64,000 nucleotides of DNA from Mycolicibacterium chubuense (GTDB lineage: Bacteria > Actinomycetota > Actinomycetes > Mycobacteriales > Mycobacteriaceae): assembly GCF_001044255.1 (NCBI RefSeq), contig NZ_JYNX01000019.1, forward strand, positions 1,323 through 65,322, read 5' to 3'. Below the pieces are notes generated by a model. It did no database searches. It was not told the origin of the DNA and saw only the letters and a program-made list of their open reading frames with translations. Position 1 is the stretch's first letter. Every line of letters starts with the position of its first letter. Both the position numbers and the translations under genes were made by a program. This document shows, piece by piece, positions 1 through 64,000 of this stretch.

Positions 1-78
1 ACCCTCGACTGGAAAACCCCAGCCGAAGCCCTCAACGAACTACTGTCAAAACCGCCAACTGTTGCATCGACCCCTTGA
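1..78 (+). CDS. C-terminal end of an IS30-family transposase (partial, left edge)
   Basis: Frame 1 is open from the first base and reads TLDWKTPAEALNELLSKPP before a TGA at 76-78. The motif W-K/R-T-P-A-E-A is the usual C-terminal signature of IS30-family transposases (end of the DDE integrase domain). Only the last 25 residues lie in the window. Sequence directly after the stop (about 61-82, with CGACCCCTTGAAC) is the likely position of the right terminal inverted repeat, but the partner repeat is outside the window. The rest of 79-172 shows no gene. An insertion sequence therefore ends just upstream of the flavoprotein gene. The family call rests on a short motif, so it is moderately sure. 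Confidence 0.6.
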   Translation, partial: TLDWKTPAEALNELLSKPPTVASTP

Positions 79-172
79 ACTCAAGCCGCGCCGACGGGAT
101 CTGTTCGCACACTCGTGACGCAACGGGCCGGCGGCGCGGTGTGGCAGACCGTGCAGTGGGTATGTCGACACG

Positions 173-1333
173 ATGACTGATCCAGGCCTGATCGTGATCG
201 GCAGCGGACCCGCCGGGGTCGGCGCCGCCGACGCCTACCGCGCCCGCCGGCCCGACGCGCCCGTCCGCATCATCAGCGCCGACGGGAGTCACCCGTACTT
301 CCGTCCGCCGCTGAGCAAGGACTATCTGCGCGGCGAGACCGACGACGTCGGTATGCATCCGCCCGAGTGGTTCCGCGAGCGCGACATCGAGGTCGTCCTC
401 GACGCCGCAGTGGATCACGTCGATGCCGGGGAACGCGTGGTGACGGCCGGCGGCGACAGATACCCCTACGGTGCGCTGGTGCTGGCCACGGGTGCGAGTC
501 CGGCGCCGCTGCCGATCCCCGGCGGTGAGCGTGCGTTGCAACTGCGCTCGCTCGCCGACGCCGAGACGTTGCGCGGCGCAGCCCGCTCCGCCACGACCGC
601 GGTGGTGATCGGTGCGGGGTTCATCGGTTGTGAGGCCGCGGCATCGCTTGCCATGCAGGGTGTTTCGGTGACGTTGGTGGCACCCGACGAGCTGCCGCAG
701 CAGAAGCGCCTCGGCGCCGAGGCGGGTCGTCGGCTCCGGGAGCTCGTCGAGAAGACCGGCGCCCGATACCTCGGCAGCGCGAAAGTCGAGTCCGTTCAAG
801 CTGATTCGGTGCGCCTGGACGACGGCACCACGCTTCCGGCGGACCTGGTGTTGGCCGCCACCGGCGTGCACCCCAACAGTGCGATCGCCGGGTCGCTGGG
901 ATTGACGCTGGAGGATTCCCGCGTGGTGGTGAATGCGGACATGAGTACCGGTGTCGACGGGATCTACGCCGCGGGCGACGTCGCGTTCGCGTTCAACAGC
1001 GGCGCCGGCCGGCGGTTGGCCGTCGAGCACTGGCAGGACGCGGAGGACCAGGGCCAGGTCGCCGGTGCCGCCGCGGCCGGCGAGGATGCCACATGGTCTG
1101 GCGTGCCCGGCTTCTGGACCACCATCGGCGATGCGGACGTCAAGTACCACTCCTGGGGTGACGGCTACGAGCGCAGCACGATGGTCGAGCACGGCGACGG
1201 CGGTTTCACCGTCTGGTACAGCGCGGGCGACGGCACCACCGTTGGTGTGTTGACCTACCAGGCCGACGACGACTACGACCGCGGCGAAGAACTGATCACC
1301 GCCGGCGAGCCGCCGCCGGTGGACAGGGGCTGA
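173..1333 (+). CDS. FAD-dependent pyridine nucleotide-disulfide oxidoreductase (ferredoxin/rubredoxin reductase-like)
   Basis: A 386-residue protein with two dinucleotide-binding folds: an N-terminal FAD motif GSGPAGVGAA (residues 11-20) and a central NAD(P)H motif VVIGAGFIGCEAA (about 143-155), plus the second FAD motif with GIYAAGDVA near residue 264. Family members move electrons from NAD(P)H to a ferredoxin, rubredoxin or other acceptor. There is no CxxC redox pair, which argues against a disulfide reductase. No ferredoxin gene lies beside it, so the partner is unknown. The ATG at 173 has no strong ribosome site. The gene is convergent with the yceI-like gene. Cytoplasmic enzyme; specific substrate not assigned. 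Confidence 0.85.
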   Translation: MTDPGLIVIGSGPAGVGAADAYRARRPDAPVRIISADGSHPYFRPPLSKDYLRGETDDVGMHPPEWFRERDIEVVLDAAVDHVDAGERVVTAGGDRYPYGALVLATGASPAPLPIPGGERALQLRSLADAETLRGAARSATTAVVIGAGFIGCEAAASLAMQGVSVTLVAPDELPQQKRLGAEAGRRLRELVEKTGARYLGSAKVESVQADSVRLDDGTTLPADLVLAATGVHPNSAIAGSLGLTLEDSRVVVNADMSTGVDGIYAAGDVAFAFNSGAGRRLAVEHWQDAEDQGQVAGAAAAGEDATWSGVPGFWTTIGDADVKYHSWGDGYERSTMVEHGDGGFTVWYSAGDGTTVGVLTYQADDDYDRGEELITAGEPPPVDRG

Positions 1334-1349
1334 GGCCTGCCGAGAGGGC

Positions 1350-1898
1350 TCAGTCCTTGGCGTGCTCAGCGTGGAGGGACACGGCCACCTCGTCGGCCAC
1401 CTTCATCGCGCCCATCATCAGCGAGTAGGGCTTGACCCCGAAGTCGTGGTGGCTGACCACCGCGTCGCACGCCATCCGCCAGGTCTTACCCAGGTCTTCG
1501 ACGCGCAGATCCACCGACCGCGGACGCGACCGGCCGTGGATCTCCAACGTGCCGGACAGCCGATAGCCCCCGTCGACGGCGGTCACCTCGTCGCTGGTGA
1601 AACGGATGTGCGGGTACCGTTTGGCGTCAAGGCTTTTCAGGGCGTTGGAGCGGGCCAACGCCTTCTCCACGCCGGTCAGACCTTTGACCCCGCCGTCGCC
1701 CCGCAGCACCTGGAGGGAGTCGACGTCGACGGTCAGCTCCACCGCGGACGGTTCGTCGCCCGACCAGGTCACGGTGGCCTGCCACGCCGTCATGGCGATC
1801 GTCAGCCGGTGGCCCATCGCCGCGGCGGGTCCGGTGACCCCGGTCGTCAGAAGCAGTTCGCCGTGTGAAGGGTCCAGTGTCCACGCCGAGGCTGCCAT
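1350..1898 (-). CDS. YceI-family lipid/isoprenoid-binding protein
   Basis: A 182-residue protein beginning AWTLDPSHGELLLTTGVTG, with the long alternating beta-strand pattern of the YceI lipocalin-like barrel, including the typical segment FTSDEVTAVDGGYRLSGTLEIHG (described here by its position, about residues 101-123) and a C-terminal H-H-D-FGVKP. YceI proteins bind polyisoprenoid lipids. There is no signal peptide, unlike the periplasmic E. coli form, so a cytoplasmic form is likely, as is common in actinobacteria. The ATG at 1898 lacks a Shine-Dalgarno site but has TACATT seven bases upstream, which fits a leaderless transcript. Confidence 0.85.
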   Translation of the reverse strand: MAASAWTLDPSHGELLLTTGVTGPAAAMGHRLTIAMTAWQATVTWSGDEPSAVELTVDVDSLQVLRGDGGVKGLTGVEKALARSNALKSLDAKRYPHIRFTSDEVTAVDGGYRLSGTLEIHGRSRPRSVDLRVEDLGKTWRMACDAVVSHHDFGVKPYSLMMGAMKVADEVAVSLHAEHAKD

Positions 1899-1935
1899 CG
1901 CACGAATGTAGCGGTATCGGTCGGTGGACGAGTGA

Positions 1936-2904
1936 TTATGCCTGCGCCGGGGAACGCTGCAGCCGCCGCGACGCGACGAGAAGTACCGCCGTGGACGCGA
2001 CGAGCCAGACGGCCAGCACGACGTACGGGCCGGGCCGCTGATGATCGGGGAAGTAGGTGGCCGAGTGGACCGCCGAGACCGCCGCGCCGCTGGGCAGTGC
2101 GTGGTTGAGGAATGAAAACGGTTGGGGCAGCAGGGTCGCCGACACCGCGCCGCCCGAGGAGGTGTTGCCGAGCAGGATGAACACCAGCCAGGTGGGGATG
2201 ATCGCCCAGCGATGGATCATCACCAGCATCGCCGAGTTGAACATGGCGGCGACGCCGATCTGCACCGACACCAGACCCCACAGCACAGGAAACGGAGTGC
2301 TCAGCGCGCCGAGCACCGGTCCCGCGACGGCGGCCAGGGTCGCCCCGCCGCCCACCGCCAGCACGGCGAGGCAGCCCAGCCAACGGCCCAGCGTCAGCGT
2401 CTTGACGTTGGCGCGCAGCTGGAACATGGTGACGAACCCGAGGATCGTGGCGGCGATGATGAGGTAGAACGTCGCCAGGCCGGCGGGGTCGGCGGCGGGC
2501 AGCGGATGCAGGTCGACGATCTTCAGCACGGGCTGCCCGCCTGCCTGGTCGATCTGCGTGAGCAGCCGCGCCGACGACGGGTCGCTGGCGCTGGAGATCA
2601 GCAGCTCGGGCGGGGCGGCGGAGGTGTCGATCACCGCGGTGATCTCCTGCCGGTCGACAGCCTGCACGGCCGCGGCGCGGCTCGGATAGTCGTGCGGCTC
2701 GAATTCGTGGAAGCGCTGCTGCAGGTCGGCGAGCAGTTGCGGCGACGCGTCCCCCACGACGCCGACCGGCAGGTGGCGCGGCACCGGTCGGCCCAGTGCG
2801 ATCGTGTAGGCAGCGACGAACGACGCACCGAGCACCAGCGCGATGCCGAGGACGGCGCCGACCTTGCGCAGCTCCAACGGGATCGCGCGCAGCCGTGCCC
2901 TCAC
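1936..2904 (-). CDS. Polytopic membrane protein, DUF3533/ABC-2-like
   Basis: 322 residues from a GTG start at 2904, which overlaps the stop of the upstream NrfD-like gene as GTGA; this coupling is why the longer upstream reading was not used. One membrane helix (about residues 15-35) is followed by a roughly 140-residue extracytoplasmic stretch (VGVVGDASPQLLADLQQRF), then five C-terminal helices from about residue 155 on. That layout matches the DUF3533 / YhgE-Pip-type ABC-2-like membrane proteins. Function unknown. Its position as the last gene of the formate dehydrogenase transcript may be incidental. Confidence 0.6.
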   Translation of the reverse strand: MRARLRAIPLELRKVGAVLGIALVLGASFVAAYTIALGRPVPRHLPVGVVGDASPQLLADLQQRFHEFEPHDYPSRAAAVQAVDRQEITAVIDTSAAPPELLISSASDPSSARLLTQIDQAGGQPVLKIVDLHPLPAADPAGLATFYLIIAATILGFVTMFQLRANVKTLTLGRWLGCLAVLAVGGGATLAAVAGPVLGALSTPFPVLWGLVSVQIGVAAMFNSAMLVMIHRWAIIPTWLVFILLGNTSSGGAVSATLLPQPFSFLNHALPSGAAVSAVHSATYFPDHQRPGPYVVLAVWLVASTAVLLVASRRLQRSPAQA

Positions 2905-3857
2905 CCGTGCGCCGACGCCGTCTGTCGCTGCGCGATCCGCTCCCGTTGAGGCACCACAACGTATTTCGGGTCCTTCGTCGACGCCACGCCCGCCTCGAAC
3001 ACCCCGAACCGCTGCAGCGCGCTGCCGGCGAGCAGCGCTGCCCCCGATGCCGCGACAGCCCATCGGCGTCGGCCCGACACCACCGCGCCGACGGCGCCGC
3101 CGACGGTCAGGATCTCCGACCAGCGGCGCAGCGTGTGCGGCCGCCCGGTGGTGTACGCCTCACCGACCAGGCCCAGCCGACGTTCCATGGCCCGGGACGC
3201 GGCGACTTCCAGCGCGGCGCCGGCGACCGCCATCCTGCGCGCCGGTCCGCTCTCGGTCACCGGGGCGGCCAGCATGCCCAGTCCGGCGCCGCTGGCCGCC
3301 GCCGATCCGGTGAACACGAACGGCAGGTACGGGTGCGCCTCGTGCCACGCCGGAACGGCCGTCTGCGACAACAGCACTGCGGTGTAGGAGGCCACGCCCG
3401 GTGCCACCGCGGCGGCCTCCAGCCCGGCCGGGCGCGCCGCCCAGCTCAGCAGTCGGCCCAGCCGGGAACGCCGAAGCCGCCGCGGCATCAGCTCGGCGAG
3501 CGCCGCTACCCCCGCGCCGGGGCCGTAGCCGCCGAGGATCCAGGTGCCCATGCTCATCGGCGAACTCGGCTTGGCCACCCGCAGCATGTGGTGGAACCGC
3601 TCGGGCCGGCCGAGGTCGCCGATCAGGAAGTACATGCTCGCCAGCAGGCTCGCCAGCGCACCAAGGCGCGAGACCCGGCGCAGTTCGGTCCGCCCGGTGA
3701 GGTCGGCGCCGGCGGCCAGCATCGCCGAGCCCGCCGACAGGCCGCCGGAGAACAGGTACGCCGCGATCATCCAGTTCCACACCGGTGTCTTGAGGATCTG
3801 CCGGCCGTAGTAGGAGCGGAAGTCGGCCGGCGGAACCGCCGTGTGCTCGCGTGGCAT
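2901..3857 (-). CDS. NrfD/PsrC-like membrane subunit of formate dehydrogenase
   Basis: 318 residues from ATG 3857, preceded by GGAGG at an eight-base spacing (a TTG at 3884 is in frame but has no such site). About eight hydrophobic helices; begins with FRSYYGRQILKTPVWNW and has the GDLGRPERFHHMLRV motif typical of NrfD-type quinone-interacting subunits. Such subunits anchor Mo/W oxidoreductases in the membrane and pass electrons to or from menaquinone, without haem. It follows the Fe-S subunit gene, so the expected complex is FdhA-FdhB-NrfD, instead of the cytochrome b FdoI/FdnI arrangement of E. coli. Confidence 0.8.
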   Translation of the reverse strand: MPREHTAVPPADFRSYYGRQILKTPVWNWMIAAYLFSGGLSAGSAMLAAGADLTGRTELRRVSRLGALASLLASMYFLIGDLGRPERFHHMLRVAKPSSPMSMGTWILGGYGPGAGVAALAELMPRRLRRSRLGRLLSWAARPAGLEAAAVAPGVASYTAVLLSQTAVPAWHEAHPYLPFVFTGSAAASGAGLGMLAAPVTESGPARRMAVAGAALEVAASRAMERRLGLVGEAYTTGRPHTLRRWSEILTVGGAVGAVVSGRRRWAVAASGAALLAGSALQRFGVFEAGVASTKDPKYVVVPQRERIAQRQTASAHG

Positions 3858-3870
3858 CAGCTCTGCCTCC

Positions 3871-3930
3871 GGCTCTTCGCGCAAGCGCTCATCGCTGCCC
3901 TCGGCTCTTCGCGCAAGCGCTCATCGCTGC
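3871..3930. repeat. Two direct copies of a 28-bp sequence between the fdh subunit genes
   Basis: The 28 bases at 3871-3898 (ggctcttcgc...atcgctgc) recur exactly at 3903-3930, a period of 32. On the minus strand each copy reads ATGAGCGCTTGCGCGAAGAG. The second copy overlaps the last codons of the Fe-S subunit gene (stop at 3921). The copies fill the short spacer between fdhB-like and nrfD-like genes. Confidence 0.9.
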
Positions 3931-4820
3931 TTCCCGACGAACGCCGACACCGCGATGCCCACCAGCGCCGAGGCCGCCATTCCCGCGTACCGCCACATCG
4001 CGGCGGCGTCGCGGGTCGGCACCACCGGGTCGGGCGGCAGACCGTAGACCTCGGGGTCGTCGAGCAGCAGGAAGAACGCACCGTCGCCGCCGACGCCGTC
4101 GTTCGGGTCTTCGCCGTACAGCCGGGCCTCGGTGACGCCGCGCTCGTGCAGCGCCTCGACCCGCTGCGCGGCCCGCTCCCGGAGCTCGTCGAGCACCCCG
4201 AACTGGATGGAGTCGGTCGGGCACGCCTTGGCGCACGCCGGTTCGAGCCCGTCGTGGAGCCGGTCGTAGCACAGCGTGCACTTCCAGGCCCGGCCGTCGC
4301 CCTCGCGGCGCTCGATCACGCCGTACGGGCAGCCGGACACGCAGTAGCCGCAACCGTTGCAGATGTCCTGCTGCACAACGACAGTGGAGTACTCGGTGCG
4401 AAACAACGCACCCGTGGGACAGACGTCCAGGCAGCCGGCGTGGGTGCAGTGCTTGCAGACGTCCGAGGCCATCAGCCACCGGAAGTCGGGCAGCTCGCCC
4501 ACCATCTCGACGGCCTTCTGGGTGATCTCGGGCATGCCCAGGTCGATCGGCTCGCGGCCCGGCTGCTCGATGAACGCCACATGCCGCCACGAGTTCGCAC
4601 CGAGGTTGCCGGTGTTGTCGAAGGACATGCCCAGCAGGTTGAACCCGTCACCCTCTCCCGAGACGGGCAACTCGTTCCACTCCTTGCACGCCACCTCGCA
4701 GGCCTTGCAGCCGATGCACACCGATGTGTCGGTGAAGAACCCCACCCGCGGCGGATGCTCGTCGTAGCCGGCGTCGCCCGCCGGATCGTCTAGCGGGCCG
4801 TAGAAGCTGTTGCCACTCAT
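3921..4820 (-). CDS. fdhB: Formate dehydrogenase Fe-S (beta) subunit
   Basis: 299 residues from ATG 4820, overlapping the catalytic-subunit stop as ATGA. Four ferredoxin-type cysteine groups are visible: CIGCKACEVAC, CKHCTHAGCLDVC, CNGCGYCVSGC, and CTLC with CAKAC, enough for four [4Fe-4S] clusters as in FdnH/FdoH. A hydrophobic helix near the C-terminus (WRYAGMAASALVGIAVSAFV) could anchor it in the membrane, also as in FdnH. It should carry electrons from FdhA to the NrfD-like subunit. Ends inside the second copy of the 28-bp repeat. Confidence 0.92.
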   Translation of the reverse strand: MSGNSFYGPLDDPAGDAGYDEHPPRVGFFTDTSVCIGCKACEVACKEWNELPVSGEGDGFNLLGMSFDNTGNLGANSWRHVAFIEQPGREPIDLGMPEITQKAVEMVGELPDFRWLMASDVCKHCTHAGCLDVCPTGALFRTEYSTVVVQQDICNGCGYCVSGCPYGVIERREGDGRAWKCTLCYDRLHDGLEPACAKACPTDSIQFGVLDELRERAAQRVEALHERGVTEARLYGEDPNDGVGGDGAFFLLLDDPEVYGLPPDPVVPTRDAAAMWRYAGMAASALVGIAVSAFVGKQR

Positions 4821-7800
4821 GGCGTGTCCTCCGTGTGGTCGGGCGAGCGCCGCGTGGTGTCCAGGTCGGTGCCGGTGGCCTTGGTGATGCCCGCCCGTTG
4901 GCGGTAGTCCGCGATGTACGCCAGCAGTTCGGGTCCGCGCGGTCGCCGCCCCGGCTGGATGTCGCACGTCGCGACCTTGCTCTCCTGGATGAACACGTTC
5001 GGGTCGGCGACCACACCGAGGAGGTCGTTGACCACGTCGCCGTCGATCAGACCCGAACCGCCCCAGTGATAGGGCATCCACACCTGGTGCACCACATGGT
5101 CGTCGACGCGCAGTGGCCGCATCCGCTCGGTGACGAAGACGCGCGCGTCCACTGCCGCGCGGCTGGTCACCACGTGCGCCCACTCCATGTGTTTCAGCCC
5201 GCGTTCGGCGGCCAGCTCCGCCGACACCTCGACGAACAACCCGGGCTGCAACTCGGCCAGGTAGGGCAACTGCCGACTCATACCGCCGGCCGTGTGATGC
5301 TCGGTCAGCCGGGCCGCGGTGAACACGAACGGGAACACCTCGCCGTGCGCGTCGGGCCACGACGGGTTCGACGGGTTATCTTCGCGCCCATACACTTTGC
5401 GCGCCGGGTTGCCCTGCTGCTGATACAGCGGGTTGCGCACCGGCGACTCGTGCGGCTCGTAGTGGGTGGGCAGCGGCCCGTCGAGCACGCCGTTGGGCGC
5501 GAACAGCCAGGCCTTGCCGTCGGCCTGCATCACGAACGGGTCGTCACCGCGCAGCGCCGCGACCCCGACCGCGTCGTCGTCCGGCCGGTAGTCCGGTGGC
5601 TTGTTCTTCTCGAAATCCGGTGTGTCGTAACCGGTCCACTCGTTCTTGTCGGCGTCCCACCACACCAGTTTCTTGCGCTCGCTCCAGGGCCGGCCGGCCG
5701 GATCCGCCGACGCCCGGTTGTAGAGCACGCGGCGGTTCATCGGCCACGTCCAGCCCCACTCGTTGTCGTAGGGGCCCTGCTCGGTGTGGGGTTTGCGGCG
5801 TGCCGCCTGGTTCACTTCGTCGGCGTACACGCCGCTGTAGATCCAGCAGCCGCACATGGTCGACCCGTCGGCCTTGAGCTCGGTGTAACCGCTCACCGCC
5901 CGGTCGGTGGTGAGGTCGATGCCGCTGATCCGGCGCAGTACGTCGGCACCGTCGGGTTCGTCGCCGTCCATCCGGTAGTCCCACGCCAGGTCCAGCAGCG
6001 GGCGATCGCGCTCATCCGTTGAGCCGGCGAGCTTTTCGCGTAGGATCCGGCCGAGGTGGTAGAAGAACCACAGCTCCGAGCGCGCATCGCCGGGCGGTTC
6101 GACAGCCTTCTCCCGCCACTGCAGCATCCGCTGGGTCTGGGTGAAGGTGCCCGCCTTCTCCACGTGCGACGCCGCCGGGAACAGGAACACCTCGGTCCGG
6201 CATGTCTCGGGGGCGATCTCGCCGGTCTCGATCTCCGGCCCGTCCCTCCAGAATGTGGCGCTCTCGATCTCCACGAGATCGCGCACCACCAGCCAGTCCA
6301 GGTTGGCCATACCGAGGCGCTGCAACTTGCCGTGCGCCGATCCGACGGCCGGGTTCTGGCCGAGCAGGAAGTAGCCGAACACCTTGCCGTCGACCATGTC
6401 CATCACGGTGCGGTAGGTGCCGTGGTCACCGTTGATGCGCGGCATGTAGTCGAAGCAGAAGTCGTTCTCGGCGGTGGCCGCGTCGCCCCAGTACTCCTTG
6501 AGCAGCGACACCATGTAGGTATCGGCGTTGTGCCAGAAGCCTTTCTGGTTGCGGCTCTTGATCGCGTCGAGGTAGTCGGCCAGCGTCTCCTGCCCGGCCC
6601 GCGGCATCGCGAGATACCCCGGCAGCAGGTTGAACAGCGTCGGCACGTCGGTCGAGCCCTGGATGCTGGCGTGCCCGCGCAGCGCGAAAACCCCGCCCCC
6701 GGGCCGGCCGATGTTGCCCAGCAGCAGCTGGATGATCGCGCCCGCCCGGATGTACTGCGCGCCCATCGTGTGCTGGGTCCAGCCGACGCTGTACACCAGC
6801 GCGGCGGTCTTGTCCCGGCCCGACGCCGAGGTCCACCGGCGAGCGACCTCCAGGAACTGTTCGGCGGGCACCCCGCACACCCGCTCGACCATCTCGGGGG
6901 TGTAGCGGGCGTAGTGCCGTTTGAGGATCTGATAGACGCAGCGCGGGTCCTGCAGCGTCGGGTCGCTCGGAATGTCGGCCGCGCCCTGGATCGGCGCGCC
7001 GCCGGAGCCCTGCTGATCGGGTGAAGCATTCTCCTTGGCGTCCGACCCGCCGCCCTCGGCGTCGGTGTTCTGGTACTGCCACGTCTCCGGGTCGTACGAC
7101 GCGGTCGCCTCGTCGTAACCCGAGAACAGCCCGCCGAGATCCTCGGCGTCCTGATAGTTCTCGTCGACCAGGAACGTGGCGTTGGTGTAAGCGGTGACGT
7201 ACTCGCGGAAGTCGAGCTCGTTGGACAGGATGTAGTTGATCACCCCACCGAGGAACGCGATGTCACTGCCCGCGCGCAGCGGCACGTGCCGGTCGGCCAG
7301 CGCACTGGTGCGGGTGAACCGCGGGTCGATGTGCACCACCTGCGTTCCCCGTGACTTCGCTTCCATCACCCACTGGAAGCCGACGGGATGGGCCTCGGCC
7401 ATGTTCGAGCCCATGATGACGATGAAGTCGGAGTTGACGAGGTCCTGCTGATAGTCCGTCGCCCCGCCGCGACCGAAGGAGGCCCCCAGACCGGGAACCG
7501 TGGCGCTGTGTCAAATACGCGCCTGGTTCTCGATCTGCAAAGCGCCCAGCGCGGTGAACAACTTCTTGATCAGATAGTTCTCTTCGTTGTCCAGCGTCGC
7601 CCCGCCCAGGCTCGCCAGCCCCATCGTGCGGCGCAGCGTGTGACGGTCGGAGTCGAACTGCTGCCAACCCTTCTCGCGGGCGTCGAGCACCCGGTCGGCG
7701 ACCATGCCCATCGCCGTCTCGAGGTCCAGGTCCTGCCACTCGGTGGCGTACGGCGCGCGGTAGCGGACCTTCGTCAGCCGCTGTGGACCGGTCACCAGCT

Positions 7801-8080
7801 GCTTGCTGGCCGACCCCTTCGGGCACAGCCGGCCGCGGGAGATGGGGCTGTCCGGGTTGCCCTCGATCTGGACGACCTTCTCGTCCTTGACGTACACCTT
7901 CTGTGCGCAGCCGACGGCGCAGAACGGGCACACCGAGTGCGCGACGCGGTCGGCCTCGGCGGTGCGCGGGGTCAGCGTGAGGGAACGGTGCGACTGGGCG
8001 GCCTTGCCGCGGCCGAGCTTGTCGTCGCCGGTGAGTTGCCGATACACCGGCCACGACTGCAACAGTCCCTTGAGGTCCAC
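4817..8080 (-). CDS. fdhA: Selenocysteine-containing formate dehydrogenase, catalytic (alpha) subunit
   Basis: One 1087-residue protein interrupted by an in-frame TGA at 7511-7513, read as selenocysteine 190. The flanking residues are NQARI-U-HSATVPGL, the invariant active-site context of Mo/W-bis-MGD formate dehydrogenases. Cys51, Cys54, Cys58 and Cys86 (CPFCAVGC...LCPKG) bind the N-terminal [4Fe-4S] cluster, and the molybdopterin and C-terminal dinucleotide-binding domains follow (IMGSNMAEAHP; VQVWMPYHWG-like end). Start is GTG 8080 with GAAAGGGG seven bases upstream. No twin-arginine signal is seen, so the active site should be cytoplasmic, unlike E. coli FdnG. Expression requires the SECIS element just after the TGA and the sel genes downstream. 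A conventional caller would split this into 7511-8080 and 4817-7414. Confidence 0.95.
7481..7513 (-). promoter_or_regulatory. UGA selenocysteine codon and bacterial SECIS hairpin
   Basis: UGA at 7513-7511 is followed, after exactly 11 bases, by a hairpin at 7499-7481: GGUUCCC-GGUCU-GGGGGCC, seven pairs (two G-U) closed by a GGUCU loop. From memory, E. coli fdhF has the same 11-base spacing and a loop containing GGUCU. This is the site expected to bind the SelB C-terminal domain and deliver Sec-tRNA. Confidence 0.9.
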
Positions 8081-8187
8081 CCGTCACCCCTTTCCGGATT
8101 CGATCCAACCGTCGGCACCGCGCGTTGGCAACCCCGGATACCCGCTTCTCAGCCGATCAACTGTCGGCTCTCAGGTACAAAGGACGC

Positions 8188-9225
8188 ATGCTCGAGATCA
8201 GCCTGTTGACCTGGGGCGTGACGATCGGCCTGATCGTCGCGCTGCTCGCCGTGGACCTGATCCTGGCCGCGGTCCGCCCGCACCGCGTCGGTTTCCGCGA
8301 GGCCACCGCGTGGTCGGTGTTCTACATCGCGGTCGCCATCGGCTTCGGGGTGTGGTTCTTCCTCACCTACGGCAGCGACTTCGGCACCCAGTACTTCGCC
8401 GGCTACATCGTCGAGAAGAGCCTGTCGGTCGACAACCTGTTCGTGTTCGTGATCATCATGGCCACGTTCGCGGTGCCCGAAGAGCATCAGCACAAGGTGT
8501 TGACCTTCGGGATCATCCTGGCGCTGATCATGCGCGCCATCTTCATCGCGATCGGGGCGACGCTGATCTCGATGTTCTCGTTCATGTTCCTGATCTTCGG
8601 TGCGCTGCTGATCTACACCGCCATTCAACTGTTCCGGCACCGCGACGAAGACCCGGACGTCGAGAACAACATCATGATCCGGGCGACCCGGCGTTTCGTG
8701 CCCATCAGCAACGAGTACGACGGCGGCAAGCTGTTCACCCACCGCGAGGGCCGCCGGATGGCGACCCCGCTGCTCGCCGTACTGATCGCGATCGGCAGTG
8801 TGGACCTGCTGTTCGCGCTGGACTCGATCCCCGCCGTCTTCGGGGTCACCTCCGAGCCCTACATCGTGTTCACCGCCAACGCGTTCGCACTGCTCGGGTT
8901 GCGGGCGCTGTTCTTCCTCGTCAAGGGTCTGCTGGACCGGCTGGTCTACCTGTCCACCGGACTGGCCATCATCCTGGCGTTCATCGGCGTCAAGCTGGTG
9001 CTGCACTGGGCTCACGAGGACATCGACAAGCGCGTGCCCGAGGTCAACACGTATCTGAGCCTGGTGGTGATCCTCGTGATCCTCATCGTCGTGACGGTCG
9101 CCAGCCTGATCAAGACCCGGCGCGATCCGACCGCCAAAGCCCATCCCGGCTCGCTGCGCGCGACGCACAAGGACCACCCGCTCAGCGAGCGAGATCGCGC
9201 GAGCCGTCGGGACGGCGTCGGGTGA
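8188..9225 (+). CDS. TerC-family integral membrane protein
   Basis: 345 residues from ATG 8188, chosen because AAAGGA lies six to seven bases upstream; an upstream in-frame ATG at 8125 has no such site. About nine helices with the TerC signature acidic motifs: VEKSLSVDNLFVF (first half) and GSVDLLFALDSIPAVFG (second half), the internal duplication of the family. TerC proteins are linked to tellurite resistance and, in better studied cases, Mn2+ export or metalation of secreted proteins. It is divergent from fdhA, with a 107-bp shared upstream region, and its 3' end overlaps selB by 44 bp. No yybP-ykoY riboswitch is recognisable in the short leader. Confidence 0.88.
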   Translation: MLEISLLTWGVTIGLIVALLAVDLILAAVRPHRVGFREATAWSVFYIAVAIGFGVWFFLTYGSDFGTQYFAGYIVEKSLSVDNLFVFVIIMATFAVPEEHQHKVLTFGIILALIMRAIFIAIGATLISMFSFMFLIFGALLIYTAIQLFRHRDEDPDVENNIMIRATRRFVPISNEYDGGKLFTHREGRRMATPLLAVLIAIGSVDLLFALDSIPAVFGVTSEPYIVFTANAFALLGLRALFFLVKGLLDRLVYLSTGLAIILAFIGVKLVLHWAHEDIDKRVPEVNTYLSLVVILVILIVVTVASLIKTRRDPTAKAHPGSLRATHKDHPLSERDRASRRDGVG

Positions 9226-10864
9226 CACCCCGCGCGTCGAGCGCTTCGAGCAGCGGGACCGCGACGCGCCGGGTGGTGTCCAGGGCGCGTTTGGCGTCGG
9301 CGACATTGAAAGGCTGCGCCACGTCGGCCAGCGTCGCGGCGGCGCGGTCGTAGACCTCAGGTCCCAGCACCACGCCGTCGGCGATCCGCACCAGCCGGCC
9401 CGCCCGCACCGCCGCCGCGAGTTCCTTCGGCCCCAGCCGCAGTTCGGTCAGCTCGTCGGCCTCGGGTGCGCGGAACGGTTCAGCCGCCAGTCGGTCCTCG
9501 AGAGTGCGCACCGCCTTCTCGACCCGCTCGGGCAGCGCCGTCCCGGGCCGGCGGATCCGCCCGTCGGCCACCTCGAGCCCGGTGCCCGCCGCCAGCGCCG
9601 ACACGAGGTCGAGGGCGGGCAACTGTAATTCGCGGCGCAGCTCCTCGGTCGGCATGCCCGCGGCGATGTCGTGGCCGTCCGACCACCGCTGCACCGCCGC
9701 GGTCATCAGCGCGCGCCGCTGCGCCCACCATGTCGGGTCGACGACCCACTCCCCCACCCGGTCACCGTCGGCGTCGAAACCCATGGCGCGCAGGTCTTTC
9801 CCTCGAGCGCACACCGGTGGCCCAACCCGGCCGGTGGCCAGTTCGGCGGCGCGGTCGCGGGCGTCGCCGCGGCGCCGCAGCGCCGGTGGCGCCACGTCGA
9901 GCACCTCGACGCCCGCGGCGATGCGGTGTTCGCCGGGGTCCCGCAGCAGCCCGATGTCACCGATCCGCAGCGGCAGCGGGCGTGAGAGCCGCAGCCGCGC
10001 CCCGGCGTCACCGAGCGGCCGGACGTGCACCGCCACGCCGGCCGATCCGATGTGCAGCACCAGTCGCTCGTGCAGTTTCCCGGCTGCCCGGAGCGCGACG
10101 TCGATCTCGGCGGTGTCCCGCCACGCGCCCGGCGTGCGGATCGTGTCGCCGCGCGCAATGCCGCGGTGGTCGACACCTCGCAGGTTCACCGCGACGCGGG
10201 CCACCGCGGCGACCTCGGTGCGGTCGCGGCCCAGGGACTGCACGCCGCGCACGGTGACGCGCCGTCCGTCGTGCACCAGGTCGTCGCCGACACGGATGGT
10301 GCCGGCTGCCAGTGTCCCGGTCACGACGGTGCCGGCGCCGCGCACCGTGAACGACCGATCCACCCACAGTCGCACGTCGGCGTCCCGGTCCGGCACCGGT
10401 ATCCGATCGGTGAGGGCCACGAGTTCGGCTCGTACAGCATCGGTTTCGGTGCCGAGCACGATCGGGGCGTCGGGCAGCCGGTCGCGCACCTGCGCGACGG
10501 CGGGCCCGGGGTCGGCGAGGTCGGCCTTGCTGATCACGACCAGCAGGTTGCGGACGCCGAGCGCCTGAAGCGCGGCGAGGTGCTCCTCGGACTGGGGCAT
10601 CCAGCCCTCGGTCGCGGCGACGACGAACATCACCGCCGGAACGGGCCCGACGCCGGCGAGCATATTGCCGACGAACCGCTCGTGCCCGGGCACGTCGACG
10701 AACGCGATCTCGCGGCCGTCGATGGTGGTCCACGCGAAGCCGAGGTCGATGGTCAGGCCGCGGCGCTGCTCCTCGGCGAGCCGGTCGGGCCACATGCCGG
10801 TGAGCCGGTGGACCAGCGTGGATTTACCGTGGTCGACGTGGCCCGCGGTGGCTACGACGTACAC
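9182..10864 (-). CDS. selB: Selenocysteine-specific translation elongation factor SelB
   Basis: 560 residues from GTG 10864, which overlaps the selA stop by 13 bp; upstream codons in this frame lie inside selA. The start reads VYVVATAGHVDHGKS, giving the P-loop GHVDHGKS at residues 8-15, followed by DVPGHERF (G3) and SKAD (G4), domains II-III, and C-terminal winged-helix repeats for SECIS binding (from about residue 370). SelB carries Sec-tRNA(Sec) to ribosomes paused at UGA-SECIS. It is a little shorter than the E. coli protein, mostly in the winged-helix region. Same strand and probably same transcript as selC-selA. Confidence 0.93.
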   Translation of the reverse strand: MYVVATAGHVDHGKSTLVHRLTGMWPDRLAEEQRRGLTIDLGFAWTTIDGREIAFVDVPGHERFVGNMLAGVGPVPAVMFVVAATEGWMPQSEEHLAALQALGVRNLLVVISKADLADPGPAVAQVRDRLPDAPIVLGTETDAVRAELVALTDRIPVPDRDADVRLWVDRSFTVRGAGTVVTGTLAAGTIRVGDDLVHDGRRVTVRGVQSLGRDRTEVAAVARVAVNLRGVDHRGIARGDTIRTPGAWRDTAEIDVALRAAGKLHERLVLHIGSAGVAVHVRPLGDAGARLRLSRPLPLRIGDIGLLRDPGEHRIAAGVEVLDVAPPALRRRGDARDRAAELATGRVGPPVCARGKDLRAMGFDADGDRVGEWVVDPTWWAQRRALMTAAVQRWSDGHDIAAGMPTEELRRELQLPALDLVSALAAGTGLEVADGRIRRPGTALPERVEKAVRTLEDRLAAEPFRAPEADELTELRLGPKELAAAVRAGRLVRIADGVVLGPEVYDRAAATLADVAQPFNVADAKRALDTTRRVAVPLLEALDARGVTRRRPDGSRDLAR

Positions 10865-12162
10865 GTCGAATCCGCCGACGGGGACGCACACGCACGCACC
10901 GCCTCGAGCAGCGCCACGTCGTCCTCGGGGGCGACGGTGCGCAGGTCGAGCAGGCAGCGGCCGTCCTCGATACGCCCGACCACCGCGCGCGCCCCGGTGC
11001 GCAACGCCGCGGCGTAGCGCTCGGGCAGACTGATTGCGGCGCTGGGCAATTCGACATCGGGGGCACCTCCGCCGCCGACGGCCGCGACGCACTCGACCAC
11101 CTCGGCGCCGGGCAGCTGCGCGGCCAGCGCTGCGGCCCGGACACGCAGCGTGTCGACGTCGGCGCTGAGCGCCTGTGCCACAGGCGTGGGCGGCCCGGCC
11201 AGTGTGGCCTCCAGCGCGGCCAGCGTCATCTTGTCCACCCGCAGGGCGCGGGCCGCCGGGTGGCGGCGCAGCCGGTCGATCAGCTCGGCGGAGCCGAACA
11301 GCAGCCCGGCCTGCGGACCGCCGAGCAGCTTGTCCCCGCTGGCGGTGACCACGTCGGCGCCGTGACGCAGCACGGTGGTGGCGTCGGGTTCGTCGGGCAG
11401 CAGCGGATGCGGGCTCAGCAGGCCGGAGCCGATGTCGACCACCAGCGGCGCGTCGAGCGTCGCGAGGTCGCGCACCGGCACCGACGAGGTGAAGCCGCTG
11501 ACGTGGTAGTTCGACGGGTGCACCTTGAGCACGAAGCCGGTGTCGGGCCCGATCGCGTCGGCGTAGTCCCGCAGGTGCGTGCGGTTGGTGGTGCCGACCT
11601 CGCGGATCCGCGCGCCCGTCGACGTCATCAACTCGGGCAGCCGGAAGCCGTCGCCGATCTCGATCAGCTCGCCGCGGCTGACGATCATCTCCTTGCCGGG
11701 GGCGAGCGTCATCGCGGTCAGCAGCAGCGCCGCGGCGTTGTTGTTGACCACGTGCACGCCCTGCGCGGCGGGCACGGCGGCGGCCAGTGCGGCCAGCGCA
11801 CCGCGGCCGCGACGGGCGCGACGGCCGGTCTCGAGGTCGAACTCCACGTCGGTGGCGCCGCTGGCGGTCGTCACTGCGTCGATCGCGGCCTGCGACAGCG
11901 GTGCGCGGCCCAGGTTGGTGTGCACGACGACACCGGTGGCGTTGATGACCGGCCGCAGCGTGGCGGCACTTCGCGGCAGCGTGGCGACGGCGTGGTCGGC
12001 GACCTGCTCGGGGTCGATCTCCCCGTCGCGCGCCCGCTGCTGCGCGTCGGCGACCACGGACTTGACCAGCGCGCGGCCCAGCGTGCGGGTGGCCTCGACC
12101 AGGCGGGGGTCGGCGAGCACAGCATCGGTGCGCGGCACCCGCCGGCGCGGGTCACCTCCCAT
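10852..12162 (-). CDS. selA: L-seryl-tRNA(Sec) selenium transferase SelA
   Basis: 436 residues; a fold-type I PLP enzyme that converts Ser-tRNA(Sec) to Sec-tRNA(Sec) using selenophosphate. VINATGVVVHTNLGRAPLS (about residues 72-90) and the PLP lysine in TASGDKLLGGPQAG (Lys278) are family hallmarks. ATG 12162 was kept, but GGAGGTGA directly follows it and could instead serve a GTG at 12138 (residue 9), so the N-terminus is uncertain by eight residues. selC lies 66 bp upstream on the same strand and selB overlaps the 3' end. Confidence 0.94.
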   Translation of the reverse strand: MGGDPRRRVPRTDAVLADPRLVEATRTLGRALVKSVVADAQQRARDGEIDPEQVADHAVATLPRSAATLRPVINATGVVVHTNLGRAPLSQAAIDAVTTASGATDVEFDLETGRRARRGRGALAALAAAVPAAQGVHVVNNNAAALLLTAMTLAPGKEMIVSRGELIEIGDGFRLPELMTSTGARIREVGTTNRTHLRDYADAIGPDTGFVLKVHPSNYHVSGFTSSVPVRDLATLDAPLVVDIGSGLLSPHPLLPDEPDATTVLRHGADVVTASGDKLLGGPQAGLLFGSAELIDRLRRHPAARALRVDKMTLAALEATLAGPPTPVAQALSADVDTLRVRAAALAAQLPGAEVVECVAAVGGGGAPDVELPSAAISLPERYAAALRTGARAVVGRIEDGRCLLDLRTVAPEDDVALLEAVRACASPSADSTCTS

Positions 12163-12227
12163 GGCGATTCCGGCGCGCCAACCGACGCTGACTGTCGTTT
12201 TGCGCGCCCGATTCGCAGGGGGAACGG

Positions 12228-12322
12228 TGGCGGAGGCGGACGGGAATCGAACCCGCCAGCGACAGGAACTGCCACTCAGCGATTTTGAAGATCGGGCCGG
12301 TCACCAGACCGGATACGCCTCC
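12228..12322 (-). tRNA. selC: tRNA-Sec (anticodon UCA)
   Basis: A 95-base tRNA gene with encoded CCA. The 5' end GGAGGCG pairs with CGCCTCC, followed by discriminator G and CCA. The anticodon loop CUUCAAA contains UCA, which reads UGA. The T arm contains GGGTTCGATTCCC, and a long variable arm precedes it, as expected for tRNA-Sec. The length equals E. coli selC. It lies between selA (same strand) and selD (opposite strand), completing the selenium block. Confidence 0.95.
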
Positions 12323-12353
12323 CTGAGCCACCCGTCCATCATGGCAGGGCAGC

Positions 12354-13352
12354 ATGGAGTCCATGACGCACCGGCTCACCCAGTACGCCCACGGCGGCGG
12401 CTGCGCCTGCAAGATCCCCCCTGGCGAGCTCGAAGACGTGGTCCGCGGGCTGACGCACTCCACGCCGGTGAACCCGGTCGGCGAGCTGCTGGTCGGCCTC
12501 GACGACGGCGACGACGCCGCCGCGGTGCGCATCGAGGGCGGCGTCGCGCTGATCGCGACGACGGACTTCTTCACCCCGGTGGTGGACGACGCCTACGACT
12601 GGGGGCGGATCGCCGCGGCCAATGCGCTGTCGGACGTGTACGCGATGGGCGGCCGGCCGGTGGTCGCGGTGAACCTGCTGGGCTGGCCGCGCGACGTGCT
12701 GCCGTTCGAACTGGCGGCCGAGACGCTGCGTGGCGGGATGGACGTCTGCGTGCAGGCGGGCTGTCACCTGGCCGGCGGGCACAGCGTCGACGATCCGGAG
12801 CCGAAGTACGGCCTGGCGGTGACGGGCATCGCCGATCCGGACCGGCTGCTGCGCAACGACGCCGGACGCTCCGGCGTCCCGCTGTCGCTGACCAAGCCGC
12901 TGGGTATCGGCGTGCTCAACAGCCGCCACAAGAACACCGGCGAGCGCTTCGAGGAGGCGATCGCGGTGATGACCACGTTGAACGCCTCGGCGTCGGCCGC
13001 CGCACTCGCCGCCGGTGTCGAATGCGCCACGGATGTCACGGGTTTCGGCCTGCTGGGACATCTGCACAAGCTGGCCCGGGCCGGCGGGGTCACCGCGGTC
13101 GTGGACGCCGCGGCGGTGCCGTACCTCGACGGGGCGCGCGAGGCGCTGCGCGACGGCTACGTCAGCGGCGGCACCCGGCGCAACCTGGACTGGGTGCGAC
13201 CGCACATCGACCTGTCGGTCGGCGAGGACGAGGCGCTGCTGCTCGCCGACGCGCAGACCTCGGGCGGGCTGCTGATCGCCGGGGAGATCCCCGGCGCCCC
13301 GGTGATCGGCGAACTGATTCCGCGCACCGAGCACACGATCATCGTCCGCTGA
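12354..13352 (+). CDS. selD: Selenide, water dikinase (selenophosphate synthetase) SelD
   Basis: 332 residues, AIRS-type ATP-binding fold. It makes selenophosphate, the selenium donor for SelA. With the start at 12354 the catalytic motif HGGGCACK places Cys17, Cys19 and Lys20 at the E. coli positions; the active residue is cysteine, so SelD does not itself need selenocysteine. A second ATG at 12363 is also possible; neither has a strong ribosome site. The motif DFFTPVVDDAYDWGRIAAANALSDVYAMGG (residues about 64-93, given by position) holds the metal-binding aspartates. Transcribed away from selC and convergent with the TetR gene, overlapping it by 14 bp. Confidence 0.94.
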   Translation: MESMTHRLTQYAHGGGCACKIPPGELEDVVRGLTHSTPVNPVGELLVGLDDGDDAAAVRIEGGVALIATTDFFTPVVDDAYDWGRIAAANALSDVYAMGGRPVVAVNLLGWPRDVLPFELAAETLRGGMDVCVQAGCHLAGGHSVDDPEPKYGLAVTGIADPDRLLRNDAGRSGVPLSLTKPLGIGVLNSRHKNTGERFEEAIAVMTTLNASASAAALAAGVECATDVTGFGLLGHLHKLARAGGVTAVVDAAAVPYLDGAREALRDGYVSGGTRRNLDWVRPHIDLSVGEDEALLLADAQTSGGLLIAGEIPGAPVIGELIPRTEHTIIVR

Positions 13353-13920
13353 CTCCCAGCGCGTGCAGCACCGAGTCGACCACCCGGTCCAGGAACGCCG
13401 GGTCGGTGTGTTCCCGGCGACCGCACAGCCGCCAGAACACCGGTGCCGCAACAAGATCCAGGACATACTCGCTGTCCACGTCTGAAGGCACCTCGCCGCG
13501 GGCGATCGCGGCGTCGATCACCGCCTGCCCGTAGCCGCGGCGGGCGTCCCCCAGGCGGTCGGTGAGCGCGGCCGCCAGGCCGGGATTGCGCATCGCCTCG
13601 GCGAGCAGGTCGGGCAGGATCCGCGACATCCGCGCATCGGTCAGCCAGGCGTCGACGCCGGCCACCAGGGCCGCGACGTCGGCGGCCAGATCGCCCGACG
13701 GCACCATCGCCGCCATCGGCACGCTGAGCCCGGTCACGACGTCGAGCACCATCTCCTGCTTCGACGGCCAGCGCCGGTACAGCGCGGCCTTGCCGGCGCG
13801 AGCGCGCCGCGCGACCCCGTCCATCGAGAGCCTGCCGAAACCCACGTCGGCGAGCTCGTCGAGTACCGCCTCCACGATGCCGTCGGTCACCTGGGCCCGC
13901 AGATTCGCTTTCGTCGCCAC
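13339..13920 (-). CDS. TetR-family transcriptional regulator
   Basis: 193 residues from GTG 13920; the longer upstream reading crosses the divergent gene and is rejected. N-terminal helix-turn-helix: GFGRLSMDGVARRARAGKAALYRRWPSK (about residues 27-54, position given), the typical TetR recognition region, followed by an all-helical ligand domain with LAEAMRNPGLAAAL. It faces a SnoaL-like gene and NmrA-like gene across a 39-bp gap holding a perfect palindrome, so it probably represses that pair and itself. Ligand unknown. Confidence 0.85.
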   Translation of the reverse strand: MATKANLRAQVTDGIVEAVLDELADVGFGRLSMDGVARRARAGKAALYRRWPSKQEMVLDVVTGLSVPMAAMVPSGDLAADVAALVAGVDAWLTDARMSRILPDLLAEAMRNPGLAAALTDRLGDARRGYGQAVIDAAIARGEVPSDVDSEYVLDLVAAPVFWRLCGRREHTDPAFLDRVVDSVLHALGVSGR

Positions 13921-13939
13921 AACCGGAATACTATCCGAG

Positions 13940-13954
13940 ACGGAACCGTTCCGT
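13940..13954. promoter_or_regulatory. Candidate TetR operator palindrome
   Basis: ACGGAACCGTTCCGT is a perfect inverted repeat (7-bp arms, one central base) in the 39-bp gap between the divergent TetR gene (start 13920) and the SnoaL-like gene (start 13960). Its size and position fit a TetR dimer site. Confidence 0.65.
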
Positions 13955-13959
13955 TTCGT

Positions 13960-14439
13960 ATGACGACGAGAGACGACACCATGCCGACCGAAGACGAACG
14001 TGCACGTGCGCACACCGACCGTGTGATCGATGCCCTGCTCGACAGCCTCCGCCGCAACGACATGACCGCCTTCGCGGACCAGTGGGCACCCGCCGGTTCG
14101 ATGGAGTTCCCGTTCGCCCCACCCGGCTACCCCGTGCTCCGCAGTCGCGACGACGTCCGGAACTACCTGAAGGACTACAGCGCCACGCTGCGCATCGACA
14201 CCGTGACGGAGCGCCGGCGCCACCACACGCTCGACCCCTCCACCGTGGTCCTCGAGTTCTCCGCCGAAGGTGTTGCCGTGCAATCGGATTCCCCCTACCG
14301 AATGGATTACGTCGCGGTGCTCACGGTCGGACCCGACGGTGTGCAGCACTACCGCGACTACTGGAACCCCCTGGCGGCGACCGCAGCCCTCGGTGGCGCC
14401 GACGTGTTGAGCAGCGGCTTCGGCGGGCGTGATGACTGA
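13960..14439 (+). CDS. SnoaL/NTF2-like fold protein
   Basis: 159 residues with the alpha-helix plus curved-sheet pattern of SnoaL-like proteins: TDRVIDALLDSLRRND, then DQWAPAGSMEFPFAPPG, and a C-terminal VGPDGVQHYRDYWNPLA. Such proteins are small cyclases, isomerases or ligand binders; no catalytic role can be fixed. ATG 13960 is immediately beyond the palindromic operator, so transcription or translation may instead start at ATG 13981. The stop overlaps the start of the next gene by a few bases, indicating a two-gene operon under the TetR protein. Confidence 0.75.
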   Translation: MTTRDDTMPTEDERARAHTDRVIDALLDSLRRNDMTAFADQWAPAGSMEFPFAPPGYPVLRSRDDVRNYLKDYSATLRIDTVTERRRHHTLDPSTVVLEFSAEGVAVQSDSPYRMDYVAVLTVGPDGVQHYRDYWNPLAATAALGGADVLSSGFGGRDD

Positions 14440-15259
14440 TCCGATCCTGGTCACGGGGGCGACCGGCAACACCGGCGCCCCGGTCGTCGCCGGCCTGCGC
14501 GAACGGGGTCTCCGGGCGCGGGCGGCCAGCCGCCACCCCGATCCCGCCGATGCGGACGCCGTCGTGTTCGACTGGTCCGACGACGCGACGTTCGCCCCCG
14601 CGCTGACCGACGTGCGTGCGGTCTATCTGGTCGCTCCCACCGGGGCGGCCGACCCGGTGCCGATGGTGCGCCCTTTCCTCGAGCAGGCGACGGCACGCGG
14701 CATTCGCCGGGTCGTTCTGCTGAGTTCGTCGGCGGTCGAGCGCGGCGAACCCGGACTCGGCGAGATCCACGACCTGGTCGCCGGGCTCTTCGCGGAAGCC
14801 ACTGTGCTGCGGCCGTCCTGGTTCATGCAGAACTTCGTCGGCGACCATCCGCTGGCCCGGAGCATCCGCGAGACAAGGGAGATCGTCACGGCCACCGGCG
14901 ACGGCCGGCTCGCGTTCATCGACGCCGCGGATATCGCCGCCGTCGCCGTCGAAGCTCTGACCGCCCCCGAGCCCGTGAGCGAGGAGCTGGTGCTCACCGG
15001 CCCCGAGTCGCTGTCCTATGCCGAGGCCGCGGCGATCGCCTCAGAGATCCTCGGCGAGCCGGTGCGCCACGTCGACGTGTCGACGGCCGAACTGACCCAA
15101 CGCCTGGTGGCCGCGGGGTACCCGGCGGACTTCGCGGGCATGCTCGCCACGTTGGACGAGCGCATCCGCGCCGGCGAACAGGACTTCGTCACCCCGGCCG
15201 TCCGCGACGTCGCCGGGCGCACACCGACATCGCTGCGACACTTCCTCGCCGAGCACTGA
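14432..15259 (+). CDS. NAD(P)-binding NmrA-like oxidoreductase
   Basis: 275 residues; begins MTDPILVTGATGNTGAPVV with the Rossmann motif TGATGNTG, then the NmrA/atypical-SDR pattern: DVRAVYLVAPTG, RRVVLLSSSAVE and a FMQNF motif. Lacks the classical YxxxK dyad, as usual in NmrA-like proteins such as NAD(P)H:quinone-oxidoreductase-like and redox sensors. ATG 14432 (GTG 14429 is an alternative) overlaps the end of the SnoaL gene. Likely co-transcribed with it. Confidence 0.8.
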   Translation: MTDPILVTGATGNTGAPVVAGLRERGLRARAASRHPDPADADAVVFDWSDDATFAPALTDVRAVYLVAPTGAADPVPMVRPFLEQATARGIRRVVLLSSSAVERGEPGLGEIHDLVAGLFAEATVLRPSWFMQNFVGDHPLARSIRETREIVTATGDGRLAFIDAADIAAVAVEALTAPEPVSEELVLTGPESLSYAEAAAIASEILGEPVRHVDVSTAELTQRLVAAGYPADFAGMLATLDERIRAGEQDFVTPAVRDVAGRTPTSLRHFLAEH

Positions 15260-15267
15260 CCCCCTCT

Positions 15268-15332
15268 GCGTTCAGACTGCGTCCACGGCGTCGATTTCCC
15301 GGTTTTGGCCACCCTGGACGCAGTCTCAACGC
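15268..15332. repeat. Long imperfect inverted repeat (terminator or intergenic repeat)
   Basis: Arms GCGTT-c-AGACTGCGTCCA (15268-15285) and TGGACGCAGTCT-c-AACGC (15315-15332) pair over 17 bp with one C-C mismatch around a 29-base loop. It fills the gap between the NmrA-like gene and the bicupin gene. It may end the upstream transcript or be a dispersed genomic repeat. Confidence 0.75.
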
Positions 15333-15334
15333 TT

Positions 15335-15340
15335 TAGGAT
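15335..15340 (+). promoter_or_regulatory. Leaderless -10 box of the bicupin gene
   Basis: TAGGAT lies seven bases before ATG 15348, the spacing of a -10 box for a leaderless mycobacterial transcript. No Shine-Dalgarno site is present. Confidence 0.5.
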
Positions 15341-15347
15341 TCCGGCC

Positions 15348-16375
15348 ATGACCAGCCCGCATGCCACTTCCCTGCGAAACGGCGAGATCGTCGAGGAGAA
15401 CGAGCTCGGCTCGATCCGCCGCGTCACCGCCGACACTCTGCCGATCCTCTCCGGAATGTCGATCAAACGCATCGTGATCAATCCCGGCGCGATGCGCACA
15501 CCGCACTGGCACGCCGACTGCAACGAACTGACGTACTGCATCTCGGGCACGTCGTTCGTCTCGGTGCTGGACAGCTACAGCCGCTTCAGCAGCTTCACCG
15601 TCAGCGCCGGCGACATGTTCCACATCGACTCCGGCTCGCTGCACCACATCGAGAACATCGGCGACGAGCCCGCCGAGTTCGTGCTGGCGTTCCGCAGCGA
15701 GCGCCCGGAGGACTTCGGGCTGGCCGCGTCCTTCGGCGCGATGACCGACGCGGTGCTGGGCAACACCTACGACCTGCCGGCGTCGGATTTCACGGCGATG
15801 CGCCGCGACACCACCGACCGCAAACTGGCACGGCGCAGCGGCGGCGCCGAGGTGCCCGCCACCGCGTGGTTCGACGATCCGCACAAGTTCTCCGTCGAGG
15901 CGCAGAGCCCGGCGATAGGGGTGGCGGTCGGCTCGGCGCGGCTGGCGCGGGCCCAGTACTGGCCGGCGCTCAAAGACCTGTCGATGTATTCGCTGCGCAT
16001 CCGTGAGGACGGGATGCGGGAGCCGCACTGGCATCCCATCACCGCCGAAATGGGCTACGTGCACGAGGGTTCGGGCCGGATGACGGTGATGGATTCCGAC
16101 GGCACGCTCGACACATATCTGCTCGAGGAGGGGGACGTGTACTTCATCCCGCGGGCCTACCCGCACCACATCGAAGTCGTCGACGCGCCCGACATCCACT
16201 TCGCGATCTTTTCGACCAGCCGATGCCCGGCGACATCGGATACCGCGCGTCGGCCAGCGCCTACTCGCGGGAGGTACTCGCCGCGACGTTCAACATGCAC
16301 ATCGACGACCTGCCGGCGTTCCCGTTCACCAAGACCGATCCGCTGATCGTCAACCGCACCAATCCCCTCGACTAG
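15348..16375 (+). pseudogene. Bicupin oxalate-decarboxylase-like gene with 3' frameshift
   Basis: The reading frame encodes two cupin domains: PHWHADCNELTYCISG with GDMFHIDSGSLHHIEN (first, about residues 50-105) and PHWHPITAEMGYVHEG with GDVYFIPRAYPHHIEV (second, about 225-285), each with the metal-binding His/Glu set of oxalate decarboxylase-like bicupins. After IHFAIF at about 16208 the frame drifts into an Arg/Ser-rich tail and stops at 16346. One base shift restores QPMPGDIGYRASASAYSRE and a natural-looking end at TAG 16375. The break is in the run TTTT at 16208-16211, so one T appears lost: a real mutation or a sequencing error in a homopolymer. Confidence 0.75.
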
Positions 16376-17007
16376 ACCAGATCCATCTCCGGCGGTGAGG
16401 CGCCGCCGATCGGCTGGGAGATGAAGCTGCGCGTGGTCAGTGGTCCGCCGAACTGCTGCAGCAGGCCACCGGCGTCGTTGCGGCCCAAGTCGATCGGCTC
16501 GAAGCCGAACCGTTCGATCAGCGCCGCCACGTCGGCGTTGGCGTCGGGGTGGCTGCCGGAGACGAACAGCACCCGCCGGCCGCCGCGGCCGTCACCGGGT
16601 TCGCGGGCCAGCACCTTGGCCCACGTGTGGCCGAACGCCTTCACTACGCGCGCGTTGGCCGCCCACTCCTGCACCAGATCCGATGACGCACGCCCACCCA
16701 GGTCCGCGGCCGAAAAAGTCCGAGGATCAATGGCATTCGTCGCATCGACGACGATGCGCCCCGACCAGTCCGGCACCTGCGCCACCAGCTCGCGGACCGC
16801 GTCGAACGGGACGGCGAGGATCACCACGTCCGCCTGCAACGCGTCGGACACCTCGGTCGGGATGATGCGGGACCCGAGCCGCTGAGCCAGCGGCGCCACC
16901 GCGTTGGGTCCGCGCGATGCCGCCACGGCGACCTCGACATCCGCGCGCGCGAAGTGGGCCGCCACCGCGGAACCGATGTTGCCCGAGCCGATGATGGCGT
17001 AACTCAT
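16372..17007 (-). CDS. NADPH-dependent F420 reductase-like / NADP-binding oxidoreductase
   Basis: 211 residues, opening MSYAIIGSGNIGSAVAAHFA, a Rossmann GxGNIG motif as in F420-dependent NADP reductases (Npd/FNO family) and STEAP-like reductases; DVVILAVPFDAVREL and VKAFGHTWAKVL are matching later motifs. Family enzymes pass hydride between NADPH and F420 or related acceptors, but this wider group includes many uncharacterised members, so F420 use is only possible. GGAGAGG precedes ATG 17007. Divergent from a TetR gene and overlapping the repaired bicupin stop by four bases. Confidence 0.75.
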   Translation of the reverse strand: MSYAIIGSGNIGSAVAAHFARADVEVAVAASRGPNAVAPLAQRLGSRIIPTEVSDALQADVVILAVPFDAVRELVAQVPDWSGRIVVDATNAIDPRTFSAADLGGRASSDLVQEWAANARVVKAFGHTWAKVLAREPGDGRGGRRVLFVSGSHPDANADVAALIERFGFEPIDLGRNDAGGLLQQFGGPLTTRSFISQPIGGASPPEMDLV

Positions 17008-17084
17008 GTCGCCTCTCCGAAGGGTTTTGTAGTAGTCGTTAAACTTAAACGCATCGACGCTAGCAGACAGCCGCGTCGGCTGCC

Positions 17085-17090
17085 TAGGAT
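17085..17090 (+). promoter_or_regulatory. Leaderless -10 box of the TetR gene
   Basis: TAGGAT six bases before ATG 17097; no ribosome site. Same arrangement as at 15335 and 19142. Confidence 0.5.
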
Positions 17091-17096
17091 CGCGGG

Positions 17097-17654
17097 ATGG
17101 CCCGGCCGCAGAAGTTCGATCGCGCAGAAGCGCTGCAGGCCGCCATGCACCTGTTCTGGGAGAGGGGCTTCGACGGCACGTCGATCAGCGACCTCACGCA
17201 GGCGATGGGGATCTCGCCGCCGAGCCTGTACGCCTCGTTCGGGGACAAGCAGACCCTGTTCGAGGCTGCCGTCGAGCTGTACGAGCGTTCGGCGGTCGTC
17301 CCGCCGGCTCTCGAGGCCGCCACTGCCCACGAGGTGTTCACCGCGATGCTGGAGCGCGCCGTGGAGTTGTACACCCGCCCGGCGCATCCGCCGGGATGCT
17401 TCGTGATCTCCGACCCGACGCTGAAGGCCCGGCGCGGCACGGGACGCGACGCCATCGCGCGCCGGTTCCGCCGGGCGCAGCAGGCCGGCGATCTGTCCCC
17501 GGATGTCGACGTGGGGGCGTTGACCGACTACGTCGACCTGGTGCTGAGGGGGCTGTCCGCGAAGGCCCGCGACGGGGCGACCCGCCGGCAGCTGCGCGCG
17601 GCCGCCGACGTCGCGCTCAGGGCGTGGCCGTCGGCTCCTTCGTCACCACGGTGA
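17097..17654 (+). CDS. TetR-family regulator
   Basis: 185 residues; opens MARPQKFDRAEALQAAMHLF and has the helix-turn-helix GTSISDLTQAMGISPPSLYA followed by FGDKQTLFEAAVE, the usual TetR DNA-binding start. The C-terminal part (HPPGCFVISDPTL, RFRRAQQAGDLSPDVD) resembles the TetR_C subclass often set beside oxidoreductases. Divergent from the NADP-binding gene at 16372-17007, which it probably controls. Its 3' end overlaps the following minus-strand gene by 38 bp. Confidence 0.85.
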   Translation: MARPQKFDRAEALQAAMHLFWERGFDGTSISDLTQAMGISPPSLYASFGDKQTLFEAAVELYERSAVVPPALEAATAHEVFTAMLERAVELYTRPAHPPGCFVISDPTLKARRGTGRDAIARRFRRAQQAGDLSPDVDVGALTDYVDLVLRGLSAKARDGATRRQLRAAADVALRAWPSAPSSPR

Positions 17655-17997
17655 ACAGCTGCGCGATCACCCCGTCCTCGATGATCGCGACGTCGAACCC
17701 CGACACCAGCGGCTCCCCGCCGTCGGGCCCGAACACGTCGAACGCCAGATGGCCCATGTTCGCCACCTGATGGACCGGACCGGACTGGGTGAAGTTCAGG
17801 CCCGCCAATTGTCCGTCGAGCAGCGCCTGCGCCTTCTCGTGCAGCCTGTCCTGTCCGACAACCGTCTCCTCGGCGTCCGACCAGCGGACGTCGGGAGCGT
17901 AGTTGCGCCGAATCACCTGCAGCCTGCGGTCGGGATCGCGTTCGTCGAACACCGCGAGCAGGTTCTCTTCCATCAACCGAACGACGTCGTCACTCAA
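17617..17997 (-). CDS. SnoaL-like small protein
   Basis: 126 residues from TTG 17997, chosen because GGAAAGGGGAAG ends four bases upstream; a longer reading would cross into an unrelated region. SnoaL/NTF2 pattern: VVRLMEENLLAVFDERDPD, YAPDVRWSDAEETVVG and a C-terminal DVAIIEDGVIAQLFTVV. Ligand or reaction unknown. Convergent with the TetR gene and divergent from the dehydrogenase at 18122. Confidence 0.75.
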   Translation of the reverse strand: MSDDVVRLMEENLLAVFDERDPDRRLQVIRRNYAPDVRWSDAEETVVGQDRLHEKAQALLDGQLAGLNFTQSGPVHQVANMGHLAFDVFGPDGGEPLVSGFDVAIIEDGVIAQLFTVVTKEPTATP

Positions 17998-18121
17998 CGA
18001 CTTCCCCTTTCCGCGGGTCCTCTCAGTTTTATAGTGGTCATGCAAGTTGGGGTCAACCGCACGCCCTCGTCTCAGCGGCCCGCGACGCGTAGCCTGATGA
18101 TGCAGGCATTGAGGGGGGCTC

Positions 18122-19036
18122 ATGCGCGCAGCCGTACTGGAAACGATCGGACAACCGCCGCGGGTCACGGATTTTGCCGACCCGACCGGCGACGACGTCG
18201 TCAGCGTGACGCTGGCCGGCTGCAATCCCGTCGACCTCGCGCTGGCCTCGGGCGAGATGGGGCGGCTCGAGATCCCCAACGTGGTCGGCAAGGAGGGCAT
18301 CGGAGTCACCGCCGACGGAGCGCGGGTGTATTTCGATTCTCCGCCAGCGCCTTTCGGCTCGTGGGCGGAGCGCGCCCGGATCGACCCGGAGAAGGCCTAC
18401 CCCGTGCCGGACGCCGTCGATGACGACACGGCGGTCGCGCTCGGCATCGCCGGGCTCGCGGCCTGGCTTCCGCTGACCCGGCATGCCGATGTGTCGGCCG
18501 ACCAATCGGTGCTGGTGCTGGGCGCGACCGGGGTGGTGGGCGCGATCGCGATCCAGGCGGCCCAGATCCTTGGTGCGGGATACATCGTGGGCGCCGGCCG
18601 TGACCCGGAGGCCCTGGAGAAGATCCTCGATCTCGGCGCCGACACCACCGCGCAGCTCGGCGGCGACGACGATGTGGCTGCCCTGCGGGCGGAGGCCGAC
18701 GGCGGCTTCGACGTGGTGCTCGACCTCGTGTACGGCGATCCGTTCGTCGCCGCGCTGCAGGCCACCGCGGTGGACGCCACGCTGATCACGGTCGGGCAGG
18801 GCGCCGGGGGCGCTCCGGCGGTCCCGTTCCACGCGCTGATGGGCCGCTCGCACGTCGGGCACCTCAACGACCTGATGCCGGCACGAATCCTGCGGGAGGC
18901 CTACGACGAGCTCATGAACCTCGCCGCCGACGGTCGCATCCAGGTGGAGACCACCCGCTACCGCCTCGCGGACGCCGAAGCCGCCTGGCGGGCCCAGGCC
19001 GACGGCCCGCACGTCAAGATCGGCATCGAGATCTGA
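18122..19036 (+). CDS. Medium-chain dehydrogenase/reductase, quinone-oxidoreductase-like
   Basis: 304 residues. N-terminal GroES-like domain (MRAAVLETIGQPPRV, VTLAGCNPVDLALASGEM) and a Rossmann domain with VLVLGATGVVGAIAIQAAQ, then a long DVVLDLVYGDPFVAALQA. The cysteine and histidine ligands of zinc alcohol dehydrogenases are absent, so it is of the zinc-free quinone oxidoreductase (QOR) type that reduces quinones or enones with NADPH. GAGGGGGG precedes the ATG. Single gene, divergent from the SnoaL-like gene. Confidence 0.85.
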   Translation: MRAAVLETIGQPPRVTDFADPTGDDVVSVTLAGCNPVDLALASGEMGRLEIPNVVGKEGIGVTADGARVYFDSPPAPFGSWAERARIDPEKAYPVPDAVDDDTAVALGIAGLAAWLPLTRHADVSADQSVLVLGATGVVGAIAIQAAQILGAGYIVGAGRDPEALEKILDLGADTTAQLGGDDDVAALRAEADGGFDVVLDLVYGDPFVAALQATAVDATLITVGQGAGGAPAVPFHALMGRSHVGHLNDLMPARILREAYDELMNLAADGRIQVETTRYRLADAEAAWRAQADGPHVKIGIEI

Positions 19037-19141
19037 CGCCCCCTTCCCGCGAGCGCGCGTGTCTGTACGCCTCCACCCGGCGTGTCGCGTGCCGTTGCGC
19101 GCACTCGGCGGAGGCGACCCTGCGACAGTGCACACCCGCCC

Positions 19142-19147
19142 TAGGAT
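19142..19147 (+). promoter_or_regulatory. Leaderless -10 box of the nitronate monooxygenase-like gene
   Basis: TAGGAT six bases before ATG 19154, without a ribosome site; third case of the same layout in 4 kb. Confidence 0.5.
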
Positions 19148-19153
19148 CGGACC

Positions 19154-20101
19154 ATGGACCTACCCGACACCCCGTGGTCGGAAGCGATGAGGCTCGAGGT
19201 CCCTGTCGTCAGCGCGCCGATGGGCGGGGTGGCCGGCGGGGCGCTCGCCGCCGCGGTGTCGCGCGCGGGCGGGCTGGGCATGATCGGAATGGGCAGCAGC
19301 GCAACGACATCGATGCTGCGAGAGCAACTCGGACACGTCGGCGGCCTGGACCGACCGTTCGGAATAGGCCTGATCGGTTGGCGGGTCCGCGACGAGCCCG
19401 CGCTGCTGACCACGGCACTCGAAGCGCGGCCTGCACTGCTGTCGGTGAGTTTCGGCGACGACGTCACCTGGATCGGCCGCGCACACGACGCGGGCTGTGA
19501 GACGGCCACCCAGGTCGCCGATCTCGAGGGAGCGCTCCGCGCTGTCGACGCGGGGGTCGACGTGCTGGTCGCTCGGGGCGCGGAAGGCGGCGGGCACGGC
19601 CGACCCCGGGTTGCGACGTTGACCTTGCTCGCGCAGATCCTCGACCGCGTCGAAGTCCCCGTTCTGTCCGCGGGCGGCATCGGCTCGGCGCGGGCGCTGG
19701 CCGCAGTACTCGCGGCTGGAGCGGCCGGCGCCTGGCTCGGCACGGCGTTCGCGGCGTGTCGGGAGTCCCTGCTGCCGGACGGGGCGCGTCAGGCGATGAT
19801 CGCCGCCCACGCCACGGACACCGTCACCACGCGCGCCTTCGACGTCGCGTTCGGGTATCCATGGCCGGCGCACACACCGGAACGGCTGCTGCGCAACGCT
19901 TTCACCGACCGATGGGACGGACGCGAAGAGGAGATCGACGGTGCCGCTGTCGACGCACTCCACACCGCCATCGCCCGGCAGGACTATCGGGTGGCGCCCG
20001 TCAACGCCGGGCAGGGCGTCGGCGAGGTGACTGCCGTCGAATCGGTGGCCACCGTCATCGCCCGACTTGCGGGTGTGATTCATCCGGCCGACAGCCGATG
20101 A
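19154..20101 (+). CDS. Nitronate monooxygenase family (2-nitropropane dioxygenase-like) flavoprotein
   Basis: 315 residues forming an FMN TIM barrel: VPVVSAPMGGVAGGALAAAVSRAGGLGMIG at residues about 16-45 (position given), DVLVARGAEGGGHGR with the catalytic-region His, and VPVLSAGGIGSARALAAVLAAGAAGAWLGTAF (phosphate-binding end of the barrel). Members oxidise nitronates or act as enoyl-reductase-like flavoproteins; the substrate is unassigned. Single gene, followed by a 52-bp gap with no feature. Confidence 0.85.
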   Translation: MDLPDTPWSEAMRLEVPVVSAPMGGVAGGALAAAVSRAGGLGMIGMGSSATTSMLREQLGHVGGLDRPFGIGLIGWRVRDEPALLTTALEARPALLSVSFGDDVTWIGRAHDAGCETATQVADLEGALRAVDAGVDVLVARGAEGGGHGRPRVATLTLLAQILDRVEVPVLSAGGIGSARALAAVLAAGAAGAWLGTAFAACRESLLPDGARQAMIAAHATDTVTTRAFDVAFGYPWPAHTPERLLRNAFTDRWDGREEEIDGAAVDALHTAIARQDYRVAPVNAGQGVGEVTAVESVATVIARLAGVIHPADSR

Positions 20102-20153
20102 TGCGCGACCGCCCCTGACGGTGAATGGGTTCAGGAGCCCGCCCACATCGCCG

Positions 20154-20303
20154 CTAGTTGGACGATTCGGTCGCGGTGTTGTCTGCCGCCTGCTCGGCGC
20201 CGGCCGGGTGGTCGGTTTCCCGGGGATCCAGGTCCAGACTGTCATGCTCGTCGGGACCGGAGTTCACCTCGTCGCGCTGTGCGTCGCTGTCCGTCGCGCT
20301 CAC
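20154..20303 (-). CDS. Small acidic protein coupled to Mn catalase
   Basis: A 49-residue reading frame starting VSATDSDAQRDEVNSGPDEH and ending in TESSN. GTG 20303 overlaps the catalase stop as GTGA, the coupling used by many operons here. The product is strongly acidic and hydrophilic with no recognisable domain. It may be a real small protein or a disordered tail-like add-on; coupling is the only support. Confidence 0.4.
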   Translation of the reverse strand: MSATDSDAQRDEVNSGPDEHDSLDLDPRETDHPAGAEQAADNTATESSN

Positions 20304-21241
20304 GAGGTGGAGCCATTGGTCGAGGCGATCTCGACCTCTGCGGTGGCCTGGATCAGCGCCAGCAGTTCCTTGTCGAGGCCTGGCGCGAACTCCTCGCGCC
20401 GCTCCGGGGCGATGGTCATCGGGAAGCCCTCGGGCATGACCTCTGTGCTCAGCTCGGTAACATCATTCGACGGTGACGCACCCCGGTAGAGCTTGTCGGC
20501 CTGACTCTGGTCGTCGGCGCTGAAGGTGTACTGGATGCTCTGCAGCCCCTGGTCCAGAAGCTTCTTCACTTCGGGGAACTGCTCGGCGTTGGTCTTCGGG
20601 ATCGGAAGCGCGGCACCCCAGTTCACGCCGAGGCTTTCCAGCGCCTTGGCGAACGCGTTCTCATGGGCCTGATCGCGGACGATGAGGTAGGCGATGGTGG
20701 ACCGGGCAGCCTTGTTGTCGGTCATCTGGTAGATGCGGCACTTCTGCAGCCTGCCGGTCGACTCCAGCATGAGGTTGTACAGCAGATCGAGCACGAGATT
20801 GCCACTGTTGTAGACGTAGGACCCGGACCACGGGTTGCCGGCTGCGTCCACCGGCAGCGCACCTTGGGCACCCACCAGATAATGGTGGATGTTGCTGGTG
20901 TCCAATGCGATCTTCAGCGGAGTGGCGCCCTTGGCACCCGGCTGGTCCACCGGATCGGTCTTCTTGCCCTGGTATTCCGGAGATCCGTCCAGCAGACGCG
21001 AGATGGTCGTGCCGATCAGCTCGACATGGCTGATCTCCTCGGTCCCGACGCCCTGCAGCAGATCCTTGTACGGCTTGGACGTGGTGCCACCGCGAAAGTT
21101 CATGCTCTGAAACAGATATTGCATCATCGTGCGCATCTCGCCGAACTGACCGCCGAGACCTTCCTGCAAGGCATTCGCCGCGGCGGGATCGGGCTCGTCG
21201 ACGGCGATCTCGTTGATGAGTTGTTGGGTGTGCAAGTACAT
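20300..21241 (-). CDS. Manganese catalase
   Basis: 313 residues from ATG 21241, with AAGGAG six bases upstream. The ferritin-like four-helix bundle of dimanganese catalases: GQFGEMRTMMQYLFQSMNF (Glu35), GTEEISHVELIGTTI (Glu69, His72), and DQAHENAFAKALE (second His/Glu pair), giving the Glu/His ligands of the Mn2 site. It removes H2O2 without haem. Downstream member of an operon with the DUF4383 gene, apparently under the SigF-type promoter at 21850-21874, which fits a stress and stationary-phase role. Confidence 0.92.
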   Translation of the reverse strand: MYLHTQQLINEIAVDEPDPAAANALQEGLGGQFGEMRTMMQYLFQSMNFRGGTTSKPYKDLLQGVGTEEISHVELIGTTISRLLDGSPEYQGKKTDPVDQPGAKGATPLKIALDTSNIHHYLVGAQGALPVDAAGNPWSGSYVYNSGNLVLDLLYNLMLESTGRLQKCRIYQMTDNKAARSTIAYLIVRDQAHENAFAKALESLGVNWGAALPIPKTNAEQFPEVKKLLDQGLQSIQYTFSADDQSQADKLYRGASPSNDVTELSTEVMPEGFPMTIAPERREEFAPGLDKELLALIQATAEVEIASTNGSTS

Positions 21242-21272
21242 GTTTCTCCTTGAGGATTCGAGGGTTCGCGCT

Positions 21273-21782
21273 TCAGCGCAGGGGGCGGACCTGGGTCGCA
21301 CTGTCGCTGCCCACCGGGCGGCCGGTGTCATCGCGCCTGCGTCCGAGTGCCACGCCGAGGCCGATCATCGCGATGGACAGGAAGAGGTGCAGCCAGTTGT
21401 CGGCGTCGTTGACGGGAACCACGTTGGCCGCGCTGTCGTGGTCGATGACGAGACCGTAGACGAAGAGCAGCAGGTAGACGACGCCTCCGCCGATCAGATA
21501 GGAGCGGGCACTGTCGAACGTGCGTGCCAGCATGACTCCGGCCACACCGAAGGCAAGGTGCACCAGGTTGTGGAGAACGGACACGTTGAAGATCCCCAGC
21601 AGCGCGGCCTCGGAGTGATGGCCGGCGAACGTGAGTTGGTCATAGTTCGTGGTGATGCCGGGAATGAACCCCAGCACGCCGACGGCGAGGAAGACCACGC
21701 CGACAGCGAACGCCGCTTTCTGGACTGGCGTCCCGAATCGTGAGGTGAATCCTGGCTTGTGGGCCGGAGTGGACGCAGTCAA
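21273..21782 (-). CDS. DUF4383 membrane protein
   Basis: 169 residues from TTG 21782 (AAGG nine bases upstream). Four helices with the DUF4383 pattern: AAFAVGVVFLAVGVLGFIPG, GIFNVSVLHNLVHLAFGVAGV and a C-terminal NWLHLFLSIAMIGLGVALG. Common in actinobacterial stress loci; function unknown. It heads the operon with the Mn catalase gene (31-bp gap). Confidence 0.8.
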   Translation of the reverse strand: MTASTPAHKPGFTSRFGTPVQKAAFAVGVVFLAVGVLGFIPGITTNYDQLTFAGHHSEAALLGIFNVSVLHNLVHLAFGVAGVMLARTFDSARSYLIGGGVVYLLLFVYGLVIDHDSAANVVPVNDADNWLHLFLSIAMIGLGVALGRRRDDTGRPVGSDSATQVRPLR

Positions 21783-21849
21783 GGGATGCCTTCGGTAGAG
21801 GTGGGCCGGCAGTGCCCGATGAGGCTCATACGTTGCCGACAGGGCCGTG

Positions 21850-21874
21850 GTACCCCCGGCACCCTCACGCAAAC
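21850..21874 (-). promoter_or_regulatory. SigF-type promoter of the DUF4383-Mn catalase operon
   Basis: Minus strand reads (C)GTTT, 15 bases, GGGTAC, close to the mycobacterial SigF consensus GGTTT-N15-17-GGGTA. The -10 ends 68 bases before the TTG start of the DUF4383 gene. A SigF/SigB-type sigma factor is encoded 4 kb away. The remainder of 21783-22115 holds no gene that I can support. Confidence 0.6.
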
Positions 21875-22115
21875 GTCGTCAGGAACATCGTCGCCGGCGC
21901 GTACACTGGAAACGTCGGGTAGGTCAAGATCGAATTTCATTTCATTCGAGCGGATTTCGTCACATCTTCACAGGGCGGGTTTCGAACCGTTCGAGATGGT
22001 GCATCCGGACACCACGAGCACTCGAGCTCGTGTAGTCGCGTCGAGCCCCGGCGTTGCCACCCGACCGGGACAGCCGTCGGCCATCCTCGACATACTCACG
22101 ATCTCAAGGAAATTC

Positions 22116-22679
22116 ATGTCATCACGCAACACCGTAGTCCGGTCCCTTCACGACCTCGGCGCCGCAGCCTGGTTCGGCGGCTCCCTGATGGGGGCCGTCG
22201 GGGTCAACGGTGCCGCCGCCTCCGTTCGCGATTCGCATGACCGGATACGCGTTGCCGCGGTGGGCTGGGCCAAATGGGCTCCTGTCAGCGCCGTGGCCAT
22301 CGGCGCGCACCTGCTGGGCGGCGCCTCCATCCTCTACGCCAACCCAGGACGGGCCAGGCACCAGTCGGGCGTCACGTCCAACACCGTCGCGAGGACGCTA
22401 CTGACCGGCGCCGCACTGGGGGCCACCGCCTACAGCGGCGTTCTCGGCGCCAAAACTGCTCAGGGCGAGAGTGATCCGGCAGAAGGCGCGACGGATCCGT
22501 CGGCCTCCACTCCCGACGACGTGGCGCAGGCGCAACGCCAGTTGCGGTACCTGCAGTGGGCGCTCCCCGTGCTCACGGGCTCGATCCTGATCCTGAGCGC
22601 ACAGCAGGGCGAACAACAACGTCCCGGCCAGATACTCGCCGGTGTCGGGAGCAAGCTCACCCGGCGCGCGCAGAACTGA
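22116..22679 (+). CDS. Membrane protein of unknown function
   Basis: 187 residues from ATG 22116, with AAGGAA five bases upstream; the long N-terminal extension in the same frame is not credible (Arg/Ser rich). Four hydrophobic stretches: LHDLGAAAWFGGSLMGAVGV, WAKWAPVSAVAIGAHLLGGA, ARTLLTGAALGATAYSGVLG, and LQWALPVLTGSILILSA. The layout recalls small actinobacterial stress-locus membrane proteins. No function can be given. Divergent from the DUF4383 gene, next to the CsbD-like gene. Confidence 0.7.
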   Translation: MSSRNTVVRSLHDLGAAAWFGGSLMGAVGVNGAAASVRDSHDRIRVAAVGWAKWAPVSAVAIGAHLLGGASILYANPGRARHQSGVTSNTVARTLLTGAALGATAYSGVLGAKTAQGESDPAEGATDPSASTPDDVAQAQRQLRYLQWALPVLTGSILILSAQQGEQQRPGQILAGVGSKLTRRAQN

Positions 22680-22694
22680 TCCAACCGCTCCACT

Positions 22695-22710
22695 CCCGAG
22701 AGATCTCGGG
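22695..22710. repeat. Inverted repeat between two stress-locus genes
   Basis: CCCGAGA-GA-TCTCGGG, perfect 7-bp arms with a 2-base centre, 15 bp after the stop of the membrane protein. The half-site ATCTCGGG recurs at 22733-22740. More like an operator than a terminator, as the loop is too small for an RNA hairpin. Confidence 0.5.
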
Positions 22711-22785
22711 ATCGAACCCACACATCGAAGACATCTCGGGACGACTCACCTGACGCCGATCCCGTTGTCAGCAAAAGGAGACACA

Positions 22786-23343
22786 ATGACAGAGCACGAG
22801 AAAGCCGATCAGGCCCGCAAAGGGCTGATCGACTCGGTCAAGGGCAAGGCGAAGGAGTTCGTCGGCGCTGTGACCAACAATGATTCTCTGACCGCCGAGG
22901 GCCAACTCGAGCAGACGCAGGCCCGGGAACGCAAGCATGCCAACACGGTCGAGGCGGTCGCCGACGCCGAGGCCGAGCAGGCCCGCACTGAGGCAGCAGA
23001 CGCGCTGCGGCAGGGTGCCCAGGAGCGCCGCGCGGTCAACGCCGAAGCCGCGGCCGCCGAGAAGGCAGTCCACGACCAGAAGACCGCGCAGAAGCGGGAG
23101 GCCGAACGCGCCGCCGCTACTCAAGCGGCCGAGGAGAAGGTGCACGCCGATCTCGACGCGCAGCACGCTGCACGCCAGGCCAAGGCCGACGAGCAGGCGC
23201 AGATCTCGGCAGCCGCACGCGAGGTCGCGGATGCTGCCGACGAGCAGGCAACCGCGGAGCACATCACCTCCAACGCCCACGAGGAAGCCGACCGCATCAG
23301 GGCGCGCGCGGCGCACCTCACCCACGAAGCCGACCTGCCTTGA
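22786..23343 (+). CDS. CsbD-like stress protein with Ala-rich coiled-coil tail
   Basis: 185 residues; AAAGGAG precedes ATG 22786. Residues 14-45 (DSVKGKAKEFVGAVTNNDSL and on) match the CsbD family, which in Bacillus belongs to the sigma-B general stress regulon. From about residue 50 to the end it is a continuous Ala/Glu/Lys/Arg-rich helix suggestive of a coiled coil. Function of CsbD proteins is unknown. It is followed 26 bp later by a second long coiled-coil gene, probably one operon. Confidence 0.75.
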   Translation: MTEHEKADQARKGLIDSVKGKAKEFVGAVTNNDSLTAEGQLEQTQARERKHANTVEAVADAEAEQARTEAADALRQGAQERRAVNAEAAAAEKAVHDQKTAQKREAERAAATQAAEEKVHADLDAQHAARQAKADEQAQISAAAREVADAADEQATAEHITSNAHEEADRIRARAAHLTHEADLP

Positions 23344-23369
23344 GCACCGGCCAACCACAGGAGTCATCG

Positions 23370-24047
23370 ATGAAACTCACGACATTCCCCTTCGCAGTAT
23401 TGGGTTTTCAGTACAAGGTCGCCCGTATCCCGCTCCAACTGATCGAGGACAGGCTGTTCGCGCGCATGGACGCCGAGACTCCCGCACGTCTGTTCTACGA
23501 GCGCTCGCTGGGCATGATGGACGCGGCAGTTGGCTCCGCGCTGGGTGACTCAGAGCTCAAGATGCGCGGTGAAGCACTCGCCGAGCGCAGCGACGCGCTC
23601 AGCCGTGCCGCCCGCCTCGACGCCGCCGCAGCACGCAAGGAAGCGCACGCCGCGGCCGACTTGAGGTCCACTCTCAACAACGTTGCCGAGAAGAGCGCGC
23701 GGGCGCGCGCATCGGCCAACCGCGATGTCAAGCAAGCGTGGACCGAGGCCGAGGAGCGTAAGAGCGACGCAGCGCAGGCTGCCGGCGAGCGTGCAGAAGC
23801 GGGCAAGCATCAGGCGGACGAGGTCGCAAAACGTCGGACGGACTCAGTCAATGAGGCCAAACGCGTTGCGCAGGAGAATATTCGTGCCAACGAGGGTAAG
23901 GCCAGCGCAGCCGCGAAGTCCCAGCTGGACAGCGCCCAGGCGAAGCAATCCGAGGCTGACCACCGTCGCGCTCAGGCAGAACGCATCGAGCAGTTGGCCG
24001 ACGCCGAGAAGCAGAAGCGCCAGGAAGCGACCTCACGAAAGTCCTGA
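23370..24047 (+). CDS. Long coiled-coil protein of unknown function
   Basis: 225 residues from ATG 23370 with GGAG eight bases upstream. Residues 1-50 are moderately hydrophobic (TTFPFAVLGFQYKVARIPLQL), then residues 60-225 are nearly all Ala, Glu, Lys, Arg and Gln, predicting one very long amphipathic helix. No enzymatic motif. Placed beside the CsbD-like gene; it may be a structural or membrane-peripheral stress protein. A strong terminator follows. Confidence 0.7.
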   Translation: MKLTTFPFAVLGFQYKVARIPLQLIEDRLFARMDAETPARLFYERSLGMMDAAVGSALGDSELKMRGEALAERSDALSRAARLDAAAARKEAHAAADLRSTLNNVAEKSARARASANRDVKQAWTEAEERKSDAAQAAGERAEAGKHQADEVAKRRTDSVNEAKRVAQENIRANEGKASAAAKSQLDSAQAKQSEADHRRAQAERIEQLADAEKQKRQEATSRKS

Positions 24048-24068
24048 CACGGCAACCACCTGAGACGA

Positions 24069-24109
24069 AAGATCACCGCGTTCGGCAGTCTGCCGAGCGC
24101 GGTGATCTT
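24069..24109. terminator. Strong bidirectional hairpin terminator
   Basis: A 19-bp stem (AAGATCACCGCG/CGCGGTGATCTT outer arm, one T-G wobble, TCGGCA/TGCCGA inner arm) with a GTC loop. It lies between the convergent coiled-coil and hemerythrin genes and has no long U-tract, as is frequent in mycobacteria. Confidence 0.85.
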
Positions 24110-24144
24110 GTCGGCGGCCATACCCCTCGCAGACCCGACGCTGT

Positions 24145-24713
24145 TCACCGCATGGCTGCGGAGATGATGTCGCGAGCACGGTCGAGCATCGACGCGAACG
24201 GCCCGATGGCGAAGTTCAGCAGGGACGATTCGACCCCGGGATGGGGTCGGGTGGGGGCGATGGCCTGCGCGGCCTGTACCGCAGACACCATCCTTTTCAA
24301 CTCATCTGGGGCGAGGTCGCGCTGGAGCCGGTCGAACTCCTCGGTGTCTCCTCGCGTTCGGCATGATCCACCACGGTGGCCTTGAAGACGATGAGAGCGT
24401 CCATGAATTCCTGCGAGTCGATGTCCATGTCCTCCAGGGCCGCCAGCTGCTCTTTGGCCTCGTGCTCCTCGAGCAATCGGGCGTCGACGATGATGTCGCC
24501 GCCGTCGATGTCCCGCCGCGCCCGGGGGTGGACAACCATCTCTTCGGCCGTCTCGTGTACGGCCAGCAACTGCCGCAGCTCGACGAAGGCCCTCTCCCGC
24601 GCTGGAGACCCGGACGCGTGAACCACGTCGTCGAACATGTCTTTGATCTGATTGTGTTGCCCTCGAAGGAATTCGACCACATCGTCGGTCGAATGCACGA
24701 ACGTCTCCACCAC
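24145..24713 (-). pseudogene. Hemerythrin HHE-domain protein gene with frameshift
   Basis: From GTG 24713 the frame reads an HHE cation-binding domain: FLRGQHNQIKDMFDD, AVHETAEEMVVHPRAR, EEHEAKEQLAALEDMD and FKATVVDHAEREE, holding the His/Glu iron ligands. At about 24344-24347 (ACAC on the coding strand) the frame is lost and a 16-residue tail ends at 24297. Shifting frame restores EEFDRLQRDLAPDELKRMVS through to TGA 24145, the normal C-terminus of the family. Two extra bases (AC duplicated) or one missing base would explain it. The iron site itself is upstream, so a truncated product could still fold. Confidence 0.75.
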
Positions 24714-24848
24714 GGTGAGTACCTCTGACTTGTCTTTACCGGACGTGGACGCGAGACCTGCGCACCACAGTGACGTATTGCCGGAATGGCTTACAGCGAA
24801 ACCCCTTGGGCCGCGATGGCCGGGGGCGGCTTCACGCTGGACAGACGA

Positions 24849-24884
24849 ATGCCCCCACCACTGCAGAACCGCAGTGACGGGGGC
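24849..24884 (-). terminator. Hairpin terminator after the small membrane protein gene
   Basis: TGCCCCC/GGGGGCA outer arm (7 bp), a 2x2 internal loop, CACTGC/GCAGTG inner arm and a six-base loop, starting 36 bases past the stop of the 24920-25231 gene. Confidence 0.7.
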
Positions 24885-24919
24885 AATCGATGCCGGGGCT
24901 CAGTCAGCCCTGGTGACGA

Positions 24920-25231
24920 TCAGGCGTCGTCGTGGTGACGGCTGCCGGCCTTGGCGATCCCGCGGCTCACCATGTAGCCGATGCTGAGGATCACGACATA
25001 GAACCACGCACGGTCGGCCCGGAAGTAGTCCTCGTGCGCATCAGTGGTGCTGACGAGGAACGAGGCGACGAGAACGCCGACGACGGCGACCACGTACACG
25101 ATGAATTCCGTTGTCTTGTAAGCAGCTTTGGTCTCCGCGCCGCGACGTGCCGGCATCCGCTCATGCTGACCGTCAACCGCACTGTAAGCGGCGGCGGGAC
25201 GTTGGGCGGCGGTCGGATTGTTCGTGGTCAT
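24920..25231 (-). CDS. Two-helix membrane protein of unknown function
   Basis: 103 residues from ATG 25231 with AGAAGGAG eight bases upstream; the longer reading is not supported. A polar N-terminal half (MTTNNPTAAQRPAAAY...MPARRGAETK) is followed by two helices: FIVYVVAVVGVLVASFLV and WFYVVILSIGYMVSRGIA, separated by an acidic extracytoplasmic loop (TTDAHEDYFRADR). Small proteins of this build are common in mycobacteria. It lies downstream of, and on the same strand as, the sigma factor gene. Confidence 0.75.
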   Translation of the reverse strand: MTTNNPTAAQRPAAAYSAVDGQHERMPARRGAETKAAYKTTEFIVYVVAVVGVLVASFLVSTTDAHEDYFRADRAWFYVVILSIGYMVSRGIAKAGSRHHDDA

Positions 25232-25565
25232 TTTCGTACTCCTTCTGATATCGGTCGATCCTCGACCGAAGATGGTGTGGTTCGTGAGACCCTCATCGAA
25301 GTGCAGCGATCCGGGGGGCCGAAGCGCGACGAGAGGTCGTGAGAGGGGGCGCACAGAGAGTGCCCCGAAAATGGTGATTTTCCTTGGTGTCCGGTGTCGA
25401 GCGATTGCTCGCGGCATATTGGGGCGAAACCGTTCGGACTTTCAGCGATACCAGGATTCTCTAGCACCAACACTGATGACACTATCCGTCGGTAACCGAT
25501 TCACCTAATCGACTCTAACGATCTTGAAAACCGAATTTGATTGCGGGAAAACGTTTCCAGAGCGC
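25232..25565. other. 334-bp intergenic region, AT-rich part and hairpins
   Basis: No gene is supported. On the minus strand it starts after the sigma factor stop with a small hairpin GGAAA-CGT-TTTCC (25548-25560), passes an AT-rich stretch (25470-25560), and ends with an inverted repeat CGGTCGA-tcc-TCGACCG (25252-25268) close to the ribosome site of the 25231 gene, where it could be an operator or a leader hairpin. Confidence 0.5.
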
Positions 25566-26387
25566 TCATATCTTCTGCGCCGGCACGACGGTGTCGCGTA
25601 CCGCAGCCAGAGAGCGCGCCAACAGGCGCGAGACGTGCATCTGCGAGATTCCCACGTGCTCGGCGATCTGGGTTTGCGTCATGCTCTCGAAGAATCGCAG
25701 TTTCAAGACCAGCCGTTCACGCTCGGGCAAGGCCTCCAGAGCCGGCCGCACCGATTCGATCTCGAGCACCTTGTCGAAGCGTGCGTCCAGGTCTCCGAGT
25801 CCGCTGGCCATCGTGCGACTTCCGTCGTCGTCACCCACCCCTGCCGGCGCGTCTGTCGACATGGTCGCGTAGCAGTTGAAGGCGATCTGTGCCTGCACCA
25901 CGTCCTCGCGGTCGATGCCGAGATCGGCGGCGATCTCTCCGGCGGTGGGCGCCCGTTGCAGCTTCTGAGCCAGCTCGTCGCGCGACTTGTTCAACTCCAG
26001 GCCAATCTCTTTCAGCCTGCGAGGCACCTTCATCGCCCATCCCCGATCGCGAAAATGGCGGCGCACCTCGCCCATCATGGTGGGAATGGCGAACGCCAGG
26101 AACTCTGCGCCGTTGTCGGGGTCGAAACGGTTCAGCGCCTGCAGCAGTCCGAGTCGTGCCACCTGCACAAGATCATCGAAAGGTTCGCCGCGGTTGCTGA
26201 ACCTTCGGGCGATGTGGTTGGCCAGCGGGAGGCACACGTCGATGATCTGCTCGCGCTGACGCCGGTACTGCACCGACTGTTCGTCGAGCGCCGCCAGACG
26301 CCGGCACATGTCGGCCACCCCGGCGTAGTTCGACCGCGGTGCTCGTGTCGTTGTCGACGGTTGTGTTGATACGGTCATCGCGGACAC
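25566..26387 (-). CDS. RNA polymerase sigma factor, SigB/SigF/SigG subfamily
   Basis: 273 residues from GTG 26387 (ATG 26378 is possible). Sigma-70 group 3 layout: region 2 with FSNRGEPFDDLVQVARLGLLQALNRFDP and EFLAFAIPTMMGEVRRHFRD (about residues 65-115, positions given), region 3 with KVPRRLKEIGLELNKS, and region 4 with ALPERERLVLKLRFFESMTQTQIAEHVGISQMHVSRLL (about 220-258). This is the SigF-type stress factor. No anti-sigma (RsbW) gene lies directly upstream, unlike the usual usfX-sigF pair, so control may be in trans. Neighbouring catalase, CsbD-like and hemerythrin genes fit a stress regulon. Confidence 0.9.
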   Translation of the reverse strand: MSAMTVSTQPSTTTRAPRSNYAGVADMCRRLAALDEQSVQYRRQREQIIDVCLPLANHIARRFSNRGEPFDDLVQVARLGLLQALNRFDPDNGAEFLAFAIPTMMGEVRRHFRDRGWAMKVPRRLKEIGLELNKSRDELAQKLQRAPTAGEIAADLGIDREDVVQAQIAFNCYATMSTDAPAGVGDDDGSRTMASGLGDLDARFDKVLEIESVRPALEALPERERLVLKLRFFESMTQTQIAEHVGISQMHVSRLLARSLAAVRDTVVPAQKI

Positions 26388-26513
26388 CCCCGGTGGAGTA
26401 GGTCATCGGTGGTGTTCTGCGATTCAGGGATGAGTGTCGCTCCAGTCATCGTTGCGCTCGGCACCGGAGAATGGCCGCGGTCGAGAACTCACGCGTGACG
26501 CCTGCCACCGCAC

Positions 26514-26903
26514 TCAGCGTTTGTGGGTGCTGTGCGCCGGACCGTCGGCGGCCGAGGGACTGTCCGGGTCGAGGGCATCAGCGCGTTCGAACTCGTGGCT
26601 GAGCTCGTCCCGGGATACCGTCGCCTCGCGGTGGTGGCCGAGGGCTTCCTGCTGCAGGCCCTTCGCCTGGGCGGTCTTGATGTCGGCTTCGGCCTGCGCG
26701 ACACGGGCTTTGGCCGCGGTCTCGTCGGCACGGGCCTCGCGTTGAGTGACGTGTCGCTTTTCGTCGCGGGCGTGACTTCGGATGCTGTGAGCCTCGGCGC
26801 GACGGCTCTTGGTGCGCCTGTCGCGAGCGAACCAGGCGACCGCGCCGAGCAAAAGCAATGCGACGATGACGACGATGGTCAGAACGATCGTGTTGGTGTT
26901 CAT
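26514..26903 (-). CDS. Single-span membrane protein with charged coiled-coil tail
   Basis: 129 residues: helix TIVLTIVVIVALLLLGAVAWFA at residues 5-26, then a basic, Ala/Glu/Gln-rich helix to about residue 95 and a polar tail. AGGA precedes ATG 26903. Unknown function. Upstream of, and on the same strand as, the sigma factor gene; a second membrane gene precedes it. Confidence 0.65.
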   Translation of the reverse strand: MNTNTIVLTIVVIVALLLLGAVAWFARDRRTKSRRAEAHSIRSHARDEKRHVTQREARADETAAKARVAQAEADIKTAQAKGLQQEALGHHREATVSRDELSHEFERADALDPDSPSAADGPAHSTHKR

Positions 26904-26931
26904 GCGAATTCCTCACTGCGGGGACGTGCTG

Positions 26932-26950
26932 GTCCCGGATGCCCCGGGAC
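26932..26950 (-). terminator. Hairpin just after the 26953-27396 gene
   Basis: GTCCCGG-5 bases-CCGGGAC, a perfect 7-bp stem starting three bases past the stop codon; likely an intrinsic terminator or attenuator between the two membrane genes. Confidence 0.6.
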
Positions 26951-26952
26951 AA

Positions 26953-27396
26953 CTACCGCCCGTGGTCGATGGCGGCCGGCGCGGACGGGCGTCCTCGCAA
27001 TCGGGACATCAGTCCACCACGGGGCCGATCCGGTTCTCCAGCCGCGGAAGCACCGAAAGTATCTGCAGCGGAAAGATTTTGATGCTCGATCAGGTCAGCT
27101 CGATCGCGGTTGATGAACGCCGTCTCGCGCTGTGAGCGGGCGAGTTGCCGTCGGGCGTCACGGCCCCGGGCGGCGGTGCGGCGGGCACCGGCGAGCAGGA
27201 CGGCGAGCCCCAGCACTCCGACCGCGCCGACGACGATGCCGAACAGGAACAGCGTGCCGGTAGACCCGGTGACGTGGTAGCCCAGCAGGGAGAAGGTCTC
27301 GGTCAGTTGATGTGTGGGTCCGGCGTTGCTCAACACCCCCACCAGTCCGACGACCGTGGCGACCGCGAGGACGAACAATCCGATGATGACGATCAT
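26953..27396 (-). CDS. Two-helix membrane protein with basic tail
   Basis: 147 residues from ATG 27396. Helices MIVIIGLFVLAVATVVGLVGV (1-21) and GTLFLFGIVVGAVGVLGLAVLL (about 46-67), then an Arg-rich helical tail (ARRTAARGRDARRQLARSQR). Similar in build to the preceding membrane protein. Function unknown. Its promoter carries a palindrome in the spacer and a TetR gene is divergent, so TetR repression is likely. Confidence 0.7.
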   Translation of the reverse strand: MIVIIGLFVLAVATVVGLVGVLSNAGPTHQLTETFSLLGYHVTGSTGTLFLFGIVVGAVGVLGLAVLLAGARRTAARGRDARRQLARSQRETAFINRDRADLIEHQNLSAADTFGASAAGEPDRPRGGLMSRLRGRPSAPAAIDHGR

Positions 27397-27423
27397 GTGA
27401 GCCTCGGTCCTGTGTAGGACTCC

Positions 27424-27475
27424 AGTAGACACCCCACCACCGGTGGTGTCAACACCGTTGGCCCACACCGGTGGT
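27424..27475. promoter_or_regulatory. Promoter with operator palindrome for the 27396 gene, plus second operator
   Basis: Minus strand: TTGACA (27452-27447), 17 bases, TCTACT (27429-27424), a near-consensus sigma-A promoter. The perfect palindrome CACCACCGGTGGTG (27435-27448) sits in the spacer. A related CACCGGTGGT element lies at 27466-27475, centred 28 bp away, before the divergent TetR gene. Confidence 0.75.
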
Positions 27476-27510
27476 CTATGGTGTTGGTCTACCTACAGAG
27501 GATGACCACC

Positions 27511-28203
27511 ATGGCCTTGACAAGCGCTGAAGCGGATCCGGGTGACCGCCCGATCTCCCGCGCGCTGATCCTGCAGACCGCCTTGACGATCCTCGATCGC
27601 GACGGCGAGGGTGGTCTGTCGATGCGCCGCCTCAGCGAGGCGCTCCAGCGGGACGCGACGGTGCTCTACCGTCATGTGCCCAACAAGGCAGCGGTGCTCG
27701 ACGGCGTCGTCGAGATCATCCTGAGTCAGCTCGCGGTCGACAGCACCGACCCCGACTGGGTCCGCCAGCTGCGGCTGGTCGCCCACGACTTCCGCCGGCT
27801 GGCGCTCGCGCATCCCAACGCCGTACCGCTACTGGTGACGCGGCCGCTGGCGACCCCGCTCGGACAGCGGCCCCCGGGGATGCTGCGCCCGCTCGAGGGG
27901 GTGCTCACCTTGTTGACAGCGGCAGGGTTCGCACCACCCGACGCGCTGCACATCTACCGCGTCCTGTTCGGCTACCTCCACGGCCACATTCTCGACGAGC
28001 TTCAGGAGATCGTGGAACGGCCCGAGGAAACCGACCACGTGCTGCGCCTGGGTTTGCACCGGCTCCCCGTCACCGAGTTCCCGAACCTGCGCGAGCTGGC
28101 GCCGGTGCTCGCCGCCTACGACGGGGCGGCCGAACTCGACCGCGGCCTCGATCTGCTTCTCACTGCGCTGGCATCGAATCTCGGCTCCGCCGGGATCCGC
28201 TAG
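27511..28203 (+). CDS. TetR-family regulator (TetR_C type)
   Basis: 230 residues from ATG 27511, with AGAGGA eight bases upstream (ATG 27502 lies inside that site). N-terminal HTH: GGLSMRRLSEALQRDATVLYRHV, then the larger C-terminal domain with VTRPLATPLGQRPPGML and ALHIYRVLFGYLHGHI, resembling drug- or antibiotic-responsive TetR_C proteins. Probably represses the divergent membrane protein gene through the CACCGGTGGT operators. Ends four bases past the start of the convergent hydrolase 3' end. Confidence 0.88.
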   Translation: MALTSAEADPGDRPISRALILQTALTILDRDGEGGLSMRRLSEALQRDATVLYRHVPNKAAVLDGVVEIILSQLAVDSTDPDWVRQLRLVAHDFRRLALAHPNAVPLLVTRPLATPLGQRPPGMLRPLEGVLTLLTAAGFAPPDALHIYRVLFGYLHGHILDELQEIVERPEETDHVLRLGLHRLPVTEFPNLRELAPVLAAYDGAAELDRGLDLLLTALASNLGSAGIR

Positions 28204-28943
28204 AGGGTGGCCCAGAACCGGTTCAGCGCGTCCGCGCCGCGGTGCGGGTCCTCCACCATCCACCAGTGCCCGAGCCCGTCGAGCACCTCGGTGCGCGCGC
28301 CGGCACGGTCGGCCGCCCGCCGCCGGTGGTCGTGAGCTCCGATGAACGGATCCCCGGTGGCGAGCAGCGACAGCCCGGGCCGCGCGGCGGCTGCCTCCAG
28401 CGCCCGACCCGCGTCGGCCATCGCCGGCTGGGCGGCCGACCGATAGAGCGCCAGGATCGCCCGGCCCATGTCGGCGTTCTGGTGCTCGGCGATCGCCGCG
28501 CCGATATCGGCCGGAATGCCCAGCGACACCATCAGATCCGTGCGCGAGGCCAGATCGCCCCCGACCATGGCCTCGATGGCCTCCTCACCTGCCCCAGGGG
28601 TCTGCCACACCTGGGCCATGTCGTGCCAGACGTAGTCGGGATCGAAGAGTCCGATGACGTCGGTGGCCCAGCTGCGGACCAGTCCGGGCCGGTGCATCAC
28701 GGCGTTGACGACGTGCCCGCCGCCCCAGTCGTGACCGACGAGGTCGATCGGGCCGTCGATGGCCTCCAGCTCCGCTTCGAGCCAGTCCCGATACCGGAGC
28801 ATCGTCGCGTCGAATCCGTCCGGCAGCGGCGCGCCGAACCCCGGCGGCGAGAGGAGCACCACGTCGTCGCGACCCAGCACGGCGACCAGCGGCCCCCAGA
28901 TCGCCTCGGTCTCGGGGTTGCCGTGAACGAACACCGCTGCCAT
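28200..28943 (-). CDS. Alpha/beta hydrolase, epoxide-hydrolase/haloalkane-dehalogenase-like
   Basis: 247 residues. HGNPETEAIWGP holds the oxyanion-hole HG, LVGHDWGGGHVV contains the nucleophile elbow with Asp instead of Ser (D-W-G-G), and GLGHWWMVEDP holds the catalytic His. An Asp nucleophile with these motifs is typical of epoxide hydrolases, haloalkane dehalogenases and fluoroacetate dehalogenase-like enzymes. The substrate is unknown. Single gene; four-base 3' overlap with the TetR gene. Confidence 0.83.
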   Translation of the reverse strand: MAAVFVHGNPETEAIWGPLVAVLGRDDVVLLSPPGFGAPLPDGFDATMLRYRDWLEAELEAIDGPIDLVGHDWGGGHVVNAVMHRPGLVRSWATDVIGLFDPDYVWHDMAQVWQTPGAGEEAIEAMVGGDLASRTDLMVSLGIPADIGAAIAEHQNADMGRAILALYRSAAQPAMADAGRALEAAAARPGLSLLATGDPFIGAHDHRRRAADRAGARTEVLDGLGHWWMVEDPHRGADALNRFWATL

Positions 28944-29005
28944 GGGGGCAAGACTACGGACTTTCCGGGGGTTCCTCGGTGGGCGGGGGTGCCAGGGTGG
29001 AGGAT

Positions 29006-29749
29006 ATGAAAATCACCGTGATAGGCGCATCAGGACAGATCGGATCCCGGGTGGTGGAGGTGCTCACCGCCGCCGGGCACGACGTGGTCGGCGCATCGAA
29101 ACGCACCGGGGCCGACGTGCTCACCGGCGAGGGCCTCGCCGACGCGGTCGCGGGCTCGGCGGTGCTCGTCGACGTCACCAATTCACCGTCCTTCGAGGAC
29201 GGTCCGGTGATGGACTTCTTCAGCAGGTCCTCGGCGAACCTGGTCAAGGCCGCAGCCGATGCGGGGGTCGGCCACTACGTCGCCCTGTCGATCGTCGGCG
29301 CCGACGGTCTGCCCGACAGCGGCTACATGCGCGCGAAGGTGGTGCAGGAGCGCACCGTCGCGGATTCCGGCCTGCCGTACACCATCGTCCGCGCGACCCA
29401 GTTCCACGAGTTCGCCGAGGCCATCGTCGCCTCGCTCGTGGTCGGCGACGAGATCCACGCCCCGCAGGCCCGCATCCAGCCGGTCGCCGCGGCGGACGTG
29501 GCCGCGACGGTCGCCGACGCTGCTGGAGGCGCGCCGGCCAACGGCATCCTCGACCTGGGCGGCCCGGACAAGATGACTTTCGCCGAACTCGCGCGCACCG
29601 TACTCACCCACCGCGGCGAGCACACGCCCGTCGTCGTCGACCCGGCCGCGACGTACTTCGGCACCCGCGTCGACGACGACAGCCTGGTCACCGGTGTCGG
29701 CGCCGTGCTGGGCGACCTACGGTTCACCGACTGGCTGGCGTCGCGGTGA
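29006..29749 (+). CDS. NAD(P)-binding atypical SDR, NmrA/YwnB-like
   Basis: 247 residues from ATG 29006 with GGAGG five bases upstream. Opens MKITVIGASGQIGSRVVEVL, a Rossmann GxSGxIG motif, followed by HYVALSIVGADGLPDSGYMRAK and PYTIVRATQFHEF, as in NAD(P)H-binding SDR5-type proteins. The classical Tyr-x3-Lys is altered to YMRAK, which keeps the Tyr-Lys spacing. Overlaps the start of the next gene (GTGA), so they form a two-gene operon. Confidence 0.82.
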   Translation: MKITVIGASGQIGSRVVEVLTAAGHDVVGASKRTGADVLTGEGLADAVAGSAVLVDVTNSPSFEDGPVMDFFSRSSANLVKAAADAGVGHYVALSIVGADGLPDSGYMRAKVVQERTVADSGLPYTIVRATQFHEFAEAIVASLVVGDEIHAPQARIQPVAAADVAATVADAAGGAPANGILDLGGPDKMTFAELARTVLTHRGEHTPVVVDPAATYFGTRVDDDSLVTGVGAVLGDLRFTDWLASR

Positions 29750-30684
29750 CCGAGCAGCCCCGCGTCCTGGTCACCGGCGCCGCCGGCTACGTCGGCAGTC
29801 ACATCGTCAATCAGCTTCTCGCACAAGGCTATCCGGTGCGTGCGGCGGTGCGCACCGCCGCACGGGCCGACGAGGTCCGTCGCACCGTCGCGGCGGGCGG
29901 ATTCGACGACGGCGACGTCGAGTTCGCCTACGCCGACCTCGGCTCCGATGACGGCTGGGCGGATGCAGTGGCGGGCACGCGATACGTCCAGCACGTCGCC
30001 TCCCCCTTCCCCGCCGACAACCCCCGCAACGAGGACGAGGTCATCGTCCCGGCGCGCGACGGCGCGCTACGGGTCCTCGAAGCCGCCCGGGACGCCGGGT
30101 GCGCCCGGGTGGTGATGACGTCGTCGTTCGCCGCGGTCGGCTACTCCCCCAAGGCGAATCAGCAATGGACGGAAGAGGACTGGACCGACCCGACCGACGA
30201 CAACATCGCCTACATCCGGTCCAAGGCCATCGCCGAACGGGCGGCCTGGGACTTCGCCGCGGCCGAAGGCCTCGACCTGACGACCGTGGTACCCGTCGGC
30301 ATCTTCGGTCCGACGCTCGGGCCGCACCTGTCGACCTCGGTGCAGATCGTGCGGTCGATGCTCACCGGCGAGGTGCAGCGTCTGCCGGCCCAGTACTTCG
30401 GGGTGGTGGACGTGCGCGACGTCGCTGACGCACAACTGCGGGCGATGACGGCCGGTGACGCCGCCGGTGAACGCTTCCTGGTGGTCGCCGACGAGCCGGC
30501 GATGACGTTCGGTGAGCTGGCGGGCATGCTCGGCGTCACCGTGCAGGACGAGGGGCGCGACCTCGGCGAACGGCCGCAGATCAGCAACGCCAAGGCCAAG
30601 GCCCTGCTGGGATGGCTTCCGCGCCCCGCCGAGGAGACGGTGCGCGACACCGCCGGTTCGCTGCGCGATCTGGGTCTGGTCTGA
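29746..30684 (+). CDS. NAD(P)-dependent epimerase/dehydratase-family reductase (dihydroflavonol-reductase-like)
   Basis: 312 residues from GTG 29746 in the GTGA overlap. Extended-SDR start VLVTGAAGYVGSHIVNQLL, VMTSSFAAVGYSPK (Ser of the triad), YIRSKAIAERAAWDF (catalytic Tyr-x3-Lys) and VVPVGIFGPTLGPHL. This set matches the DFR/FR subgroup of extended SDRs, which reduce carbonyls with NADPH. Substrate not known. Followed by a convergent DUF1345 gene with almost no gap. Confidence 0.85.
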   Translation: MTEQPRVLVTGAAGYVGSHIVNQLLAQGYPVRAAVRTAARADEVRRTVAAGGFDDGDVEFAYADLGSDDGWADAVAGTRYVQHVASPFPADNPRNEDEVIVPARDGALRVLEAARDAGCARVVMTSSFAAVGYSPKANQQWTEEDWTDPTDDNIAYIRSKAIAERAAWDFAAAEGLDLTTVVPVGIFGPTLGPHLSTSVQIVRSMLTGEVQRLPAQYFGVVDVRDVADAQLRAMTAGDAAGERFLVVADEPAMTFGELAGMLGVTVQDEGRDLGERPQISNAKAKALLGWLPRPAEETVRDTAGSLRDLGLV

Positions 30685-30685
30685 T

Positions 30686-32957
<2,272 letters not shown>

Positions 32958-32961
<4 letters not shown>

Positions 32962-33644
32962 GCACCGATACAGAGGCCGACTTCGCCGCCTTTTCCGACC
33001 TACCGCAGGTCGACCAGAGCGCCCGCCCCCCGCATCAGCGCCGGCCCCGATTCGACGGTGACGTCTCCGAACTGCCGGACCGGGCCTGCTGGGCACTGCA
33101 ACACCTGCTCACCCGGCGCTACATCAGCGCCGAATCCGACAGCGACATCTACGCCTGGGTGCTCGAATATCGTCATCAGCTCTCGGTGCGGCTGTCCGAA
33201 CTGGACCTGCTGCTGCGGATCGTCGATGGCACGGACGTGGCGTTCGTCGAGCAGGCCCGCTACGAATCGGCCAAGGGCATCAAGCTTCTGCGCCGCGAGC
33301 CGCTGGGCACCTATGACTCGATCCTCGCGCTGCACCTGGCGCAGATGATGCGCGCCTCGGGTGGGCAGAGCGTGCTGATTTCCCGCGAGGAGATGCACGG
33401 ACTCTTCTCCGGTGTGCTCAACGACGTCGACCGGGACGCGGTGACGTTCGCCGGACGCGTCGACGCCGCGATCGCGCGCCTGACCGGTCTGGAGATCCTG
33501 CGGCGCAGCCGCGACGACGAGGACAGCTACACCATCAGCCCGGTGATCACCGCGGTGATGACCGCCAGCGTGATCAGCGAACTGCAGCAGCAGTTCGAGC
33601 TGTTGGCCAACGGCGGAACGACCGCTGAGGAGATCCAGGAGTGA
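32958..33644 (+). CDS. jetB: JetB/MksE-like protein (DUF4194)
   Basis: 228 residues from GTG 32958, which overlaps the jetA stop. DUF4194 winged-helix (kite) subunit pattern: [20 protein letters not shown], a central [20 protein letters not shown], and the C-terminal helix-turn-helix-like [20 protein letters not shown]. It binds the kleisin JetA in the SMC complex. Overlaps jetC as GTGA; all three genes are translationally coupled. Confidence 0.85.
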
Positions 33645-36600
33645 CCGAGCAGTTCCACCTGTCCCGGCTGCAGGTCATCAACTGGGGCGTGTTCGACGGG
33701 TACCACTCGATCCCGTTCAGCGAGGGCGGCGCTCTGATCGCCGGCGCCTCGGGCAGCGGTAAATCCTCGCTGCTGGATGCCATTTCGCTGGGCTTCCTAC
33801 CGTTCAACCGGCGCAACTTCAACGCCTCGGGCGACAACACGGCCGCCGGGTCGAGCGCGGGCCGGCGCACTGTCGACAAGTACGTGCGCGGCGCGTGGGG
33901 CCAGCGCAGCGACGGCGGAACCAGCCGGGTGATGTATCTGCGCGGCGACGGGACGGCGTGGTCGGCGGTGGCCGTCACCTATGCCAGTGACTCCGGACGC
34001 ACCGTGACGGGCCTGGTGCTCAAATGGCTGACCGGTGAGTCGCGCAACGACTCGTCGAGCCGGTTCGTGCTCGGCGACGGCGACCTGGGCATCGAGGACG
34101 TCTGCAACCGTTGGGCGGCACGACGTTTCGACACCGGCGTGTTCAAGGAATACGGCTGGCGATTCACCACGAAGGTCGAATCGCAGTATCTGGCGCAGCT
34201 GTACGCCACCATCGGCATTCGCGCCTCCGACGCCGCCCAGCAGTTGCTCGGCAAGGCGAAGTCGCTCAAGAGCGTCGGCGGGCTGGAGCAGTTCGTCCGC
34301 GAGTTCATGCTCGACGAGCCCGACAGCCTGGCCCGGCTGCCCGAGGCGCTCAAGCAGATCGACCCGCTGGTCGAGGCCCGCGAACTGCTCGCGGTGGCGC
34401 AGAAGAAGCGCAAGATCCTCGGCGACATCGAGAAGATCCAGCAGCGCTACGCCTCGGAGTCGACCGATCTGGGCATCATCGACCTCGTCGACCTGCCGAT
34501 GGTGCGTGCCTTCACCGACCATGTCCGGCTCGCGCAGTGCCCGGCGCAGATCGCACAGCTCGACACCACCGTCGACCAGCTCGACAACGAGTACGAGGAC
34601 GTCACCCGCGCACTGAATCTGGCCAAGGCGGAAGCAGATTCGCTCAACGCGCAGATCAGCGGCACCAGTGCGAACATCGGCCCGCTGCAGAGCCAGGTGA
34701 CCGCCGCCGAGGCCGAGGCCGAGCAGGTGTCGCGCCGCCGCGGCGCCTACGAGGACATGCTCGCCGCGCAGGACCTCGAGGTGCCCGACACCGCCGACGA
34801 GTTCTGGAACCTGCGCGAAGACCTCCTCGCCCAGGCCACCGAGCTGCTGGCCAAGGTCGAACGCCACCGCGAGGCGTCCACCGACGCGGAGTACGCGCAG
34901 AAGGCGGCCCGCATCGCGCGTGACGACGCCGCCAAGGAACTCAAGCGGGTGGAGCACGTGGGGTCGGCGCTGCCCGAGTTCGCGCTGCTGATGCGCGAAC
35001 AGATCTGCGCCGCAGTCGGAGTCGACGCCGCCGCGCTGCCCTATGTCGCCGAGTTGATGGACCTGCGGCCGGACCAGACGCGGTGGCGCACCGCGGTGGA
35101 GAAAGTGCTGCGCGGGGTGGGGCTGCGGCTGATGGTGCCCGACCAGCACTGGACGGCGGTGCTGCAGTTCGTCAACGAGACGAACATGCGGGGCCGGTTG
35201 GCGCTGCACCACGTGCGGGCGAAGATGCTGGGCGCCGATCCGGTGGATCCGGAACCGAACACGTTGGCAGGCAAGCTGTTCGCCGTCGATCCGACGCATC
35301 CGTGCGCGGCCGAGGCGGTCGACATGGTGACGGCCGCCGGCGATCACGTGTGCGTCGACACCCCCGAGGTGTTCGCGCGGTTCCGCCGCGCGGTCACCGA
35401 TACCGGCCTGTACAAGGACTCCGACCGGCTGGCGATCAAGGACGACCGGCGCCCGCTCAAGCAGTCGGAGTACCTGTACCAGGGCGACGTGTCGGCGAAG
35501 ATCAACGCGCTGACGGTGGATCTGGCCGCGGCCGAGGAGGCCTACAAGAAGGCGCGCCGCATCGCCGACGACATCGCAGCGCAGCGTCAGCAGTGGCGTG
35601 ACCGGGCGGCGGCGTGCAAGGCGATCGGCGAGCAGTTCCCACAGTGGAGCCAGATCGACACCGAGACCGCCGACGGGCACGCCGACCGGTTGCGCGAGCA
35701 GTACGAGCTACTGCTGGCCGACAACCCCGACATCGAGGCGCTCAACGCGCGCGCCGACGAATGCTGGTCGCAGATCCAGAAATTGATGACCCGTCGCGGC
35801 GCGATCCAGACCCGCCGCGACGATCTCGACGCCCGCCGGACGCGGCTGCTGGAGTTGTCAGAACGCCTCCAGCCGGCGTTCGTGTCGGAGCCGCTGACCG
35901 AGTTGTTGAACCGCTACGCCGGGCAGGTGCCGGTCGTGCTCGAGCTGCTCGACCCCGAGCCGCACCGCGACGCGTTGTTCTCCGCGATCAAGAAGGAGCG
36001 CGAGCAGCTGCGGGAGAGCCGGCGCCGCTCCTACGACGAACTGGCCCGCATCCTCAACACCTTCGACACCGCGTTCCCGGACGCGATCCCGAACGACTCG
36101 GACAATTTCGATGAGCGGGTGCACGACTACGTCGCACTGTGCCGGCACATCGACGAGCGTGAACTGCCCGAGGCCTACGAGCGGATGATGCGGCTGGTCA
36201 CCGAGCAGGCCCCGGATGCGATCCTGACGCTGCACCGGGTGGCCGAGCAGGAGGCGCGGCGCATCGCCGAGCAGATCGAGCGCGTCAACACCGGTCTGGG
36301 CGCCGTCGAGTTCAACCGCGGCACCCGGCTGACGCTGCGGGCCACCCCGCGCAGCCTGACCGCGGTGTCGGAGCTGACGGAGATCGTGCGGGCCATCTCG
36401 CGGCGCATCGCCGAGGTGGGGCTCGGCGACAAGCAGGCGATCCTCGACCAGTACGCCGACATCCTGCGGCTGCGCAACCGGCTGGCCTCGACCGCGCCCG
36501 AGGACAAGGCGTGGACGCGCGATGCGCTGGATGTCCGGAACCGGTTCACGTTCGACTGCGCGGAGTGGGACGTCGCGTCCGACGAGCTGATCCGCACGCA

Positions 36601-37006
36601 CAGCAACGCGGGCGACAACTCCGGCGGCGAGCAGGAGAAGCTGATGGCGTTCTGCCTGGCGGGTGCGCTGAGCTTCAACCTGGCCAGCCCGGACAGCCGT
36701 GACAACAGGCCGGTGTTCGCGCAGCTGATGCTCGACGAAGCGTTCTCCAAGTCCGATCCGCAGTTCGCCCAGCAGGCGCTGCAGGCGTTCCGCAAGTTCG
36801 GTTTCCAGCTGGTGATCGTCGCGACGGTGCAGAACGCGACGACGATCCAGCCCTACATCGACAGCGTGGTTATGGTCAGCAAGACCGAGGCGACGGGCCG
36901 TAACGCGCGGCCGGTGGCGACGGTGGCCACCCGGTCGATCGCGGAGTTCACCGAGCTGCGGCACCAGATGCGGGCCGACGCGAAGGTCCCCGCGTTGGCG
37001 CGCTGA
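33641..37006 (+). CDS. jetC: JetC/MksB-like SMC ATPase (SbcC/MukB-type)
   Basis: 1121 residues. Walker A GASGSGKS at residues 35-42, long coiled-coil arms (about 220-450 and 620-760) around a hinge region, then near the C-terminus the ABC signature [16 protein letters not shown] and Walker [17 protein letters not shown]. Together these form the two-part head of an SMC-like ATPase. It is the motor of the JetABC/MksBEF complex. The usual fourth gene, jetD (TOPRIM-fold nuclease), does not follow: the next plus-strand gene belongs to an unrelated island, and part of the 3' end of this gene recurs as a remnant at 53.5 kb. Confidence 0.9.
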
Positions 37007-37712
37007 GACAGCGCTTACGAGACTGCTGCAGAAGTTGCTGTTGCACCGCCCGGATCAGATCGTCGTACGGCACCCGGACGTTCGGACGAAAACTCACCTG
37101 TGTGTCAGCCAGGAACTCGGCCAGGGCCGGCAGGTCGCGCACATCTCCTGATTCGGCGTCCCAGAATTCGACGCCCCGCTTCTGCCATTCATGAATGAGC
37201 CGCTCGTTGTACGCGACGATCTTGAAGAGCGCTTCGAACATCTCTTCTCGACGGTCGAAGACGATGCGTACGTCGAGCTCTTGAGTGATCTGCTCCAACA
37301 TCGTGGTGACCTGGACAAGCTCCACCATCCCGTCCCGCAGCATCGCGATCTGCTCCGGTCGAAGTCTCGGACGCACCGAGCTGGACTGAAGGATATGAAT
37401 TCCGGCGAACTTCAAGTTGCGGCGGACCCGGCGCAGCTGTTGATAGCCCGAACTCAGCTGCTGGAAAATCTCGAAACGCAGCTCGTCGCGAGCCCGCCGA
37501 CGTTCCCTGTCTGAGTCGATCCTTCGGTATGTCGCAGCCACCGCGCCACCGATCACGGTCACCACGGCAAGCTGCAGAGCGCCTTCTGCGGCGTCCATCC
37601 AAAGGTCCGCCGCGCGATCCGGGACGATGAATGTTCCTACGACGACGACGAAGGCGATGAGCAGGATCACCGTCAGTGCCAGCAACGCCTTTTGTCTCTT
37701 TGTGGCCAGCAT
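36948..37712 (-). CDS. Two-helix membrane protein with cytoplasmic domain, reading into jetC
   Basis: 254 residues; helices [21 protein letters not shown] (10-30) and [20 protein letters not shown] (about 46-65), then a helical cytoplasmic domain ([20 protein letters not shown]). The gene body is visibly lower in GC than jetC. The last 20 or so residues ([20 protein letters not shown]) are antisense of the jetC 3' end, so the natural stop was probably lost where the two sequences were joined. Function unknown. It marks the left edge of the accessory island. Confidence 0.6.
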
Positions 37713-37823
37713 CGAATCACGTCACCCCTCGTATGCGTCCGGTCACTGAAGCTAACTCGCCATCACGGGTGAAAGACGACTAATCGGCTACGCGATCACT
37801 GCGCGACGTTGCGGACAATTTAG

Positions 37824-37835
37824 GTAGTCGACTAC
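37824..37835. promoter_or_regulatory. Palindrome and possible promoter before the island's plus-strand genes
   Basis: GTAGTCGACTAC is a perfect 12-bp palindrome 73 bp upstream of ATG 37908. It overlaps a possible promoter (TTGCGG at 37809-37814, 17 bases, CTACTC), so it could be an operator controlling the large gene cluster. Confidence 0.4.
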
Positions 37836-37907
37836 TCATGCTCGGGCGAGCTCCTCGTGGTTACGTTCTGAGTTGCTCCAGCCGCCGACGTAATCGAAAG
37901 GTCCACT

Positions 37908-38342
37908 ATGGCCGACACCCTGCCCAACCCCGCCAGTGGCGATACCACCCGCTTTGAAGTCGCCCCCGACGGAATCCTGATTCCCGTTCCCGCGGAGGCA
38001 CCGGCGGGTAAGCCCATTCGCGACGACGCACAGATCACGGTGAGTCCGCTGCGGGCGAGCGCCTACTACGTCGAGGTCTACAACGGACCGCCGGATCCGC
38101 CAAGCGAGATCGGAGACGTCCTCGGCGATGTGCTCAGCGAAGGCGCAACAGAGGCGATCGAGCGAGCCTTCGTCACCGGCGCCGAGAGCTTCGCACTGGC
38201 CTTCCTCGAGAAGACACTGTTCGTCGCCGGGATTCTCGCTGACGTCCTCACGACGTCACCTTTGCTGAGCGAACATTACTTTCGCGGCACCATGGATGAC
38301 GGCACACAGGTCACCTACGTGGTCCTCACACCCAGAGATTGA
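37908..38342 (+). CDS. Unknown protein, first plus-strand gene of the island
   Basis: 144 residues; AAAGG precedes ATG 37908. A Pro/Asp-rich N-terminal half (NPASGDTTRFEVAPDGILIP), then a helical, partly hydrophobic stretch (AIERAFVTGAESFALAFLEK, FVAGILADVLTTS) and a short beta-like end (GTMDDGTQVTYVVLTPRD). No signal peptide. I do not recognise the family. It precedes the large gene run by 220 bp and could be in the same transcript. Confidence 0.6.
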   Translation: MADTLPNPASGDTTRFEVAPDGILIPVPAEAPAGKPIRDDAQITVSPLRASAYYVEVYNGPPDPPSEIGDVLGDVLSEGATEAIERAFVTGAESFALAFLEKTLFVAGILADVLTTSPLLSEHYFRGTMDDGTQVTYVVLTPRD

Positions 38343-38351
38343 GGAGGCGCC

Positions 38352-38549
38352 ATGCCGGCCTGCCACCGCAACACTGGTCGGATCCTCGTGGTTCGATCGT
38401 CGAAGATCGAGACCCGTCGATCATCTGGACGGATCGCCACTGTGCTTGGTGTAATGAGAACCGTCACGGCGTCAGGGGGCCATCGCGCCGGTGTCGGAAG
38501 GGCGGGGCGAATGGGCCGGATCCTTTGTATTCGCAAAGTAATCGAGTAG
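38352..38549 (+). CDS. Possible small basic protein
   Basis: 65 residues (MPACHRNTGRILVVRSSKIE at the start), Arg-rich, no known domain. The reason to list it is a strong site GAGGAGG five bases before ATG 38352, ten bases past the preceding stop. Composition is otherwise not convincingly protein-like, so it may be spurious. Confidence 0.3.
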   Translation: MPACHRNTGRILVVRSSKIETRRSSGRIATVLGVMRTVTASGGHRAGVGRAGRMGRILCIRKVIE

Positions 38550-38561
38550 AAGGCAATTGCC

Positions 38562-39362
38562 TTGCCTACTGCCACTCCCGAAACTCTCGTCGACGTGGTT
38601 CGTGCGATCCTCGTCCAGGCGCAGCAACATGCGGCCGGCGAGGTCGAGCACATCCTCGACCAGATCGAAGGTGACGCCGAGGCCGGCTGGGCCGCGTTGA
38701 AGAAGCTCGTCGACGACAGGCCGGACTGGTCGACCTTGCTACTCCTGATCCTGACCAAGATCCGTGACCTCGACAAGGATCGCATCGCCGTCGGCACCAT
38801 GTCGCATCCCACGTGGAAACGGTTGCTCACGTTGACCTACCACGTGGACGGTGATGTGGACGCGTCGGTGATGCTGGGCCTGGCACTGACCGAGCCAGAC
38901 GCCGCCCACGGCATCCTGCTCAAGTTCAACGGCAGAGTCGATCTGGATCTGGTCGATGACGGTGGCTTCCACGTCAAGCTCTCGTCCGATGGTGACGAAG
39001 CGAGCTGGGAAGTCCCCTTCGGAGCGGCCATCGCAATGCCGAAGCAGCGGGCGGTCGTCGACCTCACCGCCAGCTGGGCACCTGACCTCCACCTCGGCGA
39101 CATCTTCTCGCTGGGTCCGCTGCGTCTGCACGCTCACGTCGACACCAGGACACCGGGGTACCGGACGACATTGAGTCTCGGCGAAAAGGGCCGTGAGGGC
39201 GTAGAAGCGCATCTGAAGACCAAGGACAAGTTGGGATTCCTGGGCAAGATCGTCGACATCGCTCCAATGGATGCCGTCTATTCGCCCAACGTCATGCTCG
39301 CTTCAGGTCAGTCGCCGTCCTTCTCGCTGACTCTTCGCGACGACGAGACGAAAGAGGTTTGA
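38562..39362 (+). CDS. Unknown protein, first of five tightly coupled island genes
   Basis: 266 residues from TTG 38562, supported by AGAAGG eight bases upstream. N-terminal helical region (LVDVVRAILVQAQQHAAGEV, WAALKKLVDDRPDWSTLLLL) and then a beta-rich domain (LTLTYHVDGDVDASVMLGLAL, ILLKFNGRVDLDLVDDGGFHV). The beta part, with alternating strands and Asp-Gly turns, resembles the following DUF6603-like protein in style, so the two may form one structure. One base separates its stop from the next ATG's spacer. No function known. Confidence 0.65.
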   Translation: MPTATPETLVDVVRAILVQAQQHAAGEVEHILDQIEGDAEAGWAALKKLVDDRPDWSTLLLLILTKIRDLDKDRIAVGTMSHPTWKRLLTLTYHVDGDVDASVMLGLALTEPDAAHGILLKFNGRVDLDLVDDGGFHVKLSSDGDEASWEVPFGAAIAMPKQRAVVDLTASWAPDLHLGDIFSLGPLRLHAHVDTRTPGYRTTLSLGEKGREGVEAHLKTKDKLGFLGKIVDIAPMDAVYSPNVMLASGQSPSFSLTLRDDETKEV

Positions 39363-39363
39363 G

Positions 39364-41433
39364 ATGGGCGACTCGTCGATCAGTGTCGGTCTCGAGATCC
39401 TCCCACGTGACATCGCCGGGAACACCCCCACGGTCGAACTGGTGGTCACCGGATCGACTCGCCTGGAGATCTCCGGACTCCGCTTGGCGGTCGATCAGGT
39501 TGGCGCCGGGATTCCCGTCGTTCTGGATCCAGCCGGCGGCTGGCACCTGAGACTGGGCGAACTGCAGATCTACCCGCCCGCCGGCGCCATGGCCAGTATC
39601 GAACTACCAGCGTTCTCCGGCGGCGGCTACCTAGAGCACCTGGATCCCGACGTATGGCGCGGCGCGGTGACGGCCCGCGTCGGACCGGTCGCGGTCAACG
39701 GCCTCCTCATCATCTCCGGGGGCGATGACGGGTTCTCGCTGTTGGTTCTGCTGGCGGGAGAGTTCACTCCACCGATCCAGCTGTCGTTCGGCTTCACGCT
39801 GGTCGGCGTCGGCGGCATGGTCGGCATCAATCGGGGACCGAATGTGAAGGCCCTGACAGCGGCCGCCGGCAGCGGCGACCTGTCGCGGCTGCTCTTCCCG
39901 CAGGACGCCGTCGTCGACGCGCCGCGGCTGCTTCCGGTCCTCGACAACTGCTTTCCTGCTTCCCCCGGCGACTTCATCGTCGGACCCATGCTCAAGCTCG
40001 GCTGGGGCACACCGACTTTCGTGTCGGCGACGATCGGTGTGCTGATGTCCTCCACCGCGGTCGTCGTGGTCGGCCGCGCGGCGATCACCTTACCGTTCGA
40101 GCAGGCAGCGTTGATCCGTCTGGAAGGCCTGCTGCTGGGGATCATCACGCCGTCGTTGGTGATTCTGCAAGCGACACTGGCTAATTCGCACATAGTCGGC
40201 ATCCCGATCGACGGTGAGATCCGATTCCTGAGCCGCAGCGGACCCGGTGCCGTGGTGGCGTTCTCCGCCGGCGGCTTCCACCCGGACTTCACTCCACCGG
40301 AGCACATGACGGGGATGAAGCGGATCGGCACCGAAATCTCCCCTGGCCCGATTCTGCGGGCCCGCCTCGGCGTCTATTTGGCGGTGACGACCAACACGGT
40401 GCAGTTCGGTGCCGAGGCAGAACTGGTCGTCGGTTTCGACGAATTCAACATCAACGGGCACTTCAAATTCGACGCGCTGTTCGTCTTCGACCCGTTCGCA
40501 TTCCAGGCCGACATCAGCGCACGCGTGGCGATCGAGGTCGCCGGCTTCGACGTGGGCTCGGTTGGCATGCGCGGTCACCTCTCCGGGCCCGCTCCGTACC
40601 GGATCAGCGGGCACGCCGAAGTGTCACTGGGGCTCGACGACATCGATGTGGACCTGCCGACGCTGACGTGGGGCGCGTCCAGTGCCCGGCCCCTGCCGCC
40701 GGCCCGCGATCCGGTCGGAGTGCTCGCCGATCAGATCTGGACCGTTGCCAACTGGGCCCCCGGCGATCCGCCGACCCTGCTGTCGCGGCTGCATCCCCGG
40801 CTAGGCGCAGATGTCATCGCCGTGCACCCGATGGGGCAGGTGAGTTTCCGGCAACACGCCGTCCCGATGAACATCCCGCTGCAGCGCATGGACGGGGTAC
40901 CGCTCGCGGAGCCGGTGACGGTCGGCATCACCGCCAAAGATGTCCTACCTAATCAACTGCATTGGCAAACAGTGGAATTCGTACCATCCCAGTTCTTCAC
41001 CTACGACCGACAGAAGGCGCTGTCTTCGGCCGGATTCGTCGACTGCGCGGGCGGCTTCGACTACAAGCCGGAGGCTGCGGTGGTCGCCGCCGACGCCCAG
41101 CCCCGTGAGCCGACACCGGAAGTCAGTGTGCTCGGCGACGGCCAACCATTCTGGCGCCTGATCACCGCGACCCTGCCCGAGGACGTCTTCCGACTGCGTC
41201 GCGATCTGGTGCCGAAAGAGTTGCCGCCCAAAGTCCTGCTGCGCGAACCGGGTCTGGCAGCCATCGCGTCGGTCCACGATCTCGCTGATCACACCGCCGA
41301 CGTGACTGCGGTCGCAGGCATCGCCGGCCTGCCCGGTCACATCGGGATGGCCGCCGGGCTGCTCGACCAACTCGAGGTGGGAGGCCTGGCGGTGTCGAAT
41401 TTGCAGTCCGTTCCGGCGTGGGAGCTGAGCTGA
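39364..41433 (+). CDS. DUF6603-like beta-rich protein
   Basis: 689 residues, ATG one base after the previous stop. Long run of beta strands with repeated Gly turns. The core GFTLVGVGGMVGINR (about residues 143-157) is what I associate with DUF6603, a family of large uncharacterised bacterial proteins; this is from memory and should be tested. Later parts are amphipathic (VQFGAEAELVVGFDEFNINGH) and finish with a helical segment. There is no signal peptide or membrane helix of normal length. Likely structural or surface-layer-like, but that is inference only. Confidence 0.55.
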   Translation: MGDSSISVGLEILPRDIAGNTPTVELVVTGSTRLEISGLRLAVDQVGAGIPVVLDPAGGWHLRLGELQIYPPAGAMASIELPAFSGGGYLEHLDPDVWRGAVTARVGPVAVNGLLIISGGDDGFSLLVLLAGEFTPPIQLSFGFTLVGVGGMVGINRGPNVKALTAAAGSGDLSRLLFPQDAVVDAPRLLPVLDNCFPASPGDFIVGPMLKLGWGTPTFVSATIGVLMSSTAVVVVGRAAITLPFEQAALIRLEGLLLGIITPSLVILQATLANSHIVGIPIDGEIRFLSRSGPGAVVAFSAGGFHPDFTPPEHMTGMKRIGTEISPGPILRARLGVYLAVTTNTVQFGAEAELVVGFDEFNINGHFKFDALFVFDPFAFQADISARVAIEVAGFDVGSVGMRGHLSGPAPYRISGHAEVSLGLDDIDVDLPTLTWGASSARPLPPARDPVGVLADQIWTVANWAPGDPPTLLSRLHPRLGADVIAVHPMGQVSFRQHAVPMNIPLQRMDGVPLAEPVTVGITAKDVLPNQLHWQTVEFVPSQFFTYDRQKALSSAGFVDCAGGFDYKPEAAVVAADAQPREPTPEVSVLGDGQPFWRLITATLPEDVFRLRRDLVPKELPPKVLLREPGLAAIASVHDLADHTADVTAVAGIAGLPGHIGMAAGLLDQLEVGGLAVSNLQSVPAWELS

Positions 41434-41434
41434 C

Positions 41435-44400
41435 ATGACTGACGACACTCTGCAGTTCATCTCGTGGTCGCGGCGCGGTGTCGGCGCCGGGACCACCGCC
41501 GAAGTCGACGGGATTCGGCGTAGCGTCAGCTTGCCTCTCCAGGTCACCGCCGCTGGTCGCCAGGTCGACGCGCCGTCCGCTCCGATCCGGCTGCTGGGGC
41601 CGGCCGACATCGAACCACTCGGGGCGGACTTCGGAATCGTTCGGCGCAGCCCTCGGCCCGACGGTCAACCGGTCGAGCCCAACTTGGTGGCTTGCATCGA
41701 ATTCGACCACCCCGACGTGCCGTGGCTGTTCACCCCGGAGGCGGTCGCCGACGGCAAGCTGAGGCCGTGGGTGATGCTCGTGGTGGCGAAGATGTCCCGT
41801 GAGCGCGAGCGGGAAGCGTTACGGCAAAGCAAGACAACGCCGTACCAGGTGCTCAGCGTGAACGGCGACGAGCTTCCCGACCCGGACAACGCCTGGGCAT
41901 TCGCCCATGTTCAGGCCGTCGCCGCCACTCCCGCTGAGGGTGCGGCCGCGACGCGGGACGACCCGTACTCGCCCGCGGTGCGCTCCCGGCTGCTGTGCCC
42001 CACCCGCCTCGACGAGTGCAGTCGGTACTTCGCAGCGGTGGTTCCGGTCTACGAGGCTGCCCGCCGGCTGGGGGTGGGTGAGGGGGAAGCGCACGGCGGA
42101 TCTCCGATCTGGCAACGCGACGACAACCCGCGGCTGCCGGTCTACGACGGCTGGTTCTTCGAGACCGGCCCGAGAGGGGACTTCGAACAGCTCGCGCGGC
42201 GGCTGTCCCCGCTCACCGGAAAGCAGACCGACGAACTCGGGATCGGCGTCCGCCAGGTCGCTTTCGAGACTCGCGCCGCACTGATGCAGAGGCAGGACGA
42301 CGGCGAATCCGAGATCTACCACGACGTGCTGGCGGTGCCGACCGCCATCACTCGTATCGCCGACCCCGGTCCGTTCGAGCCGCCGAGCGCGACGAACGAC
42401 CCGGCGCCCGAGGTCGACGCCCTGCACTTCCGCCTGAAGCAGCTCGTCGATATCGTCGCCGGCGCCCAGCCCGTGGACCCGATCGTCGGACCGCCGCTGT
42501 ACGGGCAATGGCACGCGTGCACGGACTCGATCGACGAACATCCCGAGAACGGGACGCTCGCGCCGGCCCCAGCGGACAACCGCCAGACCTGGGTGGAGCA
42601 GCTCAACGCCAACCCGTTCCTGCGGATCGCCGCCGGCCTGGGTACCCGGCTGATCCAGCACGACCAGGAAGAGTACGTCGCCGAGGCGTGGCGACAATTG
42701 GCCGATATCGCCGCCGCGAACCGTAGAACCCGCTGGGCAACAATGCTTTCGGCGTCGACAGCGGTGATCCAGAACAAGCTGAAGTTGGCCCCGCCCGCAG
42801 TGGCGCTCCAGACCATGTCCTCGGCGGTCACACGGCTGCGCGCCACCGACGGCCTGGAGACCGTGTTCGCAGAGCTGCAGAAGACCACGCTGCCGGTGGA
42901 GGCCATCAGTGCCGCGCTGACCCGGACCAGTCGGTTCGCGGTACGGATCGGGCGATTCGCCGAGCAGCCTCCGGCGACGTCGGTGGTGGTGTCGGCCGTC
43001 GCCGAGGCAATGGCCGTCAGCGCCAAGGAACTGCTGCCCGCCCGATTCACCGTTGCGCGCGGTGTGGATTCGGCGAAGGTCGGCGATCTGCTTCACCAAT
43101 CGGGTCTGGCCGACGCAGTCCTGCAGACACCGGCCGTGGACATCGCGACCCGGTTGGAGCGCATCGCCGACGTGCCGAGAGCGATGCAGGTGGTCGCAAC
43201 GAAAATCCGCGACGAACCCGGCCTTCAGGGGCCGCAGGTCGGAGTTGAGCTCAGTGACAAACTGCGCGACGTCATCGTCAAGGTCAAGCCGGCCGCCTTC
43301 GAGAAATTCGATGCCGCACGGATCGAGGCAGTCAAAGTCCATGTAGCCAGAATCCAGGCCGCGAAAATCGAAGCCGCCAGGATCGAAGCCGCCGAAGTCG
43401 AAGCGGCGAAGGTGGACGCCGCCAAGATCGACGTGGCCAAAGTCAAGTTCGACGCCGGGAAGTTCGACGCCGGGAAGTTCGACGTTGCCAAGGTGCTCAT
43501 CGAGAAGGACGCGGTCGGCGAAAAGGCTTTTGACAAGAATGCCGCGCTGAAGAAGGTGGAGCTGAACCCGTTCGACGCAAAGGTGCAAAACCTGAAAGGC
43601 GCCGGCGCGTTCGTCCCGGATGCCCCGGTCGATGCCGGGTTTGCGGCGGCCGCCGAGATCCGAGCCGAGGATGTCCACGTGGCCGTCCCAGCGGTAGAGG
43701 ACGTCGCCGCCGAGCAGATGGTGCTGCCCGCACACATCTTCGCCGCGCTCGAGGAGGTGGCCACCGCCGAACCGGAAGCCGGCGCAGAGGCGATCGACTT
43801 CGCGAAGATCCGGATCGTTGACGCCGCTGAGGGTTTCACGCTTGGCACGCAGCTGCTGGGCGCGCCCGGATCGGTCGTGTCCGCGACCGACGGCGGACGC
43901 CGCGCTCTGACCGCCGCAGCGGCGCAGGGAATCAAAGAACTGATGCTCGCCGACATCGGTGACCGACTGCCGTCGGTGGACGCCCAGTTGGGTGCGCTCA
44001 ACGCCGCCGATTCGGCGCTCGTCGAGGCCGAGGTGGCCACGCTGGCGGCCCATCACGTTCCCCTCGGACGCGGCCCGCTGATACCGGACACGATCACGAA
44101 GTTCTCCTTCGACATCGCCGCCAAAATGGTCGAGGAGCTGAGCCCGGTCCGTAACTACGCGAAGTTGTTGAAGTTCGCCAACGTCTTTGCGCCCGGTGCC
44201 GTGTCGCGACGTGACGCGTCCGTCGATTACCCCGACGAACTGTTTCCGGCGATGGCCGCTCCGCTCATCCAGACGCCGTTGGCGACGCGCCTGGAGAAGA
44301 TGGAGCCCGACTGGCTGCTCGGCGGATTGTCCAAGCTTCCGAATAACTCGATCTGCCTGATGGAGATCAACCGTCAGTTCGTCGAGGCACTGCTGGTTGG

Positions 44401-45088
44401 CGCCAACCACGAATTCGGCCGGGAACTGCTGTGGCGCGGCCACCCGACCGATCTGCGCGGGACCTCCTTCCCCAGGTTCTGGGACGGCCCCGACGCGGTC
44501 AGTATCAAGCCGATCTCGAACTGGACCGGTGACCTGGGCACGCACTCCGCGGGCGACATCGACATCGACCTGGTGGTGGTCGTGATCAAGGGCGACCTAC
44601 TGCGCCGATACCCGAACACGCTCATCAGTGCCGAGAAGGGCGTCACCTCCCCGCTGCGAGAGCCGACCGATTTCACCTCCGACGGTCAGGTCGCCAAGGA
44701 GTGGTTCCGCGGATTCATCGGCAGCGACGTGACGTACAGCGTGCTGGGCATCTCGCACGAACGCCTACAGGAGACGGATGGCGACGACGATCGGCACTGC
44801 TGGTACATCTCCCTGCTGGAGCCCTACGACGAACTGCGGTTCGGCCTCGACGAGGGTGACTCGACACCGAACGCCTCGACGGACGGGGTCGACAAGCGCT
44901 ATGACGTGACCGACACCTGGACCTGGCAGGGCACCCACCCCGGTGGTCCGTTGCCGCAGCCACTGCACTTGACCCCCGCCGACCTGCAGTGCCACAACAG
45001 CAGCGCGATCGCCGGGGCCAGCCTGCTGCAGCGGCCCTTCCGGTTGTTGTTGCGCGCCAAGACGTATGTGCCCAAGGAGGACGACTGA
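41435..45088 (+). CDS. Very large unknown protein with five-residue repeats
   Basis: 1217 residues; ATG one base after the preceding stop. N-terminal region beta-rich (SLPLQVTAAGRQVDAPSAPI), a helical middle (about 400-620), a five-residue repeat block (about 628-687, listed separately), an Ala/Glu-rich linker, and a C-terminal domain with NNSICLMEINRQFVEALLVG, RELLWRGHPTDLRGTSFPRF and LVVVVIKGDLLRRYPNTLIS. I have an impression that such C-terminal motifs recur in other large hypothetical bacterial proteins but cannot name a family. The last codons contain the AAGGAGG site for the next gene. Confidence 0.6.
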   Translation: MTDDTLQFISWSRRGVGAGTTAEVDGIRRSVSLPLQVTAAGRQVDAPSAPIRLLGPADIEPLGADFGIVRRSPRPDGQPVEPNLVACIEFDHPDVPWLFTPEAVADGKLRPWVMLVVAKMSREREREALRQSKTTPYQVLSVNGDELPDPDNAWAFAHVQAVAATPAEGAAATRDDPYSPAVRSRLLCPTRLDECSRYFAAVVPVYEAARRLGVGEGEAHGGSPIWQRDDNPRLPVYDGWFFETGPRGDFEQLARRLSPLTGKQTDELGIGVRQVAFETRAALMQRQDDGESEIYHDVLAVPTAITRIADPGPFEPPSATNDPAPEVDALHFRLKQLVDIVAGAQPVDPIVGPPLYGQWHACTDSIDEHPENGTLAPAPADNRQTWVEQLNANPFLRIAAGLGTRLIQHDQEEYVAEAWRQLADIAAANRRTRWATMLSASTAVIQNKLKLAPPAVALQTMSSAVTRLRATDGLETVFAELQKTTLPVEAISAALTRTSRFAVRIGRFAEQPPATSVVVSAVAEAMAVSAKELLPARFTVARGVDSAKVGDLLHQSGLADAVLQTPAVDIATRLERIADVPRAMQVVATKIRDEPGLQGPQVGVELSDKLRDVIVKVKPAAFEKFDAARIEAVKVHVARIQAAKIEAARIEAAEVEAAKVDAAKIDVAKVKFDAGKFDAGKFDVAKVLIEKDAVGEKAFDKNAALKKVELNPFDAKVQNLKGAGAFVPDAPVDAGFAAAAEIRAEDVHVAVPAVEDVAAEQMVLPAHIFAALEEVATAEPEAGAEAIDFAKIRIVDAAEGFTLGTQLLGAPGSVVSATDGGRRALTAAAAQGIKELMLADIGDRLPSVDAQLGALNAADSALVEAEVATLAAHHVPLGRGPLIPDTITKFSFDIAAKMVEELSPVRNYAKLLKFANVFAPGAVSRRDASVDYPDELFPAMAAPLIQTPLATRLEKMEPDWLLGGLSKLPNNSICLMEINRQFVEALLVGANHEFGRELLWRGHPTDLRGTSFPRFWDGPDAVSIKPISNWTGDLGTHSAGDIDIDLVVVVIKGDLLRRYPNTLISAEKGVTSPLREPTDFTSDGQVAKEWFRGFIGSDVTYSVLGISHERLQETDGDDDRHCWYISLLEPYDELRFGLDEGDSTPNASTDGVDKRYDVTDTWTWQGTHPGGPLPQPLHLTPADLQCHNSSAIAGASLLQRPFRLLLRAKTYVPKEDD
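43316..43495 (+). repeat. Pentapeptide-like repeat block inside the 1217-residue protein
   Basis: About twelve consecutive five-residue units: ARIEA, VKVHV, ARIQA, AKIEA, ARIEA, AEVEA, AKVDA, AKIDV, AKVKF, DAGKF, DAGKF, DVAKV. Ile/Val/Phe recurs every fifth residue with Ala two before it, the i and i-2 pattern of pentapeptide-repeat right-handed beta helices, but with Lys/Arg at i-1 where Asp/Asn is usual. Confidence 0.7.
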
Positions 45089-48000
45089 TGCCCGACGCAC
45101 AGGCACCCCCCGAGGCGCTGTGGTCCGACCTCGACTCCTCGGTTCCGATCGCGCTCCTGCCGGTGCGCCTGGAAACACGCTACGGCACCAGGTCGGCGAC
45201 TGGGCCCGACGGCACCCCCGTCGTGCTGCCGGTCCTGCGCGTCCGCATCTATCCCGACGACATCTCGATCAGTACCTCGGGTACCGGGGTCACCCCGGCG
45301 GAACGTGCCGGGGCGAAAACGTTCTGGGACAACCAGAACCCCGAACCCCTCGATCAGCAGGAAAGGGACCGCGAAACGGCCGTCCCCGGCACGGTGGAGC
45401 ACCGGCGCAGAAGCGCCTGGGAGGTGCTGGTCCGCACCGTCGGCGCGGGCCGGGCGGGTTATGTCGCACGATCCTGCAAACCGGGGGCGCCGCCGGTCGC
45501 TGATCTGGAGGAAACACCCCGAATGGCGCGCCTGCTCCCGGACAGCTGGGTGATCGTCGGCAGGTTGAACGGCCAGCAGGTATTCGCCACGCATGTCCCC
45601 CGTCCGTCGCAGGACCTTCCCGTCAGTCGTCTGGTCACCGACCTCAGCGCGGAGGATCCCCTACTTGTCACAGGAGACAGCACAGTCCGGTGGCTGACGG
45701 ACTTCGACAGCGCCGTGGGCGTGGGCATGGCCGCCGTGATCGATCTGGCCACCGTCGAGGACATCGCCAACGGCGTACTGCCGGCGGTCGTCACGAAGGG
45801 GCTCGACTCGCTGGTCGTCATCGGCGTCTCCGGGGCCGCCGCGCCCCCGCAGCAGGCCGACGCGCTGACCGCGCTGCTGACCTCCCACGCTGACGACGAC
45901 CAAGCCGCCTTCGTCGCGCCCGGCACGCCGACCAACAACCTGACCGGTCAGCCGTCGGGCTGGACCTCGGACGGCGACATCTTCGCCGGCTATGCGCGCG
46001 TCGTGGGAGACCCGCCGTTGACACCGGCGGCCACCGAGGTGCCCGCGCTGCGGGGCGGGGCCACCGACGGCGAGATCTTCGAGGCCGCTCTCGGCCTACC
46101 TGCCGGTGTCACGGCCGGCCTGGACGGGTCCGGCGCGACGGAGCAGCGCAACGCCCGCAACATGTCGACGGCACTGTTCCCGGTGACCATCGGCGAGGTG
46201 ATCGGAACACTCAACCGGCCGGCTGCCGAACGATACGACGAGGCAACGGCGTTGGCGGTGATGTCCTCGGTCGTCCCGTTCGCCCGCGAGCACTGCGCGT
46301 CGTTCGTCCGCGGCCGCGGCCCGCTGCCGGTACTGCGCATCGGCCGCCAGCCCTACGGAATTCTGCCGATCACGTCCTGGAAGCGATGGCTGCCACTGCC
46401 CTCGGAACCTGCACACCTGGACCGGCTCGGCCAGATCCTGCGCGTGCTGCGGCCCTGCTGGGAGCAGGCGGCCAAGCACGTCAGCGCGCTCACCGCGGAC
46501 ACCGCCAACTCGGCAATGCTGGGCAGAATCATGATGCACGGGCCGGTACCGCACCCCGGCGCCTACCGGATCCGGGGTGCCAGCGGGCTGGCACGCAGCT
46601 TTCTGAACACGATCGCCTCGGTCGATGCGGTGGGCGCCGACGCCGACCCGCCGTCGAAGTTCGCAGCGGCCGTCGTTGGGCAGGACTGGGCGGTCCGCGA
46701 CATCCAGATCGCCATGTACCGGGACCTGCTCGCCGTGACCATGGGGGATCTGCTGCGCTACGGCCAGTTACAGCACATGCGCCTCGACGACGACGCCGAC
46801 CCGCTGACCGCGCCGGTGGCGTCCACCAACACCAAACGTGTGGGCTGGGAGACGCCGATGAAGTACCTGGGCCGGCTGGCCAAGGCCCATCCCGCCGACG
46901 AGAACCGACCGCGCGACCTGTTGTTCGTCCTCGTCGAACACGCGCTGGCGCGCGCCGGCGAGCTCGACATCCAGGCGTTCATCGGCAAGTTCGACATCAC
47001 GAGGTTCAACACCATCATGGCGGTCGTACCCGAGGTTGCGGCCAGCACTCTGTCCGCGGGTACCGATGTCCGCCTGGCCTACGACGCCAAGATCGTCGAC
47101 CTGGCCGGTGTCGGGGGTTTCGCGAACAATCCCGCCGTCGCGGACATCAGCGTCGCCCAACTCATCACGACGCAGGATCCGGAGCTGCGCAAGATCCGCT
47201 TCGATATGTTCGAGATCGGCACCGGCCAGGTGCCCGGGCTCGACGGGACCCGCCAGGCGGTTCTCGATCTCAGCGCGGCTAATCTGACAGACGCGGACTA
47301 CACGCGGTTGACCGGTGAGACGCTGGCGTGTGCCGCCAACCGCCTCGATGCCTGGGTGACATCGATTGCCGCCCAGCGGTTGTCGACTATGCGTGACAGC
47401 AACCCCACCGGTGTTCACATCGGTAGCTGGGGTCTGCTCGTCGACGTGCGCCCGTGGCCGGCAGCGCCGATCCCCGATATCGCGGCGATCTCGCCGGCCT
47501 GGCCGAACATTCCGGTCGACGAGGTGCCGGTCGGCTGGGCGGAAGCGTTGGCGGCGCAGGGCGTCGAGGTGCCCGCGGTCGTCAAACCGGATCGCCAAGT
47601 CGGGTACGTGCACGCGCCGTCGCTCACCCACGCCGTCACCGCAGGCATCCTCCGGGCCGCGGAACTCGCCCACCGGGGTGACGGATCATCGCTGGCCTCC
47701 ATCGATTTGACGTCGTCCCGGGTGCGCGCCGCCCAGGAGATCATCCAGTCGATGTCCAACGGCCAGCCGTTCGGCGCGCTGCTGGGCTACCGCTTGGAAC
47801 GCGCGCTGGGCCATGCGCACCCGGACGCGATCACCGCGCTGCGCAAGGCCTATCCGCAGCGGCGCGCGACCGGTGCCTTCGGCAAAGAGGCCGCCGGTGA
47901 CGACGCCATGGTACCCGCGGAGGTCGTCGACGGTTACGAGGTGTTCCAGCACAGCCAAACCGCCGCTAGGATCGCACAACTGGAGGGCGACAGCGACTTT

Positions 48001-49728
48001 CAGGACGCGATGGATGAGCTGAAGTTCATCGTCGACGCCGTCGCCGACGTGGTGGTGGCCGAGGGTGTGCACACCATCTCCTCGGGGCGGCACGCGGCCG
48101 CGGGAGCATTGTTCAAGGCGACCGCAGAGGCGCTACAGCCGCCCGAGCTCAGCGTCGGCACCGAGCCGCGCAACGGCACGACCATCACCAACAAGGTAGT
48201 CATCGGTGTCGCGCCCGGCGACGGCGGTGCCGCCGGATGGACTCGCGGCCGGCGGGCCGCCCTGGCTCCGGCGGCCGAACGGTGGGCACAGTCGATCCTC
48301 GGACCCGCGGCGCAGTGGGTCATCGAGGGGGAGGCCGGCGCGACGGTCGGGCTGGACACCCTCGGGGTCAGCGCGCTGGACGTGCTCGAGGAAAGCTACA
48401 CCGACCACGGCGGTGTCCGAGTGTTCGACGCACGCCTGGGCTTCACACCGACCGGCGAGGCCTACGAAGCATTGGTCGCGCTGGCCGGCTCCGCCCGTGC
48501 GGTGCTGGCCAACAGCCGCCCACTGGTGCCGGCGGACGTGAACAATCCCGAGACGGCGCAGACGAAGTCCGCCGAACCAGTGCACGTCAGCCCCGTCGCG
48601 CCGCCGAGCGCCGCTCACCTCGCGGAACTCCGCGAGAACGTCGTGCAGGCGCTGACGGACCTCGGCGACGCGGTCACCGCGGTTGTCACCGCCGCATCTT
48701 TGGACGGAATACACCCGGACGACCCGGCCGAGGCCGGGCTCTTCACCACATTTGCCGAGTTCGGGCTGCCGGGCAGCCGGCCAGCCGCCGCACCGACCGT
48801 CGCCGACGCGGTAACCGCGGCCGGGGCGGCCGGAGTGGTGATCCGCGACGTCGACACCATCCTCGACCGCGGCCTGCAAGCTGTCCCCGCTGAGCGCCGC
48901 CCGGCGGACCCTGACCGTGCCCAGAACGTGAATGCCATTGCCGGCTCGGGTGATTTCTCGACGCTGGTCGAGGTGGTCCGCCGCATCGGTGGTGACGCGG
49001 TGGTGCCCACCATCGCAGTCCACAGTCAGCTCGGTCAGGCCCACATCGATACGCCGCGCGCCGGCGACGCCGAGCGTTGGCTCACCGGGATGAGCAGGGT
49101 ACGGCGGGCGATCGCCGGCTTCGACGATCTGCGCCTGTTCGTCGAGGCCCACGGAACGGCGCCCGACCCGCTGACCGTCTACCAGTTCCCGCTGCCGCAA
49201 CCCGGCGACGGCGAGGATGTGGACTACTGGCTCGGGGGACCCGCACCCGCCGTCGACGATGCGCAGCAGAACGCGTGGCGAAAGCACAAACGGCTCAAGC
49301 AACCGCACACTCACATCGTCGCGGCGGGAGACCCGGCGGTGATGCACGCGGAGACGGTTCGCGGGTTCGTCGTCGACGAGTCGGTGGAAACGATTCCGTT
49401 CGACACCGCCACCACCGGTGCCGCACTGCATTACGACGCGCCCAACGCGCGCGCACCCCAATCGATCCTGCTGGCGGTGCACCCGGACCCGGCGACACCG
49501 TGGGATTGGCGCCTTTTGGTCGAGATCGCCGAGGAAGCGCTGGCGTTGGCCAAGATCCGCAGTGTGGAGTTGGACGATCTGGCCGGCACCGCTATCGACG
49601 AGTACTTCCCGCTGACCTATGTCCGCGACGACGAGGATCCGAACACCACCGCGCTCGAGGAGCTCACCAAGCAACCGATCTGGCTCGGCGCGCTGCTCAA
49701 CGCCAACCGCATGGTGTTGAAAGGATAA
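45088..49728 (+). CDS. Giant unknown protein (1546 residues) of the island operon
   Basis: ATG 45088 overlaps the previous stop (TGATG) and has AAGGAGG seven bases upstream. The start SVPIALLPVRLETRYGTR and VLRVRIYPDDISISTSGTGV is distinctive; further on, PLPVLRIGRQPYGILPITSW (about residue 410), several mixed alpha/beta regions, and a C-terminal DPATPWDWRLLVEIAEEALAL and EYFPLTYVRDDED. No catalytic motif, signal peptide or membrane helix is obvious. I cannot assign a family. Size, tight coupling and shared style with its neighbours suggest that the products act as one large assembly. Confidence 0.6.
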   Translation: MPDAQAPPEALWSDLDSSVPIALLPVRLETRYGTRSATGPDGTPVVLPVLRVRIYPDDISISTSGTGVTPAERAGAKTFWDNQNPEPLDQQERDRETAVPGTVEHRRRSAWEVLVRTVGAGRAGYVARSCKPGAPPVADLEETPRMARLLPDSWVIVGRLNGQQVFATHVPRPSQDLPVSRLVTDLSAEDPLLVTGDSTVRWLTDFDSAVGVGMAAVIDLATVEDIANGVLPAVVTKGLDSLVVIGVSGAAAPPQQADALTALLTSHADDDQAAFVAPGTPTNNLTGQPSGWTSDGDIFAGYARVVGDPPLTPAATEVPALRGGATDGEIFEAALGLPAGVTAGLDGSGATEQRNARNMSTALFPVTIGEVIGTLNRPAAERYDEATALAVMSSVVPFAREHCASFVRGRGPLPVLRIGRQPYGILPITSWKRWLPLPSEPAHLDRLGQILRVLRPCWEQAAKHVSALTADTANSAMLGRIMMHGPVPHPGAYRIRGASGLARSFLNTIASVDAVGADADPPSKFAAAVVGQDWAVRDIQIAMYRDLLAVTMGDLLRYGQLQHMRLDDDADPLTAPVASTNTKRVGWETPMKYLGRLAKAHPADENRPRDLLFVLVEHALARAGELDIQAFIGKFDITRFNTIMAVVPEVAASTLSAGTDVRLAYDAKIVDLAGVGGFANNPAVADISVAQLITTQDPELRKIRFDMFEIGTGQVPGLDGTRQAVLDLSAANLTDADYTRLTGETLACAANRLDAWVTSIAAQRLSTMRDSNPTGVHIGSWGLLVDVRPWPAAPIPDIAAISPAWPNIPVDEVPVGWAEALAAQGVEVPAVVKPDRQVGYVHAPSLTHAVTAGILRAAELAHRGDGSSLASIDLTSSRVRAAQEIIQSMSNGQPFGALLGYRLERALGHAHPDAITALRKAYPQRRATGAFGKEAAGDDAMVPAEVVDGYEVFQHSQTAARIAQLEGDSDFQDAMDELKFIVDAVADVVVAEGVHTISSGRHAAAGALFKATAEALQPPELSVGTEPRNGTTITNKVVIGVAPGDGGAAGWTRGRRAALAPAAERWAQSILGPAAQWVIEGEAGATVGLDTLGVSALDVLEESYTDHGGVRVFDARLGFTPTGEAYEALVALAGSARAVLANSRPLVPADVNNPETAQTKSAEPVHVSPVAPPSAAHLAELRENVVQALTDLGDAVTAVVTAASLDGIHPDDPAEAGLFTTFAEFGLPGSRPAAAPTVADAVTAAGAAGVVIRDVDTILDRGLQAVPAERRPADPDRAQNVNAIAGSGDFSTLVEVVRRIGGDAVVPTIAVHSQLGQAHIDTPRAGDAERWLTGMSRVRRAIAGFDDLRLFVEAHGTAPDPLTVYQFPLPQPGDGEDVDYWLGGPAPAVDDAQQNAWRKHKRLKQPHTHIVAAGDPAVMHAETVRGFVVDESVETIPFDTATTGAALHYDAPNARAPQSILLAVHPDPATPWDWRLLVEIAEEALALAKIRSVELDDLAGTAIDEYFPLTYVRDDEDPNTTALEELTKQPIWLGALLNANRMVLKG

Positions 49729-49731
49729 GTG

Positions 49732-51471
49732 ATGGCACTTCTTCCGATCTGGTCGCGCGTGGAGCCGCACGCGTTCACCAGCGATATCGACTCCGGCCTG
49801 GCTGCCGAGATCGCCGATCCGCTGTGGATGGTGCTGCGGCAGTGGCAGTTAGGAGAGCTGCATGGTGATGACTCCGGCTCTCCGGCGGCGGTCGACATCT
49901 CGGTGAGCCACACCCCGTTCACGCGATATCGGCTGGGCTCCGCAGGCGAGGCCAAGCCTCTGGACGGTGTGGCGGGACCCATCGAGGCAGTCGTCGAGCG
50001 TGAGCCGGAGATCCGGCTGGGCGGCTGGACGCCGTGGTCGGTCGCGGTCCGCGCGGGCCGCCGGCTCAGCCGCATCCTGACCGAGGACGGATTACCCGGC
50101 GTCGCCGCACGGTTCGCCGACGATGAGCGCACCCGGTTCAACGCCAGCCGCATCGACAAAGAGCCCCCGCCGGAGGAGCCGGCGCACGCGAAGGCCCGGC
50201 CCGCGGTGCAGGGCGTCGACGATCACCGCTACCGGGCGCTGCTCACCGGCCGTGGCAAGATGATCGACGGGGTGGCAGTCCTGGAGACGGTCGCGGCGGG
50301 GCCCGTCGACCTCGAGATCGTCGGCGACGCCGATCCCGACGCTGTCGCAGCCGCGATCCAGCGGTGGTCGGAGGAGATACACGCCGAATGGGGGGTGACC
50401 ACCGAAACCCCGCAATCAGCGGCGTGGGATCCGGAGCGGATGGAATACGGCTTTTCGCTTGCCGCCCCGCCGCTTTCCGGCGGGGATGGTGAGATCGTGC
50501 TGCGGGCGGCCGAATACGACGGCACCGGGGTGCGCTGGGACACGGTGGATCTCGACGCTGCTTCGGAGCCGCACGGTGCGGCCGGGGACGCAGGCGCCGA
50601 GACGCGGGTGCGGTCGCTGCTGCCCAGTGCCCTGCGCTACGCGGGCATGCCCGCTGACAGGTTCTGGGAATTCGAGGACGCCGCGGTGGCGCTGGGTCGG
50701 GTGCGCAGCGGCCCGACGGATCTGGTGAAAATGGTCGCCGTTGACTTCGCGATCGTCTACAGCCCGGACTGGCATCTGGTGCCGGTCGAGGTACCCGTCG
50801 GGAGTGTGGCACGGGTCGACTGGATGGTGGTGCGGGACACGTTCGGGGTGGCGACGCTGGTCGGGTCCACCGCCACGCAAGCGGCCGACGGTGCCGGCCG
50901 GCTGTTCCAGCCCGCGAATCTCAGCGGCGAGGGCGACAATCCCGTGCTGGTGGTGCTGCCGTCGGCGCTGGGGGCCCAGACCTCCGATCCGCTGGAAGAC
51001 ATTGCGCTGCAACGCGATGAGATGGCCAACTTGGCGTGGTCCATCGAGAAGCTGGTGCTGGGTCCGTCGGGACGTCCGGTGTCACGCGAGTGGTTCCCGA
51101 CCGACTTCGATCTTCCCGCGGCGACCTCTGAGGAGCCGTCCGAGCTGGTGTGGCGGCTGGCTACCAGGGTGGCCAATCCGTGGACACCTCTGGTCGCGGT
51201 GCTCGACGAGCCCGGGATCCTGCGCAGAGCACGGATCTTGGACACCGAGACGACCGAGCTGCGCAGCGCGCAGAGCCTCCTGCTCTCCGGTGAGCACGAT
51301 GTCAGGGACGAGGAGGTCACCCGCGTGGGCCTGCAGTTGCGGATGGTGCAACAGCGAGCGCGCACCTCCGATGGAGCCACCACGGTGTGGCGGAGCCGGG
51401 AAAAGCGGCCATGGAAGGGTGAGGCTTCGTCTGGTCTGCGATTCGATGCGACCACCCCGACGGCGGGCTGA
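49732..51471 (+). CDS. Unknown protein, last plus-strand gene of the island operon
   Basis: 579 residues from ATG 49732 (AAAGGA six bases upstream), three bases past the preceding stop. Opening MALLPIWSRVEPHAFTSDID and DPLWMVLRQWQLGELHGDDS, then RYAGMPADRFWEFEDAAVAL and FAIVYSPDWHLVPVEVPVGS in the middle, and a basic C-terminus (TVWRSREKRPWKGE). Trp-rich, soluble, no signal peptide. Family unknown to me; cohesive with the 1217- and 1546-residue proteins by position. Convergent with the next gene. Confidence 0.6.
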   Translation: MALLPIWSRVEPHAFTSDIDSGLAAEIADPLWMVLRQWQLGELHGDDSGSPAAVDISVSHTPFTRYRLGSAGEAKPLDGVAGPIEAVVEREPEIRLGGWTPWSVAVRAGRRLSRILTEDGLPGVAARFADDERTRFNASRIDKEPPPEEPAHAKARPAVQGVDDHRYRALLTGRGKMIDGVAVLETVAAGPVDLEIVGDADPDAVAAAIQRWSEEIHAEWGVTTETPQSAAWDPERMEYGFSLAAPPLSGGDGEIVLRAAEYDGTGVRWDTVDLDAASEPHGAAGDAGAETRVRSLLPSALRYAGMPADRFWEFEDAAVALGRVRSGPTDLVKMVAVDFAIVYSPDWHLVPVEVPVGSVARVDWMVVRDTFGVATLVGSTATQAADGAGRLFQPANLSGEGDNPVLVVLPSALGAQTSDPLEDIALQRDEMANLAWSIEKLVLGPSGRPVSREWFPTDFDLPAATSEEPSELVWRLATRVANPWTPLVAVLDEPGILRRARILDTETTELRSAQSLLLSGEHDVRDEEVTRVGLQLRMVQQRARTSDGATTVWRSREKRPWKGEASSGLRFDATTPTAG

Positions 51472-51482
51472 CTTCCCTGCGA

Positions 51483-52064
51483 TCAGGCGACCAATGCCGG
51501 CACCTTGAATACGGACTCTGCTGTGTGCGGTGTGTGCTCGTCATATTCGAATTTCACGTGTGCGAGCAGGTAGGTGACGTCCGCGGAAATGGTTGTCGTG
51601 AAGGTGATCTGCTCGGTGACTCCGGGCTCGACGAAAATGTAGTTCCAGGGTACGAGGTCCGTCTTGAGAATCCTTTCGAATTGGACCCGCGCGGTCCCCT
51701 TGATGAACGTGAAGGGCTCGTCCTTAATCACCCTGGCAGTCAGGGTGACCGGTTGGATCGTTTGCCGAACGTTCCCAGCGTTTCGAGCTGTCACGACGAA
51801 GGTGACGAGGATCCGGTCAGCCCGTAGTCCGTGGAATTGGCAGCCTATTCGCAGTTCGATGTGAGGATCGTTGATGCGGTGCAGTACTTCCCGCTCGACT
51901 CGCCGCCGGTCCTCTTGCTCCTCGAGCGCCTCTTTGGCGCGCTCGTCCTGCACCCTGAGGCTGCGGTTGATCAACAGACCGATTAGAGCCACGGCAACCG
52001 GAGTCGCGATGGCCACAATCAGTTTGACGATTTCCAGGCTGTTCCAGACATGCTGATCGCTCAC
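51483..52064 (-). CDS. Single-span membrane protein with Ig/beta-like domain
   Basis: 193 residues from GTG 52064, with GGAGG seven bases upstream; the longer reading overlaps the upstream hydrolase-like gene and is rejected. Helix IVKLIVAIATPVAVALIGLLI (about 10-30), a charged coiled segment (DERAKEALEEQEDRRRVERE), then beta strands (ILVTFVVTARNAGNVRQTIQ, GVTEQITFTTTISADVTYLL) resembling an immunoglobulin-like fold. GC is lower than the genome. Placed 14 bases after the hydrolase-like gene, so the two are probably co-transcribed. Confidence 0.6.
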   Translation of the reverse strand: MSDQHVWNSLEIVKLIVAIATPVAVALIGLLINRSLRVQDERAKEALEEQEDRRRVEREVLHRINDPHIELRIGCQFHGLRADRILVTFVVTARNAGNVRQTIQPVTLTARVIKDEPFTFIKGTARVQFERILKTDLVPWNYIFVEPGVTEQITFTTTISADVTYLLAHVKFEYDEHTPHTAESVFKVPALVA

Positions 52065-52078
52065 TGTCGGCCTCCAGG

Positions 52079-53182
52079 TCAGCCGGCCCGCTCGGCCGCG
52101 ATCTTCATCATCGCCTGCGGGATGCCCGCATGCACCTGCAGTCGCGCGGTCTGCGGGTTCGGGTCGAATGATGCCGCCCACGGCCCGCCCCATCGCTCCC
52201 GCGGGAGAGGAAAGATGTTCTGCGCCGCCTGCGCAGGAATGTTGTTGGCAGCGGATTGTTGCGCCTTCACGACGTGACCCGCGGGGCCGGTCAGTTGTTG
52301 GGATAGATTGCTGTAGCTGGAGAACCCGCCGTCGAAATCGATGACCCCTGCGAGGCGCGGGCCGAGGTTGGTGCGAGTCCGGAACTGATGGGAGTAAGTG
52401 ATCCCGGAACTGAAACTCGACACAACCACGCTGCTGATGGTCAGGTGCGGTGCGCCGACGGACATGCCTGTTGCGAGGCGGCCGAGGATGCAGCCCAGAT
52501 AGTTGGCCCACCGCTGAGGGAAGATGCCACAATCGGCGGCTGCGGCCTGAGTCATCAGGGGCATCACCAGGATTCGATCGCTGGCAGAGGCGCAGAACTG
52601 CGACCCGAAGCTGTCGGAAAGGTAGTGGAAGACGTCGCGGAAGGAGCCGAGCCCGTGGTACTCGCCGTCCGGGTGGCCTGCCTGTGCAGGTGTCGGGTGA
52701 AAGAAGATGTGCACCCGGTCATATCGCAATGCGCCTTCGGGAACCAGGACGCCGAACCAGCGCGGCACACTGTGCTCGTTGAGCTGGAAGTAGTGCATCG
52801 CGCCGGCTCCGGCGACCCCGGCCCACTCGAACACGAAATCGCTGACCAGCGAGGCCTCGACGGGCGCCCAGGTGGTGGAGTCCACTGTCGTCGCCAGTGC
52901 GCCGTCGACCAATTCGGTGATGCCCACTTCATCCGGGAAGAGGATCGCGTTGAGCCGGGCGATCGTGTTGCCGGCCGGGTCGACACGGCCGTCAGGAGCC
53001 TTCATCCCCTGAAAGACCTGAAACGCTCGGATCGCGTCGGTGAGCCCGTCGATACTCATTGGGACGCCGAAGATTCCCCCGTTGTCGGGGCCGACGGTGA
53101 CCAGCGCGCCTCCGATGACGGCTACATCGAGTGGCGCGTTAGCAGCGTTCGCGCCCACACCGGCGCCGATGGCGATCCCCAT
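52079..53182 (-). CDS. Putative alpha/beta hydrolase with N-terminal peptidoglycan-binding-like domain
   Basis: 367 residues from ATG 53182. Residues about 20-80 (GPDNGGIFGVPMSIDGLTDA, FQVFQGMKAPDGRVDPAGNT) look like the PG-binding-like module seen in secreted lysozyme-type proteins and type VI secretion cargo. The rest resembles a lipase/esterase: LRYDRVHIFFHP strand, then ISSVVVSSFSSGITYSHQF, where S-F-S-S-G (Ser258 candidate) fits a nucleophile elbow after a beta strand, and VIDFDGGF as a possible acid. No signal peptide. Both assignments rest on motif reading. It is the only island gene with an enzyme-like signature, so it could be the cargo or effector. Confidence 0.5.
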   Translation of the reverse strand: MGIAIGAGVGANAANAPLDVAVIGGALVTVGPDNGGIFGVPMSIDGLTDAIRAFQVFQGMKAPDGRVDPAGNTIARLNAILFPDEVGITELVDGALATTVDSTTWAPVEASLVSDFVFEWAGVAGAGAMHYFQLNEHSVPRWFGVLVPEGALRYDRVHIFFHPTPAQAGHPDGEYHGLGSFRDVFHYLSDSFGSQFCASASDRILVMPLMTQAAAADCGIFPQRWANYLGCILGRLATGMSVGAPHLTISSVVVSSFSSGITYSHQFRTRTNLGPRLAGVIDFDGGFSSYSNLSQQLTGPAGHVVKAQQSAANNIPAQAAQNIFPLPRERWGGPWAASFDPNPQTARLQVHAGIPQAMMKIAAERAG

Positions 53183-53508
53183 GCGGGCTCCCCCCATTGT
53201 TCGAGTCTCGCATCGCGGCGTTCTCATCGTAACGCTCGGTCAGCGGGGTCAATCGAAAATTGAGCGGTAGTGCTCTGGCCGTTCTCGTTGGGACTGCAGC
53301 CTTGGCGAGGGGGGCGCCGTACTGCCACCTCTGCCAGCGTCAACAGCGCGCCATTGCTCATCGACGAGCCAACTGGCACTGCCCCGCTCGACTACCTCCA
53401 GCAGTCCTCGGCTTACCGAGGTGATGCTGCAGGTCGTCCTTGTTGAACCTCCACCGAAGCGACCGACGGCTTGGTCGCAGATCCCTGAATCGATGACGGG
53501 ACGCGAGC

Positions 53509-53660
53509 CGTTCTCCGAGTCCGATCCGCAGTTCGCCCAGCAGGCACTGCAGGCGTTCCGCACATTCGGTTTCCAGCTCGCGACCGTCGCGACGGTCGCC
53601 ACCCGGTCGATCGAGGAGTTCACTCACCAGATGCAGCCGGACACGAAGTTCCCCGCGCGT
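53509..53660 (+). pseudogene. Remnant of a jetC 3' end
   Basis: Closely matches jetC 36741-37000 (about 8 mismatches in the first 88 bases by eye): [20 protein letters not shown], then VATRSIEEFTHQM. It lacks 96 bases between two GCGACGGT repeats present in intact jetC (36821-36828 and 36917-36924) and a further 9 bases; both losses keep the frame. Upstream sequence is not jetC-like. The surrounding 53183-53785 interval holds no other gene. Confidence 0.8.
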
Positions 53661-53702
53661 CTGCTGCCGGTCGATATTTCACACGGGCGTAATGCCACAT
53701 GC

Positions 53703-53731
53703 TTGACCCCAACTATTTTATATTCTATACC
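53703..53731 (+). promoter_or_regulatory. Promoter of the ABC transporter operon with shared AT-rich motif
   Basis: TTGACC (53703-53708), 17 bases, TATACC (53726-53731), a good sigma-A-type promoter 55 bp before the GTG start. The motif TTTATATTCTAT (53717-53728) overlaps the spacer and -10 and recurs exactly, inverted, at 62200-62211. Confidence 0.65.
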
Positions 53732-53785
53732 TGAGCCAGTGCCGTCTTTCCCCGGGCTGCACCACCCCGACAGAGGAGACGTCTC

Positions 53786-54682
53786 GTGCACATTTCCAAG
53801 ATGGTGACCATGGCCATCGCTGCCGCACTCGTCCTCGGCACCAGCGCCTGCTCGGAGGACGACGCGGCGAACAACGCCGTGACCAGCGACCTCGCGATCG
53901 ACAAGACGACGTGCGAGTCGCTGGCGCAGAAGTACCCCGGGCTCAACGGCAAAAAGCTGACGGTCGGGATCTCTCCGGCGCCCGCGAACTACTCGACATC
54001 GGACCCGAAGAACCCGTCGAACGTCATCGGGATCGAACCCGACCTGCTGAACGCCGCGGGACAGTGCCTCGGCTTCAGCACCGCGTACTCCAAGCTGGAC
54101 TTCGCCGGGCTCGTGCCGGCGCTGCAGTCCGGCCGCATCGATCTGGTGGCGGCCGGGATGTACTCCTCGGAAGAGCGCGTGAAGCAGGTCGACTTCGTGA
54201 ACTACATGAAAGCCAGTGAGGCTTCCCTCGTCGCAGCCGGAAACCCGAAGGACATCAAGGCCCTCGGTGACATCTGCGGGGTGACCGCTGCGCTCGTCGT
54301 CGGCACCGTGGAGAACGCGATCTTCGACACGCAGAGCAAGGAGTGCGAGGCCGCAGGAAAGCCGGCGCTCAAGACGCTGAACTTCCCGAGTATCGACCGC
54401 GCCCAGAGCGCCTTGGCGCAAGGGGAGGCCGACATCGTGCTGACCGATGCGGGCGTCGCCGCCTATCTCGCCGAACGGAACCCCGACAAGCTGGCGGTCG
54501 GCTTCCAGCTGCCTACCGACTTCGACTTCGGGTTCGGGGTGAACAAGGAGGCGACCGAGTTGCGCGACGGGCTGAACGCGGCCCTCGGGCAGATGTACGC
54601 CGACGGCGGTCTGCAGAAGGCCATGAAGCGGTGGGGCTTCTCCGAGAGCCAGGAGCTGCAACCCGCCGTCGTCACCAGCTGA
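53786..54682 (+). CDS. Amino-acid-type ABC transporter substrate-binding lipoprotein
   Basis: 298 residues from GTG 53786 (GAGGAG eight bases upstream). Signal peptide with lipobox-like LGTSAC, giving lipid-anchored Cys24 or so. The SBP_bac_3 fold is clear: LTVGISPAPANYSTSD, VIGIEPDLLNAAGQCLGF, LVPALQSGRIDLVAAGMYSS and QALAQGEADIVLTDAG-like. This family binds polar amino acids and opines in the cell envelope. First gene of an operon with the fused permease-ATPase; the ligand is unknown, but downstream enzymes suggest an amino-acid-like substrate. Confidence 0.9.
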   Translation: MHISKMVTMAIAAALVLGTSACSEDDAANNAVTSDLAIDKTTCESLAQKYPGLNGKKLTVGISPAPANYSTSDPKNPSNVIGIEPDLLNAAGQCLGFSTAYSKLDFAGLVPALQSGRIDLVAAGMYSSEERVKQVDFVNYMKASEASLVAAGNPKDIKALGDICGVTAALVVGTVENAIFDTQSKECEAAGKPALKTLNFPSIDRAQSALAQGEADIVLTDAGVAAYLAERNPDKLAVGFQLPTDFDFGFGVNKEATELRDGLNAALGQMYADGGLQKAMKRWGFSESQELQPAVVTS

Positions 54683-54694
54683 TCGGAAGTCGAC

Positions 54695-56323
54695 ATGACG
54701 GAATTCCTGCACTACCTCGTCGATCCCTTCCTGTGGCGCGGCCTGGTGGTGGCCATCCAGATCACCGCCGTCTCCATGGTGCTGGCCCTGGTTCTCGGGT
54801 TGGTGCTGGCGCTGATGCGGGAGTCGCGCCATGCGGTGGTCCGGCTGCCCGCGGCGTTCTACACGTGGCTGATGCGTGGCACACCGCTGCTGCTGCAGTT
54901 GGTGTTCCTCTACACGGCATTGCCCAGCCTGGGATTCAGCCTCGGGCCCGTCGTCACCGCGATGATCGGGTTCACGATGAACGAGGCCGCCTTCTCCGGC
55001 GAGATCATCCGCGGCGGCATCAAGTCGGTGGGCAAATCCCAAGTGGTGGCGGCGAGTTCGCTCGGGATGGGACCGTTCCTCACGCTCCGGCGGGTGATCA
55101 TGCCGCAGGCGCTGCGCGCCATCGTGCCCGCACTGGGCAACAACGCGATCTCGATGCTGAAGTTCACCTCGCTGGCCTCGGTCATCGCCGTCAACGAGCT
55201 CACGCTGCGGTCGCAGACCATCGTGGCGACCAACTTCGAGTTCTTCCCCGTGTTCCTGGCCGCCGGCGCGATGTACCTCGCCGCCACCACGGTCATGGGG
55301 TTCGGGCAGTCGGCGCTGGAACGCAAGTTCGCGCTCGACCGGCCCACCACCCCGCAGGCCGGGTTCTTCGCCCGCGCGGTCGGGCTCCCCCTGCGCCGCC
55401 CGAAGGGCGGCGCCGCCACCCCGGAGCCGGACACCGACGTCCTGCCACAGAGTGAAAAGACCTCTGAGACAACGGAAGCCAAAGGGACGACGGGTGTCGC
55501 CGATCTGATCGCCGCGCAGGCCACGGCGCCGTCGGACCAGGCTGACGACGCCCACTTCGTCTCCTGCCGCAACGTGGCCAAGGCCTACGAGGGACGCGAG
55601 ATCCTCACCGGCGTCGACCTCGACGTCCGTCAGGGCGAGGTCGTCGTGCTGATGGGGCCCAGCGGGTCGGGCAAGAGCACCATGCTGCGTCTGATCAACC
55701 ACCTCGAAGACGTCGACGAAGGCGAGGTGTTGGTCGACGGACGGCACGTCGGCTACGAGCTCAAGGACGGCACGCTGCGGCCGGTGAGCCGGCTGTCCCA
55801 GGCGCGGGCCGACGCCCGTATCGGCATGGTGTTCCAGCACTTCAACCTGTTCGACCATCTGACGGTGCTCGACAACATCTGCATCGCCCCGGTGCGCGTC
55901 TACGGCCGGGACCCGAAGGAGACGCGCGAGCTGGCCATGGCACTGCTGCGGGACGTGGGCCTCGAGCGGCACGCGCACCACCTGCCGCACCGCCTCTCGG
56001 GTGGGCAGCAGCAGCGGGTCGCGATCGCGCGCGCCCTGGCCATCCAGCCCAAGCTGATGCTCTTCGACGAGCCCACCTCAGCGCTGGACCCCGAGCTCGT
56101 CGGCGAAGTGCTGCAGGTGATCCGGCGTCTGGCCGAGGCCGGGATGACGATGCTCGTCGTCACGCACGAGGTGCGCTTCGCCCGTGAGGTCGCCGACCGC
56201 GTCGTGTTCATGGACGAGGGCAAGGTCGTCGAGCAGGGGTCGCCCGAGGACGTTCTCGACCGGCCCTCGCAACCCCGCACCCAGAGGTTCCTCAATCTCG
56301 TGGCCCAGACCGGCCGTGTCTGA
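54695..56323 (+). CDS. Fused amino-acid ABC transporter permease and ATPase
   Basis: 542 residues holding two proteins that are normally separate. Residues 1-215: HisM/GlnP-type permease with about five helices and the EAA loop [20 protein letters not shown]. Residues 215-285: Pro/Thr/Ala-rich linker. Residues 287-542: GlnQ-type ATPase with Walker A GPSGSGKS (321-328), Q-loop [11 protein letters not shown], signature LSGGQQQR, Walker [13 protein letters not shown] and the switch His. The frame is open throughout with normal codon use, so this is a true fusion. It couples import of the ligand captured by the upstream lipoprotein. Confidence 0.92.
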
Positions 56324-56363
56324 GCCCGCCATGCCCGTCGGTCAGTCAGTCAGGAGCGCACCA

Positions 56364-57818
56364 ATGTCCGTGGCCAGCCCGCCCCGCGTCGCGATCATCG
56401 GCGCCGGCTTCGCCGGCATCGTGACTGCCATCAAACTGCAGCGGACCGGGATCGACTACGTGATCTTCGAGCGTTCCGAGGGTGTCGGCGGAACCTGGTG
56501 GGAGAACCGCTATCCGGGCGCGGAGACCGACGCCGCGTCGCACCTGTACGCCTACTCGTTCGCGCCGTACGACTGGAGCCGCACGCACGTCCGCCGCGCC
56601 GAGATCCAGGAGTACCTCGAGCACGTCGCCGAGTCGTTCGGCGTCATGGACTCGATCCGGTTCAAGGAGACCGTGGACTCCGTGACGTGGGACGACGCGT
56701 CCTGCGAGTACGTCGTGCAGACGGCCGCGGGTGAGAGCGAGCGCTTCGGGTTCGTCGTGTCCGCCGTCGGCCTGTTCGCGTCACCGAAGTTCCCAGTGTG
56801 GCCCGGACTCGAGGACTTCAGCGGTGAGGTGGTGCACACCGCCGAGTGGGACGAGGCGCTCGACGTCACGGGCAAGAACGTTGCCGTGGTCGGCACCGGA
56901 TCCAGTGCCGCGCAGGTGGTGCCGACGGTGGCGCCGCACGCCCGGTCGGTCACGGTCTATCAGCGACAGCCCGGATGGGTGCTGCCCAAGGGGGACCGCG
57001 ACTTCTCCGCGTGGGAGAGGCGACTCTTCGCCTGGTCACTGACCCAGCGGCTCAACCGGATTCGCCTCTATGTCCGTCAGGAGCGCCGGGAGTGGCACGG
57101 CGCGGTGTTCCGGCCGGGAAGCAGGATGAACCGGCGCTGGGAGAACAAAGCCCGCGCCTACCTCGCCGAGGTCTTCGCCGATCGCCCCGACCTCGCCGAG
57201 GCCCTGACGCCCGACTACGCGTTCGCCGGGAAGCGCACCGTGGTCTCGAGCGACTTCTACCCCTCGCTGCTGCGCGAGGACGTACACCTCGTCCCCAAGG
57301 CGGTGGTCTCCTGCACGAACACCGGCATCATCGACAGCGACGGCGTGGAGCGCGAAGCCGACGTGCTGGTCCTCGCCACCGGCTACGTGGCGACGAGATT
57401 CCTTGCCTCACTGCAGGTTCGGGGCCGCAACGGCATCGACCTGAGCACGGTGTGGGGACCCGACCCCTACGCGCTGGCAGGCCTGATGGTTCCGGGCTTC
57501 CCGAACTTCTTCATCATGTACGGCCCCAACACCAACGGCGGGCTCACGGTGTCGAACTTCGAGCACGAGGCGGACTTCATCGTCACCCAGATCACACGTG
57601 TGCTGCGGAAAGGCAAGTCCCAGGTGGACGCACGTGGCAGCGTGGTGAGCGCGTACAACCGCTGGGTCCAGCATCGCATCAGCAGCACCGCCTGGGTCGA
57701 CGGCAGCAACTACTTCGCGTCGTCCACCGGCCGGATCGTGACGCAGTGGCCGGAGGGTGCCGCGGTGTACGCCCTCGTGCTGCTGGCGCTGCGACGGCTC
57801 GGCACGAGAGTGTCCTGA
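56364..57818 (+). CDS. Flavin-containing monooxygenase, Baeyer-Villiger type
   Basis: 484 residues from ATG 56364 (CAGGAG upstream). FAD motif VAIIGAGFAGIVTAIKLQ, GVGGTWWENRYPGAETD (the GGTW-x-N-R-Y-PG pattern of Baeyer-Villiger enzymes), NADPH motif VAVVGTGSSAAQVVPTVAPH and a later VLVLATGYVATRF. The FxGxxxHTxxW-like segment FSGEVVHTAEWDE completes the class B flavin monooxygenase signature. It inserts oxygen into ketones to give esters or lactones using NADPH and O2. Next to a lactonase-like hydrolase, which fits stepwise ring opening. Confidence 0.9.
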   Translation: MSVASPPRVAIIGAGFAGIVTAIKLQRTGIDYVIFERSEGVGGTWWENRYPGAETDAASHLYAYSFAPYDWSRTHVRRAEIQEYLEHVAESFGVMDSIRFKETVDSVTWDDASCEYVVQTAAGESERFGFVVSAVGLFASPKFPVWPGLEDFSGEVVHTAEWDEALDVTGKNVAVVGTGSSAAQVVPTVAPHARSVTVYQRQPGWVLPKGDRDFSAWERRLFAWSLTQRLNRIRLYVRQERREWHGAVFRPGSRMNRRWENKARAYLAEVFADRPDLAEALTPDYAFAGKRTVVSSDFYPSLLREDVHLVPKAVVSCTNTGIIDSDGVEREADVLVLATGYVATRFLASLQVRGRNGIDLSTVWGPDPYALAGLMVPGFPNFFIMYGPNTNGGLTVSNFEHEADFIVTQITRVLRKGKSQVDARGSVVSAYNRWVQHRISSTAWVDGSNYFASSTGRIVTQWPEGAAVYALVLLALRRLGTRVS

Positions 57819-57838
57819 CGACGACGAAGGGCGGACCG

Positions 57839-58702
57839 GTGGCTGGTCAGGCGTCACGCATGTTCCTGCTGCAGTACGGCGCGGAACGGGTGCCCCGGTC
57901 GCTGTCGCTGCGTGACGGGCCAGCCGATCTGGGGTGGGAGCCGCTGTACGGGGTGCTGGTCGACACCGGCGACGGCTGGGTGCTGTTCGACACCGGCATG
58001 GGCCGCGAGGCCCTCGACGCCGACGAGACCCAGGACAGCTACCGGGCCGCGGCCGTGGATGCCGGCGCGGATCCGGACCGCCCCACCTGGTCGCTGCACC
58101 CCGCGCCGCCTGACCCGACCCGCTGGAACTGGGGTCTCGCCGGTGACCCCCTGGTCGAGGCACTGGCCACGGTCGGCCTCGCGGTCGGTGATCTGCGCCT
58201 GGCCGTGATCAGCCACCTGCATCTGGATCACTCCGGCGGTATCCCGCTGCTGGCCGAGGCCGGCGTGCCGGTCGCGATCCACCGCGCGGAGCTGGCGTTC
58301 GCGCGCAGCGGGCGGGCGACATTCGAGGAGGGCTTCCGCGCGCCCGACTGGTCCGATCCGCGCACCCGCTGGGAGGTCCTCGACGGCGACGCCGAGGTCG
58401 CACCCGGGGTCACGGTCGTGTCCACACCCGGGCACACGCCGGGCCACGTCTCCCTGCGCGTCGAGCTGCCCCAGACCGGCACGTGGATCTTCGCCGCGGA
58501 CGCCGCCGATCTGGGACAGAACCTGCTCGACCGGGTGCCGTGCGGTTACTGCGCCGGCGGTGCGGTGGAGGACGAGGCCGCGGCGTCGTCGTCCCTGGAG
58601 CGGCTACTGGCCGACGCAGCCGACGCGGACGCCCGGCTGATCCCCGGTCACGACCAGCTGGTGTTCAACGCCGTCCGGCACCCGCCGTCCGGGCATCGCT
58701 GA
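57839..58702 (+). CDS. Metallo-beta-lactamase-fold hydrolase, lactonase-like
   Basis: 287 residues from GTG 57839 (GAAGGG nine bases upstream; ATG 57860 is possible). HLHLDH at residues 126-131 gives the HxHxDH metal site, and STPGHTPGH and PGHD supply the other ligands. Overall similar to AHL-lactonase (AttM/AiiB-like) proteins, which open lactone rings. Being 20 bp after a Baeyer-Villiger monooxygenase suggests that it hydrolyses the lactone product. Convergent with the GntR gene. Confidence 0.85.
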   Translation: MAGQASRMFLLQYGAERVPRSLSLRDGPADLGWEPLYGVLVDTGDGWVLFDTGMGREALDADETQDSYRAAAVDAGADPDRPTWSLHPAPPDPTRWNWGLAGDPLVEALATVGLAVGDLRLAVISHLHLDHSGGIPLLAEAGVPVAIHRAELAFARSGRATFEEGFRAPDWSDPRTRWEVLDGDAEVAPGVTVVSTPGHTPGHVSLRVELPQTGTWIFAADAADLGQNLLDRVPCGYCAGGAVEDEAAASSSLERLLADAADADARLIPGHDQLVFNAVRHPPSGHR

Positions 58703-58710
58703 GCGCGTCG

Positions 58711-59364
58711 TCACTCGTTGAACAGCAGGGCGGCGACCGCCTTGCCGGTGTCCTCGATGTGTTGATGGGCCACGCGGTCGGCGGCGTCGGCGTCCTGGGC
58801 GCGCACGTGCTCGAGCACCTCTTCGTGGACGTGCCGCCAGTCCTCGCCCAGCTCGTGCGCGACGGTGGAGAAGTAGAACCGCGCCCGCTTCTCCAGGGCC
58901 GCCGAGGTGGTGGCGAGCACCGAGTTCCTCGCCGCGGCGCGCAGCGCCGCGTAGAAGCCGGCCCCGGAGGCACGCTCGTCGCCGGCGTCCTTGCTCTCCT
59001 GGATACGGGCGGCGAGCAGTTCGAGATCGGCGTCGGTGCGGCGCAACGCGGCCCACCGGGCCACGAGTCCCTCGACCACGGCGCGGAACTCGAAGAGCTC
59101 ACCGAGTTCCTCGGCCGTCCGCTCGCGCACATGGACGCCGTGCCGCGGTTTGATGTCGACCCACCCGGCTTCGTGCAGGGAGCGCAGCGCCTCGCGGACG
59201 GGGATCCGGCTCATGCCGAATTGCGCAGCCAGGACGTCGGCGTGGATGCGTTCCCCGGGCTTGAGCTCGCCCGCGATGATCGCTGTCTCGAGCGCGTCGT
59301 GGACGCGGGTGGTCAGCGTGGCGTTCGCCGGGAACGCGGGCACCGACGGCGAAGTAATGCTCAC
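58711..59364 (-). CDS. GntR-family (FadR/FCD-type) transcriptional regulator
   Basis: 217 residues from GTG 59364 with GGAAGG just upstream. N-terminal winged helix: LETAIIAGELKPGERIHADV, FGMSRIPVREALRSLHEAGW; C-terminal FCD effector domain with FEFRAVVEGLVARWAAL and HEEVLEHVRAQDADAAD. The FCD domain usually binds an organic acid through a metal site. Central in the catabolic block and the obvious candidate regulator for both flanking transcript sets. A GTATAC palindrome lies at 59433-59438 in its upstream region. Confidence 0.9.
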   Translation of the reverse strand: MSITSPSVPAFPANATLTTRVHDALETAIIAGELKPGERIHADVLAAQFGMSRIPVREALRSLHEAGWVDIKPRHGVHVRERTAEELGELFEFRAVVEGLVARWAALRRTDADLELLAARIQESKDAGDERASGAGFYAALRAAARNSVLATTSAALEKRARFYFSTVAHELGEDWRHVHEEVLEHVRAQDADAADRVAHQHIEDTGKAVAALLFNE

Positions 59365-59461
59365 GGCCTTCCTGTCCTGTGGTCTCGGCCGGCTCGACAC
59401 GTTGCTGAACGAGCCGGCGCACTGTTGATGAAGTATACGAACCCGCGCCGCGGGACCCGTC

Positions 59462-60685
59462 TCACGGCGCGCGCAGGTACTCCAGGGCCGTCAGCGTGTA
59501 CAGCGCGGCGCACCGCAGGACCTCGTCCTCGTCGGCGTAGTCGTCGATGCCCGCGGACCAGGTCGGCTGGGGCCCGTAGCAGAGCGCCTGCACACCCTCG
59601 CGGCGCCAGCGGCTGGCATCGCTGGCGGGCAGCCGGATCGCGTAGGTCGGCGCAGCGTCGATGACGGCCCGGGAGGCGACGCCCCAGGCGCGGGTCAGCG
59701 GCGCGTCAGGCGCGGTCCAGTTGGCGTCCCAGCCCTTGAGCCGGCGAACCCGCACCGACTCGATGTCCGCGACGGCGTTCTCGACCATGGCCAGCGCGTC
59801 GGCTGCGGGAATGCCGGGCGGCAGCCGCAGGTCGACCTCGGCGGTGGCAGCCGTGGCCATCTGGCCGACGAAGGTGCCGGCCGTCAGGGTGCCGACGTTC
59901 GCCGTGAGGACCAGCCCCGGATCCGGGTCGCCCCCCGACCTGGCCATCGCGGCGAGCTCGGCAGGCAGCGTCCCGGTCCGCCCGGTGAGGTCGTCGACCC
60001 GGGCCACCGCCTCCGCGATACGCGCCGAGGCCGAGCGGCCGCGCTGCACGGCGGACGAGTGACCGGCAGGCCCCTCGGCGGTCAGCGCGACCCACAGCAC
60101 GCCCTTCTCACCGAGCGCGAGACGACGGAAGCCGGGTCCCTCGCCGCAGATGAGCGCGTCGCCGAACAGATCCGGGTGCTCGCGCAGCAGGAAGGCCGCC
60201 CCGTTGTCACCGAACACCACCTCGTCGCTGACCGCGGTGAACGTGATCCTGCCGCGCCAGGCTCCCTGATGTTCGGCGAGCAGCGCCGCGGCCGTGACCA
60301 TGGCGGCCACCGCCCCCTTCATGTTTCCCATGCCCAGCCCGTAGAGCCGTCCGTCGGCGCGGGTCAGTTCCCACACCGGTTGACTCCAGGCGGACTCGTC
60401 GCCGGGCGGCATCGTGTCGAGGTGGACGTTGAGGACGAGGTGGGGGCCCGGTCGGCCGGAGTCGAGCTCGGCGATGACCGACGGCATGGTCTGGACGAGA
60501 CGCTCCTGATGGGAGCCGATGCCGCGGTCCGTCAGAGCCCGCGTCACCACGTCGGCCACCGCGCGGGTGTCTCCGTCGGGGTTGACGCTGGGGGCGGCCA
60601 CCAGTTCGGCGCACAGCGCGACGATCGCTTCGCGCTGGGCGTCGACACTGTCTTGTACCTGCGCCGTCAGGTCGTTCACGCTCAT
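59462..60685 (-). CDS. M20-family metallo-amidohydrolase (ArgE/DapE/ACY1-like)
   Basis: 407 residues from ATG 60685, overlapping the stop of the upstream gene as ATGA. Zn site: LVLNVHLDTMPPGD (His, Asp), GLGMGNMKGAVAAM (in place of GxGxxDMKxG, with Asn instead of the bridging Asp), and SDEVVFGDNG, where the catalytic Glu is Glu in DE. RLPASDASRWRREGV supplies the late ligand region. Family members remove acyl or carbamoyl groups from amino acids. The Asp-to-Asn change at the bridging position is odd and may alter metal binding. Confidence 0.85.
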   Translation of the reverse strand: MSVNDLTAQVQDSVDAQREAIVALCAELVAAPSVNPDGDTRAVADVVTRALTDRGIGSHQERLVQTMPSVIAELDSGRPGPHLVLNVHLDTMPPGDESAWSQPVWELTRADGRLYGLGMGNMKGAVAAMVTAAALLAEHQGAWRGRITFTAVSDEVVFGDNGAAFLLREHPDLFGDALICGEGPGFRRLALGEKGVLWVALTAEGPAGHSSAVQRGRSASARIAEAVARVDDLTGRTGTLPAELAAMARSGGDPDPGLVLTANVGTLTAGTFVGQMATAATAEVDLRLPPGIPAADALAMVENAVADIESVRVRRLKGWDANWTAPDAPLTRAWGVASRAVIDAAPTYAIRLPASDASRWRREGVQALCYGPQPTWSAGIDDYADEDEVLRCAALYTLTALEYLRAP

Positions 60686-62148
60686 GCCGATCCTCGGGTG
60701 TCGGTCTGGCGTCGCCAGTCGGCGATCGCATACGGGCCGGGGTCCGTGCCGGCCGCGACGACGGCGCCGAACAGGTCGGCGCCCGCCTCGCGCGGCACCA
60801 CCCGATGCCCGCGCGCGGACAGCGCGTCGCTTCCTGGGTGGCCCTCCTCGATCAGCAGGTCGCCGTCCTGGCTGCGCCATCGCAGCGCGCCGACGGCGTC
60901 CGCGAGCGGGGTTCCGGTGATCGTGGTCGCGGCGAGCACCTGTAGCAGCGTCTGCACCTGACCGTCGGCGCCCGGGGTGGCGATGCCGAGCACGCCGGCG
61001 GGCGAGGTCACCATCGCCGGCGCGAGCGTGTGCACCGGCCGCTTGCCCGGCGCCGCGGCGTTGTCCCCGTCGGTGAAGCCTGCGGCCCGGTTGTTCAGCA
61101 CGATGCCCAGCTCGGGCACGAACACGCCGGAGCCGAAGTCGTCGAAGACACTCACCAGCGACGAGACGACCTGACCCGTGGCGTCGGCCGTGGCCACGCC
61201 GGCGGTGTGCAGGTAGGCGCGGGGGCCTGCGCGTCCCGAGGCCCGCTCGAGGTCGACCGCGAGGTCCAGATCGAGAAGCGAGGCGCCGCTCGCGCACGAC
61301 GAGCGGTGTTCGAAGGCGGCCCCGGTGACCTCGACCAGGACGTGGTCGTCGATAGGCACGCCCTGGGTGTGGAGTCGACTCACCTGCTGCAGCGCCATCG
61401 CCAGCAGCACGCCCTGCGACATCGGCGGCTGGACGTGGACGCGTCCGGCGCCCCAGTCCACCACCACCGGTGGCGGACACGGAGTCTGGTGGTCGGCCAG
61501 ATCCGCCAGGGCGAGCGATCCGCCGCAGCGGCGCACGGCGTCGACGACGGCCGCGGCGCCGGGCCCGCGGTAGAAGGCGTCGCGTCCCTGATTGGCGATG
61601 CGTTCGAGCAGGTCGGCCAGCTCGGGCTGCAGCCACGGACCGCCGTGCGCCGCGGCCGACAGCAGCGACCAGTCTCCGGCGCCGCCGTCCTCCAGGCGTG
61701 CCCGCTGCTGGGCGACGGACTCGAGAAGGTCTGCGTCCGGGACGATTCCATCGCGTGCCAGCTCGATCGCCGGGGCCAGGACGACGTCCAGCGGCAGTCG
61801 TCCCCAGCGCGCGCTCATGGTCGCCCAGCCGTCGACGAGGCCGGGAACGGTCACCGAGGTGCCCCCGGAATCGTGCGGCGCCGCGTCAAGACCCTGCGGA
61901 CTCAACCCGGTCCCGTTCACCGCGGCCACCTGGTCGCGGTCGTGCACGAGCGCGAGCAGGTCGCCACCGAGCCCGGCCGCCTGCGGCAGCACCACGCAGA
62001 TCACCGCCTGCGCGGCGACCGCGGCATCGGCCGCGCTGCCGCCCTGCTCCAACATCTGAATGGCGGCCTGCGTGGCCAGCGGGTGCGCCGTGGAGGCAGC
62101 GCCTCTGGCTCCCGAGGCGAGCGTGGCGCGGTGGCCGGACTGGGGCAA
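60682..62148 (-). CDS. Gamma-glutamyltransferase-like Ntn hydrolase
   Basis: 488 residues from TTG 62148 (GGAG seven bases upstream). Family pattern: ASTAHPLATQAAIQMLEQGG with SAADAAVAAQAVICVVLPQA, GLGGDLLALVH, and the small-subunit start HTAGVATADATGQVVSSLVS, aligning its Thr with the self-cleaving catalytic Thr of GGT, followed by FDDFGSGV. The usual TTH is TAG here, so it is a divergent member. No signal peptide, thus cytoplasmic. Such relatives include acylases and enzymes acting on gamma-glutamyl compounds. Operon with the M20 enzyme. Confidence 0.8.
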   Translation of the reverse strand: MPQSGHRATLASGARGAASTAHPLATQAAIQMLEQGGSAADAAVAAQAVICVVLPQAAGLGGDLLALVHDRDQVAAVNGTGLSPQGLDAAPHDSGGTSVTVPGLVDGWATMSARWGRLPLDVVLAPAIELARDGIVPDADLLESVAQQRARLEDGGAGDWSLLSAAAHGGPWLQPELADLLERIANQGRDAFYRGPGAAAVVDAVRRCGGSLALADLADHQTPCPPPVVVDWGAGRVHVQPPMSQGVLLAMALQQVSRLHTQGVPIDDHVLVEVTGAAFEHRSSCASGASLLDLDLAVDLERASGRAGPRAYLHTAGVATADATGQVVSSLVSVFDDFGSGVFVPELGIVLNNRAAGFTDGDNAAAPGKRPVHTLAPAMVTSPAGVLGIATPGADGQVQTLLQVLAATTITGTPLADAVGALRWRSQDGDLLIEEGHPGSDALSARGHRVVPREAGADLFGAVVAAGTDPGPYAIADWRRQTDTRGSA

Positions 62149-62199
62149 CGGAGGTCTCCAGGGAAGTCGTGGGAAGGGCTTGCCAAATGCGGCGCTGAG

Positions 62200-62211
62200 A
62201 TAGAATATAAA
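62200..62211. promoter_or_regulatory. AT-rich shared motif between the divergent GGT-like and HbpS-like genes
   Basis: ATAGAATATAAA, the exact reverse complement of TTTATATTCTAT at 53717-53728. It lies in the 93-bp divergent region and overlaps likely -10 boxes (TAGAAT, TATAAA). Such an AT-rich word is rare in this GC-rich setting. Possible site of the GntR regulator. Confidence 0.55.
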
Positions 62212-62241
62212 TCATCCCAACAGCAATGTGAAGGAGCGAGG

Positions 62242-62727
62242 ATGACTCAGACTGTGGCCACGGTGAGCGCAGTCGGGACGCCTGACCTGGTGCAGGCCCC
62301 CGATATGTCGCTTGCGGTCGCCGAGCTCATGCTCGCAGAAGTCAAGGCCCGCGCGTCGGCCAAAGGTCTGCGGTTGGCCGCAGCCGTCGTCGATCGCGGC
62401 GGCAACCTGGTGGCGGCCATGCGCATGGACCACGCCCAGCTCGGCGCGAGCTCGCTGGCCCTCGACAAAGCGGTGACCGCAGTTTCCTTCGGCATGCCGA
62501 CCGCGGCCTGGACCGAGAGCAGCGCCCCCGGCGGCAGCGACTGGGGACTGGCGCACACCCTCGGCGGCCGGGCGATCGTCTTCCCCGGCGGCGTCCCGGT
62601 GTTCGCCGGGACGCACCTGGTCGGTGGGCTGGGCGTCAGCGGAGCCGCGTCCGAGACCGACGCGGCCTGTGCCGCGCTGGCCGTGCAGGGCGGGGGCCTC
62701 GACGTCGATGCCGGGGAGACCGCGTGA
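62242..62727 (+). CDS. GlcG/HbpS-like protein
   Basis: 161 residues from ATG 62242 with AAGGAG five bases upstream. Pattern LAVAELMLAEVKARASAKGL, RLAAAVVDRGGNLVAAMRMD, SLALDKAVTAVSFGMPT and GGVPVFAGTHLVGGLGVSG is that of the HbpS/GlcG/DhaG-like fold (DUF336). Members include haem-binding sensors and accessory proteins in glycolate, propanediol and other catabolic operons. Exact role unclear. Its stop overlaps the SDR start as GTGA. Confidence 0.85.
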   Translation: MTQTVATVSAVGTPDLVQAPDMSLAVAELMLAEVKARASAKGLRLAAAVVDRGGNLVAAMRMDHAQLGASSLALDKAVTAVSFGMPTAAWTESSAPGGSDWGLAHTLGGRAIVFPGGVPVFAGTHLVGGLGVSGAASETDAACAALAVQGGGLDVDAGETA

Positions 62728-63470
62728 GCGGCGTCCTGGTAGCGGGCGGCGCGACGGGCATCGGAGCGGCCGCGGTCCGCGCCTTCCGTCAGCGTGGCGA
62801 CCGGGTGCTCCTGGCCGACCGCAACGAGGAGGCCGGCAAAGCCCTTGTCGCCGAGGATCTTCCGGGCGAGGCCGCGTTCCTGCGCAGCGACTTCGCCGAA
62901 AGCGACGCAGCGGAGGCCGCCGTGGAGGCCGCGGTCAGCTTCAACGTCGGATCGCTCGACACGGTCTTCTACAACGCGGCAGTGCTGGAGGCGCGGCCTC
63001 TCGGCGAGTGGACCGCGCAGGACTGGGACCGCAGCTCGGCGGTGAACCTGCGTGCGCCGTTCCTGATGTCGCAGGCCGCCGCTCCGCACCTCCGCAAGTC
63101 CGAGACCGGCCGGATCATCCTCACCTCGTCCACGGGGGCGTTCCGCGGGCACGCCGGCATGCCGGCCTACCACGCCACCAAGGCGGGACTGCTCGGCATG
63201 GTTCGCGCCCTGGCCGACGAGTTGGGGCCCGACGGCGTGACGGTCAACGCCGTCTGCCCCGGGTGGGTGGACACCCCCTTCAACAGCACGTTCTGGGGTC
63301 ACCAGCAGGACCCCGCCCGCGCCCTCGAAGAGCTCACCGAGCAGATCCCGCTGCGGCGGCAGGCCGACCCCGACGACATGACCGGTCTGCTGCTGTTCCT
63401 CGCCTCCTCCGCGTCGTCGTACATCACCGGGCAGGCCCTGGTGATCGACGGCGGCTACACCTCCGTCTGA
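62724..63470 (+). CDS. Short-chain dehydrogenase/reductase
   Basis: 248 residues from GTG 62724. Classical SDR: GGATGIGAAAV (cofactor motif, first Gly region), YNAAV in place of NNAG, ILTSSTGAF (Ser), YHATKAGLLGMVRA (catalytic Tyr-x3-Lys) and the C-terminal ITGQALVIDGGYTSV. Oxidises or reduces an alcohol/ketone with NAD(P)(H). In the context of the Baeyer-Villiger enzyme it may supply or remove the ketone substrate, but that is inference. Confidence 0.9.
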   Translation: MSGVLVAGGATGIGAAAVRAFRQRGDRVLLADRNEEAGKALVAEDLPGEAAFLRSDFAESDAAEAAVEAAVSFNVGSLDTVFYNAAVLEARPLGEWTAQDWDRSSAVNLRAPFLMSQAAAPHLRKSETGRIILTSSTGAFRGHAGMPAYHATKAGLLGMVRALADELGPDGVTVNAVCPGWVDTPFNSTFWGHQQDPARALEELTEQIPLRRQADPDDMTGLLLFLASSASSYITGQALVIDGGYTSV

Positions 63471-63482
63471 ACAGGTGCGTGC

Positions 63483-64000
63483 ATGACGACTGTCGAGATC
63501 TATCCCAATCCCGCCGCCCGGCCGGCGGTGCCGACGGCCGGTTTCGCGCCCGCAAGCCGGGTGCCGCTGGAGACGCACAGGACCCTGCCCGGCTACGCGC
63601 CCACCGAGCTGCGCTCGTGCCCCGGACTCGCGGCCCGGCTCGGCGTGCGCACCGTGCTGGTCAAGGACGAGTCCGAACGCCTCGGCCTGCCGTCGTTCAA
63701 GATCCTGGGCGCGTCGTGGGCCGCCCTGACGACGGTGCAGGCGGCGTGGGGCGGTGAGACGGACGGATCGCTGTCCGTCGAGACGGTGCGCGCCTCCATC
63801 GGCTCGACGGCCGGTCGCGGCCTGGTCGCGGCCACCGACGGCAATCACGGTCGCGGAATCGCTCGCGTCGCAGCACTTTTGGGCTTGGAGGCCACCATCC
63901 TCGTGCCTGCGGGCACTTCGCAGGCACGTATCGACGCGATTGCGTCGGAGGGTGCCGCGGTCGAGGTCGTCGACGGCACCTACGACGACGCGATCGCCGC
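63483..64000 (+). CDS. Diaminopropionate ammonia-lyase-like PLP enzyme (partial, right edge)
   Basis: The first 172 residues, open to the window end. Fold-type II PLP enzyme: KDESERLGLPSFKILGASWA carries the PLP lysine (SFK), and ATDGNHGRGIARVAALLGLE is the asparagine loop in the DGNHGR form typical of diaminopropionate ammonia-lyase rather than threonine dehydratase. These enzymes deaminate 2,3-diaminopropionate to pyruvate and ammonia. ATG lies 12 bases after the SDR stop, so it belongs to the HbpS-like/SDR operon. Confidence 0.8.
   Translation, partial: MTTVEIYPNPAARPAVPTAGFAPASRVPLETHRTLPGYAPTELRSCPGLAARLGVRTVLVKDESERLGLPSFKILGASWAALTTVQAAWGGETDGSLSVETVRASIGSTAGRGLVAATDGNHGRGIARVAALLGLEATILVPAGTSQARIDAIASEGAAVEVVDGTYDDAIA

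What the first reader, a model, noticed from the sequence alone, without database searches (positions are those of the whole stretch)
38562..51471. Uncharacterised five-gene operon of giant proteins (candidate new system)
Five plus-strand genes of 266, 689, 1217, 1546 and 579 residues are joined with gaps of 1, 1, -1 and 3 bases, a 12.9-kb strictly coupled unit. None has a motif I can link to a known machine; one appears DUF6603-like. The ordered sizes, beta-rich and repeat-rich composition and lack of signal peptides suggest a large cytoplasmic or non-classically exported assembly. No phage tail sheath, tube or baseplate gene is seen, so it is not a standard contractile system.
Basis: partly seen in the sequence, partly recalled or inferred. 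Interest (0 to 1): 0.88.

Follow-up and report, generated by a model that had tools for sequence, protein, structure and literature searches.

The report
Widespread four-gene module with swappable enzymes
Four giant proteins of unknown function are encoded side by side in the same order in bacteria and archaea, next to an enzyme gene that keeps being exchanged, which looks like an undescribed machine for carrying or delivering enzymes.

Summary
In detail: five coupled plus-strand genes at 38562-51471. It is a conserved system. Genes 2-5 (a DUF6603 protein, two giants, a ~600-residue protein) recur in the same order and strand in 63 of 80 fetched loci, in 10 bacterial phyla, and on haloarchaeal plasmids; 16 of the other 17 are cut by contig ends. 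Gene 1 was found only in the window's clade.

The gene before the module is often a swapped enzyme, rarely with a signal peptide: PhoD-like phosphatase, M64 peptidase, trypsin-like protease, phospholipase D, galactose-oxidase-like. On a gene-4 tree eight states of this position need at least 16 changes. In the window's clade 4 of 10 loci instead have linked genes with cell-wall domains. Here the module lies on a ~16.7-kb insertion behind jetC, absent from a same-genus genome. Its gene x6 shares its first 79 residues with one other gene, beside the module in another genome; the rest differs.

Best reading: a four-protein assembly that carries exchangeable hydrolases outward. System: near certain. 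Delivery: inferred (0.45). No activity was tested; fold comparison was unavailable.

The parts
37008..53600 (.). Inserted island at the 3' end of jetC (16,668 bases between the two matches; right border approximate, 53.5-53.68 kb)
   Evidence: Same-genus genome G311 (L124) aligns to window 28204-37007 and 53676-57004 with 24 bases between the two matches
53504..53596 (+). Degenerate second copy of the jetC 3' end at the right border of the island
   Evidence: 92% identity over 88 bp (53509-53596) to the jetC 3' end at 36741-36828; 87% over 93 bp to jetC of G311
36948..37712 (-). 254-aa ORF with hydrophobic N-terminus at the left border; role unknown
   Evidence: No Pfam or NCBIfam match above cut-off; hydrophobic N-terminus by eye; no relative among genes called in the fetched loci
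37908..38342 (+). 144-aa ORF (g0) upstream of gene 1; possible cargo or accessory, unproven
   Evidence: No match in Pfam, NCBIfam, PHROGs, none among genes of the fetched loci
38562..39362 (+). gene 1 (g1, 266 aa); found only in the window's clade
   Evidence: Aligned in 9 genomes, window included; weak profile match to residues ~280-404 of a long DUF6603 protein
39364..41433 (+). gene 2 (g2, 689 aa): DUF6603 protein, predicted long run of amphipathic strands
   Evidence: PF20248 E 3.2e-85; model of long homologue; strand alternation, 0 of 5000 shuffles as high
41435..45088 (+). gene 3 (g3, 1217 aa): conserved N and C blocks, variable middle; in 16 of 90 relatives or pieces the middle is strongly hydrophobic
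   Evidence: Profile of 48 sequences; no Pfam, NCBIfam or PDB-sequence match
43235..43528 (+). Ala/Lys/Glu/Ile-rich stretch of gene 3 (residues 601-698)
   Evidence: Sequence; weak PHROG tape-measure hit here, taken as composition
45088..49728 (+). gene 4 (g4, 1546 aa): largest core protein; conserved G-x-Q-P-Y-G-x-L-P and R-x-D-A-W-x-T-S
   Evidence: 370 of 450 pattern hits in genome contigs encode a relative; alignments A1, A5; no Pfam or NCBIfam match
49732..51471 (+). gene 5 (g5, 579 aa): conserved D-P-L-W-x-x-x-R-Q-W-Q-x-G-E, predicted mixed alpha/beta
   Evidence: Alignments A2, A3; model pLDDT 82.0, pTM 0.79; no Pfam, NCBIfam or PDB-sequence match
51483..52064 (-). 193-aa ORF with hydrophobic N-terminus between gene 5 and x6; possible immunity or accessory, unproven
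   Evidence: Hydrophobic N-terminus by eye; no relative among genes of the fetched loci
52079..53182 (-). x6 (367 aa): probable cargo; N-terminal ~80-aa domain shared with a module-linked gene of another genome, different second half (serine-hydrolase-like S-x-S-x-G by eye only)
   Evidence: 46% identity over 79 aa to L023:4164-5081; the domain is in 2 of 296 phylum genomes, both beside the module; PG_binding_1 E 0.0019, under the cut-off

Best explanation
A horizontally moving four-protein module (g2 DUF6603, g3, g4, g5) that builds a large assembly and carries an exchangeable enzyme lacking a signal peptide, to deliver it to, or display it at, a cell surface. Shown: conserved order, swapped enzymes with mostly kept catalytic motifs, linked cell-wall-domain genes in part of the window's clade, insertion as an island, and a shared N-terminal domain on two linked genes with different second halves. 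Inferred: that the proteins form one complex; that g2's long amphipathic strands form a barrel or hydrophobic trough; that g3 touches the membrane in lineages with the hydrophobic middle; that the enzymes are cargo exported by the assembly; that the target is another cell.
For: Order and coupling: g2-g3-g4-g5 on one strand in 75 of 95 records examined and 63 of the 80 loci; 16 of the other 17 lose genes at contig ends. Spacing of 10 bases or less: g2-g3 52 of 71, g3-g4 55 of 87, g4-g5 56 of 82. Co-occurrence in 396 genomes of the phylum (taken to be the same draw in both searches): DUF6603 12, g5 10, both 8 (Fisher p 1.6e-12). Swapped enzyme: of 64 same-strand upstream genes, 17 cluster as PhoD-like, 7 M64, 7 trypsin-like, 3 PLD/CarboxypepD_reg, 3 galactose-oxidase-like, 9 g1, 18 others (names); 8 states need at least 16 changes on the g4 tree of 51 rows, M64 alone 7. 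Motifs kept: all three PhoD patterns 11 of 17, HExxH 6 of 7, GDSG[AS] 7 of 7, HKD 3 of 3. Window clade: M23, SLT, phage-tail-lysozyme or PG-binding domains above Pfam cut-off in genes linked to the module in L023, L041, L042, L047. Cargo-like architecture. Further enzymes: an S8 peptidase gene overlapping the operon, DUF2235 and PLD genes upstream on the other strand in L017. N-terminal hydrophobic segments: g4 0 of 99 and g5 0 of 84 pieces, g2 1 of 84, g3 1 of 90 (a truncated one), 1 of 66 upstream genes.
Against: No export, binding or killing was measured. No shared docking domain was found among the upstream families: 66 profile pairs, best probability 7.7% (several families there are single sequences). 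The enzyme states are clustered on the tree (0 of 200 shuffles as low as 16), so exchange is repeated but not free. L018, a full-length member of the PhoD cluster, has none of the three motifs; the trypsin His pattern was found in 1 of 7, a second HKD in 1 of 3. In the window the module has no upstream enzyme; x6 is on the opposite strand and its activity is a by-eye guess. No wall domain was seen near L040, L043, L044, L064 of the window's clade; those of L046 and of the window are weak. The x6 domain is in only 2 of the 5 genomes of that sample that carry g4. No immunity gene was identified. Fold comparison could not be run.
Confidence: 0.45

Rival explanations
1. Surface scaffold: the four proteins form an extracellular complex on the producer's own surface that displays hydrolases for nutrient release, like a cellulosome in logic, without injection into other cells.
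For: Many upstream enzymes match families that are usually extracellular (PhoD, M64, galactose oxidase; localisation recalled). Haloarchaeal g4 is annotated 'BGTF surface domain-containing protein' and g5 'lamin tail domain-containing protein'.
Against: N-terminal hydrophobic segments are all but absent in core and upstream genes (hydropathy only); no dockerin-type domain among the 23 families found in 42 upstream genes.
Confidence: 0.25
2. Intracellular lipid- or envelope-handling complex: g2 is a hydrophobic trough that moves or holds lipids, the linked enzymes modify lipids or wall precursors.
For: Long run of amphipathic strands in the g2 model (0 of 5000 shuffles as strong in L050 and in the window); hydrophobic middle in 16 of 90 g3; PhoD, PLD and DUF2235 relatives can be lipid-active (recalled).
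Against: Proteases and galactose-oxidase-like proteins swap in the same place, which lipid handling does not explain; patchy distribution (DUF6603 in 12 of 396 genomes) speaks against housekeeping.
Confidence: 0.15
3. Remnant or relative of a phage tail or contractile injection particle.
For: Phage-tail-lysozyme and SLT domains beside two window-clade modules; weak PHROG tape-measure hit on g3.
Against: The PHROG hit sits on the repetitive stretch only; no other PHROG hit below E 0.01 for seven island proteins; no relative in viral contigs by one g5 pattern and one unverified contig among 50,697 phage records.
Confidence: 0.08
4. Chance neighbourhood of unrelated genes.
For: None beyond missing annotation.
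Confidence: 0.01

Closest known systems
DUF6603 (Pfam PF20248)
   Same: g2 is a full member.
   Different: Pfam gives no function, and 0 papers of the 5.39-million library hold the name. DUF6603 proteins also occur without a recognisable module: those of L027 and L028 match Pfam strongly but the module's own g2 profile weakly, with no g3-g5 found.
Polymorphic toxin and effector systems (T6SS, eCIS, T7SS cargo; recalled)
   Same: One conserved carrier-like core with exchanged hydrolases; x6 and the L023 gene share an N-terminal domain with different second halves; wall-domain genes without N-terminal hydrophobic segment by eye.
   Different: No known carrier family matched; g3, g4 and g5 match no Pfam or NCBIfam family; no immunity gene shown.
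Contractile injection systems and phage tails
   Same: Large co-directional operon with lysozyme-type neighbours in some relatives.
   Different: No sheath, tube, baseplate or ATPase match among the island proteins scanned.
Bridge-like lipid transfer proteins (AsmA/TamB, VPS13; recalled)
   Same: Long run of amphipathic strands after a helical N-terminus in the g2 model.
   Different: No Pfam AsmA or chorein match to g2; fold not compared.

Membership tests
DUF6603 (PF20248) | Pfam model above gathering score | tested here: met
   287.1 bits against 27
Contractile injection system / phage tail | Sheath, tube, baseplate or tail proteins | tested here: not met
   Nine proteins of the island against Pfam and NCBIfam, seven against PHROGs: only a tape-measure hit on the repetitive stretch of g3. 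Not every gene of the 64-kb window was scanned.
Polymorphic toxin system | Conserved N-terminal domain joined to different C-terminal domains | tested here: inconclusive
   Met for one pair, x6 and the L023 gene; no shared domain among the upstream enzyme families
Polymorphic toxin system | Cognate immunity gene | not tested
   Two small ORFs with hydrophobic N-termini lie on the island; role unknown
Polymorphic toxin system | Exchange of the catalytic gene between related loci | tested here: met
   At least 16 changes of 8 states on the g4 tree of 51 rows
Known anti-phage defence system | PADLOC model match | tested here: not met
   g1-g5 and x6: 0 families at E 0.01
Tc/ABC toxin | TcA, TcB or TcC family domains | tested here: not met
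   No Pfam or NCBIfam match in g1-g5 apart from DUF6603
Bridge-like lipid transfer protein | Repeating beta-groove fold | tested here: inconclusive
   Strand pattern fits; fold search never ran
Classically secreted complex | Signal peptides | tested here: not met
   Hydropathy scan of N-termini: g4 0 of 99, g5 0 of 84, g2 1 of 84, g3 1 of 90, upstream genes 1 of 66; no dedicated predictor

The most novel reading that the evidence does not exclude
The module is a new class of protein-delivery machine, unrelated to the numbered secretion systems, contractile particles and Tc toxins, shared by bacteria and archaea, in which a DUF6603 beta-trough or barrel, a membrane-touching g3 and the giants g4 and g5 load exchangeable hydrolases and place them outside the cell or into neighbours.
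Probability: 0.3. Interest if true: 0.95.

Novelty: categorically new. Interest (0 to 1): 0.86.

Why it matters
A four-gene module seen complete in 10 bacterial phyla and on haloarchaeal plasmids, with 370 gene-4 relatives confirmed in one scan, has no described function that I could find and almost no annotation. The exchange of active-looking hydrolases beside a constant core is what one expects of a carrier. If it delivers enzymes, it would be an undescribed export or weapon system; if it displays them, a new exoenzyme complex. Either way the function of DUF6603 becomes testable, and the annotation of many giant 'hypothetical proteins' would follow.

Tried and rejected
Rejected: phage origin. 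The PHROG tape-measure hit on g3 (E 7.3e-7), which lies on the repetitive stretch. Homology g5-g4 (17% probability) and g3-g4 (0.2%) by profile comparison; an apparent g5 match inside many g4 genes I put down to a profile polluted by fused genes and dropped. PDB-sequence matches: A6 hits (best E 7e-5) are designed helical bundles, coiled pieces of surface adhesins and the like on the helical N-terminus, with weak OspA hits (E 0.3-0.9) on the sheet; A5 hits (best E 0.003) lie on its helical part; A3 and A4 none. Gene 1 was not searched against the PDB. A first gene caller by ORF length made wrong calls in high-GC loci and was replaced; names of upstream families rest (old caller), extended by clustering of the new calls. 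Downstream genes: 70 of 147 flanking ORFs, picked by me, were scanned, no family in more than 2 (25 of 139 families shown). Paper searches gave nothing relevant (listings with starts of abstracts seen, no paper read). The first genome-contig scan with the single protein found nothing.

Limits: the 80 loci are the best-scoring of 370, so rates are not population rates; L029 and L061 are one locus seen twice (zero branch); several upstream genes are pieces at a locus edge (L022, L061, L070, L071, L074, L075, L080, L090); some upstream gaps are large (L019, L078, L094). The tree is a quick one with a long branch (L026). The galactose-oxidase patterns were uninformative.

Full report
Observation. 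Gene 1 plausibly starts at TTG 38562 with AGAAGG upstream. Gene 2 is a DUF6603 protein (E 3.2e-85); genes 1, 3, 4 and 5 match nothing in Pfam or NCBIfam, and no convincing PHROG family. Searches of solved structures by sequence, with genes 4 and 2 alone and with profiles of long DUF6603 proteins and of genes 5, 4 and 3, gave nothing convincing; gene 1 was not searched. The window's genome has one copy of gene 4.

Relatives. tblastn of gene 4 found matches in 12 plasmid records, including Streptomyces, Rhizobium, Nocardia, Gemmatirosa and haloarchaea, at about 27-32% identity. Seven neighbourhoods with annotation show DUF6603, giant, giant, ~500-900-aa protein in that order; in Rhizobium (L019) both giants are split in two. 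A profile of gene 4 matched 450 stretches in genome contigs, of which 370 encode a relative; the best 80 were kept. They come from 13 bacterial phyla (30 Actinomycetota, 13 Pseudomonadota, 10 Bacteroidota, 7 Acidobacteriota, others) and one archaeal phylum, one unassigned. Identity to the window is 23-48% for g4 and 23-55% for g5 in the aligned sets.

Order. With profiles of g2 to g5 on six-frame translations, 75 of 95 records (window, 14 earlier loci, 80 new ones) show g2-g3-g4-g5 on one strand, haloarchaeal plasmids L020 and L022 among them. Of the 80 new loci 63 do, in 10 bacterial phyla plus one locus without phylum; 16 of the other 17 lack genes at a contig end, and one, an archaeal bin (L059), shows g4, g5, another gene, g2. 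L027 and L028 match Pfam DUF6603 strongly but the module profile weakly and show no g3-g5, so DUF6603 also lives outside the module. Gaps are mostly 10 bases or less. In 396 genomes of the window's phylum DUF6603 occurs in 12, g5 in 10, both in 8 (taken to be the same draw; Fisher p 1.6e-12).

Gene 1. It aligns in nine genomes, window included, all of the window's clade; g2 is short there (about 650-700 residues) where many other loci have about 1120-1220. A profile comparison places gene 1 weakly (30% probability, E 5e-4) on residues 280-404 of the long DUF6603 protein, before the conserved part, so gene 1 may be its split-off front. That is suggestive only.

The exchanged gene. Of 64 same-strand genes next upstream of g2, 9 are gene 1; the rest cluster as PhoD-like (17), M64 (7), trypsin-like related to NAL1 (7), PLD/CarboxypepD_reg (3), galactose-oxidase-like (3), three pairs, and 12 singles; 16 loci had no such gene or were cut (names, where of 42 scanned 9 matched PhoD, 6 M64, 3 galactose-oxidase E-set, 3 Nal1_C, 2 PLDc_2). 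Often the stop and start overlap by four bases. Catalytic patterns are mostly kept: all three PhoD patterns in 11 of 17 (four of the misses are pieces at a locus edge, one has two of three, and full-length L018 has none), HExxH in 6 of 7, the trypsin nucleophile in 7 of 7 but its His pattern in 1 of 7, HKD in 3 of 3 with a second copy in 1. On the g4 tree of 51 rows, eight states need at least 16 changes; M64 alone needs 7, PLD 3; a starred sister pair differs in enzyme (L118 M64, L109 galactose-oxidase-like). The states are nevertheless clustered more than in shuffles (0 of 200 as low). The ten g1 rows form one starred group that mixes Actinomycetota with Rhizobium and Microvirga, a sign of transfer between phyla.

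The window's clade. In 4 of its 10 rows linked genes carry peptidoglycan-acting or -binding domains above Pfam cut-off: L042 has an M23/PG-binding gene and another PG-binding gene directly upstream; L041 a four-repeat hemopexin protein and an M23 gene directly downstream; L023 an SLT/PG-binding gene and another PG-binding gene upstream; L047 a phage-tail-lysozyme plus LGFP protein directly downstream. L023, L041 and, on the opposite strand, L046 also share one protein region of unnamed family; the window's x6 has a PG-binding match below cut-off. Nothing of the kind was noticed in L040, L043 and L044; in L064 the downstream side is not available. The first His of the M23 motif appears to be missing in L042.

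The island. A same-genus genome (G311) carries the window's flanks 28204-37007 and 53676-57004 almost back to back, with 24 bases between, so about 16.7 kb are inserted behind jetC here. A degenerate second copy of the jetC 3' end marks the right border. DUF6603 is absent from the other 36 same-genus genomes. Besides g1-g5 the island holds g0, two ORFs with hydrophobic N-termini and x6. x6 shares 46% identity over 79 residues of its N-terminus with the gene just downstream of the module in G288, while the rest differs. That domain occurs in 2 of 296 phylum genomes, both beside the module (5 genomes of such a sample carry g4), once in the window's genome, and in no plasmid record or other fetched locus. 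This is the pattern of a loading domain with exchanged catalytic parts, but it rests on two examples.

Structure. AlphaFold2 of a long DUF6603 homologue (L050, 1153 aa, 40 sequences): pLDDT 76.0, pTM 0.52; helices over residues 14-240, then a long run of strands from about 267 to 893. The 27 longer strands that I measured alternate in hydropathy far more than shuffled ones, in L050 and in the 20 of them that map without gaps to the window (0 of 5000 each). This fits a barrel or a hydrophobic trough; the geometry was not seen. g5 of the window: pLDDT 82.0, pTM 0.79, mixed alpha/beta. In 16 of 90 g3 proteins or pieces there is a strongly hydrophobic segment, by eye often a hairpin in the middle; the window's has none.

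Reading. The four genes are a real, apparently undescribed, mobile system; I hold this at about 0.97. That it carries exchangeable hydrolases is the simplest account of the swapped neighbours; delivery outside the cell would explain why wall-domain genes without obvious signal peptides sit beside it in part of the window's clade. Display on the own surface is the main rival, favoured by the haloarchaeal annotations. No paper naming DUF6603 is in the library, and three searches on related terms listed nothing relevant.

Noticed in passing
window 31465-37006: Wadjet genes jetA, jetB, jetC directly upstream of the island (PADLOC); they lie in the stretch shared with G311, not in the module.
   Followed up: partly
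L066, L068, L070, L074, L075, L077, L105: An extra 380-400-aa gene sits between g2 and g3 in these actinobacterial loci.
   Followed up: no
L053, L057, L062, L086, L089, L091, L092, L095, L102, L103, L106, L109, L113, L118 and others, mid g3: Strongly hydrophobic stretch in the middle of g3, by eye often two adjacent segments, as if a membrane hairpin were inserted into a soluble protein.
   Followed up: partly
L021 (MT835531.1): A record named Bacteriophage sp. from human faeces carries g3-g5 and the end of g2; it is marked unverified, has no annotation and may be a bacterial contig.
   Followed up: no
L020, L022: Haloarchaeal copies have much longer g4 (2322 and 3225 aa), annotated with BGTF surface domain, and g5 annotated with lamin tail domain.
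   Followed up: no
L120:23162-28338: In a Nocardia plasmid an S8 peptidase gene and another gene follow the operon with overlapping ends.
   Followed up: no
window 44989-49728: Gene 4 has an open extension upstream of ATG 45088, inside the end of gene 3.
   Followed up: no
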